The translations under genes were made by a program, and so were the position numbers. Source: Lunularia cruciata (lineage: Eukaryota; Streptophyta; Marchantiopsida; Lunulariales; Lunulariaceae). Taken from it: a stretch of DNA of 64,000 nucleotides. The DNA is taken from the NCBI GenBank assembly GCA_948567375.1, contig OX419755.1, positions 53,710,291 through 53,774,290 of the forward strand, written 5' to 3'. The notes below the pieces were generated by a model. That model had not been told where the DNA came from, searched no databases, and saw nothing but the letters and a program-made list of their open reading frames with translations. Shown here in pieces: positions 1-64,000 of the stretch; positions within the stretch are counted from its first letter, which is position 1; each line of letters starts with the position of its first letter.

Positions 1-117
1 ATGATACGACTCATACATCCATGAATCAGACTTAACCATAAAAAGTACCAAGTACACAGGACCAAGAACTTGAAACAGAGACCTTCAACATCATTCTTTA
101 TCACGAATTTCGTTTAC

Positions 118-3100
118 CTTAGCAATTTCCAAAAAACCTTTGCACGTGTCTTCGAAATTGACCTGCCACATATGTAAGATGCCCTCATTAGAAATAATGC
201 CTTTCATGTCATACTCCACGTATGTTAAATACTACCAAATGAAGAAGCTACCAGGTAAACAGTCACACACGTGCACAACAAGAAATGTGACTCACTACGC
301 AGAGAGAAACCAGAGGTCTGCTACGTATTAGCTAAACAGCGCTCAATATACATTACCCAAGCCTAGTGAGTCTACTCCGATAGGGATTATTTATTTAAAC
401 TCCACAGCGCTTACTTTTTGACAAAAGGAACCAGCAGATCTATCCATGAGATTTAAATGGTGCTTGATAGGTCTAAGCAGAAACTGGCGAATAGAGTGCG
501 CAGAATTTGTCGTCTAACCCAGAAGATAAATTCATAGGGATTAAGGAAAAACATGGAACATTCACTAGTATGCGCCAGATCTTTAAATTGCACCCCTGAA
601 CTTGGGTTCATACCTGCTCAGCATAGTAGGGGGTCAATGCTTCCATAACATTATTGCTCAGATCCATTGCAAGATCGTAACACCGGACGTTGTTGTTAAC
701 CTGCAAAATACGGTAGCTCAAGGTTTAAGAGAAGAAGATTCAAGTAACGACTTTGCTTTTAAACAGGGACTTCACATAACTAATGGGTTTGTTATTAAGT
801 CTAAAAACATGGTCACTGATACTGCTTTACCTCATACTAGGTCAGCAACTGAAACTACAAAGAAGTGTGAAATTCATGAGGTGTAGCTACATTTTTACAT
901 CGTTTACGCTGTATTCATAGATCTTTAGTGAATCTTGTTGCAAGACTTTATACCCTCAGTGCTTCTATAGCCACACAAACTACCGGAGTTTATAAGGAAC
1001 TAAGCATGGTGTCTTTCTAAGAAGTCTATCGCGTAGAATAATCCTGACCATGGCACACAACGCCTCGAGGCCAATGTCTGCAACTGGTTCCTCCAGTCTT
1101 TGCCTCTGAGCAACTTGAAAGTCCCCCATAACCTACAAAATGTGGTCCACAGCACCGACAAAAATTAGGTGATACGGTAACGCTCCTGGATATGCTAGCA
1201 ACAGCTTAATGCATTTCTCTTAGTTGTTATGATACTATTGAAAAAAGGACTTTGCTCAGAAAGATGATTTTCCAATTTTACTACTTCTGTTGTCTACTCT
1301 TTTTCTAGTTGAGACATCAATGGTAATGAATAAGGTAAAAGTTGGAAAAAACAGCCTAAGCAATATTCGCTGTGCCAGCCTAGGCACAAAGAAGTTGAAG
1401 ATTGAAGGGAGAAGGGAAGTACGAAGGGAAGCCCTAGAGGTCAACGATCGGATGCACAGAAACAACAGCCAGTAAGTGTTGTGACCTACCTGGATAACAG
1501 CAAGAGCAACCCGATATAGCATGACATCTGTGCTATTCTCTTGAACTACTTGTATTTGCTCGGATAATATACGAAACAGATCAACAGCTGCAGGGGTCCA
1601 AAGCTTTCCTTCATCTGTCTTCTTTGGTGGATTCTTCTTATCAGTTTCCAAGATATTTGTATACCATTTCTGTGGCAATGTGCAAAACAAACAGGTGAGA
1701 AAATCCTCCGTTTCTTGTGTCTGTAGCTGCATAACTTAGGTCTCTATAGAGACGGGAAACAGAAAGCCTACTTTATGAGGTAATAAGGATAATATCTACA
1801 GATATTGCGCATGCTTTACTAAATTAATGCTTTGATGCGATGCAAACCTGTGTTACAGATTGCATCCGATCCACATAAGCGTTCATGAGGGGATCCATTG
1901 AGCCACTTTCAGCGCATACTGAAGCAACAGCATCATCCACTCCTAGGTTTAAGAGTTGGTCCTGGTACGACACCACCCATCCTGTGACCTGCGTGCAAAA
2001 GTAAGATGCGTCATCAAGTCTCGTCTCATATTCATGCAAAATAAAGGACTTCAGTTTTAGGAAACATGCGTTTGGTGTGGCAACTCGCGTACCAAAGCAA
2101 TTCATGGTGCAAAATTAACAGCAAGATATCGCTTCAAATATCCCGGATAGTTTCAAGTTTCCATGAAGACTAACCTTCAGAATCTCGATGTTAGTTAGGT
2201 TGTTAGCGCGTTCACCCAGTTGTCGGAGCATCGTCACAAACCGCTCGGTGTAGAGTTGGACCAACAATTGAAAAATGTCGTACCTGTCGGGGACATGTTG
2301 AGAAAGGCTAAGAAACCCCCAAACTCAGAAGGCAGTTCACGCAACTACACAGGACAAAGATTGGACAAAAACACAGAAAATGGTCCAAAGAGCATTCATA
2401 CCTGGGTGGAAAACAAGGTGCAACATGGTCATAAATGTCTGGCAGTTCCGCAGAAATCTGCCAAGTGAAAAGCGAGGCATGGATGAGCCTTTTCCAAGAT
2501 GTAACTGTCCGTTAAAAAGTCCGGAACAAAGGTATTCAGGTGACGTGGATAATTGCCGCGCCTCATTACAGCTGATACAAAATCTGATTCAAGTATAGAC
2601 CTTATTCAACTAAGATGTTTGAGTGATGGGAGCAGAAGCCGTTCACGGAACCGAGGATCCAAAACCCACTTAGGACCAAACCGGATATTTAGGACATGAG
2701 AGCAGAAGCCGTTCGAAGAAAGGAGGGATCCGAACCGGATATATGCATATGCGTGCTCAACTCAATAAGCGTCCTTTCATCTAACATAACGCCTTGGTAT
2801 GATGATGAGTTGGAATGATGGACACCACGGATGCGGTCTCCTATTAGTTAGACCATTCCCAATACACTCCCTTCACGGAGAGCGTGGCTTTTAACATATA
2901 TCAACGTTCTCCTGATAAATTCATTCGAGAAATTACCTCTGAATATGAATGAGATTAAACAGCAAAGCCCTTGCCCTAATCTGGTGGAGTTCTAAATACT
3001 CACTCTTCCTTGAAACCTAAGAAATTACTATGACAACAAACGGGAAAATAATGTTATCATAAGCCTCTGCATTAATATTTCCCGAGCGTTCAGGATTCAA

Positions 3101-6100
3101 GGAGAAAGTTTGATTATGTTAAGGTTGGTTAACTGTCACTCACAACGTTCGCCTCTTCTAGAGCTGCCTTCAGATCCTCTTCCATGACAAGCTGCAGAGA
3201 GATAATAATCCAAGGCGCACGTTAAAAGCTAATAGGTTTGCCAAAAGCTCCCAGAAACAAACACCAATTGTAGGTGCGCCAGGAACCCAAGACGTATTCT
3301 ACATGACTTCTTGCCGGGAGCTAAAAAACTTTCAGCGAATACACACTCGAAATTGACTTCTTCAAGTAGGCCCTGTTCTTGCTAGTCTCACCTTTCCTAT
3401 GAGATTACTGAACCTTTCTTCTACAGATTTGCGAATCTCTTCGTAGCAACGATCCTTGTAGCCTCGTCCGCCAGCTGAGGCCTTTTTATTGGGCTGGTCA
3501 GGTACTAATGGTTTACCGTTAGGTCCTAGTTGCGAAGACCTGTCAAACCACATTTCCACTTACTGTTGACAGAGAGGTCGAAGGATAGTGATAAGTATCT
3601 ACAGGTCAACCATCAGAACCCCAAGATACAAAGAAGTCGAAATCACAATGTCTACAAAAGTAAAATCAGAAGTTCAACTGAAACCCAAAATATTTTGACT
3701 ACTAGGATATAGAACCCAAAACATGTATGAGTTCTACCCTGACGGATACGCTCAAGACCAAAGACTTCAAGAGCAGAGCTGGCCATGGCTACTTACTTCC
3801 GAGCACCTCGTGTAGTCGGTTGAGCCATAGGTCCTGCACCTTTGGCTTCGGCATCTTCTTCAGCCTGTTGCTGATCTAGAATCTCCTGCATTTCGATCAC
3901 CCTGGAAGCATCCACTCTTGTCAGAGCCAACAGTACAATCTATTCGTCTTGAGCAGTAACAGTGATCCAATCTCTCCGGTTCCGCGGGGACAAATTACGA
4001 TGGTTATTAACTCCTGATAGAGAATTCCATAACCAAGGTAAACATGACCACTTGGAAGATAGAAAAGTCTCACTGCGGGCTGTGCGTATTACGAGGTTCA
4101 TCAACGGTTTCATTTCATCACACTAATCCAAAGGAACGCAGACCAGGAAGGAGTTTCATACCTAAGGGCACGTACAAGCGTCTGAGGACTGCACACAAGA
4201 ACATTCACCATAATGTCACTACAACTACAAAAAGAATTTCTGACCTTATTTCATAAACTTAAAAATGTGATCTGGAAAATCTCGTAATATACTCACTCAG
4301 ATTGTAGAATCAACGGAGAAGTATGTCCTATCATGCTTAGCATGCAATGACTTGGACTAAGTGGCCTTAATACTCCAGAGAACAAAAGTCAGAGTAACAC
4401 CTTTCCTTAGCAAGCTGGAAGAAGTTGCAAATGTGCCCCCAGAGTGTCTGCTCAAACTTCGCCCTAGTGTTATTTACGTCTTCAAAGTACTCCCTGGCAG
4501 ATAAATTGCGAAGCATCATAGGAAAGATCAGATTCAAGTCTAATTTTCTTGAATGTACATTCTCAAGGGAGGACTATCACTTGTGAAATATCTTTTGTCT
4601 AGACGAAAGATAGATTACCCTCTTGGACTACTTCCACTGAATTTATGTGGCGCGTGTATATTTGAGATGTATCTGACGAATATACAACATATATTGTAAT
4701 TTCAACAAATAAAAGTTTGATATAATTTTTTCGCATCCCGCAACAACCTTAGCAAAACCATGGCGCACTATCCACATAGAATGACAAGCAAACTTTCATT
4801 ACTGCGCAGTAGCTGCATAGCTTGAACACGCTGTAACAGACCATGGTTGTCACTTACGTCAGCTTGCTTGCCTCCTCTTTACGCGATGACACCGTAGCTA
4901 GTGCAAATCTCCTTTTCCCCTCCAGAGCGGTCAACCTCTGCATCTTCAAACAGTTAGTTGCTGGCTGGTTCTTCCCGCTAATTCTATCGAGTACCATATA
5001 TCGTAGGCTTCATCAATGTCTCATAGCTGAATTGGAGCTACTACTCGTGGGGGAGAGCAACTTCAAGCGAGGTACCGTAATGAGCAGGATGGGCTTGCTA
5101 CAGGAGGTGTTCAAGACCCTTCAAACAAATCTCTTTCATGAGCATTCCGTTGGGAGGGTAGGGTTTAACCTCAAATGTGCGAACCAGCTCTCTGTCATCT
5201 TTCAAGGATGCTCGTGCCTCTGAAGCTTCATTGGAAATGAACATCATACCGTTAACATCCTGTACGGACCAAGCAACACATGCAAAGGTAAACAAGCGCG
5301 AAATAAGCCCTCCTTGCAGTCCGCTCAGAATTCTTCTGTTAATAAAAAATCTCTAGCCTCTTCGACTTGAATGAAAAGCCTAGGATTTTGCATGATTCGC
5401 AGGTGCCTTCACGCTGAGGAGCAGTCTACAGAAAACAACGTCACATTCTGCCCAGATGAAGTGTCCCCTGCCGTGTTTGTCTCTACTTCAAACTCGGTGA
5501 TCCGCTGATGCACATGATCAAAAACATGGCCATGCGACTGTCTTAAAGTTGTGAAAATGATTCCAAACTTACCGAGGTGTAAGATTGAGCTTCTGAAAAT
5601 TCCATCAGGTTTAAGTCGAGCAGAAACGGCTAAAGCCTGGATATTACTCACTTGGGGGAAAAAAACGGCCGGTGCCGGACTGCTTACCTTGAGAGTCATG
5701 TTGAGATTATTCCGCGCATTGCTAAGAAGCTTGATAAGATCATGATGTTCAATCAAAGTTTGGCATTCCCGACAAAGCCTGTGATTGGTAACACAAGAAG
5801 GATGAGAAGCTTGTTATAGAGCCGATCATGTGCCATGGCGGAAAACATTTCCTACGACCGGCAGTCTTTCAGCTTAAGACTGAACATACTGAACGTGTTC
5901 ATGTGAAAATTTCCCAACCATTCACTGGATACAAAATAGACCCGTTCTTTGGCAGTCCACGTTGTCTACACTAGAAGAGTGTATTAAAAAGAAAGGAACT
6001 CCTAGACGGAAAAGAATCTGAGGACATCTACTGGTAGTTACTGAGATAATCCTTTTAGGAAGCCTTCCCAAAAGCAAAAAAGAAGCCAATTTCGCTTGTA

Positions 6101-6917
6101 GAGATAAAAAAGAACAAAAAGCATTGGGTCGACGGCAGTATTCAGGAAGACTGAGATTCTTACTCCTTGACACGATCCTCCCCATGAGTAGTGGAGTCTA
6201 CCCCAAGCATATCAAACGTTGTGGACGCTAAAGACAATATACCGGGGGATATTTTTGTCAATAGTGTGCAGCTAACAAACTATCGCTGAAGACCCGAGTA
6301 AGTCTATACTACGAACAACACTATACTCAGTGGTACTAAAAGTATGCACCAATGACACACAAATTGATCCGTGAGAGCGTTCTATTTTTCAAGTGAAGAT
6401 GCTTACTTGTCGATAAGCACAAAATTCTGACGTAGATTTGCTATTGTTGATTGCGCTGCTGAGAGTACATCGATTCCTGATCTCGCGTGTTCTACCTGTT
6501 TGTTTTAATCGAAGACCAAAACCATATTGTGATGCCAATCAATCGGAAATCAGAACAATTGCTGTCTGAAAGGAGGAACTGAATGCAACAACAAAGTCAA
6601 GTGGGACAATAAGCGGCAGAATGAGGTACCTGAGTCATGACGCTGGTACTGAGCTGTGCGTCATTGTGCTGCACCAAGAAAGACGTCAGCATTACTTTGA
6701 TCGATTAGTATTAGTTCACGTAACAGTAAGAGAAACAATGACTTCATTTCTGCCTCAAATCATTGTGAAATTTTTTTTCGGCACAAACCTGCTGTCGCAA
6801 GGCGTAATCAGTTCGTATGGAATTAATAAAAGTCAAAGAATCCGGCAGCGGAAGAAGCTTGGCCACCTCCCGCACCGCGGCCTCCTTGGCCTCAATTCCT
6901 GCGTCCCCCATCATCAT
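118..6917 (-). CDS. SEC6: Exocyst complex subunit SEC6 (EXOC3-like), 3' end outside window
   Basis: SEC6 is a subunit of the octameric exocyst, which tethers secretory vesicles to the plasma membrane. I read 18 coding exons with GT/AG borders, phase-consistent throughout (546 residues): 6917-6789, 6668-6630, 6495-6407, 5778-5688, 5259-5170, 4937-4858, 4493-4401, 4188-4162, 3901-3797, 3539-3392, 3191-3147, 2457-2402, 2283-2175, 1988-1848, 1669-1490, 1132-1049, 700-614, 162-118. The start is the first of three consecutive ATGs, giving [20 protein letters not shown]. Family-typical stretches follow: [34 protein letters not shown]-type linker then [51 protein letters not shown] and [17 protein letters not shown]. 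Plant SEC6 proteins are about 750 residues, so roughly the last 200 lie left of position 1. No frameshift or stop was seen, so the gene looks functional. Exon 8 has only 27 nt and exon 2 only 39 nt. Identity rests on recalled plant SEC6 similarity; exon borders are my reading. Confidence 0.93.
2609..2750 (+). repeat. Dispersed repeat R, two tandem copies in a SEC6 intron
   Basis: Inside the intron between SEC6 exons 11 and 12, the motif AGCAGAAGCCGTTC occurs at about 2631 and again at about 2701. Each copy is followed by a GGATCC box and then ACCGGATAT. A diverged relative starts at 39743 (AGCAGAAGCCATTC, then ACTTTAGGAC and a TGCATAT box). The three copies define a short dispersed repeat of about 75 bp with no coding potential. 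Class is unknown; a MITE or SINE fragment is possible. Confidence 0.6.
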
Positions 6918-8073
6918 GGCTGCCGCCTTTCCTTAATGATGCCGCTACTGGTCCTCCTGCTGTTATACGGAACAAAACCAGCAGAAAACACAAAGCGATT
7001 TCGTCCCCTCCTCGTATACCCTTTTGCCTCGGCAGCATTGATCGACAAAACAACCACAGCTCCTCTCCAATCCACTTCTGCCTAATCCACCACTGCTCTA
7101 CTTCATTACATTTCCCTATCGCTCGCTCGCTCGCTCCCTCTCTATGATCATAAGCGCATCAAATGGGAGGCGATCGACAAGAAATCCAATGCTGCAACAC
7201 CTTCATTCCTTCCTTCCCTTCACCTCTCGCTGCTCTTGCCTTTCTTCGCGTCACGACAGCAGAGAGAGGGAAGGAGCAAGGAGAAGGGAAAAGGCGTCCG
7301 CTCCAGAGAGTCAGTCTGTAGTTCTGTCCTTCAGAAGGTCTAGGACTTGATTGCGACCTGGATCTAAGTCCAAGTCAAGGCTTGGGGGAAGCCTGCTTTG
7401 AGTCTTGAGCAAGGTTCGGGAAGATCCGGCAAAAGAAAAATGATGACCGGTTGGTTTCAGGGAGACTGGTTGGTCACGAAAAGTCTTTCCGTTAGATGCC
7501 TGGGAAAAGAAGAATTTTCTATTGATTCTGTCTTCTACAACTTTCTCCCGGTAATAAGAGTAGAAGGACGACCGGTAAATAAGCAGGCGCGCAAAGTATA
7601 GTACCCCGAAAGGAACTCAAGGCCTAGCAAACAAGGCAGCTGACGTCGAGTCCTGCCATACAGTAAGTAGGGGACTTGCCTTGTCTAAGTCCAGTCTGGC
7701 CCCACAGCACTTCACTGCTATATATGGTTCCGTACTTTAGTGGCCTTAGCACGACAACAGTCAAAGCGAAGCAGCCATAAGGCTGTCACTCAAGGAATTG
7801 GATAGATCTCTCCATCCAGATTCGAGGACCCAATAGTTGTATCTGCTCACTCCACTTTGATGCTCTCTGGTAAGCCCATCTCCATACAAAATCCTGAATA
7901 ACATGTGTGCTTTCGTTTCTTTGAATCAAGATTCAAGGTCAATCCAAAATGAAGTCAAATTTGAGCAGGTAGAGAAAATTCGACGGGCTCAATTTGTGTA
8001 GCGGGGATCCAGCTTATTTGAGGATATAGCTTTTCTCACCTGGACCTTTTGTACTTGACACAGGGTTGGAGTT
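6918..8073. promoter_or_regulatory. Shared upstream region of two divergent genes
   Basis: This stretch separates the SEC6 start codon (minus strand) from the start codon of the plastid-protein gene (plus strand), so it should hold both 5' UTRs and promoters. It has a pyrimidine-rich tract at 7085-7145 with repeated CGCT units, which would be purine-rich in the SEC6 5' leader. A TGACGTC core near 7640 matches bZIP binding sites. I see no convincing open frame or repeat here. Promoter roles are inferred from position only. Confidence 0.5.
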
Positions 8074-9654
8074 ATGGCGATGGCGCAGTGTTTAAGTGTC
8101 TGGAATTTACCGTCCACGTTTGTGTCTTCCACTCCGCCGAGTATTATTCCCTTTCTGCACCTAAAAACTCAGGTGTTCCGATTTCGCCCTCAGGATCGTA
8201 TAAAACCGACGGGCTTCAGATGCAGGCCTCGACAGGTTGGACGACGTGAATTGCAGCTGTGCAAGGCAGGAGATGCTTCTATTTCGGGCCCATCTTCCTT
8301 GCCAGAAGACCCATCTTCCGTTCCTCCACAGGTGGATTGGGAACGTTAGCTAGATATATTTGCAGTCTAGTAGGCGGAGCTGAACGCATGGTTTAACTTG
8401 CTATCTGTCCCATTTTGATCAGCCAATGGAGTTTTAAGTGTCGAACGCATTTATTTTGAGATACATATCTGTATTTCCTGCCACGGGCTATTCGAAATGC
8501 TTCATTGAAATGTGGGATTACTTCGTCACTGACAACGATTTTCGGGGACAGCTGATGGTCACTACTACTTGAAGACCATAGTTTGGTCGCTTACAGAACT
8601 GCAAGAACAGTAGAGCATAAACCGTGTGAATCAACCTGTGCCAGCAGCAATTCTATCTGGGCTCATCATGGTGTTCTGCTTGCTGCAGGAACAAAGTCCT
8701 CAGTCCTTCTTCAGCCAATGGCAGGTACGTTTTAGAAAGATCGAGATTTTGCATGGTTGCTTGGGTTGGTTTTCCTGAAGCAATGTGAACAACTGAATGC
8801 TTTTAAGTTTATTCTATATTTCAGCGAGACCTGGAATGTCACTCTAAAATGTTCTTGTACTCTTCGGTGATCTTTTCCGATGATGTGTTGTCAAGCATCT
8901 TTCCCGTTGGAAGGTCACTAGAAAGGAAAGTACTGTTGTCGAACTTCTGAGGCTTTTATCAATTCCCCAGGAATCAATTCTATTGAGGCAGTAGACATAT
9001 TGAAATTTTACGTCTATATTAATTCTGTACAAGTCAGGTTACTCAGAAAGGTTAAAGTGACATGTGTAACTTGAACGCATCACCAGATGAAATCCGCTGA
9101 CCTTCGAGCAAAGGCTGCGAAATGGGGGCTCGCAGCAGTTTTAGCTTACGGGCTATTTGATGGCATCACATACACGACATTTTTCGTTTTAGCGTTCCTT
9201 AGCTACGAGAAGAGTACGGGCCAAAACCCTGCTGCAAATTTGAAGGCACTTTTAGGGGTAAGTATTACTTTCCTTCACAGACATACATCTATGCAATTTC
9301 TTTTTGGAAGCTCAACTTTTATTCGATAGAATTGTAGCGTCAAATGTTTGTAGCAGGAGTGATACTTCTGTGTTCAGTGTGGCTTGCACTGCTTCTCGCA
9401 GGGTTTGCTAACACCAGGCATTGTGGGATACATAGGTAGTTGTTCTCATGTGGGGTGGCAATAATGTGACTAGACCATTTCGAGTTGCCGGAGCAGCCGC
9501 GCTGGCCCCCGCAATAGATAAAGGTTTGAAGAAACTGCAAGACGTACTGAAGCTCCCTAATCAGGCTTTTGCATTTATGATATGTGTTGCAGTCTTTGCA
9601 AGCATGTGTTTCTCTGTAGTAGGAGTCCTTATCCTGTCTAGATTACGAAGGTGA
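8074..9654 (+). CDS. Conserved multi-pass membrane protein, probably plastid-targeted
   Basis: I model five phase-0 exons: 8074-8331, 8689-8724, 8825-8866, 9087-9257 and 9436-9654 (about 241 residues). The first exon starts MAMAQCLSVWNLPSTF. It is rich in Ser, Thr, Arg and Pro and poor in acidic residues, as in chloroplast transit peptides. The conserved part begins SADLRAKAAKWGLAAVLAYG, followed by FDGITYTTFFVLAFL, QNPAANLKALLG, then VVVLMWGGNNVTRPFRVAGA and ALAPAIDKGLKKLQ. It ends in a hydrophobic segment (AFAFMICVAVF...FSVVGVLIL) and SRLRR. At least three membrane segments are likely. I recall this block from plant and algal proteins of unknown function and cannot assign an activity. Exons 2 and 3 (36 and 42 nt) are the least certain; the last two exons are firm. 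An alternative upstream ATG at 8049 is in another frame. Confidence 0.72.
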
Positions 9655-10850
9655 ATTGTTGTGTAAATAGCTGTACCATTCACCATCATCAATCATTTCC
9701 GTCATCTAGTGAAATCAGAAAGCACCGTGACCTCTCTTTCACAAGTGATGATCACCGCTTGTTCTGATATTACTATGCAAGTGTTTCGCTTATTGGCGGT
9801 TTGTGTTTTTAAAGAATAGAAAGATCCTTTAAAAACACAGACGCTCATGTGAAGTTTTCTGACTGAGCTCAAGTTCATGTTGTTGTATTAAGTATTGTCA
9901 ATGACTAGCTCTCCCCAAGTCGTTGGAGGGGCTTCTTCTACCACCATAACAACGTGAGTCTCGGGAAGGTGGCGATCTCAGAAGTATAGTACTTGACTTT
10001 ACAAAAGAGGTTAGTGGCACTTCAACTCACAACAAACAAAGATCGAAAAATATATGACATAGTATGGGAGAACTTGCCGAGTTGAAATTACAGTTGCTAG
10101 CTGATGATGCGTGGTTGCACAATTTACAATGTGTCAGCAGCGTGGATGGGATACTCTAACTAAGTTCATTATTCTTGAAATATCTGACACTGACCAAATT
10201 ACTCAACAATCCGAGCAGCTTCTTTTTCGTGAAATTAAGATGGCGGAAGGCTACATACAGCTATAGACCAAGTGACAACTAGTGGACTCCAACCATCAAA
10301 CTGTCGCAGGACAGTTCCTCTATAACAAGATGACGAGAGACATCAAGAGTCAGCTCTAGCTTTCCTCAATTATGTCGGACCTCTTCCTTCCCATCTCTCA
10401 GAGAACGCTTTATCGGTGCGAGGATCCCGGTCTCTTCTATACCATCTAACCCGTAACATTGGTCCTCTGACTAAAACTACCAGAGAGTCGGGTTGATACC
10501 ACCTTGTAATGGACCGAGCAAGCCATTCTCTCGCTCCCCTCGTCTTGAGCGAACTACCTTGATTCTCACCGGCTCTGCAGATAGTTTTCTTCACAAGATA
10601 CTTCCATGATTCAGTCGCAGAACGAAGAATACTCGTTCTACATGAGAGTTACAGACACGCATCACCAGAGTAGATGAATCCAGCAAGCCTTCCCCCCTAT
10701 ATTTGCAGAGGTCAAAAGTGAAGAGAAAGAAAGAAACATGTTCAGATCACGGTAGGACGGGTCTGCCGAAAGGGAGCACCGGCAAACGACTAGAGCGTTG
10801 TTAAGAGTGATCTTCCGGAACCCGCTCCCTGTAGTCAAAGGGTGCTCTAT
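9655..10850. other. Gene-free stretch downstream of the plastid-protein gene
   Basis: It holds the 3' flank of the upstream gene, then sequence of mixed composition with no reading frame I can defend. The segment 10370-10620 is less AT-rich than its surroundings and may be a remnant of a coding sequence, but both strands are interrupted and no motif is recognisable. Confidence 0.4.
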
Positions 10851-11144
10851 CTATCGGAAAACGACCCGCCTAAGTAGCCCCAGACAGATCATGCCTGGTG
10901 ATGCAGAAGATTTAGAAAGGACATCTTTCGCTCTACTCCTTTTCACTCGTTTGAATCGACAATTCATCCTCACTTCGAAACAAGGTTGCCAGTCAATTTG
11001 CAAATGAGTTCCTTGGCCATTCATATCGACACGGATGCGGAGATTGCATTCAAGCTTTAGGTGACAATTCATCCTTACATCGAAACCTCCTTGCCACTCA
11101 ACCTGCAATTGAGATGTGTTACTACTCCGACTCATTTGTTCCAA
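10851..11144 (-). CDS. Short reading frame with a duplicated ~36-residue unit, unknown
   Basis: An open frame of 97 codons contains two related units: LQVEWQGGFDVRMNCHLK and LQIDWQPCFEVRMNCRFK. At DNA level the repeat lies at about 10957-11012 and 11060-11116. Differences are conservative at the protein level (V/I, E/D, D/E, L/F), which hints that the frame was once under selection after the duplication. I do not recognise the family. There is no clear intron structure or neighbouring exon, and the DNA on either side is gene-poor. It could be a fragment of a larger gene or a transposon relic. Confidence 0.3.
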   Translation of the reverse strand: MEQMSRSSNTSQLQVEWQGGFDVRMNCHLKLECNLRIRVDMNGQGTHLQIDWQPCFEVRMNCRFKRVKRSRAKDVLSKSSASPGMICLGLLRRVVFR

Positions 11145-14100
11145 AATACTAGAATCTTACTTGTGTTTTTATTGTGTGTATTGTTCTTGATCCTTTTATC
11201 ACGTTTTGAAAATTGTTTGCTCTTTTCAAAGTCTTCATACCTTAAAAATATGGATACCTTTCCTAGTCTACAATAAGATAAGAAATGATTCGAATATATT
11301 ATATTTGATTGTTAAATTTGTTGACATGTACCGTATGTTTGTATTATGTCTTTTGTTTTTCCTATGGGTATCTTACCATGGACAAAGAGATTGCAAAGAC
11401 ATCATATAAAGACTAAGATACGTGCATCACTATCGAACTATTTATAAAATAAGATGAGTTTATAGATTAATTGTAATGTCAAAATAGATAATTAGTGAGT
11501 CCTCGAGGACAATGATCTTGGATTTGACAAGAAAAGGAAAGGGAGACTTGCATAGAAAACAAGAACAATAAAAAGATCCTATCAAGATGTACAAGATAAA
11601 ACCTAGAATAGTAAGTAGGTCTAAGCTCCAATAGGATTGGAATGAGAAATGTATCCTATTGCATCTAAGATATCAAAGTCAGCTAACTCATATGATCTAC
11701 ATACAATTGAAGTATCCAAAGAAGTATCATCTAGTGTGATTGCTCTATTATAGATTGTCTTAATTTATGCTCTATGTAGAGTGTTGGATATGCATTATCT
11801 AAAGTAAACAATGTAATGTAAGCTTGTGCACAATCTTTGATAAATGTGCCAAATGTTGTATCTGTAGCTTTATATAACTCTAAAGTAAAGTGAACAAAGA
11901 GATAACTTTGTTGTATACCTCTATACTTGGAGACTTTGGTTGTTGTTGCTCCATTTGCTGCACATTTAGGAGGATGGGTTATCACTCCTTTGAATTTGCA
12001 TTGTGAATGTGATCCATAATCATAGTATCTACTATTGTCATCTAATCATCTTTGACTAAATTCAAGTTTACCTTAACTCATTTTGTTTATAAAGCATGAT
12101 AATACTCTTTCCAAGTGAAATATCCACTCCTTTGTTCCATATCCTAATATCATGTCTACATTTCATATGCGAGTCATACGCATTTATTGAGTTCTGGATC
12201 CCCCATTCTTTGAACGGCTATTGCTCTTATATTTTAATATATTTGGTCTATATGGCCACAATATGTGTAACATCTTATAAGTGAAACTAGTCATGGACAA
12301 AGAATGTAGGGCTCCACATTGCTCTACTTTACTCTCTAGCTTGACATAAGATACTATATTATTGTAATCAAGAGAATTTCAAATATCCTATGATTGATAT
12401 TATCTCCTAAAATCAATAGAACAAAAATTGAAAAACAAAAGATCATCTATAACTTAGTATGCACTTATGTATTTTAAATTCCTCACAATCTTTTTCTCCT
12501 TGCTGCTCCTCTTGCTCTCTCAATAGTGAGCATGCTCTCTCTCTTTCATCCATAAGAATAGAGAAATTAAGAATCTAATATTCTGTATATTAGATGTACC
12601 AAGATATAAGACTATGTTGTCACAAAATACATGTCCACTTATAATGATGAATACATAATTTATTGACATTTAAAAAAAGTTACATCTAAATAAGATGGTA
12701 AATATATGATATTTTATCAAAGCTTAAATTAAGCTAGTTAAAGAATAAGGAGATTTCATTATATCTAATCAAAAGGTCATAACTTTTTGTTACAAATGAT
12801 ATAGTAATAGAGATTTTGATAGATCTTAATTATTTACAATGCATTATGAATTTCTAATATTGATGGTAGGAGAAAGCTCTAGACTTTGACAACCTAGAGG
12901 TTACCTTATAAGTAAATTTTAAATTCTAGTTTGAGAATTTACATGTGCTTTTGTCTTTAGAAGTATGAATTTAATCCTAAAATAATAAATTCTAAGGTAA
13001 AAATTATTCTAAAAATGCAGAAGTAACATATGCAATTATCTATATAATGATTTCAATTCAGTAAAATCAGAAGCTACATATATATTTGATCTCAAACCAA
13101 ATTAATAACAAGATAATAAAGTTAATTTTAATGATAACTTATTATATACCTTATGCCAAAAAGGAAAGGAAATCATCCAATAAGAAATTATAAAAAAAGA
13201 AAGAAGGAAAGAAAAATCTCATTATTCTTAATTCACTCATCCATTGTTGTATATTCCTCCAACAATGGTATTTAAGGCAGATATAATAACTTTCTAGGCT
13301 TAAAGGTTTTTCAAGACTTTTTTAATGATAATATGCTACAATAGAAAATTGATTTACCTTGATATTATTGAATAGCTCTTCTTAACGTACTTCCAACAAG
13401 ACCACGATCAGATCATTGTAAGCCCATATATATTATATAAAAAAATTTGTGTTTGTGCTTGAACCAAGTTGTTGTCTTTCGAAATTAAGACTTAGTTCTC
13501 CTAATTCTAAAATGAGACCTATGTATATGTAGGGCCATGACTAAAGCAACCAATGTCCAAAGTGAGCGCTCTTGGCACTACTGAAAATTTGACTAATATA
13601 GATAGCAAAATGAGGACAAAAGCCATTCAACAAAACAAGAGATACAAAACTCAACACATGCAAATGAAATTCAATGCAAGATATGTAAAGTATACAAGAT
13701 AATGAAAATCTGATTGGAATAATGCATAAGGAAATGTAACTTGTCAACCAATCTATTAGCAAACATTATACTTGACTTGCATACACCGAAGAAGAAATGG
13801 AAAACAAGAAACACTCAAATCTAGAGAAATAACATCATTGATAGAACTTGCATATATATGGAGAAATAAAATAGCATGAAGAATGGTGCTTAACAAGCCA
13901 AACAAGCAAGATTGAGATGTACTAGAGTTAAGAATCATGTAGAAGTCTAGGAATTGCAAGTTATGGAAGATTTATGAGTCTAAGGAGTGGGAGTATGAAT
14001 TGCTCAAGGGAAGACGAGCATAGCATTAGAGTACTATATATAGTAGATCACAACAAGTCTATGGACACTTGAGTCCTAAAGTGCTAAAAAACCAAAGGAA

Positions 14101-14808
14101 GCAAGAGATGGCCGTAGTAAATCTCAACAAAAACACATGCAACTTCATCAATGCCTCATGTAGTGTCAATGTAGTTGAGCAAGTGTCAATACCCCATACC
14201 AAATTTCTGCTCAAAAACTCATGAGTACCAAGACTCAAAATTGGTTGCTTCTTTTAGTGCCACTTAGGATAATAATCTTCTAGAGTAAGGAAAAGTTATA
14301 AGATATGAAACTTAAAATTCAACCTAATGGGCATAGATAGGAATAAGCAAAATGACATGAAAAACAATCTCATTAGCAAGCAAAGGAAGAATACAAAATC
14401 TAATGCATCAGAATAGAAGGGTTAGGACTTGGGACATACCTTGTTAAAACTTGAAAAGGAATATTTATTAGTATCAAAAGCAAGTCAGACAAAACACATT
14501 TACCAATGATACATATTGATGGTAAATATAAGAAAATGGTCAACCTATTGAGGAGAGAAATCATCAAAGTACCACTCAAAAGACACAAGAAGGAACAAAT
14601 TGTTTGACATCAAAGAAACAATAAGGAGTGAGCCCAAAGGCAAGGGAAAGAGCAGGTCATTTGACACTAAAATGGGGAGTGTAAGGGCGGAGATTAAGGC
14701 AGAATGAACTACAACCAAAGGTGGAACTAACAATAACTAAAGAGGGGAAGAGGAGGGAGTTTTCAAGAGAAAGATTTCCTTAGGTGCTGTTAGAGCCCTC
14801 AAGTGTGT
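11145..14808. other. AT-rich gene-free region
   Basis: Strongly AT-rich DNA with only short, low-complexity open frames on both strands. I found no conserved protein motif, RNA gene or clear repeat boundary. Confidence 0.5.
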
Positions 14809-15105
<297 letters not shown>

Positions 15106-15322
15106 TATGAGGTGGATTTTAAGATTAACAACTAATGGTTGTGTAAGAACCAAAGGCATAATGAAAATCTAGGAGATAATAACTGAACCTTAGTCTTATA
15201 CCTAAACCATGTGATAAGTTGTGGTATAGTTTGATTCACCCATGATCCAAAGATTAAAAACTATAAGTCTTAATGAATTGGATTAATTGAATTTCTAGAT
15301 TGGTAAACCAATGATACATATG

Positions 15323-15926
15323 TGTAGTATCGTTAGCTGGACAGAGTATATAGAAGTGGAGATTAGCTTGGTAATATCTTGAGGGATGTTATAAATAATG
15401 GTCTAAGTAGATCAGATAGAAGTGTCGCCAAAAGAGTACTTACACTAATAGTGTAGAAGACAAAAACAACCTAAAAACTTTAGAGCCGATTTTGTAGCCT
15501 AAAGGTATGAATTAGGCCTAGAAAAATGAATTTGTTTCTCCTTTTTGGGAAGAAAAACATTGTTTTCTTACTCCCATGTTTTTCTTGTGTAGAGCTTTCC
15601 AGTGATACCTCACACATGTTGTTCTAAGCTTCATATAAGAATATTCTCCTAATATTATATCCAATTGGTCAAACTTGTTTGACCAACCAAATAGGAGAAG
15701 TATCAACATATCACCAACCTATGTAACTAATCCAAGGGTGGAGTTTACTAACATCTCACCAATCTATGTATCTTATCAAAGAATACAACTCCTTTTGAGT
15801 GGATCCTCTTTGCTATATAATAAAGACAACATGCTCCTCTAGGGCATTAGAATATTGAGGGATAAAGTCTTGTGTTTCTTCTATTGTATTCCTCTTGTGG
15901 GTTTCTCCTATCCTTGGAAAATTACA
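15323..15926 (+). mobile_element. Solo LTR related to element F
   Basis: This 604-bp segment starts TGTAGTATCG and ends GGAAAATTACA. Along its length it is a diverged relative of the F LTR; shared blocks include TAGATCAGATAGAAGT, CACTAATAGTGTAGAA, TTGTTTGACCAACCA and AATCCAAGGGTGGAG. It is flanked by a perfect 5-bp target-site duplication ATATG (15318-15322 and 15927-15931). With no internal region, it is best read as a solo LTR left by recombination between two LTRs. Element D inserted 23 bp further on. Confidence 0.85.
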
Positions 15927-15953
15927 ATATGGTATATTTAAACAAAGTCTATA

Positions 15954-16302
15954 TGTAAAAAACCAAATCCGAGGAGAGAAATAGGAGAATGGAAACTCAC
16001 ATTGGGACACTTGAATGAGAGAAGACTCCAAATGTCTAGCATGAGCTTTGGCTTTGGTATTTATAGGTAGCATACAAGGCCTTTGAGAAGCTTCTCAAGA
16101 AGCTTCCTTCTAGAAGTCTACTTGGCGTGCAAGCTAAGCTAGTTCAAAGCTTCTAGAAGCTACTTACTTGAGGTGCAAGCTAAGCTAGCCAAGAGTTTCC
16201 AAAGAAGCTTCCTAGGTACTTCCAGAATATTCTAGGCTAATTTGTCTTATGTGCTACTTTGTAAGCCCGACTAACTTTGTCACTAAACTCCATATTGTTA
16301 CA
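15954..16302 (-). repeat. 3' LTR of element D
   Basis: It begins (minus strand) TGTAACAATATGGAG, as the 5' LTR does, and is 349 bp against 425 bp because of internal deletions in the AAGCTT-rich part. The sequence just upstream in the sense direction, GCGGCGAGAGAATA, is the likely polypurine tract. Confidence 0.9.
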
Positions 16303-16324
16303 TATTCTCTCGCCGCTAGTTGGT

Positions 16325-17660
16325 GACGTCCTCATCGCCAGTGAAGCTGCAAATTCCTGGATGGTTGTCTGTGCATTCTGGAGATGAAAAAGAGGTTCCT
16401 ATGTTGCATCATGAAGAGGATACCCTTTCCAAAGGACCTTGTACTCCGTATGTTGATGACGGTCCCCTTGAACCTGGCGACGCACAAGGATATGATCAAC
16501 TTTGCAGTCCTCATGATCATTGATAGGGATAAGAAGAGTTGGAGGTTGGACTTAAGAGGAAAAAAAAGGGGTGAGGAACAAAGGGTTTCAACTTGGAAAC
16601 ATGAAAGACATGATGGATACGCATGTGACAAGACAAGGCAAGTTGATAAGCAATAGGAGAGACAATTTGGGTGATATCAAAGGGTCTTATCCAATTAGGG
16701 GCAAGTTTACACACTTAGGTATCAAGTGAGAGAGAGAGGTTACTAAAGGATAGCATGACTTTATCACCAACTTCAAAGGTGAGATCACAACGATGGTGGT
16801 CCGCATATTGTTTTTGGTGATTCTGAGCAACAAGGAGGTGAGAATTGGCTTGTTGGAGAGATTGGGATATAGTGGTCAAGAATGTGGAAGTATGAGGAAC
16901 CTGAGATGCAGGGGGAGCAAGAAGAGAATCTAGAACAAGCGGATCTTGGCCAAAATGTAGAAAGAAAGGAGAGAATCCGGTGCTTACCTCTTTGGAGTTG
17001 TTGTAGGCAAATTTTGTAGCTGCAAGACATTCATCCCAATTAGTATGGTGGACATTGACAAAGGCACACAACATATCCTCTAATGTACGATTTGCATGTT
17101 TGGTTTGTCCATTAGTTTGAGGATGATGGGCCGTGGACAAAGTAAGCTTGGTGCCGAGTATTTGGAAGAGTGCTTGCCAAAACTTCCTGGTAAATCAAAG
17201 ATCACAGTCGGAGATGAGTACATGTGGCATCCCATGATGCTTGAAGACATTGTTGAAGTAGATTTGCGCTAAGGTTGGAGCATCCATGGTATAATAGGTT
17301 GGTGCCAAGTGGATTTGCTTCCTAAGCTTATCCACAAACACCATGATTGTGGTGTGTCCTTGTTTTGTCTTTGGCAAGGATGTAATAAGATCCAAGCTCA
17401 CATGCTCCCAACGAGCGGATGGAATGGCAAGTGGTTGAAGGAGTCCACTCGGCTTCTGGTTGCTGGCCTTGTTACGTTGGTAGCTCTCACATGATCAGAC
17501 AAATTCTCAAACATCTTGTGTCATGTTGGGCCACCACCATTGACGTTGGAGGGTACCCAAGGTCTTGTCCACACCCATGTGACCAGCGATGGGTAAATCA
17601 TGGGCTTCTTGAAGGCGCACAAGTCAAAGATCACCTTTAGTTGGAACATAGATCTGGTCC
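16325..17660 (-). pseudogene. Element D integrase with chromodomain, decayed
   Basis: Integrase core segments lie at 17195-17401 (SLDLITSLPKTKQGH, VFVDKL, FKHHGMPHVLISD) and 16715-17140 (MSTAHHPQTNGQTKHANR, EDMLCAFV, WDECLAATKFAYNNS). The C-terminal segment at 16517-16714 (FDITQIV...MRIHHVFHVSKLKPF) is a GPF/Y-type module. At about 16325-16510 a chromodomain follows (VDHILVRRQVQG...EYKVLWKGYP). Two losses are clear: the catalytic Glu of the D,D-35-E triad is Lys (codon AAA) in GQTKH, and the conserved Trp of the chromodomain is TAG. In the N-terminal zinc-binding part the second Cys is Tyr. Confidence 0.88.
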
Positions 17661-17974
17661 TCATGGAATAAAAGGCCCTCCTTGATGGAGAAGGTGTTGT
17701 ACTCCTTATTGCATGCCGTAAGGCGACCATGTACTATTTAGAAGAAGAGATCTTGGTGTAGAGCTGAATGAAACTCGTTTTGGACCTTAGAGTCAACTGA
17801 CATTGTTGAAATTGCCGTTGTGATGAGAGGAAGAGACTTCAAATTAGGTCGTCGTGATAAAGCATCAGCGATGATATGGAACCAACCTAGTTTGTACTCA
17901 AGTTTGATGTCATATAGTTGGAGTTGTTCCTCCTATCGATGATGTCGACTCTTCATGTGTTCCAAGTGTAAGGT

Positions 17975-19110
17975 CTACAACAATGGTTTGTGATCAGTTT
18001 GCATGATCACTTGTTTCTCCAAGAGGTAATGCCTCCATGCCTTGGTGGCATATACCATTGCAAGTTGTTCTTGATCTCGAGCAGAGTGGTTTTGTTCAGC
18101 CATATTGAGTCGGCGAGACACAAAGGCAATAAGGATGGAGTCCATCTGGGGATTCTTGTTGCAACACGACTCCAATTGCAAAGTTAGAAGCATCAAAATC
18201 AATCACACAGGGTAGTTGATGATCATATGATTGAAGAATGGGTCTTGAAGACACTATATGCTTTAACTTCTAGAATGCTTCTTCATGCTTGGTGGTCCAT
18301 TGGAAGCTTGAGTTCTTTTCCAAGAGGTCAGTCAATGGTGCAACCACATGAGCATAATAATGGATGAACCATTGATAAAAATTGGCCAATCCATTGAATG
18401 CTCGTACTTCTGTAGCATCCTTTAGAGTAGGCCAATCAGTAATGACCTTAATTTTCTCTTCTTCCATCTTGATCCCCTCTAATGAGATCTTATGACCCAA
18501 GAAGGTAACCTCCTTCTGCCAAAAGGCACACTTTGGCTTCTTGCAGTAAAATTTCCATTGTTGTAATCGCCTTAGGACTTCTCGCACATGATTCACATGT
18601 TCTACCTATGTCTTGCTGTAGATTAAGATATCATCCAAGAACAACACTATAGACAGATCCGATAGTCCATCCAACACCCGATGCATCTGATCTATGAAGA
18701 TTGCTGGAGCATTAGTGAGTCCCAAAGGTAGAACTCTCCACTCAAAATGCCCATACCTGGTGCAAAAGGCAGTCTTTTGCACATCTTCTCTATCAATAGG
18801 AATTTTCCAATAACCGCTACAAAGATCCAACTTGGAAAAGTAGCGTGCTCCACTTAGTTGATCAAGCAAGTCATTGATCCGAGGCAAGGGATATGCATTC
18901 TTCACGGTTGGCTTATTGAGCCCATGATAATCAATATAGAAACAAAGTCCTCCATCCTTCTTTGGAAGAAATAGTACCGGTGCTCCCCAAGGAGAGGTAC
19001 TAAGTCGCATGAAGTCCTTCTATAACAACTATGTAAGTGTTGTTTGCAACTCCTCCAACTCCTTTGGTGAGAGCCGATAGATCGGTCTACTCACTGGAGT
19101 ACTCCTTGGC
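17975..19110 (-). pseudogene. Element D reverse transcriptase and RNase H, decayed
   Basis: Reverse transcriptase at 18606-19010 keeps [36 protein letters not shown] and the catalytic [11 protein letters not shown]. The connection and RNase H start lies at 18270-18596 (WKFYCKKPKCAFWQKEVTFL, VRAFNGLANFYQWFI). RNase H at 17975-18202 shows SRRLN...NHSARDQEQLAMVYA and QTDHKPLL. A stop separates the domains at about 18605. The codes for transcriptase and RNase H are otherwise well kept compared with the rest of the element. Confidence 0.9.
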
Positions 19111-19607
19111 AATAGCTCAATCTTGAAGGGCATACCTTGATCAGAGTGTAATCCCTTTGGCAAATCATCCAGAAACATGTCCACAAACTCCTTAACAATC
19201 CAATCAACCATTGCTTGATGAGGCTCTTGGCCCTCTACAAATTTTTCTTGTGCAATCGGCTTGATCCACATTGCAAATACAGACTTATCTTCTTCTAAAG
19301 CTTGCTCTATGGCCGCTTTACTAACAACCTTCCCTTCTAGGGACTCTTCTCTCTTCCAAGCTTGCTCCATGGTTACCTTCTTGGCAAAATTCTCATCTTG
19401 GGACTCATCTCCTTGCCAAGTTTGCTCTATGGCTACCTTCTCAATAGACTTCCCATCTTGGGATTGACAATTCTTAGGTGTCTTACTTAGAGGTGCCAGA
19501 TAACCTAATAGAAGATTCCTACCTTGGTATTGTACTTGAATTTGGCATCGGGTCCAATCAAATTGAACCTTATGATATTCAAGCCAAGGTACCCAAAATG
19601 ATATCAT
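19029..19607 (-). pseudogene. Element D protease-RT spacer with three 20-residue repeats
   Basis: Between protease and reverse transcriptase lies a charged segment of three tandem units: SQDGKSIEKVAIEQTWQGDE, SQDENFAKKVTMEQAWKREE and SLEGKVVSKAAIEQALEEDK (about 19280-19480). It continues into FVDMFLDDLPKGL and LPRSTPVSRPIYRLSPKELE, the usual entry to a Ty3/gypsy reverse transcriptase. The same triple repeat is present in element E at 51357-51560, so it was part of the ancestral polyprotein. Function is unknown; the units look helical and highly charged. Confidence 0.8.
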
Positions 19608-19899
19608 AGTGTAGAGGTGCCACTACAAACCTCATACACTCCAAATACTCCTTCCTAATCTTGAAGGTAATAAGATGCAAGGTGCGGAATGCAGAACCCT
19701 TTCTACCATCCGCTATCATCAAACTACTTCCAATCATTGGCTTGATATGAATACCCAATTCCTTTGCTATTTGCATAGACATGCAATTCTTTGAACTTCT
19801 AGAATCAACCAAAATCCTACAACCCCGATTAGATATTGTACCTTGCAAGTGAAGCAAACTTGCATAGGTCGAGTTTTCAATCCCATTAGAACTAATCAA
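19579..19899 (-). pseudogene. Element D aspartic protease, decayed
   Basis: Aspartic protease-like fold: LLHLQGTISNRGCRILVDSRSSKNC, then AKELGIHIKPMIGSSLMIADGRK (written here in parts), and the terminal HYDIILG motif. The catalytic Asp-Ser/Thr-Gly is Asp-Ser-Arg, so the enzyme is expected to be dead. Element E has Asp-Phe-Gly at the same place. Confidence 0.75.
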
Positions 19900-20002
19900 G
19901 CTCCCAGTAGCAGCTCAAAATCTCCTACTGGGATTCTTTGTTTCCCTGATCATTTCGCTCTACAACCTCCACTTGGGCAACTTGTCAAGGTCGTCCATTC
20001 TT

Positions 20003-20519
20003 GAGTGGACATTCAGCAATGTGATGCCCCAATTGGCGACAATAAAAACAACCACCATTTTGTTGCAATTTCTCCTATCTGCCATGCCAAGTGGTCTTTG
20101 TTGAATGGCACCAATCTCCATTGGTGCTGGCTCCTCCACTGTGTGTAGTGTATTGTCAGGCTTTGTGGATGTCGAGGTTGAGGCCAAGTTGTTGCCACTA
20201 AGGAATCAAAACGTTCGGCCAACCGCATGGCTTCCTCCACGTGTTGTGGCTCTCGCATAATTGCCTCTAATTTGGTTTTTGCCTTCAAGCCCCTCACAAA
20301 TCAATCCAAAGCTTCACCTTCCAATATATCTAGAATTTGCATGATGGTGTTTTGGAACTTAGTGATGTAACTTCTTACAGAGCCAATCTGTTTCAACTTT
20401 GCCAACTTATCCCGTGCAGCTTGTGTGGCATTTATAGCTTGGAACCAACTAATTATTGCACTCTTTAATTCTGCCCATGTCAAGATTGGTGCAACTATTT
20501 GACGTTCAGCTCGCTTCAC
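20003..20519 (-). pseudogene. Element D gag with intact CCHC knuckle
   Basis: The capsid-like part (20301-20519) shows WAELKSAIISWF, KLAKLKQIGSVRSYITKF and ILEGEALD, typical of the plant retrotransposon gag family. The next piece (20013-20297) has RGLKAKTKLEAI and EEAMRLAERFDSL. The zinc knuckle at about 20003-20045 is CFYCRQLGHHIAEC, a complete C-X2-C-X4-H-X4-C. Frame changes separate the pieces. Confidence 0.85.
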
Positions 20520-21085
20520 TCAAAATCTCCACCATAGCTTTGCTACTCCATCCAATTGGCTAGAAGCCAAGAGAATCTATTTTTGTTTGTCTTGTAGATT
20601 GGTAGCTTCAAAATAACATTACAATCAAACACAAAATTTTCCACTACACCTAGAAGATTCTTGCCTTCAAATACCTTGGGTTTAGGGAATCTAATCTGAT
20701 CTTCTCCTTCTTGAATTGGTACTCTCTCTACGTGCTCCTATCGTCAAAGATCTCATTCATCCAACAATTGGGTAAGGTGCTCAATTTGTTGCTACATAGC
20801 AAGGATAACCTTGGGCATTGCCGCCATGGTTGCTACTCTATCTAACCACCCTTAATCTATCAAATTTACTATCACATAGAAATAGCATGTCCACCATTCT
20901 CCATAAGTTACAATCGGAAGCACCAAGGGTTCCTCAAATATGGTGATCATATGTATAAAATCTTGTCCAAAGTGCGAGGTGATGAATTGTGTGAAATGAT
21001 GCTTGGGTAGTATTTGAATGAAAAAATACCAATGGTTTGGCGGAAGTGGATTTGGTGGTCCATAAATTCCATCCATCCCATTCAT

Positions 21086-21523
21086 GCTCTGATACCAATG
21101 TAAAAGACCGAATTCGAGGAGAGAAATAGGAGAATGGAAACTCACATTGGGACACTTGAATGAGGACCGAATCCAAATGCCTAGCATGAGCTTTGGCTTT
21201 GGTATTTATAGGTAGCATACAAGGTCTTGAGGAGCTTCTCATGAAGCTTCATCAAGCCGCTTTCTTAGAGTGAAAGTCAAGTTAACTAGAAAGCTTCTCA
21301 AGAAGCTTCCTTCGAGAAGCCACCTACTTGGCATGCAAGCTAAGCTAGTTGGAAGCTTCTAAAAGCTTCCTTCTAGAAGCTACTTACTTGAGGTGCAAGC
21401 TAAGCTAGCTAGGAAGCTTCCCAAGAAGCTTCCTAGGTACTTTCGGAATATTCTAGGCTAATTTGTCTTATGTGCTACTTCGTAAGCCCGACTAACTTTG
21501 TCGCTAAACTCCATATTGTTACA
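21086..21523 (-). repeat. 5' LTR and primer-binding site of element D
   Basis: The LTR (21099-21523) begins on the minus strand TGTAACAATATGG and ends TTTTACA. One base later comes TGGTATCAGAGC (21086-21097), the classic site complementary to initiator tRNA-Met. A TATA box (TATAAATA, 21203-21210) lies in the LTR. Upstream of it are five GAAGCTTC palindromes (21243, 21302, 21352, 21413, 21425), one TTCTAGAA (21371) and one GAATATTC (21446). Confidence 0.92.
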
Positions 21524-21528
21524 CTATA

Positions 21529-23640
21529 GGTAATTAAAGTACTAGATAGATGGATGATAATTGTACAAGAATTGTGAAATATAAAGAAAGTACAATTTGA
21601 AGAAGGCAATGCAAGGACAAGTTAAGTACAAGAATGGACCAAGCCAAAGAGGAAGGAGCAAAGACTCTTTCCTCAAAGAATTCCAAACCAAAGTGTGATA
21701 ACCCATAACTTGCACACTTGTAGTAAAACTCCAAGTAATCATTTGTTTCTACAAGGATACTAGTAAAAATTGGTTAAATACAAAGTGAAATCATCAATGT
21801 AGTTCTTTGCTATCACATCTTTAACCTCTTGGGCAGAAACCACTCCCAAAACAACACAACAACACCAAGAAGGCATTTTGTAGAAATAAGGAATAAAAAA
21901 ACCATAGTCTCTATAACTAGAGTTCAAACTTGGTCTTACATGTGATGATTCAGTTTAATACAAAGGTGTCCACTTCACTACAAGTGACTTTGCCCATAAT
22001 CATGTTCTCACACAAAGTTACTTTGCCACAAATTTCCCATACTTTGCCTTAAAGTCTGATTAATGTCAATACTAAAATTTACTCAAGATCCATCAAGGTA
22101 TTGCTTTGGAAGTTTTGAGTAAAAATCAAACACACATAGCAAAGAAAGTTCAAGATCAAACACATAAAACAACCATTACTTCTTTGCAAAGATTCATCAT
22201 ACATATTTAACATAAATTGCATGAACTCCTCTAAGACTTAAGAAAATTATGAGGAGCTTGGAGCTTTTACTTATTCACCTTTTGCTACTATTGAACAAGA
22301 AAACACTTTGAAAGTCTGCTCTAAATAGCCTGCCCACTCATGAGTTACAAAAGCTAAAAACAACCACCATTTTGGCCGTTATACTAATCTAACACATCAA
22401 TTGTTGAAATTGGACAATCTCATGGTCTTCCTACTTCTTTTCTAATTATCATGTTGTCTTCAGCTGAAACTACAAGTTTTAATGGTTCACCCAACAAACC
22501 TTCATGGTTTACTCTAAAGATATGACATTCTAATGAGGTACATCACATGAATCAAGAAGGATTTTGGCTTGAACTCTTCTCTTACATAACTATTTAAAGC
22601 TTGGTAGAACATCATGTTTCCTTCATTAAAGGCAAAGAACTTTGCACCATACTCAGTGCTCACGACACATGTACTTTTGCATTTACTCTTGAAACTTCAA
22701 ATGCTTGTAACTTTGGGTACATGCTTCTAAACTTTGTTATTTTGGTAGCAATGAAAAGCACTTGAAGAGATCCTTTCATTACAAGAAATATTTCTCCATT
22801 TTAACATGCAACCATAAAGATATAGGCCTCAAAGTGCTTGCAACCCAAAATTCCTTTGTTGGGGAGACCTTTTACGTTCATCTTTGGCCTATATTTTTCC
22901 CTTTGCCTGAAGTTCTTCATCATAATATCAAGAGGAACCCTCACATAAGGATAGTCTTTGGAGGGATACACATTGACTCTTTGTAGTAAAAATCTTGGAA
23001 GTATAGATCTTTGGAACAAGGATCTTTAATGGTAAGGGAGGAAAAGACCCCAAGAGACTTAAAAACTCCAAAGTTAGGCTCTTTGGCATATTCACTAGCA
23101 AATATTCTAAGCGCTCTTTGGAGGCAAGGATTCTTTGGATGAGGAGTCTTTGGTTGGTTCTTTGGCCTAAAGTCTCTTCATCTCAATTTACAATCTTCAT
23201 CTCAAATTCTAAAGAAATTTCCCTTCTTTTATACAAACCTACCTTAATAAAAGAGGAAATTCAAAAATTCTCAACACCACATAAAAACCATACAAAGAAT
23301 TCAAATTCTCCTACCATATAAGCAAAGAACTGCTACCAAGGACTGTTGGAGCCTATTGAAGAGTTCTTACCTAAGGTTTTTGATGGCTCATCCATTGAAG
23401 ACCATTGGCAAAATAGTCTTGGCTATAAAATCAAGGGTGAGGTAAGTGATTTTTCTCTTCTATGAAAAATTTCTTGCAAGTTAGCTTTTCTTTAGCAAAA
23501 AAATCTTTGAGTCCAATCCAAAGAGTGAGTACTGACTTAAAATCCTTTAGAATAGACAATCTTCATGTTAGCCAATTTCTTTGATAGGAAGCATAGTAAG
23601 AGGATAGAGAGTGATGAGTAGAGCCCCAACAATGATCTTA
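21529..23640. other. Gene-free, probably transposon-derived stretch
   Basis: AT-rich sequence with many short interrupted frames and no recognisable domain. A ~45-bp segment at about 22068-22112 (core AAGATCCATCAAGGTATTGC) recurs in inverted orientation at about 37150-37195, suggesting that both stretches derive from the same repeat family. Confidence 0.4.
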
Positions 23641-23747
23641 TGATGTTGTGCATATATGCATCGCTACACAAGATACTTTGTTGTCAACATGATACACTAT
23701 AGATGCACAACTCACACATAAGTCATACATAGACTCTAAAGTACCAC

Positions 23748-24881
23748 AATAATCAGTTTATTCTCAACTCAAATCACACTTAATCAGATCAGTATTTGAT
23801 CTATCGCTCAACAATTTGCCAACAATTGGGCAATGATTACAATCAAGCCACATCCACTCTAGTTAAGAGACTCCAAATGATACTCACCGGCCTCTACCCA
23901 CCATAGCCAAGAACTTGAAAGCTCAACATCAAAGAAGTGAGCTCCTTGGAACTGCACTTTGAAAGTATACTCCTTGATCTTAAACTAGGTCTCCAACCCT
24001 AACAATCCATCTAATGGCACACCCAATGGTGTGAACGGTGCAAGTGATAGTGGGCTCCACCATATAGTCAATACTTGAACATGAAATCTGACCGTCTACA
24101 AGTAGTCTATGAGTAACTGCCAAAATACTTCTAACTACCAACACTACTACTCCAGCGTTCGATCTGTGAGCCGGCCTGTCTCTCACTCAGGATGAACCTC
24201 TGATGGCTATTATGGTAGCGCACCATGGACTAAGAAGGCAAGGAACCCCAACTCCATCATACTCCTCCAAGGCTAACACTCCAAGACTCAAGACATTACT
24301 CACTAGAGAACTCAATGAGAGAGAGAGATAGTTGCAAATGAAAGGATGATAAGTACCTCCTCACCCCTTGTTTATATACTTGTGAAATAGTTACGTACCG
24401 AAGTTACTAATTACCGTAGTAACTCAAGTTACTAGACTAAAAGTCAAGTAAAGTCAAAAAGTAGAAAGGAATATCCATTCACATGGGCATATTCCCCTTA
24501 TCTTGACCCAACCACTAAAGCAAGGATTCCTTCACATGGGCTATCCTTGGACTAAAGAAGAATCCAAAACAAAAAGGCTTGCGGGCCCAAGAGTTCTCAA
24601 CTCTTTCCCCAAAGCCAAACACCTAGGAATAATACCAAGTCAACACACTAAAATCCAAAATAGTGGTGCTCATCTTTTCTACTTCCTCTAAAGTAAGGTC
24701 CCATCTATCTTAGCTATGACTAACTTTAGCTAACCATGACTAATATAGAACCATCCTTTATCTATATATAAATAATATCTCTTAAGTACTTGTAATACCA
24801 AGCTAAATATCACAATACCACACACATGCACAAATGGGTGTTACATATCAATCTAGGTGCAACACTACAAATGGTGTGACA
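23748..24881 (-). repeat. 3' LTR of element B, split by a family A LTR
   Basis: The first 36 bp of the LTR (24846-24881, TGTCACACCATTTGTAG on the minus strand) and the remaining ~417 bp (23748-24164) match the uninterrupted 5' LTR at 33632-34080. The gap between them is exactly the family A solo LTR. Confidence 0.85.
24165..24845 (-). mobile_element. Family A solo LTR inside the B 3' LTR
   Basis: On the minus strand it reads TGTAACACCC...GGCCGGCTCACA, 681 bp. It matches the A LTR at 34249-34915 in opposite orientation and the one starting at 63573. Flanks GATC (24161-24164) and TATC (24846-24849) differ at one base and may be a decayed 4-bp target duplication. Compared with the other copies it lacks ~15 bp near 24505. 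No coding capacity is expected; the open frame through it is incidental. Confidence 0.88.
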
Positions 24882-25534
24882 ACTATCATGCGTATATACA
24901 TTGCTACACAATATACATCATTGTCAACATCATACACTATAGAAGCACAATTCACACATAAGTCATACATGGATTCTAAAGTGCCATAATTGCCCCCTTA
25001 GTTGGCGGTACCTCTAACTCCGGATAGCCATCTACTCCAAGTATATGGTATACCCTATGGTGGGCAAAAGATTAGGAGTTTGGGTGCTATTGAGCCCCAT
25101 TGTTAGTCACTTGTTTGCAATCTATACCATATAAAGGATAAACTAGCTATAGGTCAAATACATCTAGGACATAACCATTGTCCTTGAGGAACCATTGTGA
25201 AGGGAAGAGTAAAACATGCCATATGACATCTTCTTAAACAACTTCCACATATAACATAGAAGCATCTCTACCAAAAGAGCTACATAACATACACAGTAAG
25301 CCTACATGCACAAGTGCTAGGCTTGGGTCCATAATACCATCAATTTTTGGGAGGTGGCATGGTGCACAATTGTGTACATGATCCTTCAAAACAACACCAT
25401 CACATCCTTTCGACATGAGGATGCCGGAAGGAAAACCTCACACACTCTCAAGATAAAGCGGCCTATAGTAACATCAAGTGTTGTTGGTGTTGTCTGCTAT
25501 AGATGTACATGATCATCTGGATGAAATTGACAAA

Positions 25535-26297
25535 TCAAGGATCTATAACTTCCTCCTTGAATGATAACATAACATAAGGTATCCCTATGCTAAGCAATTG
25601 CCAAGTTCTAAAGGCAATCAACATCACTCTTTGAAAGATCTCTGTCCATTGAGGACATGCGTTCATCCATACATCTAGATCATCCAATTCAACACTAGAA
25701 TAATGACTCAACAAATGGTTGTAGGTAAATTTGGATCTCATCCATAGAGTAGAAAGTAATGAGAGAAGGATCCTAAGGAGGCTTACTGGTTATACTAATA
25801 GCCTATGGCCAACCAAGGTAACTGAAGATCCCAATCTCCCAAGTGGCTTCTCCACAAACCATACTTCCACAATCCTCTCTTCACCATTTGAACCACTCTT
25901 GCAGCCAAAACCTCAATTGGTGCACCAAAATGATTAAGAACCCAATCCAAGAATGAGTAAATCCTCCTTTCATTGGACTTGTCAAGAAGTGCCACCAACT
26001 CAATCCACTTAGAGAAGTGCTCCACCATAACCAAAATGTATTGATGATGTCCTACAATCAACGGTAAAGATCTAACAAAGTCCAAACTCTAATGGTAACC
26101 CAATCCCATGATAGGTAATGGGTGTAATTGTAACATAACAGCATTAAATGATGCTTTAACTTGGTCACAAACCACACATATGGCAACAAATATTTTATAT
26201 TGATCTGCATACCGTGCCACCAATAATGACTATGGAGTAAGCTATATATATGCTTTACTCCAAAATGTCCTAGCTCCTCATGAGCATGATGGACCAA
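25535..26297 (-). pseudogene. Element B integrase, decayed
   Basis: The N-terminal part (26058-26297) has VHHAHEELGHFGVKHIYSLL and HYWWHGM, the His-His half of the zinc site; the CXXC half is lost (LPYVWFV). The core start (25795-26085) shows MDFVRSLPLIVGHHQYILVM, VEHFSKWIELVALLDKS and LNHFGAPIEVL. The second catalytic Asp region is degraded (AARVVQ). A further piece at 25535-25741 could be the C-terminal part. Confidence 0.8.
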
Positions 26298-26899
26298 CTA
26301 TGGTCTCTAAGATGAAAGTGGTATTACTTGCACTTTACCATACATGCACAAGGTGTCTTCCTTCCAATCTAAACCACTTGGCTTATTGAAGGACATGATC
26401 TCTCTCCTTGGCTCCAATTGTGCCACCCACAACACCAGTGCAAAGATAGTCCATCAATAAGATATCATCATGAATGTCTCACGAAACTGTACCACTATCT
26501 TTGCTTTTTGGATCTATGACCTCAATAACTCCTCCTATATGCATTGAGAGAGATACCACCAAAGCCTTAAACATATACACAAAAGGTAAATGCATGCTAA
26601 CTTGGTACTATCTCTTCACTTGTCTCACCATGCCAACGTGCTCCGGTCTGATCTTGCTGGTTGGGACATGGGCTTCTACTCAAACCATTTGCATCACAAT
26701 TCACCACTCTAGGTCTATAAATAACCGCAAAATGATACTCTTATAAAATCAGAGCCCACCATGCAAGCTTCCTTGAAAGCTTTTTAGACTCCATCAACCA
26801 CTTTTGTGGTTGATGATCAATGATGAGAGGAAAGGGATTACCAAATAGGTAACATAAAGAAATATGCTACTGCGCATATTGCTGCCAAGCACTTTCCCT

Positions 26900-27840
26900 C
26901 ATATGAACTTTACTTTGCCTCTGTTGAATTGTTGGAGCAACTAGCATAGGCACCACAAAATCCTTCCTCTCATCATCATGTTGGAGTATGTTGGTGCCCT
27001 TAACATACTCCAATTAGTGTGAACCTATGAGTCATCCTCTGATCGGTCTCCTCAAAGTAGGGGCAGAAATCAACCTCTCCTTGAGCTCTACAAAAGAACT
27101 CTCTTGCTCATATACCCAACACCACTCTTTTGTAAGCTTGGTTGACTTTGTCAAGGCCTTGGAAATGGCACTAAATCCTCTAAAATTGTGAGGGTAGAAG
27201 TTTTCCAACCAAGGAATGCTCACACTTTGCTCACATTTGTAGGCCAAGGAATATGGGCAATAGCCTCCACCTTGGTCTATTGAATACCAAGTCCTCTTGG
27301 GTAGATAGTGTGACCCAAATACTCAACCTGCTCGTGGAAAAATCTACACTTCCCAAGATGTAATTTGAGTCTATGAGATCTCAACCTCTCAAAAACCTCC
27401 AACAAATGTCCCTCATGCTCCTCCATAGTAGTTATATAGACCAAAATGTCATCAATATAATATGGAGCAAACTCCAATCTAACTAGGATCTTGTCCATGA
27501 CCCTTTGGAAACTTGGCAAAAGCATTCTTGAACCCAAATAATAGGAACCTCCACTGATATAACACATCTTTTCTATGAGAATCAATAGCCCAAAATGTTG
27601 TCTTGGATTTATTCTCCTCCCTAATCAGCAATTAATGATATCTTGCTTGAAGATCCAAGGTACTAAAGACCTTTGGATGCCCAATCATATCAAAGATCTC
27701 CTCCGGTGTAGGCATGCCATATGGATTAGCCCTAATATCTTAGTTGATAAGATGATAATCTCCACATATCTACTTATATGTGTAGTTTCCATGCATATCT
27801 TTCTTCAATGGCATCATTGAAGCTGATGCATACTCTCCAT
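26900..27840 (-). pseudogene. Element B reverse transcriptase, decayed
   Basis: The N-terminal half at about 27590-27830 reads PYGMPTPEEIFDMIG and KVFSTLDLQARYH in one frame. After a frameshift at about 27555, the segment 27277-27585 gives FQRVMDKILVRLEFAPYYID and DILVYITTMEEHEGHL, with the YIDD catalytic box, and HRLKLHLGKCRFF. The connection to RNase H (27032-27247) has FRGFSAISKALTKSTK and FVELKERLISAPTL. Several stops interrupt the frame. Confidence 0.85.
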
Positions 27841-27899
27841 GTGTAATCTCTACCAAACCAACCTCAAAAAGGTCTTTACTCCATCTTTAAATCAATGCT

Positions 27900-30800
27900 C
27901 TCTCCATGTTACTATATCAAAAGGTACGTCAAAAAATTAGTGTATTGCTAGTCAGCTCAATCCAAATAACATGTCCTTTTAGAGCACCCAAATCCTTCAT
28001 ATTGAAGGCAAAACAACTTGTGTAACTCCTCAAGAACCTCCAAACTCTCCATCTTTCCTCTCTTGTAAGTTGGGTTCCAAATTTGGCTCCCAAGTATCCT
28101 CTATAATTGGTGTGGGAGTGGAAGATATACTAACTGGCTACTACACTGGGCCCTTGGAAGTAGTAGTATCACACCCCCAACTACTAGAGGTCTAAGTGTG
28201 GTTGCAAGCTCTATATGTCCTCTAGTTGCATCCCAAGTAGACCAAGGGTGTAATCCATGTAGACCACGCTCACCTAGATGGACCCCAAGGAGACCTTTCT
28301 CATTAATGGCCATTGGTTATGTTCCAAGAATATGCTACCCACTCGATCCATCACCCTCAACATGTGCTTGGATAATCTCAATAGGCATATAGCTCATAAT
28401 GTCCAAGGGGTGATGCTTGTCAAGCACATCCTACATTGCTCTGCCAAGCCAAGGCTCATAATCCAAGTTAAACAATTTAGGTCCATAACTTGAGCTAACA
28501 CCTAATGCTTGGATGCCTCTAACATTGCTAAGATAATGGTAATACCGGTGCAAAAACCCATTACTTGCTCTTTCTCTCATAGACATTAAGCTCTACCAGC
28601 TGTTGTAGTTGTGAGTCTCAAACAAGTCCAAGACTTCACTGCTAAGATAACAATAATACTGGTGCAAAAACACATTGCTTGCTCTCTCTCTCTCATCGAT
28701 GTTGGGCTCCACCAACTGCTGTAACTATGAGTCTCAAACAAGTCCAAGACCTCCTTCTCAAAAAGCATGGGAGCTTGGGAAACTCATAAGTGTGAGAAAA
28801 GCAGATTGGTGATATCCAACCTAGGTTCACCATTGCTATATGTGACCTATCAACCACTACCACCATCTGAGATTAATGCCCAACATCCAAGATATCATCA
28901 ATAGTAAGGTGGTCTAGTTGCAAAATCCCATCATAAGCATGTTGTAGAACCTCTTTAGGTAAGATGTTCATCCACCAAAGATAAAGATGATGAGTCCGTG
29001 ATTCCACTCTAGCTGCATCTATCAACATGGTAGGTCCTATCCAAGAATAGATCTGATGTGTACTCACCACCACTTGGGTGCAAGAATCACTCATCAAAGG
29101 AACATTCTCCAAAATGTACATTAGAGAAATAGATGGATGAACTTAGAGATGTTGTAGTATATGTAACATCTCCCAAAACACACCAAAACATGGATCTTGA
29201 AGACCTAGACCTTGGCCAACATGTGTATGTGTATGTCCCAAACATGGCCATTCAAAAATAAAAAAATGAATAGGACTATGTCTCTCCAAATCTTGTGCCT
29301 CCCAATAAGAAAATATCTATTAGTAGGATCTTTTGGTAACTCCTGACTATTGACATCGGTAATAGCTCAAGATACCAATAGGCTAAGTATGCCACATGAT
29401 GTAAGAGACTCACCTAGTAGTCTCATTCTATCCACATACAAGTACCTCTATACTCGTGTACTCGCCTATAGTACCATAACTAGTCTAGTGCTAATCCCAC
29501 AAAACAACTCCAATAGACATACTCCCTCTACTAGATACCAAGAAATGAGTGTGGTGTCCAAAGGGGTCAAGATAATTGACTCCCAAGGCTAATCCTCACA
29601 TAGGTCTCTTGGTGGTACAAAAGCTCCACTCCAAGCTTGTTGCACCAACTGATTTGCAGGTTGCTACAATGCATCCGTTGAACCTCACAATGGAACATCC
29701 AAGGTGAATAGAATGATCCCACTTGTACTCCAAATGGAGTGATCTCCTCTAGTACTTGAGTATCTTTTGCATGGGCATTCCCCTCCAATAAGTCACCAGG
29801 CCAAGTAGCAAAACCACTAAAAGTTGAAATTGATGCTACTATAGTCCTTGACTGTAGTGAGCCAAGATTGCCATTACTAAAGCGTATTGGTAGGTGACGT
29901 ACACATCCATCACTTGACTTCCAACTTGGTCTATAAGAGGCTATCTCCTCCCAATATTCAATACTAAAACCAATGGGGTATAGTATTGCTCCACCAACTA
30001 GCACATCATATGACTCAACTATGGTCGTAATGGCCTAAGCTCTCACCATAAAGCTATCATTTAGATGACCAAGCCGAATCTAGATAACAAAGCTCTCCAC
30101 ATGTGATGTACTACATAGAACCACCTCCTAGAGATGTATGGATTTGAAATGGATACCTCTCCATATCGGTCCTCTGTAACTCTAGATTGACAATTGCAGC
30201 CTTGCCCAACATAAAGGACTATGCACCAGAGTCTAGTAAGACCTTTTGTAGTGTATAGATCATCCTTGAAGGTCCTACCAAAAAAAATCCCCCCTCTGGT
30301 TATCCAATAGGACAACTCCAAGTGTAAACCACACTTGCTTAAAGGCTAGTTTAGTTGGTAACTCCTCCAATCTAACAATTGCTGCTTGCTATAACCCATT
30401 GATCATTGAGCGGATCCCATGCTCCTCAACCAAGTTAGATCCACTATCAACCACCTCTACTCTAGAAGCAAGAACCACATCATCCATATTGTTACAAAGC
30501 ATGGTAGCAAACCAAAACATTGAGGTTGGGTCAAATCCCAATGTAAACATGTCATCAATTGAGAATAAAAGGAAGCACATAATCAACTAAGCCACTCCCA
30601 GCATTGAGCTAGACTCAATTGGTGTAGTAGTAGGTAGTTGATTAGTAGATAGTATATCATGCACCCCATCATCACCAACCACACCTACCTTAGGACATTT
30701 AGGAGCCATAGATGTTGTTTGTAGTGCCTCAAAGAGTGTAAACAACATGGAAAGTCTGACTTTCCTACCAACCTCTCCTCTCTATAGATCCAACTCCACT

Positions 30801-31300
30801 AATGTTCCTCTAAGCTCTAGAGTACATATTGCATACCTAGTCATTAGAGCAGATGCATCTACCTATGTTGCTTTGCACATGAAGTCCAGGACGTCTCTAT
30901 CACCACCATATGAGGTGGAAGCCTCAAGACTCAAATCTGATCTCCTCTAAGTGATGGCTATGCTAGCCAATCTTTGCTCCAACTGCTCAATCCAAGTAGC
31001 CATGGCTGTATTGTAAGTAAGGGCAAGTGTGGATCCTTTACCACCACCCCTACCACCTTGTCCTTTATGACTTGGAGCTCCTCTTCCACCTACCATAGCA
31101 ACTTTCCCACTCCGTAACTCCGGATGTAGGTCAAAGCGTCAATCACTAGTGTAACCAAATTTGTGACAATGGTCACACTATCTCTGTGCTGGCTAAGATG
31201 CACTAAAGGTACAAGGTCTACTACCATGAGTGCACTCTCTCTTGTGGTGAGGTCCACTACAAGCCCAACAAGCAACACCACCACTCATTGGCTATTGTTG
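27900..31300 (-). pseudogene. Element B gag knuckles, protease and long spacer, decayed
   Basis: At about 31130-31290 two zinc-knuckle-like motifs are readable, CWACSGPHHKREC and a degraded CDHCHKFGY. At 30221-30243 the protease active site VLLDSGA is intact, followed directly by a stop. Between protease and RT lie about 2.3 kb, unusually long, with open pieces at 29567-30004 (WEEIASYRPSW, DGCVRHLPIRFSNGNLGS) and 28873-29121, for which I have no family. Within it, 28527-28640 is tandemly duplicated as 28641-28757. Confidence 0.65.
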
Positions 31301-31807
31301 ACCCAAAAATGAACGTAAGAATCTAGCTACACTAGACTCTCCACTTGCTCCATAGGATCTAGGCTGTCTATTATGTCCTTGAAAACCAACATGGCGTGGT
31401 GCACTTTGCTGCACTCTAGAAGAAGTAACAATTGTGGATGAGGTCTCTTTACCAAAATCTAGATGTTATCACTTTTTCCTCCACAATGTTGAGCTCATAT
31501 GCTCAGCCAAACCAAAGACCATTACCAAAGTAGGCAAAGTAATCTACAACAATGTAGTATCATGGACTCTACATTGCAACTCCTTATCTAATATTCCATA
31601 TCAAAATTGGACTGCTTGGGCCTTAGTAACTCCTTAAGTAAAATTGATCAATCATCTCATGCAAGTATATGCCTTGTGTAACATCTCTTCAACCTTTCTT
31701 TGGAACTCTTGCAAGCTCCTCAGCTTGTCAATCTGTACTCCTTGGTGGTTTTGCCTCAAACACTAGAAGAACTCCACCATGGGGTTAAAACTCAGTACTA
31801 CACCATC

Positions 31808-32417
31808 TCATAGAGTGGTACTTCCACTTGTAGTAGCACTATCTCTAAGAGATCCACGAATGCTACTAGAGCTAGAACTTCTAAGTATTGCCAATCTACC
31901 CCTAGAAATCAAGCTTGAAATGATGGAGATATAGTTTGGAGAACAATATTGTCTCCATAGCTCAATCTCCTCCAAGTGAGCTCTCCTAAACTCATGATAG
32001 TCATCCATTGGTGGATCCTCTAAATGCTAAAACAACCACTTCCATGCCATGAAGGGTATGAACAAAGTTGGGATCCGCATTTTTTGCAGATCACACCAAC
32101 TATTGAACTCCTAAATAAAGTCATCCAACTCAATGGTACCCACTATACCAAAGTAACACTTTGAGCCTTTGGAAGCCCCATAAATCGTGTCCATGTCCCA
32201 CAACAACGGTATAGACATACCAAGTGCACTCTTAATTGAATCAGCTCTTGTGTCAAACTCCAACTTAGAATCAATCTCCTCCCTCATTGGGACCTAAGAT
32301 ATAGGTTGATATTGAACACCACTTTGAGTAAACCCACTACGTATTGGAATGCCATCTCTTATGGAATCCCCAAAGAACTCTATAGTGACAAAGTAATCAT
32401 AAATTGCAAATTGCAAT
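31808..32417 (-). pseudogene. Element B 5' gag region, heavily decayed
   Basis: A short frame (31808-32008) starting MDDYHEFRRAHLEEIELWRQ lies where gag should be, between the leader and the zinc knuckles. Other frames in the stretch are broken by stops. The assignment rests on position more than motif. Confidence 0.4.
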
Positions 32418-33631
32418 TGTAACTACCACAAGTACCCCACCGAGAATCACCACCAAGTGCCACACCACCCACTCATGTAGCTCTAACTATGACAACTACA
32501 CTAGGAGAAAGGGCAACCTATAACCTACCATCACAACATGGACTCTCACGATCTGTAAGTCATCACTTCTTGCCTCATCATAGAGAAACATAGGTAGTAT
32601 GACTAGTCATCACTCTAGCCTCACAACCAAGAGCACACCAGTGCATCAATGCTCTAAAGTCAAGGCACCTCACACAAACATGGTGCAAAAATTGGAAAGA
32701 GAGAATGGATGGGGTCCAATCACAAGAAGTCTAAACAGGAACACTCCATTTCATAAATCAACATTGGACTACCTTTGCCACCATTTAGCATTTGACTTAA
32801 TATGAGTTATCTACTTCCTAAGCTACCAGGATCACCAAGAATGAGATCAAACTATCTCTCCTAGCCAAAGGAACATGTGTATAGATATTAGTGGAATAGT
32901 CATTAAGACAATAAGTGAGGATGGACCAATTGGCTAGGGCACCAGTCTAAGAACCAGAGTTTGAAGATTCAAATCCTGTTGTGCACAATCTAGCAAGGTG
33001 TGCAAATTTTGCCAAACAATGACCAAAAACTACTCTAAAATAACTAGCCTCATGCCAATAAGTTGGCTTACTGATCCTTCTAGCCCTTTGTAGCCTCTCA
33101 CAGCCCACAACCCTATGCCTCAAAGCCTCCTCCAAATCTAGCAAAGTTTCTCCAACTTGAGCCAACATCTAATATAAAATTTGATGTAAATTCTAACATA
33201 AAATCTGATGTAAATTCTGACATAAACCCCTAGAGTTGGTTGACCATCAAATCCTCCACTTAATCTCTACTCAAGCCAAATTGAAAAGATGGCGATCTTC
33301 AAATCTCTAATTTGTGAGAATGGGTTCTCAACTCCACCTTTAATTTTACCCCTTGAGTTCAATATGCACCAATTGGTCTTTCTTTCACCTCTTGAGCTCA
33401 AAATAAACACCACTACTTGAAATTGACTCTATTCTTAGGCAAATTTGGCCATTGCTTGCACACACCGTCTACTTCATTGCCAAATTTGTATCAATTTGAA
33501 GAGCTTATGCACATGATCACTCTCAAGGAAACCTGAACCAAGATTGAGCTACCAACAATCAGCAAGGCTTGGAGATACAACCAACATCCTCATATCCTGC
33601 ACCCAATTTCTCCCTAACCTCACTTCTTTGA
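32418..33631 (-). other. Element B leader with conserved segment
   Basis: This region follows the 5' LTR and matches 62332-63572 over its whole length in inverted orientation. A segment at about 33040-33130 keeps the same reading frame in both copies (ALRHRVVGCERLQRARR against ALRHRAVGYERLQRPRR), which may be chance or a small coding part. At 32922-32990 the opposite strand carries a tRNA-like stretch. No canonical initiator-Met primer site follows the LTR. Confidence 0.55.
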
Positions 33632-34080
33632 TGTAATCAATTTGTTCTCAACTCAAATCACACTCAATCAAATCAATACTTGATCTATCACTCAAAAATC
33701 TGCCAACAATTGGGTATTGATTATAGTCAAGTCACACCTACTCTAGCTAAGAGACTCTAGGTGATGCTCATTGATCTTTGTCCACCATAGCTAGGAACTC
33801 AAAGGCTCAACATTAGAGAAGTGATCTCTTTAGAGCTACACTTTGAAAGTATACCCCCTAATCTTGAACTAGGTCTCCAACCCTAACTATTCCTTTGGTG
33901 GCATACCCAACGGTATGAATGGTGCAAGTGATGGTGGGCCCTACCATGTAATCAATACTCAAACATGAAATATGCCCGTCAACAAGTAGTTTATGAGTAA
34001 TCTCCAAAATACCACTTACTACAAACACTACTACTCCAACATCCAAGCAATCTAGATGCAACACTACAAATGGTATGACA
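33632..34080 (-). repeat. 5' LTR of element B
   Basis: 449 bp, minus-strand ends TGTCATACC and GATTACA, uninterrupted. It aligns with both halves of the 3' LTR and with 61881-62331, which fixes the LTR length at about 450 bp. Confidence 0.85.
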
Positions 34081-34248
34081 TACTCAATAGTGGAAAAGTG
34101 GAGTATGTATGTTAAAAGTGAATTCCTCCAAAGCAAGCATTTAACCTTCTTACTTTGGAATTTGTGCAATGAGATGAGTAAGAACCAAGAAATTGTGAAT
34201 ACAAGAAGAAACCCAAAGAGTTGGAGAGAAGAGCACTATAGGATGGTC

Positions 34249-34915
34249 TATAACACCCATTTATGCATGTGTGTGGTATTGTGATATTTAGCTTGGTATT
34301 ACAAGTACTTAAGAGATATTATTTATATAGAGATAAAGGATGGTTCTATATTAGTCATGGTTAGCTAAAGTTAGTCATAGCTAAGATAGAGGGGACCTTA
34401 CTTTAGAGGAAGTAGAAAAGATGAGCACCACTATTTTGGATTTTAGTGTGTTGACTTGGTATTATTCCTAGGTGTTTGGCTTTGAGGAAAGAGTTGAGAA
34501 CTCTTGGGCCCGCAAGCCTTTTTGTTTTGGATTCTTCTTTAGTCCAAGGATAGCCCATGTGAAGGAATCCTTTACTTAGTGGTTGGGTCAAGATAAGACC
34601 ACATGCTTAGGGGAATATGCCCATGTGAATGGATATTCCTTTCTACTTTTTGACTTTACTTGACTTTTAGTCTAGTAACTTTGGTATGTAACTATTTCAC
34701 AAGTATATAAACAAGGGGTGAGGAGGTACTTATCATCCTTTAATTTGCAACTATCTCTCTCTCATTGAGTTCTCTAGTGAGCAATGTCTTGAGTCTTGGA
34801 GTGTTAGCGTTGGAGGAGTATGATGGAGTTCGGGTCCCTTGCCGTCTTAGTCCATGGTGCGCTACCATAATAGTCATTAGAGATTTATCTTGAGTGAGAG
34901 ACAGGCCGGCTCATA
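34249..34915 (+). mobile_element. Family A solo LTR
   Basis: 667 bp in plus orientation, from TATAACACCC (first G changed) to GGCCGGCTCATA. It is flanked by a 4-bp direct repeat GGTC (34245-34248 and 34916-34919), consistent with a target-site duplication and a solo LTR. Relative to the copies at 24165 and 63573 it has lost ~26 bp between TAGTAACTT repeats near 34680. Confidence 0.88.
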
Positions 34916-37400
34916 GGTCCTTAGGCTAAAGGTAGGTAGTTGTGAGAAGATCACTTTGGATACTAAGTTTACCAACATGAGCAAAGGTGTCAATACTAGA
35001 ACAACCAAATTTTTTGCCAAAGCACATAATACAAGTAACAATTGGATTATGATGACCTAGCTCAAAGAGCAATTGTGCCCTCACTTATGAATTTGGTCCA
35101 TCCAAAGAAGACAAATCATCTAGTGATTAATCATGCAATCTTCTTCAACTAGGTATACAAATGGATGATTGTGAATTGGGTGAATATGTTTTATTTGCAT
35201 ACCCAATCAATGATTCTAGAGTTGGAGGAGGACGGAGGTGATACCTACTTGGCTCCATTTGCTATCCACTTCTGCATGGAGCTAAATTTCTTGAGCAAGG
35301 AGGAGGGAAAAAATATCAAGCCAATTTCATTTGGAAGGGTATTTCAAGTCTTAGCCAAAAGAGAAAGGAGTTACTTCAAGAAGTGCACAAAGAGTTAAAA
35401 TTATAGGTAATTTATGGAAGTGAAAGAGGAAATGGTCTTAGACAAGAAGAGAGTAACTCCTTTGAAATCACAATGCACTACAAAGAAGGTGAGAAAAAGT
35501 CCACAAGTGATAGACATCTCTTCATATAGAGAGAAAGTTGAATAAGAAGAATAAGCAACAAAAGACAAAAAATTTACTCTCTAAGACATCACAACCACAT
35601 CAAAGGGAGATGATGAGCATATAGATGGATAATTTGCACTATAGAAGGAGTAGTTCTTAAAGAAGATATGAATGCTAAAGTTCAAGAAGGCCAAGAAGAT
35701 CTTTGGACCAATAATCCTACAAGCCCAATTAGCAAAAAAGAGGGAGCAAATATAGAAGGAGCAAGAGAAGAGGTGGATATCAAAGGTGAATCAATCATCA
35801 TCAAGATATATCAAGAAGAAGAATTGGTTCTTATACAAGAACAAACAATGGTTACAACCAATGGAGTAGCCTTCCTACTAAATTGAGATTAGTGGCAAAG
35901 CATATATTATATATTTGTGGCAAAGGCCATGCATAAAAGTGGCTTTGCAGATAAGGCAAAGAATGAAGTCTCAAGGGAGGAGTTAGAAAAGAGTCAAAAC
36001 CTATACAAGGAAGAATATAGGAAGATCAATGACTTAATACAAGAGAACCATGAAGTAAAGTGGCAATATACTTCATTGATAGCATATTAGAAGACTTAAA
36101 AAGAGGACTTCTAAAGGCTACAAGGAGATTTGAGTGCTCTTTGGCTAGAAGCTAAGAAAACACAAAAAAAGTATAAAGACAAGTTGTAGAGTAAGGATGT
36201 ATAGGTTACAAGCATTGGAGGTGAGCTAGAAGGGGAGAAATGTAAGGATTGTTATCTTGGAGCTGCAAATGACCAAATACAAGAAGGAGTTATCACTTCA
36301 ACTAGAGGCCTTGCAAGCAAATTTGCAAAAGGAGCACAAAGAACAAGCCACAATCAAAGCTAAGATTATGATTGACATCACAATCAAAGTACAAAGAGTT
36401 TAAAACTACTTGAAAGAAGTGATTGTCAAGATGACCAAGAATATGGAAGATCTTTGGGACCTATTGATGTACATTGCCAAAGAAGTAGCACAAGGCTGAA
36501 TGACAAAGACAAAGATACATAAGCTAAACCTACAAGTGCAAACTCTAGAAGCAAAGACAAATGAAGGCCCAAATAGGGATTGACTAGCTATAAAGTTTGA
36601 AGAATATGTAGATAGGAAGTTCAATAAATCTTGTGATACTTTAGTACTAGAAATAGAAAATTACAATGAGAGCGTAGAGCTTCTTTATAGAAAACTAAGT
36701 GCAAAGGCAATTCTTTGCTATAATATGGTACCAAAGACCTTCATAGAGTAATTTCTTCTTTGTTGAAAGTTCTTTTAGTTAGGATCTTTGGAGTAGGAAG
36801 AATCTTTGAGCACAAAAAAGTAGTAAGTTTCTTTGGAGAAGGATTGACACCTTCTCAAGACACATGGATAGAAATTAGCAATGTGTAGTGTAAATGCAAG
36901 GATGTATAATCTTGCTAAATAATTTGCATTGCCTCAATCATTAGATTCCTTAGCTTCCAAATAAGAGATATTATTTAAGGTTGCAAGTTCAATGTGAATA
37001 TTCATTCAATAATGGAAGATAAATAAAGTGAAAGAGAAAAAAGCTCTTTGTCACTTTGCTTAATTTCAAGTATTAGTGTCAAGTCTTTGTCAAGTGACTA
37101 TTGAGGAATATTTGTAGTAGGAAGTGATGAGTGTGTGTGATCCTTAGTAGTTCTGAAGAAGCAATACCTTGATGGATCTTGGGAAAAAATTATAGTATTG
37201 ATAATATTCAACAAGAACAAACACAAAGAACCATTAGACAAGAGCATACCTTTAGAGAAGAGTAGAATGTGATCTTTGGAGTAGGAATCTTTGTTGTAAA
37301 AGTAAAATCTTTCAGTTGATTGAATCATCACACTCAAAGTTTAGTTGGACTAGATCTTTAGTGAAGTGATGTTTTGTTGTCTTTTTGCCATAGTGTGCAT
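34916..37400 (+). pseudogene. Decayed reading frames with coiled-coil character
   Basis: Plus-strand open pieces lie at 35165-35398 (VNMFYLHTQSMILELEEDGG) and 35668-35886 (acidic and lysine-rich), with an interrupted frame from about 35890 to 36560 holding AKNEVSREELEKSQNLYKEE and similar heptad-like text. Together they suggest a former coiled-coil protein. No enzyme motif is visible. Such proteins occur in some plant transposon families, but I cannot name one. Confidence 0.35.
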
Positions 37401-39616
37401 TTGTGGTAACATCACCATCTTCTAGGAGTATCCCCCCCCCCCCCAAGAGGTTAAATAGGTAATAATAAAGTGCTCTGACTTGTGATACTTCTCTTAAAAT
37501 GTAACCATTTCCAAATAGTATCTCCCTAGGAATAATTTGTTTCTTATCCATACATTGCATTGTGGTCAATATAGAGATACTTCATTAATTCTTAATTCTT
37601 TTTGCACATCAACTATTACCATACATAGTATTTTACCATATATAACAAGCTCAAATATAAATGCATACTTTTCTTGTCAATGTTTTTTTCTCTTTACATT
37701 TAAAAAAGATTAGATGAGATGAACTACATAGTCTTTATACTTTCAAATCCACTACCAGTTGAAAATATTATTCTATTGCTTTTGTTACTTTCTTTTATTG
37801 TGCACAAACATCTCTTACTCATTCAATGAGGTACAATAATGATTATAAATTCAATTTATATAGCTAGTAGTTTGCATACACACCAAATTACGAGAATTAC
37901 TTGGGATGGCTAGCTTTAATTAACACTCCTTTTGCCTTTTGATAGGAGAGGATGAAATTTTGGCATTAAAATTTTAAGTGAGGTACATTGATGGTAATGT
38001 TTCTATTCAAGCAACATTTTGCTTCCCTTGTCTTATCTAAAGGTTGTACTAGAATTCTAGTGGTTGATGGGATTCATTTGATCTCTCTTAAACTAATTTA
38101 ATTATTTAAACCTTCTACTTGATGAGATCAATTAAGGCTTTAGTCATTAAGAAACTAAACATTTCCCTAAAGGATTTTGATTGCATGAAATGCAAATCAA
38201 AGTGTATGAGAGAATTTTAGTATGACTTCCAAAATCTTTTGTTCAATTTTGCTCATGATGAAGTTCACACTATATATAACATTCTTTAATACATAAAAAA
38301 AATTTGTATTGAAAATGGATGTTTTATTGGTGAATACGTAATCCTTTCTTTCGTTATCTTTTGTGTTTTTTTCCATGATCTGAGCATTGCTTAAATGATG
38401 TTGCTTAAAAAGCTTCTAAGTGAGACATTTTAGCAACTTCTACATTGTAGCGCCAATGATCTTCAAATGAGGGTTTTTGAGGGTCACTATGAAACCTAAA
38501 TAAACTCAAAATAAGTTTCATTTCTACAAATGAACTTATAAACTCATTTAAGAGGAACCCTATACATGCCAACACTTGTTGAGTTTGTGTGTGATTTGAT
38601 CAAAAAACCCTACACTCTAAATCAGTCAACCTAAACAGGGATCATTAACTTATCTCATGTGAGATGCAAGGCTCAAATAAAAACCAATGTTCCATAAATT
38701 GATTTAAGTAAAAAAAATATAGGATTGCTTGAGATTATAACCTAAACCTTACACTAAACTAAGTGTAAAAGTAATTTTTCTTTCTGTAAGTTAGTAAAAA
38801 ATTTACTACACCTAATCTGAACACTAAAACCATGTTTAGAGGAGATATAAATAGACAATCTCCTTTCAATTGATAGCTATTTTTCCATGATTAGATAAAG
38901 AATATCTATCATCTTAGGGTAAAAATTATAATTTCCAAAGCTTCAATATTTCTATTTTCTATTTTTCAAATATAGAAACATAATAGTTCAAGCGTTATTT
39001 AGATGACAAGAAAAAACACTTACTTTGAATCATTGAAATATTTGAGATACATTGTTTATAATGGATTCGTATATTCTGAATAAAAATGATTTGATGTTTT
39101 TCCCTAAGTTAACATCTCATCATTACATCCTTATAAGTTTGTAAAATTTTCATAAACCAAATTCTTCAGGAGATGTAAAATTCTACAAGTTTGATTTATG
39201 ATAAGAGAAAATTCTAGAATTTAATCCCTGATCAGTACTAACACGTGTTCCTGAGAATAAATACGCGGAAACATCACCTTTGAGCGCGTGAGTTGTAGAC
39301 TGATATGAAAGTCTAATCGAGAAACACGGTGATTACATTCTTTACATAGAGGTCAGTGGTAGTGGTGTAATTTATTCAAATGGCTATAAAGCAGTCGAGT
39401 AACCCTCAGTAGAAAATAGTGATAAACGACGAGGTTGAAGCTCACATAAAACTATATGAATCATATCTCAAAAATTAAATTATAAAATCATGATATTCGC
39501 ATCATAGATTTCAGAAAACATGGGGCATCAAGAACTTAGTTATCTCAACTCTTTCTCATGTCATTACACCATAATAGGGCATCAATATCTTAAGTTGTTC
39601 AAGAGGTTATTGCCGT
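37401..39616. other. AT-rich gene-free region
   Basis: No defensible gene. A run of 14 C residues sits near 37432-37445; the rest is AT-rich with scattered stops on all frames. Confidence 0.5.
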
Positions 39617-39629
39617 ATTTGAATAATGG

Positions 39630-39730
39630 GGCTTAGCCCCATGTTACCTTTTTTTTTGTCTCTCCCTTGTACGGCTTGATGGGGTCTTCCCATCCTTCAC
39701 TTTTCCTACACGGTCGCCTTTTTTCCTTTC
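39630..39730 (+). mobile_element. Short SINE-like structured repeat, copy 1
   Basis: A 101-bp insert begins GGCTTAGCCCCATGTTACC and contains CTCTCCCTTGTACGGCTTGA and TGGGGTCTTCCCATCC. It is bracketed by a perfect 13-bp direct repeat ATTTGAATAATGG (39617-39629 and 39731-39743). The flank continues into repeat R. A related site without the insert lies at 2617-2629 (10 of 13 bases the same). The repeat can fold into GGGGCTTAGCCCC (partly using the flank) and GATGGG-GTCTT-CCCATC hairpins. Confidence 0.75.
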
Positions 39731-39742
39731 ATTTGAATAATG

Positions 39743-39820
39743 GAAGCAGAAGCCATTCATATAGAGCGGGGTATCCATAACACACTTTAGGACTGAACTG
39801 GACACATGCATATTTGAGGA
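39743..39820 (+). repeat. Dispersed repeat R, third copy
   Basis: AGCAGAAGCCATTC followed by GGGGTATCC, ACTTTAGGAC and TGCATAT boxes matches the tandem pair at 2630-2750 with gaps. It directly abuts the SINE-like insert, which appears to have landed in this repeat. Confidence 0.55.
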
Positions 39821-40104
39821 ATGAAATAAACTGTTTATGGAAAAGCAGTTTATGGAAAGGATGATCCAAATCCCACTTATGAAGGGACTTGACGCAAGAT
39901 AGTAATGCAAGAAATGCAAAAAGTACATGCAAGAAGAAATGCAAATAAGCTCGAAGAAGTGCAGGAAAAGAGGGAGAATAAATAAGCAAAGACAGAGTAA
40001 GATCAGTGTTAGAGGATAGAAGAAACAGAAGAAACTTCTATGATAGCCGAGACCAAGAATTCCCATTCCTACTCTGCCTATTGGTACGTAGGGTTAGCAG
40101 GAGC

Positions 40105-40225
40105 ATCCCCGACGGGGGGCCCTGCGGGCTGCCGCCGGGTCTGATACTCTGATACCGCCCGTCGGAAAGTCCGGCCTTCGGCCCTCCGGGGCTCGCTGAA
40201 CGTCCCTCTTGATCTGGTTCAGCGT
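40105..40225. other. Compact GC-rich segment with several perfect stems
   Basis: In otherwise AT-rich DNA this segment is strongly GC-rich and contains nested inverted repeats. CCGACGGG (40109-40116) pairs with CCCGTCGG (40158-40165) and encloses GCCC-TGC-GGGC (40119-40129). Next comes GGCC-TTC-GGCC (40173-40183), then CGCTGAAC (40194-40201) with GTTCAGCG (40217-40224). This looks like a structured RNA or a fold-back element. I could not match it to tRNA, rRNA, hammerhead or HDV-type motifs. Confidence 0.5.
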
Positions 40226-41878
40226 CTCTTTTCATACATCAACAAGAATATGCAACATGAAGAATGACTTCGATAGAAACATAGAATTCATGACTTCCTG
40301 ATTCTCGGTATCAAAATATTAATGACTCCCCGAATCTCAGACATAGGTTATGAAAAAAAAAAACCCTGTCAAGAATAACGAAAGGAAAAACAAGGGAAAG
40401 TCTGAAATGTGGCAAAAATATGATTCGACTGGAGAGTGTGTATGCCTTCATGCACTAATAAGAAAGGAGAAAACAAGGAAAACATTAAGAAAAAGGGACG
40501 AACTGTTATAGGAAATATGTCACTTCATGCAATTCGGTGCATGAACACATCAAACCCACAATACGGAAAGCAATCATGATAAAACTGCACTAAAGCAGTC
40601 CGGAGTTCATCAACATCCACGAGGTGTCGGAATAACTGAGTAATGCCATTATCGAGTTTCTCTTCGAATACTCAGAAGTGCCTCGAGCTTTCAAACCGAA
40701 TTTTATTACCGAATTTCAATTGTTTTCTTATGAATCGACAAATACTCTATGCTTCATCGATATGTGTTGGTAAAGGTTAATAGAACCTATGTCTAAAGTG
40801 GAGCAACGGCCAACCTCTTACTCTCTCTGAAAAATAACATGTTAAACTCGTATCCATTGTCTACCCGTTGGGTTATTTAATAGCCTCCTTGTGGGACAGA
40901 GGAGTTCGGGTCTATACAAATCGTATTTGTTGTGATTTGATCCGAAACCACATTAAATGAATTTGACATTCTCGTCCACAGCATTGCTTAAGGGAAACAA
41001 CCCAGTATAGGAGAGAAACGCAAACAAAAGTAGCCGGCCGGACAGAAAGGAAGGATAGAACACTGACCGCATAGGACAGAAAGGAAGGATGCAATTTTCA
41101 CGTCTGCAAATTTGCAGGATGACTTTCCCGGTGTCTTTGCTTCCATGTTTAGATGAATGGAGCACGTCGCGACCAAGGAGATGTGACAAGCAACATAATG
41201 AGGACCTCAACAAGAAAGAAGCTCACCTCATCTATTGCCAGCACCTGCACTACCACCAGAGGGATTGGGCTCACTCATTCCATTTCCACGACATGAAAAT
41301 GTTTCTTTTGACACCCAGTTCTGGGGTTGACTACTGTGTATGGAATTAGTTTCCTTGAGACAAAAGAACAAAGAGCTTGACCTCACCATGTCTTCGTCAC
41401 GATAGACACATGATGAAGTTCTCCTTGCCTGCCAATCTATCTCCCACTGTCTGCTCCCGTTCCTATGCTGATCCCTTCAACTCCTCATTCCAAACGAAGA
41501 TCCGCTCCAATTGGATTGTCAGGACAGCAGATTCTGCTTCTTGACATACAGCGAGATACTGTACAGGGAACTTCTACTGTTCTCTCACTGTGCACGGTAC
41601 CCATGTTCTCCATCTCATCTCACTCTTCCCCCACCCAGTTTGAGACTTGGGTATGCTGAATCGTTCTCACTCTTGGTATTTCTAGGTGTCTTTCTGGAGT
41701 TGTAAGATCTGAGGTAGTTTCGTGCAGTCATTTGTGGTAGGCGTGATACGGTGGTGGTGTAAGTGCTGCGGTGGAGCCGGCACGTCACGTGATGTTCGTC
41801 ATTGGTCGTGAGGGCGCCTGTTCACGTGAAGAACGGATCTCAAGATTAAGTTTCATTCTCCAGGGATATTAGATGATT

Positions 41879-41986
41879 AAAGTACAAGGGCGACCGCTTA
41901 GAAAAAACGAAGGAGGGGAAGACCCCATCAAGCCGTACAAGGGAGAGACGAAAAAGGTAAAATGGGGCTAAGCCCCAATTATGCCC
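41879..41986 (-). mobile_element. Short SINE-like structured repeat, copy 2
   Basis: A 108-bp insert on the minus strand contains GGGGCTTAGCCCCATTTTAC, CTCTCCCTTGTACGGCTTGA and TGGGGTCTTCCCC, as in copy 1. It is flanked by a perfect 25-bp direct repeat, 41854-41878 and 41987-42011 (starting CATTCTCCAGGGATATTAG). The long, variable duplication length (25 against 13 bp) is typical of LINE-type target-primed insertion and unlike DNA transposons or LTR elements. Confidence 0.82.
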
Positions 41987-43110
41987 CATTCTCCAGGGAT
42001 ATTAGATGATTCAGGTTTCTCTGATATTAGAACTTTTGAATAAAGAAGAGGAAGCATGAAATGGTGATGGCAATGAAATCTTCCGTCGATAGCAAGGATT
42101 GTCTAGAAAGGCTTCAGCGCACATGGCCAGATTATGTGGTTTACCTGAACCTGTGACTCATGAACTCGAAGACGAAAGTCCTCCGCGTCACTATTGTGCC
42201 AAGATTTGCATATGCATTGTTATGTTTGTACTGCCGAAACTTGAGTCAGCTTTAGTCACAGTTTGAGCGGAAAACTTGAAGTTCTGTTCAAATATGATAA
42301 TGAGGTGGCTTTTTAAGGTTTCAGGATGGTTCATGGGGGGAGGTCTAACGACCTTGACTTGGCTGATTATGTCAATATCTATTCGGTTCTCGTGGTCAGC
42401 AACTGAAGCGTGAAAATACGAACCTTGTCCCTCTTAATTCTTTTATACCGGAAAGAAAACCGTTGTTAAAATTATGGACTGCATATCCCGTTCGTGCAAT
42501 GGTTCGTGTTTGGAACGGTGGATGGTATGAACTCGTGATTGGCATGCTGAACTGTAGGCCCATAATCCGGACCAACTGGTACAATGGCCAGTCTCGTCAC
42601 ATGTACAAACTAATCTCTGAGAATCCAAACTTATAGCTAGTGTGAAGCTGTACCCGCTGGTAACTAAACAACCAAACTGGAGGCAGAAGATGAATAACTT
42701 TTAACTCAGGACGTAGTTCAACATAGTCTGCAATTCAAACGAGCGGGGAAAACTATACCAAATAAGGAGGCGCAATAACTTAATGTTGAAAAGTATCGAA
42801 GACGGAAACTGGTGGCAGAAAACAATTTTCTTGACCCCAAAGCCAAAGCGTGGGCACTTGAACACTCCAAACTCTTTGATCACTCGGGACAACATTAGCA
42901 AAAAGTCGGAGTGAAGTCTGACATGACAAAGAGCTGTTGCCATGAACTTAGTCGTCTGTAACCAGAGGTTCGACAAGAAGACCTCGCCCTTGTACTTGGT
43001 TATCACAGGGGTCATTCTCAGAATAGCAACCCAGTCATCTGTCATTCAGCGGGAAAAGTTCCAGTAAGCAAATGACTTGCGGATTGGCCACAATTCACAT
43101 ATAAGTGTAA

Positions 43111-44013
43111 CTAGCGCTTATCAAAACTCAGTTTTCCTAGTGGTTTGAGCTGCATATGGTCGTTGTCCGAGTCCATATTGACAGCATCGTAGCCCCCCCT
43201 TCTGTATCCTTGTAATCTAGCGACCAACCCAAGGGCAAAAACACCAAAAACCACGACCAGTGTAACGTGACAATTGAAGGCAAATCCCATAAGGCCCTTC
43301 GCCCGCAGCTTTGCCTCGTCCAAATCACATTGAGTGGATCCATTAACTCCGCCAGGTAGATCAAGTAGGCGGTGGCAGCCCTCCGGAATAAAATTCTCCA
43401 TGTACAGTGACATACCGATTTGGAACAGCCAAGTTCCTTGCAGGAGCAGTGACATGCAGAACACGAAGTCCACAAAAAATGCTCTTGGCTGCCAGGCCAA
43501 TAAGAATGCACAAACGCCACTAACACCAATGACGAACGACAGAAGCACATAGCACTTCCCTTCTAAACCGGCATTTTCAGCAGCCTCTTGACCTATAACG
43601 GTCAACTCCACCAGGAACGCCAGTCCGATGAGCACAAAAGGTAACTCGTAAGGCAGAGGTAGTGCTGATGTTGATTCACTCAAAAGCACCAGCGCAGCAA
43701 ACAGCCAGAACATCAGAAGAACCACAGAATGCTGAAAGCTAGCAATTCGATAAACAGGAATAATCCCATCCTCAAGGGGAGCAAAACTTGTAGAAATTCC
43801 GAGCTCATAGAAGATGGCCAGAGGAATGGTTACTAATAACACGTAAAGCTCCAAACTTCTCAGTCTCCCGGATACAAACGGTACAGGTTGCCATGCTCTC
43901 GCACAATAGTCCCGAGGATGTCTGAGGTAACTAACGGATGCAGAAAATAGATGCCATAATCCAAAGGTGAAGAAGAAGAAGGCAGGTATGAGGTGCCCTG
44001 TCAACGTTCCCAT
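43111..44013 (-). CDS. TMEM45-like (DUF716) multi-pass membrane protein
   Basis: A single uninterrupted frame of 300 codons. It starts MGTLTGHLIPAFFFFTFGLW, the typical N-terminus of the TMEM45/DUF716 family with a conserved His and Gly in the first membrane segment. Further hydrophobic segments include SLELYVLLVTIPLAIFYELG, QHSVVLLMFWLFAALVLL, ELPFVLIGLAFLVELTVIG, CYVLLSFVIGVSGVCAFLLA, FFVDFVFCMSLLLQGTWLFQ and VTLVVVFGVFALGLVARLQG, about seven in all. Family signatures HS (QHSVVLLMFW) and QGTWLFQIGMSLY are present. The hydrophilic C-terminus is short (DAVNMDSDNDHMQLKPL). Length fits the family. Plant members have been linked to stress and viral responses, but the biochemical role is unknown. 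No intron interrupts the coding part; the gene looks intact. Confidence 0.93.
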   Translation of the reverse strand: MGTLTGHLIPAFFFFTFGLWHLFSASVSYLRHPRDYCARAWQPVPFVSGRLRSLELYVLLVTIPLAIFYELGISTSFAPLEDGIIPVYRIASFQHSVVLLMFWLFAALVLLSESTSALPLPYELPFVLIGLAFLVELTVIGQEAAENAGLEGKCYVLLSFVIGVSGVCAFLLAWQPRAFFVDFVFCMSLLLQGTWLFQIGMSLYMENFIPEGCHRLLDLPGGVNGSTQCDLDEAKLRAKGLMGFAFNCHVTLVVVFGVFALGLVARLQGYRRGGYDAVNMDSDNDHMQLKPLGKLSFDKR

Positions 44014-46646
44014 GTCTTCAGACTCCTAAACCTTCACTCAGGTTTGCCCCTCGGCCAATTCCCCCAAAACCTTCAAAAATGGAATAGACCTCCCAAAAAC
44101 GACCAAAGGATCAATTTGATGAACTTCAAGCTTCAGTGTTGACCGCACTCGAGCCAACATATGCCACCATCTCTGATAATGACCCAACGAACGAGCCGAC
44201 CTGCCCTCCTTTCTGTCTTGAAAATCGTCCACAACGGCTTTTCTGAATACAATTCAATACTTGAAAGAACAATTTCTTGATTTCCAAGCAGATCGGGAAG
44301 AGGTCGATATATCTGAGGGATAACTTATACCACCCAGCTCCCAGCTCCCCTGATCTACCTGCGGCTTATCGTCCAAACCTCGATTTGGCAACGTCCTCAG
44401 GCTCCTGACCAATGGCAGGGGATGCAATCAATGAATCGATTCTTCCACTCCAATCCACTCCTCTGCCGGTACCCAGACGTCGAAGCCGACGAATCCAGAT
44501 CTAGGTAACAACGAGTCCACTGCAACTCTGCTCGCTTCTCCCCTAGTCCTGCTCTACAGCAACAGAGCTCGAGAGCCTTTCGGAATGTAACAGACAAACA
44601 GACGCCTGCTATCTCTCCCGACCTAGAATATGCAAAATCTTCTTCCCTCTCCCACAATTGAGAGCGTAGAGCTTGCTTACATCCACTCACCCGCCTACTA
44701 CAAGTCAGAGAAGAGCAGTTTCTCACCACGCAAGAGCCTCCTCCTTGACCCGAAATGAGCTCAAAACCCAACAGTCTTTAGCTACGACTACATCTGTGAA
44801 AGAATCTGCACATCAAGCGGAAGAAGAGAGAACAGAGACAGAAGAAGAGAGCACATGCGCTGGAGGCAGAGTACCAAATTCGTACATAAACGTTCGAGCT
44901 CAGAGGAGACAATGTTGTCTACGGGCGTGCCGGGTTTGACTCGTCGTCTTCAGGATTTCCTCAGTTCCACGTCTCAACTTCCTATTCAGGGCTGCACTCG
45001 GAGCTTTCTGTCCGTCATGCTTAGAGACATCCCTTGTCCTATCTGGATGACGACTCTATTCCCGTTCGTGACTCAATGTTCGGGTGGATGTCCCCACCAA
45101 CCTGTGAACTGTTCAGTACAATTCGGGGCTACCGGACTTCGCTGGATTCTCCCGGCGTTTCCTAGAAAGCTTTGTATTCGGGGGTTACTCCTGGAAGGTC
45201 AAATGCTTCTTCTCCGACCAGTCGGAAGTCCTGCATTTACACCTGCCGGATCTGTTCCCGGGATGCGCCGGCGCACTGCTGGGCGTTCCTCGACTCCTTG
45301 CAAACATGGACTCCGTTGTAATAGTTCGATCGAGGAGGAAAACGGTTCTGACACAACAAAGACGAAGTACTCGGTTGTATAAAGCATGCACAACGTCAAG
45401 GAGTCTTCCCCTCTATTCTACCACGAAGTACATCACATCTACCATCTTGCTTGGCAGCGTAAGATGAACACGACGCTCGCTTTCATATACTGCAAGTACT
45501 CTGTACTACAAGCTTACTTAAACCCTGGCGGATATACTACCTCCTGAAATTGTGCATTATGATGGACTACTACGGTAGTGAAAAGAGCTTTGTGACAGTT
45601 TTCAGCGCCCAGGAGTTCTAGAAGAGATATCCAATATGGCGCTTCAAATAGAAATTTACGGGCTTTTTGAGGAACCCTAGAAATTTTGTACAGATCTTGA
45701 TGGGCATCAGTAGATAACATTGGTGCAAAAATGAGATATTCATTAAATATTTTAATTATTAATATCTCAGTAATTAATGATATAAAGGAACAAAAGAAAA
45801 GGGATCACTCACTATCGTAAGAGATTGCTCGTAAGCTTTTGATGACATAATATAGACCACTTTACGCTTACTGAAAGTTTGATGCGATACTGATTGCTGG
45901 AGTAATAGGACAGAGATATAAAAGTTGCTTTCACACATGACTACGTTTATTCTTTCCCTCTTCTTTCCAAAATCCAAGTTCTTATTCCTTCCAACTGCAC
46001 GGTAAACTGCCAAATAAAGAATAATTTTATTGCAAATATACAAATACTTCTTCTTCGATACATTCTACGTGATTATGCCCTGAAGCTCTTGGGTTATCTT
46101 AGCCTTACATCATAAAACTCTTTAGAAATCTTGGCATACAAAACCAAAACTGTAACTCTTGACTCATCTCCGTATACTACTACGAAACTAAACAATTAGA
46201 GGTCATAATTCTAGGAAGGAAAAAGGTTATCGTCATTTACTTTCTGGAAAATTTTTAATTTAAAGTTATGGAAGACGTAAGGAATTTTGAAGTTCCCATA
46301 ATAGAATAGAGAGGGTTTCACAGATTTAGTTTTGTTGGAATATGTTTCTTTACAAATGATGTTGCGGTCAAATGAATAGGGGTACTTAGAGGACACGGCC
46401 TCTTTTAGTTACCCCTCTTTTGGGTAAGTCTTCTTTAGCATTCTGACTTCCTCACATCACCCTATGTTGTACTCTGCATTTATGATTGCCATTCTACTCA
46501 AGAATTTTGGATCTAGTGTAAAATTCATATAACTTTACAAGCCTTAAGTAGTTCAAATGAGTTTTTCTTAACGAAGTAAATGATGGACACTCTAACAGAT
46601 GGATAAAAAAGATTATCTCTTAGGATATGAATCGATAATGAATTGG
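44014..46646. other. TMEM45-like gene upstream region and gene-free DNA
   Basis: 44014-44770 should contain the 5' UTR and promoter of the TMEM45-like gene. 44855-45382 has moderate GC and an open plus-strand frame rich in Arg, Ser, Thr and Pro, with no recognisable motif; I treat it as non-coding. 45400-46640 is AT-rich with nothing recognisable. Confidence 0.45.
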
Positions 46647-47930
46647 ATGAGTTCTTGTATCAATTAACGGATTTGTATAATATCCATAAATACGTTAAAT
46701 CTTATTATAGATAACAAAGGACTATTGGGGCCTAGCCTCATTTTACGTTTTTTTCTCTACCTTGTACGGCTTGATGGGGTCTTCCCATCCTTCATGTTTT
46801 CTATGTAGTTATTCTTTCCTACTCGATAACGGAAACTTGATATTTCCACACCTCACTTCGATCCAATGGCTTCCATTCGCCATCGAGACCACCCATCTTT
46901 GTCATTCGTGAGATCAATGTCACTTTATTTATTTATTTATATTAGGGGTGTGGAATATCAATTGCCTAGACAATTAAAGATGTCCATACTAACTTTCATA
47001 CTTAGAAATCAAACTTGTTCACTTCCACAACAATAATAAGATAATAAAAAAGGTAAAGTTCTCTATAAAAGGAGAAATTTATTCTTAGAACTTCCATAAA
47101 GTATAAATTATGAAATTATATAATACTGTATAATTATATGAAATATGAAATATATGAAACATATTGAATTTCTATTCTAAACTTTGCTATTTACTCTTTA
47201 AAAAAGCATCTAAGCAAAGATTTACATGCTTCTTTTTGAAGAGTGAATAGTTAGCAAAATTTATGATCATAAATGCAGTATCTTGATACTGATGAGTTCT
47301 TGTATCAATCATATCATTCTACAGATTTGTATAATCTCCATAAATATGTTAAGTTTTAATATAAATAACGGGACTATTGGGGCCTAGCCCCATTTTACCT
47401 CTTTTGTCTCTCCCTTGTACGGCTTGATGGGATTTTCCATCCTTCATATGTTCTATGTAGTCATTTTTTTCATCGTGATAATAGAAACTTGATATTTTGA
47501 CATCCCCACTTTGATCCAATGGCTTCCATTCGCCATCGAGACCACCCATCTTTGTCATTTGTGAGATCAATGTCACTTTATTTATTTATATTAAGGGTGT
47601 GGAATATCAATTCCCTAGAAACTTAGAGATGTCCATACTAACTTTCATACTTACAAATCAAACTTGTTCAATTCCACAACAATAATAAGATAATAAAAGA
47701 ATATGAAGTTCTCTATGAAAGGAGAAATTTTATTCTTAAAACTTCCATAAAGTATAAATTATTAAATTATATATACTGTATAATTATATGATATATTTAA
47801 CACATTTAATTTCTATTCTAAACTTTGCTATTTACTCTTTAAAAAAGCATCTAAGCAAAGACTTACAAGCTTCATTTTGAAGAGTGAATAGTTAGCAAAA
47901 TTTTAAAAGATAAATTAATCTAAACCTAAG
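46647..47930 (+). repeat. Diverged ~640-bp tandem duplication, each unit with a SINE-like copy
   Basis: Unit 1 (46647-47290) and unit 2 (47291 to about 47930) align along their length, both starting GATGAGTTCTTGTATCAAT and both containing CAATGGCTTCCATTCGCCAT and GAAGAGTGAATAGTTAGCAA. Each carries a copy of the SINE-like repeat at its left (about 46728-46840 and 47376-47470). These copies are also flanked by a degenerate direct repeat (GATAACGG and similar), so the insertion predates the duplication. Confidence 0.85.
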
Positions 47931-49323
47931 CACAAACTTGTCCTTCCAATTTAACTGTTTGATAATTATTTCCCATGTTATAGGATAGTTATCTTCTATA
48001 TAATGAGTATTGAGTAGAGCTTGTACTTATAAAATAACTTCATGTTTAACATATCTCATGCGTATGTTTATCAAGTCCAAATTCTTCAAGACTAAGTTAC
48101 CAATAATACTGCAAAATTTCACAAGTTTCATCAAACTAGAACTTGAGATGTGGTCAAACGCTCAAACTTGATCCTAATCTACACCAAGACACCTTGGTTC
48201 AACTTTTCAAACTTCAGTCTTATCGTATCAGATTCAAGATCAACATAATGAAGAATTTCTTAGACATAACATAACCAAATTTTTTCTACTCTCCAACCCC
48301 ATTAACAAACGTTTAAAATCTTTTCTAAAATTTTTTGATTGTCTAAAGTTTTTGCTTTGTTATAGATTATACTCTTCTTGCTTCAATTGATTAGATCTTA
48401 GTCATTAATTACTCAAATGTTGCATTTCTGGTCCCTTCACAGTAGCCTACATACTCTTCTTTCTAAAGAGTAGTATTTCCAAATCCCTCATTTGTTTTAC
48501 AAGGCACATGCAAGCAAGAGGTTACAAGTGTGATTAGATGATAATAATAATGAGGATTAGTTATAAGTACTTGTACATATTAGAATTTTCCATTTGTCAT
48601 GGGATTATGTCTCACTTAATAAATATAGGAGAATTTTCTCATGTAAGGAGATATTGATATTCAAATCTATGTGCTTAATGAGATTTAAGAGGACTTTTGC
48701 ATTGTGGATTTTAGTTTGGGTGTTTAAGCATACTTGTGTCCAATTTAGAATTTGAATCTAGTTCCTTCTCTCACTAAATAGAAGATGAGTGCAAAAAGTG
48801 ACCATAAACATGCATAATTGATAAGTAAGTCCTTGGCATTGCACGCTAGCTAAGAAAATTTGGTAGCTTTGTGCAAACTTTGAGATTTCTTGAGATTATA
48901 AAATTGAGGAGGATGAAGAACAATCAATGCACAAACAAGAAGACATGTGCATGAGGGGTGAAATTGAAAAGTGATGCCTCAATCTCCATCATTCCACAAC
49001 TCCTCTCATAATCCATCATTCATTGACATTGGATTCCAAAACCTTCTCAATCATGTATTGATAGGATCTTCCACAAGGATTAGTAAAGGAAACTTGACAT
49101 GTCCCAAACCTAAAAATTATTAATGTGGACTAGAATGAAGGGAGAGAATAGAATGAAGGGAGAGAATGCAAGGTTTAGAATAATACCATCTCATTATGCA
49201 CAAATATTGAACTTTTTAGATAATCCAAAACATTTCAAATAGATTCACGGGGTAGTACTAAGAAAACTATGAAGAAGAGTACTACTTTTAATCACATAGC
49301 AAGTTACCTCATGAAGTTGGAAA
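47931..49323. other. AT-rich gene-free region
   Basis: No reading frame or repeat that I can support. Confidence 0.5.
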
Positions 49324-49745
49324 AGTAACAATATGGACTTTAGTGATGAAGTTAGTAGTGCTAACAAAGTAACAAATAAGACAAATTAGCCTAGAATATT
49401 CTAGAAGTATCTAGGAAGCTTCTTGGGAAGCTTCTCGGCTACCTTAGCTTGCACTCCAAGTAGGTAGCTTCTAGAACCTTCCAACTAACTTAGCTTGCAC
49501 GCCAAGTAAGCAGCTCCTAGAAGGAAGCTTCTTGAGAAGCTTCCCAATTAACTTGGCTTGCACTCCAAGAAAGCAGCTCAAGGAAGCTTCTTGAGAAGCT
49601 TCTCAAGAGCCTTGTATGATCCATATAAATACAAGAGCCAAAGCTCATGCTAGGCATTTGGAGTTTTCTCATATTCAAGTGTCCCAATGAGTTTCCATTC
49701 TCCTATTTCTCTCCTCGGTCTTGGTCTTTACATTGGTATCAGAGC
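49324..49745 (+). repeat. 5' LTR and primer-binding site of element E
   Basis: 409-bp LTR with TATA box (49623-49630). Upstream are six GAAGCTTC palindromes, mostly in pairs such as GAAGCTTCTTGAGAAGCTTC, plus TTCTAGAA and GAATATTC motifs. One base after the LTR comes the initiator tRNA-Met complementary site. Confidence 0.9.
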
Positions 49746-50299
49746 AAGAATGGGATGGATGGAATTTACGGACCACCAAATCCACTTTCACCAAACCATT
49801 AGGATTTTCATGTCCAAGTACTATCCAAACATTTTTTTCACACAATTCATCACCTCATCCTTTGGACAAGATTTTTTGCATATGATTAGCATATCTGAGG
49901 ACCCCTTGGTGCTTCTTGGTTGTAACTCATAGAGAACGGTGGACGTGCTGCTTCTATGTATTAATAAATTTGATAGATTAGGAGTGACAGGATAGAGTAG
50001 CAACCATGGCGGCAATACCCAAGGTTATCCTTGCTATGTAGCAACAAATCAAGCACCTTACCCAATTGTTGGATGAATGAGATCTTTGATGACAAGAGCA
50101 CGTAGAGAGAGTACCAATTTGAGAAGGAGAAGATCAATTTTGATTCCCTAAACCCAAGGTATTTCAAGGCAAGAATCTCATGTGTGTAGTGGAGAATTTT
50201 TTGTTTGATTGTGAATGTTATTTTGAAGCTACTAATCTGCAAGACGAGCAAAAATAGATTCTCTTGGCTTCTAGCCAATTGGATGGAGTAGCAAAGCTA

Positions 50300-50860
50300 T
50301 GGTAGAGATTTTGAGTGGAGTGAGTTGAACGACAAATTTTTGCACCAATCTTGACATGGGCAGAATTCAAGAGTGCAATAGTTAGTTGGTATCCAAGCTA
50401 TAAATGCCACACGAGATGCATGGGATAGGTTGGCAGAGTTGAAACAAATTAGCTCTGTAAGAAGTTACATCACGTAATCCTAAAACACCATCATGCAAAT
50501 TCTAGATATATTGGAAGGTGAAGCTCTAGATCAATTTGTGAGGGGCTTGAAGTCAAGAACCAAATTAGAGGTAACCATGCAAGAGACACAACACTTGGAA
50601 GAAGTCATGCGGTTGGCCAAACATTATGATTCCTTGGTTGCAACAACTTGGTCTTGACCTTGACCTCCACATAACTTACCAATATATTACACACATGTGG
50701 AGGAGCCAACATCAATGGAGATTGATGCCATTCAACACAGATCACTTGGCATTGTAGATAGAGAGAAATTGTGCCAAAATGGTGGTTGTTTTTATTATTG
50801 CCATTTGGGACATTGTATTGTTGAATGTCCACTCAAGAATGGGCAACCTTTACAATTGCC
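50300..50860 (+). pseudogene. Element E gag, decayed
   Basis: The frame is broken but matches the D gag order. The zinc knuckle at about 50787-50830 reads CFYYCHLGHCIVEC, with the second metal-binding Cys of the D copy replaced by Tyr (TAT). Confidence 0.75.
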
Positions 50861-50932
50861 TAGATAGGTAAAGTAGAACAATCAAGGAAACAAGAGATCC
50901 CAATAGGAGATTTTGAGTCGCCTAATGGGAGC

Positions 50933-51600
50933 TTGATTAATTCTAATGGGATTGAAGGCTTGACCTATGCAAGTTTGCTTCACTTGCAAGGTATGATATC
51001 TAATTGGGGTTGTATGATTTTGGTTGATTTTGGAAGTTTGGAGAATTGCATGTCTATGGAAGTAGCAAGGGAATTGGGTATTCCTATCAAGCTAGTAATT
51101 GGAAGTAGATTGATGATGGCGGATGGTCAAAAGGGTTCTGCATTCCATATCTTGCATCCTATTACCTTCAAGATTGGGAAGGAGTATTTGGAGTGTATGA
51201 GGTTTGTAATGACACCTCTACACTACGATATTATTCTAGGACTACCTTAGCTTGAATGTCATAAGGTTCAATTTGATTGGACCTAACAACAAATTCAAGT
51301 ACAACATCAAGGTAGGAATTTCTGATTAGGTTGTCTGGTACCTCTGAGTAAGACACCTAAGAATAGTCAGTCCCATGATGGGAAGTTTGTCGAGAAGATA
51401 GCCATAAAGCAAGCCTTGAAGGGAAATGAGTCCCAAGATGGAAGTTTGCCAGGAAGGCAACCATAGAGCATGCTTTGAAGAGAGATGAGTCCTTAGATGG
51501 GAAGTTTGTTAGTGAAGCAGCCATAGAGCAAGCTTTGGAGGAAGATAAGTATGTATTTGCGGTGTGGATCAAGCCAATTGCACAAGGACAATCAAAGGAA
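50933..51600 (+). pseudogene. Element E protease and triple-repeat spacer, decayed
   Basis: Protease-like part at 50933-51250 (LLHLQGMISNWGCMILVDFG, ARELGIPIKLVIGSRLMMAD, HYDIILG) with Asp-Phe-Gly at the active site. It is followed at 51357-51560 by three charged ~20-residue units homologous to those in D. A frameshift lies in the middle unit. Confidence 0.78.
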
Positions 51601-51639
51601 AGCCAAGAGCCTCATCAAGCAATGGTTGATTAGATAGTT

Positions 51640-52500
51640 TAGGAGTTTGCGGACGTGTTTCTGGATAATCTGCCAAAGGGATTACCCTCTAATTGTGATA
51701 TGCCCTTCAAGATTGAGTTATTGCCTGAGAGCACTCCAATGAGTAGACAAATCTATTGGCTCTCACCAAAGGAGTTGGAGGAGTTGCAAACAAGACTTAC
51801 GGAGTTATTGGAGAAGGATTTCACACGACATAGTACCTCTTCTTGGGGAGCACCGATTTCACACACCGAGTACCTCTTCACCAATTGTTCCAAAGAAAGA
51901 TAGAGGACTTTGGTTTTGTATTGATTACCATGGGCTCAATAAGAAAACAATGAAGAATGCATACCCCTTACCTCAGATTGATGACCGGCTTGATCAACTA
52001 AGTGGAGCACAATACTTTCCAAGTTGGATCTTTGTAATGGCTGTTGGCAAATCCTCATTGATAGGGAGGATGTGCAAAAGATTGCCTTTTTCACAAGGTA
52101 TGTGCATTTTGAGTGTAGAGTTCTACCTTTTGGGCTCACTAATACTCCAATAGTCTTCATGGATCAGATGCATTGAGTGTTGGATGGACTATTTGATTGG
52201 TACATGGTGGTGTTCTTGGATGATATCTTAATCTATAGCAAGACATACAAAACACATGAATCATGTGAGAGAAGTCTAATATGACTATGACAATGGAAAT
52301 TTTATTGCAAGAAGTTGAAGTGTGCCTTTTGGTAGAAGGAAGTCACCTTCTTGGGTACAAGATCTCATTGGAAGGGATCAAGATAGAAGAGCAGAAAATC
52401 AAGGCCATTACTGATTGGCCTACGCCAAAGGATGCTGCAAAAGTACGAGCATTTAATGGATTGGCCAACCAACTGTTCATCCATTATTATGCTTATGTGG
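51640..52500 (+). pseudogene. Element E reverse transcriptase and RNase H start, decayed
   Basis: The RT entry reads FLDNLPKGLPSNCDMPFKIE and [20 protein letters not shown], then SSWGAPI. After frame breaks come [20 protein letters not shown] and a catalytic VFLDDI box at about 52210. The 52281-52500 piece (SLEGIKIEEQKIKAITDWPT, VRAFNGLANQ) runs into the insertion point of element F. Confidence 0.85.
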
Positions 52501-53253
52501 TGTAATACTCCGAGGATAGGAGACCTGAAGAGAAATACACCATGAGAAACACACACTTTCACACTCAAACTCCAATGCCCCAAAGGAGCACCTTCTCTTT
52601 ATTAGATAGGTAAAGCGGATCTCCTCCAATGAAGCTCCACCATAGGATTAGGTACATAGATAGGTGACATGTTAGCAAGCTCCACCCTTGGATTACTTAC
52701 TCGGATGGGTGACATGTTGGTCCTGGTCCTATCTGGTTGGTCAAACAAGCTTTGACCGGAGGGAATCTTTTAGGGAATCTTCCTATAGGAATCTCAAAAT
52801 CATGTGGATGAGGTACCATTGGAAAGCTCTCGACAAGACAAAGCAAGGGGGAGGAAAGGCCAGCCTTTACTCAATTGGGGGGGGTCAACACATTTTCAAG
52901 GCCTAATTCATCCGTTTAGGCCTCCAAAATTGCCTTCAAAGATTTCAAGTATATTTTGGTTCCAACTCTATTAGTAGAAGTCCCCTTTTGGTGATATCTC
53001 TTTTTGATCTATTCATTCCATCTTGTGTAACATCCTTCCAGATGTTACCAACCCAATTCTCACCTTCAAATCATATTTCTAGCTATTGGTTCTAAGGTTT
53101 TCAAATCTATTTTGGTTTTCTACACTATTAGTAGAAGTACCTTTTTGGTGATACTTCTATCTGATCTATTTTGGCCATCATGTATAACATCATTCCACAT
53201 GTTACCAAACCAAATTTCACATCTAGATCATATGGCTAGCTCTTGGTATTACA
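52501..53253 (-). repeat. 3' LTR of element F
   Basis: 753 bp, minus-strand ends TGTAATACC and AGTATTACA. It differs from the 5' LTR at scattered positions and lacks the 8-bp insertion found near the 5' LTR start. Confidence 0.92.
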
Positions 53254-53289
53254 AACCTCACTCCTTTTAAGACGCAACGTCCTCGTTGT

Positions 53290-54637
53290 GCAACTGTTGC
53301 TCAAATGCTTGCACCAACACCGGTGCATGTGTCAAATTGGCAATGGGTTCCTAGGTTGCTTCATAGAGGGGGTAACCTTTCCACTGGACAAGATAATCCA
53401 CCCGTGGATGACGAGTACCACGCATGCATTTTTGGAGAATATGCTCCACCTCATATTCCTCGATGCCATCAACGAGTGTCAGACAAGGTCAAATGTCTTG
53501 TGTGGAATGACCCAAGCTTGATCGGAGAGCATATCTACGTAGTAGGGAAACATGGAACACTAGATGAATCTTCATGTGTGGTGGTAGCTCAAGGTGATAG
53601 GCCACAACGCCGACTTGACGGAGAATTGAGAAAGGCCCAATAAAACAAGGTTTGAGCTTACGAGATCCCACTAATGTGAGGTTGGTTGTTGATAGTCACA
53701 CATGATCCCCAACATTGAACTCCATGTGCCTACGGTGTGCATCAGCATACTGCTTTTGGCAATTTTGTGCAATCTATAATTTGTGCTTAGCGCTCTCCAT
53801 CCCTTGTTGAATTCTAGAAACAAATGTGTTGACTGCATCGACCTTAATAGCCACCGGATGGATCTTCATCAAGCTGGAAGGTGTGAAGGGATGCTCACCA
53901 TACATGAGGAAGAACGGAGTGACCTAAGTGGATGCATTCACTAAATTGTTGTAAGCAAATTCCACCAACGGAAGTAGGGTGTCCCACCTCTCTTGCTCTT
54001 CTAAGGTGAAGCCGCGTAATATGTCTTCAATAGTGCGATTAGCCCGCTTGGTTTGTCCATCTATTTGTAGGTGGTAAGCTGTGGACATGGCCAACTTGGT
54101 CTTGAAGAAACCAAAGAGGGTGTGCCAAAACAAACTGGTGAATTGAGTACCCCTATCGGTGATGAGTTCTCGAGACAAGCCATGGTGAGAGAAGACTGCA
54201 TCTAAGTATAATTGAGCAAGTTGTGGAGCGGTCACCTCCTTGGTGGTAGGGCGTACATGAATCATTTTGCTAAGCCGGTCCACAAAGACCACAATGGAGT
54301 CAAATCCTAATGTGGTCTTGGGTAATTCACAGACAAGATCCATACACACCTGTTCCCAATGTTGTGTAGGAGTAGGGAGAGGTTGCAGGAGCCCTACAGG
54401 AGCTTGATAAGAAGCTTTGTTCTGTTGACAAAGTAAGCAACTACGCATGTAGTCCATCACATTGTTGCACATCTTGGGCCAATAGTAATGGCACTGGACT
54501 GTATCCAAGGTCTTGTCCACTCCAACATGACATGCAATGGCCAAATCATGACATTCCGCTAGAATGGTGGTGCGCAATTCTAGGACATTTAGAATCCATA
54601 ATCTTCCATCACAAAAGATGAGTCCTTGGGTGCTCAT
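53290..54637 (-). pseudogene. Element F integrase with chromodomain, nearly open
   Basis: 53924-54637 is open for 237 codons. Zinc-binding part: CHDLAIACHVGVDKTLDTVQ, then CLLCQQNKASYQ. Core: MDLVCELPKTTLGFDSIVVF, DRLSKMIHVRP and LSRELITDRGTQFTSLFW with both catalytic Asp. The Glu of the triad is Lys (AAG) in DGQTKRANR. The GPF/Y module is at 53489-53671 (LKPCFIGPFSIL, VAYHLELP, KIHLVFHVSLLRR). The chromodomain at about 53290-53460 reads VEHILQKCMRGTRHPRVDYL and VQWKGYPLYEAT, then TAG at the position of the conserved Trp. Confidence 0.9.
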
Positions 54638-54799
54638 GACACCTTTGGATGATTGCTCTTCTACAATCTATGGATCAATTTTTGTAGCCGCCAAAATTTC
54701 TAGCCAAAATTTAGGGTTAATCTGAACCTCTACCACCAAGTTATTTGCCATTGGCATGCGGGTGAATGCATCTGCAAGTTGCTTTTTCCCTTCAACATA

Positions 54800-56097
54800 G
54801 GTGATTGTCATGTTGAAGCGTTGTTGCCACTCAAATCTAGCGACGAGTTAGATCCTTTTGCATCTTGAAGTAGACTAGAGGTTTGTGGTTTGTCTCTAGC
54901 ACAAATGCCTTCTCGCCCAGATAGTGCTTCCAATGCTTGCTTGCTAGGACGATGACCAACTCTTCTCATTCTGTGGTGTGGTAGTTGCGCTCTACTGGTA
55001 ACAAATTTTGAGAGAAATATGCAATGGGATGCCATCCGTCATGCCACTCTTGTTGTAGGACTACTCCGATTGCTACGCCTGATGCGTTTATATTAACTTG
55101 ATTGGACGTTTTGGGTCATACCACTTCAAGATTGGTGCATGTAGCAAGGCGGCTTTCAATTCTTGAAAGGCCAACTCTTGTGTGGTTCTCCATGTCCACT
55201 TCTTCTCCTTGCCAAGCAGTGCTGTTAAAGGTTGTGCAACCTTGGAGAAGTCCTTGATAAATCAACAATAGAATCCCGTCAAACCCAAGAAGCTCTTGAG
55301 TTGAGTCTGATCTTTTGGGGCACTCCATTTTTGAATGACCTCTATTTTATTTGTCAATACTTGAATACCCTTTACACTTACTCTATGCCCCAAGTAGTCT
55401 ACTTAAGACTTGCCAAACTCACACTTTGAGATTTTGGCATACAATCGATTTTGTCTTAGAATCTGGAGGACTTCTTGTAGATGTTGTTTGTGTTCCGTCA
55501 TCGTGCTACTATATATTAAGATATCATCCAGGAAGACGATGACATACTTATCCAAATATGGACAAAATATGTCATTCATTAAACTCATGAAAGTGGCAGG
55601 TGCATTGGTGAGACCAAAAGGCATCACAAGATACTCGAAATGGCCATACCTAGTTTGAAAGGCAGTCTTGTACACATCCTCCTTTGTAATTTGGATTTGA
55701 TTTTAACCGCTCCGCAAATCTAGTTTGGTGAAGTGTCTTGCTCATTGAGTTGATTGAATAGATCATCCATGCGTAAGGGATATTTGTTCTTCACTGTTTG
55801 CTGATTGAGACCCCGATAGTCAATGCACATGCACATTGTACCGCCTTTCTTCTTCATAAACAAGACCGGAGCCCCATATGGTGATACGCTGGGTTGGATG
55901 AACTCTTTTTGCAGCATATCCTCAATTTGATTCTTGCACTCCTCCAACTCATGAGGTGATAGGCAATATGGGGCCTTACAGGGAGGTGTCTTTCCCAGAA
56001 GTGTCTCAATTTTATGATCTATTCTCCTTTTTGGTGGTAATCCTAAGGGTAGATCATTAGGAAAGATATCTTGAAACTCATTTACAACATCCTTCAA
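54800..56097 (-). pseudogene. Element F reverse transcriptase and RNase H, decayed
   Basis: RT N-terminal half at 55720-56097 ([68 protein letters not shown]). After a frameshift and stop, 55403-55675 gives [33 protein letters not shown] and the intact [11 protein letters not shown] catalytic box. RNase H at about 54850-55030 shows VERNYHTTE, a stop, then EELVIVLASKHWKHYLGEKA. Confidence 0.88.
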
Positions 56098-56130
56098 TTT
56101 CTTAGGAATTTGTCCCTTAGGTTGTGCACT

Positions 56131-56583
56131 CTAGACTTCTCTTATTAGACCCATGAAACACCTATTAGTCTTACAAATAGTTGTTGTCCCTATGACATAC
56201 AGAGGCAATTCTTGCCTATGTGGTTTTTCTTTTACCCCAATGATCGACCATTGGTGGGTTCTCACTACTTTCTTCTTCCAATCTACTATAGGGTTGTAAT
56301 GCTCCATCCATGGCATACCTAAGATTGCATCATAACGCGCTAATTGTATCACTTGCCACTCAATTACTTCTTGATATTTTCCTATAGAGAGTGTTACCCG
56401 CCTGGGTAATAATTCAATCCTCTCTATTTGTCTGTTAGGTAACTCTACTTCTTCACTCTCATCTCTCTCTAGATCCATTCCCAATCTTATTGCAATAGAG
56501 CGAGACAAGAAATTCTTTGTGGCTCTCGGATCTATTATCACTCTCACTTGATTGCCTTCTAGGACCCCTTTCACTACAATCAA
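56131..56583 (-). pseudogene. Element F aspartic protease, open frame, active site lost
   Basis: Open for 150 codons. KGVLEGNQVRVIIDPRATKN has Asp-Pro-Arg where Asp-Ser/Thr-Gly is needed. FLSRSIAIRLGM, ATKNF and YDAILGMPWMEHYNPIVDW are typical of plant Ty3/gypsy proteases. Confidence 0.82.
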
Positions 56584-56678
56584 TTGTGAGGTTGCCTTTC
56601 GGTACCTTTGTGTGCTCGTCTTACTCCTTCCCTTGCTTTTCTACTTCCTTATTGAGCCAGTAAGGCCACGAGGTACAT

Positions 56679-57698
56679 TTACTGGCGATCTTCATTTTCC
56701 AAAGTGATTTTCACCTCCTCCTCTTTAGTGTGTCTCTCCATGTTGTTCAAAGATTGCCTGTATGAAGGTCGAGGGCATCTGGGAGGTCGAGGGCCTTTGT
56801 TGGTAGATACATGCCAAATACGACCACAATTGTAACAATGGCGTTGTTCTCCTTGAGTTCCTTCTCCTCGGGGGACTTCATCTCTCTGTTCTTCTACCCG
56901 TCCTCGTTCTCCTTGAAGCAATCATGCTCCTTGGTCTTGAAACCAAAGGTTGCCCAGTTCCATCGGTATTGGTCTACCCATGGGTGGCATTTCTGCCCAA
57001 TAATGTTGAGGTGGAACTACTCCTTCACCTCCACCTAATGCTCCTACTATTCTTTGTGCAACAAGCAATGGCTTCAAATATCGTGCAAAGATTTTGTACC
57101 ATGACTTCTTGGTGAATCCGCTCCCTCAACTCTCGTTTGAAATTGTCAAGAGCCTCTACTAGACTCATATCAGTTATTGTGACTTGTAGATCCAGAAATG
57201 CCTCCATATACTCTTGTATGCTGTTCTTTTGTTTCAATCCCCATAGTCGGATCCGGACCATCTGCATAGAATCCACCGATTGGAAATTCTTTAGCAATCC
57301 TTCTTGCATTGCTATCCATATGACCTCCCTTCTCTTGACCAACATGGATCGTTCCCAAGCGTCGTACCATGTGAGGGCTTTATCGATCAAGTACCCACAT
57401 GCAAACACGCATGTAGCATGCTCGGTGGTCTCTATTGAGAACAACCAAAAATATTGATTCATTCTTGAGATCCAGTTCTCCACTACCCCCATCGTACGCT
57501 GCACTTGTAAGGCTTGATGTTGTAGGTCTTCTCCATCCAGAGTAGTAATGTGGCTTCATCATTGATAGGGTTTGTAGGCACGGGTGCCTCTCCAAGTACT
57601 TCAGTCACAAGTATCGGATTTTGAGACGGCTCTTCTTCTTGTATTGCTTGATCATTCCTGAGGGTCTGCACTTGACTTTGTAACGCCTCCATGGTCAT
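56679..57698 (-). pseudogene. Element F gag, decayed
   Basis: 57483-57698 begins MTMEALQSQVQTLRNDQA, the probable gag start about 650 bp after the primer site. 57025-57504 carries the gag fold (WISRMNQYFWLFSIETTEHA, LIDKALTWYDAWE, LRLWGLKQKNSIQEYMEAFL-like text). The knuckle at about 56805-56840 reads CYNCGRIWHVSTNK, with the last Cys replaced by Lys. A frameshift lies near 57490. Confidence 0.85.
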
Positions 57699-58338
57699 CT
57701 TAATCTCTCAAAATTTGTTCAACATCCCCTGCATTCCTTGCACCAACTCTTGCACCTGCAGATCCATGGTTCCTATAACACTCGATTGCTATACTCTAAA
57801 ATTCAATAGAGAGTTAATATGATCAATCTGGAGGGTGCATGAACTATTGGAACAACCATTGGGACCTCAGAAGCTACCACTTGTTGGTAATATTCCTCAC
57901 CAAAATTCCTGACCACGAAATCTCTAAACATCACTTTTGGTCTCACTACATAATGAATTTCTACTTGAGTGTTAAAAGAAAAAGGATTTGGGACATTCAA
58001 ATCTATCACAACAAAATGTGAATTGTCAAATCCCACTCTCTATCGTAAATCACTACAGGCAAAATCACTTGGTTTGGCAAATTCATTATTGTATCCATGA
58101 ACTCTGCTCCAAAGTGAAAAACCAAATACACTTCTCACTTGATCGTGCTGAATGTACATAATCTTGATGTTGAATGGATTCAAGGATGGAAAGCAAGGCA
58201 TTGGATATTGTCCTCCCGGAGTATCCATTCTATCCTCCTAATCTACCAATTACACCAAAATGTCTCTCCTCAAAATTACTCAGTCTCAGTAGCCCATGTT
58301 CTTCCAAGAGGGGTGATCCGCTCTCTTGGGCAACACTT

Positions 58339-59115
58339 ACTCTGATACCATTGTAACACTCCGAGGATAGGAGACTTGAAGAGAAACACACCATGAGAAA
58401 CACACACTTTCATACTCAAACTCCAATGCCCCAAAGGAGCACCTTCTCTTTATTATATAGGTAAAGTGGATCTCCTCCAATGAAGCTCCACCATAGGATT
58501 AGGTACATAGATAGGTGACATGTTAGCAAGCTCCACCCTTGGATTACTTACTTGGATGGGTGACATGTCTGTCCAGGTCCTATCTAGTTGGTCAAACAAG
58601 CTTTGACTAGAAGGAATCTTTTAGGGAATCTTCCTGTATGAATCTCAAAATCACGTGGGTGAGGTACCACTGGAAAGCTCTCAATAAGACAAAGCAAGGG
58701 GGAGGGAAGGCTGACCTTTAGTTAGTTGGGGGGGGGGCAAACTGCATATTTTTGAGGCCTAATTCATCCATTTAGGCCTCCAAAATTGCCTTCAAAGATT
58801 TCAAACATATTTCGGTTCCAACTCTATTAGTAGAAGTCCCCTTTTGGTGATACCTCTTTTTGATCTATTCAGTACATCCTTTGTAACATCCTTCCAGATG
58901 TCACCAACCCAATTCTCACCTTCAAATCATGTCTAGCTAGTGGTTCTAAGGTTTTCAAATCTATTTTGGTTTCTTGCACTATTAGTAGAAGTACCCTTTT
59001 GGTGATACTTCTATGTGATCTATTTTGACCATCATGTATAACATCATTCCAAATGTTACCAAACCAAATTTCACATCTAGATCATATTGCTAGCTCTTGG
59101 TATTATGGCTGTACA
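58339..59115 (-). repeat. 5' LTR and primer-binding site of element F
   Basis: 764 bp. The minus-strand start reads TGTACAGCCATAATACC, an 8-bp insertion relative to the 3' LTR start. The LTR end is followed by one base and TGGTATCAGAGT, complementary to initiator tRNA-Met with one change. Confidence 0.9.
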
Positions 59116-61148
59116 TGTGGCTGCACCATTAATTGACCTCTTGGGGAAGAACTTGAGCTTCCAGTGGACCACCAAGCATAAAGAAGCATTCCAAAAGCTG
59201 AAACATATGGTGTCTTCCAAGACCCATCCTTCAACCATATGATCCTCAACTACCTTGTGTGGTTGATTTTGATGCTTCTAACTTTGCAATTGGAGTAGTG
59301 TTGCAACAAGAATTCCCAAGTGGACTACGTTCCATCGCCTTTGTGTCTTGCCGACTAAATACAACTTAAAGAAATTACTTTACTCGAGATCGGGAACAAC
59401 TTGCAATGGTATATGCCACCAAGTTATGGAGGCATTATCTCTTGGGGAAATAAGTGATCATGCAAACTGATCACAAACCATTGTTGCAAACCTTACACTT
59501 GGAACACATGAAGAGTTAACATCATCGATGGGAGGAGCAACTCCAATTGTTTGACATCAAACTTGAGTACAAACTAGGTTGGTTCCATGTCATCCTTGAT
59601 GCTCTATCATGACAACATGATTTGAAGTCTCTTCCTCTCATCATGGCGGTAATTACAATGGTGGCAATTGACTCCAAGGTCCAAAATGAGTTTTGGTCAG
59701 CTCTACAACAAGATCTCTTCTTCCAAATGGTACATGGTTGTCTTACAATAGGAGACAAGGAGAACAACACCTTCTCTTTCAAGGAAGGCCTTCTATTCCA
59801 TGAGGACAGGATCCATGTTCCAACCAAAGGTGATCACCGACTTGTGCATCTTCAAGAAGCCCATGATTTACCAATAGCTGGTCACATGGGTGTGGAAAAG
59901 ACCTTAGGTACCCTCCAATGCCAATGGTGTTGGCCCAACATGACACATGATGTTCAATAGTTTGTCCAATTGTGTGAAAGCTGCCAATGCAATAAGGCCT
60001 ACAACCAGAAGCTGAGTAGACTCCTTCAACCACTCTCCATTCCATCCACTTGATAGGAACATGTGAGCTTGGATCTCATCACATCCTTGCCCAATACAAA
60101 GCAAGGACACACAATAATTGTGGTGTTTTTGGATAAGCTTAGTAAGCAAATCCACTTGGCACCAACCTTTGATACCATGGATGCTCCAACCTTAGTGCAA
60201 ATCTACTTCAACAATGTCTTCAAGCATCATGGGATGCCATGTATACTCATCTCCGACCGTGATCCTCAATTCACTAGGAAGTTTTAGCAAGCACTCTTCG
60301 AGATGCTTGGCACCAAGCTTACTTTTTCCATGGCCTATTATCCTCAAACTGATGGACAAACCGAACATACAAACTGTACCTCGGAAGATATGTTGCGTGC
60401 CTTTGTCAATGTCTACCATACCAATTGGGATGAATGTCTTGTAGTTGTAGAATTTGCCTACAACAATTCCAAATAGGCAAGCACCGGATTTTCTCCTCTC
60501 TTTCTCAATTTTGGCCAAGATCCATTTGTTCTAGATTCTCTTCTTTCTCCTCCCCCATCTCAGGTCCCTCATACTTCAACCTTCTTGACCACCATCTCCC
60601 AATCTTTCCAACAAGCCAAATCTCATTTCCTTGTTGCCCAAAATTGTCAGAAATGATATGCGGACCACCATCATGGTGATCTCATCTTTGAATTCAATGA
60701 TAAAGTCATGTTATCCTCTAGTAACCTACTCCTCCCACTTGATACCCAAGTTTGTAAACTTGCCTCTAATTGGATATGACCCTTTGATGTCACCCAAATT
60801 GTCTCTCTTGTTGCTTATCGACTTGCTTTGCCTTGTCATATGCATATCCATCATGTCTTTCATGTTTCCAAGTTGAAACCCTTTGTTCCTAACCCCTCTT
60901 CTTTTTCCTCTCGAGTCCAACCTCCTCCTCCTCTTGTCCCTATCAATGATCATGATTGTATCCTTACGTATCACCACATTCAACAAGACCATTGACAACA
61001 TATGGAGTACAAGGTCCTTCGGAAAGGGTATCCCCTTCATGATGCCATAGGAGAACCTCTTTCTCATCTCTAGAATGCACAACTAGCCATTCAAGAGTTT
61101 GAAGCTTCATTGGCAACGAGGACATTATCAACTAGCGGTGGGGTAATA
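59116..61148 (+). pseudogene. Element E RNase H, integrase and chromodomain, decayed
   Basis: RNase H text resumes at 59116 and runs to about 59600. Integrase zinc part at 59622-59960 (HLQEAHDLPIAGHMGVEKTL) with CESCQC after a stop. Core at 60063-60287 (MSLDLITSLPNTKQGHTIIV, HHGMPCILISDRDPQFTRKF) and 60290-60476, where the catalytic Glu is kept (DGQTEHTNC). A chromodomain relic at about 60930-61110 shows MEYKVLRKGYPLHDA. Stops interrupt every domain. Confidence 0.87.
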
Positions 61149-61560
61149 TGTAACAATATGGAGTTTAGCAACAAAGTTAGTAGGGCTAACAAACTAGCAA
61201 ATAAGACAAATTAGCCTAGAGTATTTTAGAAGTATCTAGGAAGCTTCTTGGGAAGCTTCCCAACTACCTTAGCTTGCATTCCAAGTAATTAGCTTCTAGA
61301 AGCTTCCAACTAACTTAGCTTGCAAGCTAAGTAAGCAACTCCTAGAAGGAAGCTTCTTGAGAAGCTTCCCAATTAACTTGGCTTGCACTCCAAGAAAGTG
61401 GTTCAAGGAAGATTTTTAAGAAGCTTCTCAAGAGCCTTGTATGATCCCTATAAATACAAGAGTCAAAGCTCATGCTAGGCATTCAGAGTTTTCACATATT
61501 CAAGTGTCCCAATGTGAGTTTCCATTCTTGTATTTCTCTCCTCGGTCTTGATCTTTTATA
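61149..61560 (+). repeat. 3' LTR of element E
   Basis: 412 bp, begins TGTAACAATATGGAG and ends ATCTTTTATA. It is preceded by a purine-rich tract GCGGTGGGGTAATA. The TATA box and GAAGCTTC pairs are conserved with the 5' LTR. Confidence 0.9.
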
Positions 61561-61880
61561 GATTTCTTGAGTCAATGAATGGGGAAAAGTTATACAAAAA
61601 GTGGATAAGGCATATGAAGTCTTACAAGTTCACTCATGACTAGAAAGATAAGTCCATTGGAGAATAGTTGACATAGAGTGAGATGAAGGAAGGTGTAGAA
61701 TCATCAAAGATAAATTAAATCACAAGTGTCCATATTTGTAGAGGATGGATGTAATGTTTGGGGGCAAGGAAAATATCTCTCCCCTTGCATTGGTAAGTTT
61801 AGGTGTAGTAAATTTGGAGAAAGATGGTTTCAAATAGGACCAAGGGGATGAAATATAAGTAATCCATGAAAATGGGGATG
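61561..61880. other. Gene-free spacer between two retroelements
   Basis: 320 bp with no recognisable domain or repeat boundary apart from the neighbouring LTR ends. Confidence 0.5.
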
Positions 61881-63572
61881 TGTCACGCCATTTGTAGTGT
61901 CGCATCTAGATTGCTTGGGCACTAGAGTTCCAGTGATAGTAGTTAGAGTTATTTCAGCAGTTTCTCTGAGACTACTTTCCAAGGTCAGATTTAGTGTTTG
62001 AGGTACTGACTTCACGATGGGGCCCACCATCACTTTACACCATTTGCACCATTGACTGTGCCGTCAGCGGGACCATTAGGGTTCAGACCTAGCTCGAGTC
62101 CGGGGGGTATACTTTTGAAGTGCAGCTCCAGAGAGCTCACTTCTTTGATGTTGAGCCTTCAAGTTCTTGGCTATGGTGGACAGAGGCCGGCGAGCGTCAC
62201 CTGAATTCTTTATGCAGGAGTAGGTGTGGCTTGATTGTAATCAATACCCAGTTGTTGGCAGTTTATAGAGTGACAAATCAAGTACTGATTTGAGTTGAGT
62301 TGAGTTGAGAGTGGTAAACAATCCGTTTGCATTAGAGAAGTCAAGTCAGGGGGAAATCGGGTGCAGGAACTTTGAGTGTTGGTGATATTTCCAAGCTTGG
62401 TGGATTGTTGGTAGCTCGATTCAAGTTCAACTTTTCCCTAGTGTGTAGAAGCTTGTTCAATTGATGTAGATTTGGCAGTAAGGCAAACGGTGTACGGAAG
62501 CACTGGCCAATTTTTTATCAAAGAAGGAGCAAATTTTGAGCAGTGGTTGTGATTTTGAGCCCAAGAGGTGAAGGTAGGACCAATTTGCTACGAGTTGGGC
62601 TCAAAAAGTCAAATTGAAGGTGGAGTTGGGAAGCTATTCTCATGAATTTGTGATTTGGAGAAACCCGTGTTTTCAATTTGGCTCGAGTGGAAAGTTAGCG
62701 GGGGATTTGGCGGACAGCCAACTTTAGGGTTTACTTCAGATTTTGGCTAGATTTGGAGTACTTTTGCTAGTTTAGAGGACTTTTGCAAGTTTGGAGAAGT
62801 TTTGCCAAATTTTGGAGGAAGTTCGAAGTTGCAAGAAGAAAGGCCTCATTTGGCTGAATTTTGGCATTTCAAGGCTTTGAGGCATAGGGCTGTGGGCTAT
62901 GAGAGGCTACAAAGGCCTAGAAGAGCCATCAAGCCAGCTTTCTGGCATGAGGCTAGCTAGTTTAGAGTAGATCTTGGTCATTGGTTGGCAAAATCTGCTT
63001 TTCTTGCTAGATTGTGCGCAACAAGGTTTGACCCCTAGATCTCTTGTTCCTAGACTGTGCCCTAGCAAATTGGTCCACCCTCACTTGTTGTCCTAGTGAT
63101 TGTGTCACTATTATCTATACACATGTAGCTTTGGCTAGGAGAGGCAGTTTGATCCCATTCTTGGTGATCCTAGTAGCTTAGGACTTAGATACAAACTCCT
63201 CTTATGTCAAATGCCAAATGGTGGCAGAGTCAGTCCCATGTTGTGTTATGAGATGGAAGGTTTTTGTTTAGATTTCTTGTGATTGGACCCCCTCCATTCT
63301 ATGCTTCTTATTTGTGCACCACATTTGTGTGAGGTGCCCTGACTTTTGAGCATTGGTGCTCTGGTGTGCTCTTGGTAGTGAGGCTGGAGTGATGACCAAT
63401 CAGACTACCTTGTTTCACTCCGGTGAGGCAAGAAGTGATGACCTACAGACCATAAGAGTGTGTGTTATGATGGCAAGTTACAGGTTGCCCTTTTCCCTAG
63501 TGTAGTTATCTCGATTAGAGTTACATTAGTGGGTGGTGCTTAGTTGGTATTGGCACTTGGTGGTGTTGGTAC
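61881..63572 (+). mobile_element. Family B LTR with leader, truncated by a family A LTR
   Basis: LTR 61881-62331 (TGTCACGCC...TTTGCA, 451 bp) plus 1.24 kb of leader matching 32418-33631 in inverted orientation. The match stops at 63573, where a family A LTR begins. The leader again contains the ALRHRAVGYERLQR stretch and the tRNA-like segment (63011-63077, minus strand). Confidence 0.82.
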
Positions 63573-64000
63573 TGTGAGCCGGCCTATCTCTCACTCAGGA
63601 TGAACCTTTGATGGCTATTATGGTAGCGCACCATGGACTAAGAAGGCAAGGAACCCGAACTCCACCATACTCCTCCAAGTCTAACACTCCAAGACTCAAG
63701 ATATTGCTCACTAGAGAACTAAATGAGAGAGAGAGATAGTTGCAAATGAAAGGATGCTAAGTACCTCCTCACCCCTTGTTTATATACTTGTGAAATAGTT
63801 ACGTACCAAAGTTACTAATTACCGTAGTAACTCAAGTTACTAGACTAAAAGTCAAGTAAAGTCAACAAGTAGAAAGGAATATCCATTCACATGGGCATAT
63901 TCCCCTAAGCATGTGGTCTTATCTTGACCAACCACTAAGTCAAGGATTCCTTCACATGGGCTATCCTTGGACTAAAGAAGAATCCAAAACAAAAAGGCTT
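63573..64000 (-). mobile_element. Family A LTR, cut by window end
   Basis: Matches 24165 onward in the same orientation, starting TGTGAGCCGGCC. It keeps the ~15 bp around AAGCATGTGGTC that the 24-kb copy lost. Whether it is a solo LTR or part of a full element cannot be seen. Confidence 0.88.

Follow-up and report, generated by a model that had tools for sequence, protein, structure and literature searches.

The locus and its surroundings

Five copies of a short repeated unit (c1 to c5) were found in the window, that is, in the whole 64-kb stretch of Lunularia cruciata DNA that was analysed, and the sequence evidence on the unit comes from this one stretch. Their positions are given in Table 1, together with the direct repeats that bound two of them and the only gene identified near the copies. 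The DUF716 protein encoded by this gene was 87% identical to that of Riccia fluitans, 83% to that of Marchantia polymorpha and 68% to that of Calypogeia fissa, and because of these identities to liverworts the window was taken to be nuclear liverwort DNA, most probably from a complex thalloid species (Riccia belongs to Marchantiales).

Table 1. Positions in the window of the copies of the unit, their target duplications and the neighbouring gene.
Feature	Position	Strand	Basis
Copy c1	39630-39730	+	sequence inspection and profile search
Copy c2, extends furthest at the GGGGC end	41879-41986	-	sequence inspection and profile search
Copy c3, within unit 1 of the ~650-bp tandem duplication	46719-46822	+	profile search
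Copy c4, within unit 2 of the ~650-bp tandem duplication	47371-47474	+	profile search
Copy c5, decayed	11537-11634	-	profile search
Left 13-bp direct repeat ATTTGAATAATGG, c1 target duplication	39617-39629		exact repeat
Right 13-bp direct repeat ATTTGAATAATGG, c1 target duplication	39731-39743		exact repeat
Left 25-bp direct repeat CATTCTCCAGGGATATTAGATGATT, c2 target duplication	41854-41878		exact repeat
Right 25-bp direct repeat CATTCTCCAGGGATATTAGATGATT, c2 target duplication	41987-42011		exact repeat
DUF716 protein gene	43111-44013	-	Pfam

Much of the remaining window carried Ty3/Gypsy-type fragments (gag, protease, integrase and RVT_1). Inverted relatives were found across 16560-20913 and 49920-60904, with 16560-18130 pairing with 59334-60904 at 86% identity and several further stretches of 18.6-20.9 kb pairing, also inverted, with 49.9-52.3 kb. 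These regions appear to be a pair of oppositely oriented Gypsy-like copies, with about 7 kb interrupting the second. Inside this interruption, the direct repeats 52501-53231 and 58352-59085, about 5.85 kb apart and 93-95% identical in their longest stretches, may be the LTR pair of an element inserted within the second Gypsy-like copy. Elsewhere, an ORF at 1256-1735 on the reverse strand matched the exocyst subunit Sec6 (Pfam, E 3.9e-11), and a GC-rich stretch (40105-40235) was located between c1 and c2 in otherwise AT-rich surroundings. A weak Rfam match to mir-3149 (33.7 bits, with a gathering score of 100) adjoined an AT dinucleotide tract at 14883-15014 and is probably a low-complexity artefact.

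Copies of the unit

The initial annotation had recognised c1 and c2 by two shared sequence blocks. Both copies lie where it had placed them and both blocks are present, the base that follows the TGGGGTCTTCCC block being C in c2 and not A. The two further copies that it had announced, c3 and c4, were also recovered. The units of the tandem duplication that contains them were identical at 537 of 588 aligned positions, and the two copies were taken as the same insertion event, which brings the count in the window to four events. The core 17-mer of the unit had four exact matches and two matches with three mismatches in the window, with 0.09 expected from shuffles.

The remaining copy, c5, was found with a profile built from c1-c4. 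It scored 22.4 bits (E 3.3e-6) after a large bias correction of 19.0 bits, while the controls reached at most 10.4 bits (60 dinucleotide-shuffled windows) and 4.2 bits (the reversed window). Of 91 sites compared with the majority sequence of c1-c4, 30 were changed in c5, 16 of them by C>T or G>A, as is expected in the decay of an old methylated repeat. Pairwise identity was 83% between c1 and c2, 85% between c3 and c4, and 59-64% between c5 and the others. Given this range and the C>T/G>A-rich change in c5, the copies are of different age; c1-c4 diverged from their own majority by only 5-7%. Searching a protein database with the chance reading frames through c1 and c2 returned no match. Exact-pattern scans of viral and prokaryotic contigs were also negative, which says nothing about a plant repeat.

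Target duplications and flanking sequences

As previously reported for this stretch, c1 and c2 were each enclosed by perfect direct repeats, different in sequence and unequal in length, that are flush with the ends of the unit and make the junctions precise. ATTTGAATAATGG and CATTCTCCAGGGATATTAGATGATT are each present exactly twice in the window. A total of 29 exact repeat pairs of at least 11 bp with a start-to-start spacing of 80-160 bp were counted in the window, the 25-bp pair of c2 being the longest. Sixteen of the 29 pairs, for the most part AT tracts or units belonging to other repeats, reached at least 13 bp (five of exactly 13 bp), and the c1 pair is therefore notable for its position at both ends of the element and not just for its length. 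When compared with 4000 random flank pairs, the c2 duplication was matched by none and the c1 duplication, which was scored as 11 bp in this control as the search halted at the GGGGC core, by 0.7%. The same control gave no significance to the duplications of c3 (39%), c4 (19%) and c5 (50%). The case for retroposition is thus carried by two of the four insertion events, those with clear duplications of 25 and 13 bp. Candidate duplications at c3/c4 (GATAACGG) and at c5 (TCMAATCC) had been picked by eye and post hoc, and were not counted.

The flanks of the independent copies are unrelated, judging from their sequences. In 20 pairwise comparisons of 400-bp flanks against 40 shuffles, only c3/c4 was clearly above the shuffles, on both sides, and the comparison of the c4 and c5 5′ flanks was marginal (32 against a shuffle maximum of 31). 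Apart from the c3/c4 duplication, no larger shared element was found around the copies within the window, which settles for this stretch one of the refuting conditions named in the initial annotation. To the right of c1, the sequence that starts with the target repeat at 39731 was homologous to ~2618-2699 (score 69, with a maximum of 34 in 300 shuffles). No unit was seen at the latter site, and none of the 20 profile matches listed falls there. Because this homology to a unit-free site starts at the 13-bp repeat, the repeat is read as sequence of the original target. The left flank of c1 had no independent homology to this paralogous site, its score of 22 lying within the range of the shuffles (mean 19, maximum 31). 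A diverged low-copy repeat with a AGCAGAAGCC core was located at 2614-2656, 2684-2726 and 39728-39770, and the insertion of c1 lies at its edge.

Mode of insertion

Where long duplications of unequal size bound a short, fixed unit at sites that are unrelated, they are characteristic of LINE target-primed reverse transcription acting in trans, as is established for SINEs. LINE-type insertion, proposed already in the initial annotation, remains the best reading of the unequal long duplications at two independent sites with unrelated flanks. We suggest that this marchantiopsid liverwort contains in the unit a SINE-like retroposon that is non-autonomous, very short (~101-112 bp) and moved by LINE machinery, and put the probability of this reading at about 0.78. 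A small RNA would be copied from one genomic copy of the unit and taken up by the protein of a host LINE. This protein would nick the target, and reverse transcription would be primed from the nick. A second, staggered nick and the fill-in of the stagger would then produce the 13-bp and 25-bp target duplications. Transcription of the unit, an RNA intermediate and a LINE helper are the parts of this scheme that we infer.

In a Pfam scan of all 33 ORFs of at least 110 aa in the window, three matched RVT_1. This domain is common to LINEs and Gypsy elements and does not separate them; from their motifs, we take the three ORFs to be Gypsy-like. No endonuclease domain was detected by Pfam among the 33 ORFs and no partner LINE was identified among them. 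LINEs of the L1 and RTE types, perhaps alongside further families, are reported from M. polymorpha in a methylation study of that species (PMC5784723).

Alternatively, a longer LINE could have contributed the unit as its 3′ end, or the unit could derive from a LINE by internal deletion, the copies being strongly truncated inserts of such a parent. Such inserts would give the same kind of target duplications, and LINE 3′ tails with hairpins are common to partner SINEs in the cases treated in parts of two articles (PMC4176376, PMC3747384). However, truncation should scatter the 5′ ends, whereas the five copies match nearly the whole profile, with ends that agree within a few bases to ~11 nt. With no LINE identified among the 33 ORFs and only the non-specific RVT_1 domain in three of them, we consider this origin unlikely.

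Promoter, RNA structure and ends of the unit

A Pol III head defines SINEs in the strict sense. No tRNA gene was found in the window. The best combined A and B box score of the unit was 12 of 14, in the reverse orientation, which 12% of random windows reach, and 10-11 in the orientation favoured below; a tRNA, used as the control, scored 14. As these scores were not above those of random windows, Pol III boxes were rejected as evidence. Since a Pol III head was sought and not found, we call the unit SINE-like, a label that is supported for this unit of ~105 bases. The absence of a poly-A tail was confirmed, one end being T- or pyrimidine-rich in the five copies, with no pure repeat. This absence is less odd than it had first been made to appear, since a plant SINE and LINE review gives short-T or (T)n tails for Au, p-SINE1-3 and ZmSINE1-2 (PMC3747384, Table 2).

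The two hairpins that had been described are present as sequence. The designation of the unit as a “structured-RNA” retroposon is so far not supported, as no Rfam family matched above chance and covariation was not above that of shuffles. Even at E<=10, Rfam matches to the unit had 8.8-13.1 bits, far below the gathering scores, and those at E 3-8 were rejected as chance. Only one of the 12 hairpin pairs had a double change, and 103 of 500 shuffles did as well. The double change, G-C to A-U, is one that C>T decay would produce; it occurs in c5, and none was found in c1-c4 alone.

These results also bear on the possibility that the copies are retropseudogenes of an unrecognised cellular small RNA, without a self-propagating family. 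In its favour, the two hairpins are kept in most copies (pairing in 57 of the 60 cells across all five, against 43-59% when slid), and folding energy is modestly low on the strand that has the GGGGC hairpin 3′ (z -1.5 to -2.8). Over four copies and both strands the folding z-scores ranged from -0.47 to -2.77, and the hairpins are mildly stable. The 5-7% divergence of c1-c4 from their majority neither favours nor excludes a single parent gene. With Rfam matches at chance level and covariation no better than in shuffles, we regard a retropseudogene origin as quite improbable.

Least likely of all is the relic of a DNA transposon, or a satellite-like unit that recombination has spread, with direct repeats that are coincidental or products of filler repair: c3 and c4 did spread via a tandem duplication, but the repeats of c1 and c2 are unequal (13 and 25 bp) and flush with both ends, the flanks are unrelated, and terminal inverted repeats were above random in none of the five copies (the best, 6 bp in c2, is reached by 15% of random windows), and on account of the unequal repeats and the lack of terminal inverted repeats the MITE and satellite readings were rejected. 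LTR elements have a short fixed target duplication and TG..CA ends; neither was seen, and an LTR reading was rejected.

Orientation of the unit

With the SINE-like reading retained, we lean slightly towards an orientation that runs from the GGGGC hairpin (5′) to the T-rich end (3′). In the five copies the T-rich end lay 13-18 nt past the conserved core, while the position of the GGGGC end varied by 0-11 nt, in a comparison where the ends of c3-c5 rest on non-significant repeats. T-rich tails are also known in Au and p-SINE, from the same part of the plant review (PMC3747384). In addition, if the GGGGC end is 5′, c1 looks slightly 5′-truncated at a short match with its target (AATAATGG in the target, ATAATTGG in c2), which argues for this orientation.

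The opposite orientation, with the GGGGC end 3′, is somewhat less probable. On the reverse strand, the junction on the GGGGC side, outside the unit, reads TT|CC in c1 and TTT|C in c2 (n=2), and this TT(T)|C could be the first-nick motif of that orientation. Runs of at least four T were absent from the GGGGC = 3′ strand in the five copies, and several (4-9 T) were present on the other strand. Internal runs of this length are expected to stop Pol III, which counts against the favoured orientation, and the contrast bears on orientation only if Pol III transcribes the unit. The GGGGC = 3′ strand also gains support from its better folding, its z-scores in c1-c4 (given above) being lower than those of the other strand (-0.5 to -1.8).

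Comparison with known elements

No description of a liverwort SINE family was found in the open-access literature, supplements aside. The main text of the plant SINE and LINE review has no moss, liverwort, bryophyte, Physcomitrella or Selaginella (PMC3747384). In the portions of the sources concerned, SINE appears only as a repeat class in the M. polymorpha methylation study (PMC5784723); DNA transposons, LTRs and MITEs or unclassified repeats are listed for Riccia sorocarpa without mention of SINE (PMC11735767); a comparison of Marchantiopsida mentions unknown, possibly liverwort-specific repeats in Lunularia and again no SINE (PMC9985172); and neither SINE nor SINEs is mentioned for Blasia (PMC13182070). 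An 18-base core string of the unit had no match in the literature. The unit is apparently unnamed and undescribed, and belongs to an ordinary, known kind of element of which few have been described so far in this plant group. A dispersed short retroposon in Marchantiopsida could provide insertion markers for liverwort phylogeny. Its LINE partner, once found, would provide a test of whether recognition by the LINEs of early land plants relied on a specific 3′ structure or on a simple tail.

In the favoured orientation the unit resembles Au, p-SINE1-3 and ZmSINE1-2, as they are characterised in part of the review, in being short, non-coding and dispersed, with a T-rich end and no poly-A. Unlike them, it has no convincing A and B boxes or tRNA head, and its tail is mixed pyrimidine and not pure T; this comparison is with their descriptions. 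The hairpin loop of the unit, GUCUU, may be compared with the 3′ hairpin of ZmSINE2/3 and their L1 partner, which has a conserved UCU in its loop (PMC3747384, in the passage of section 4.3). The CGAG that follows the stem in these maize SINEs is absent from the unit, which has CCTTC instead. SINEX-1, -2 and -4 of Chlamydomonas are likewise SINE-like elements of the green lineage, and their promoter is given as “Unknown” in the relevant part of Table 1 of the same review. They differ in having 3′ tails common with RandI LINEs and in ending in (ATT)n or (CTTT)n.

In the orientation with the GGGGC end 3′, the terminal hairpin of the unit could be a recognition signal like those of the stringent type, represented by eel UnaL2 with its SINE and by zebrafish ZfL2 in the portion of the work that treats them (PMC4176376). 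It is possible, if doubtful, that the unit belongs to a bryophyte retroposon family whose RNA is not derived from tRNA, 5S or 7SL and whose 3′ end, the GGGGCUAAGCCCC hairpin, is recognised by a stringent-type LINE. Were this so, the unit would be among the smallest SINE-like units known, and would directly attest, in a land plant, the ancestral recognition of templates by their structure that has been proposed for plant L1.
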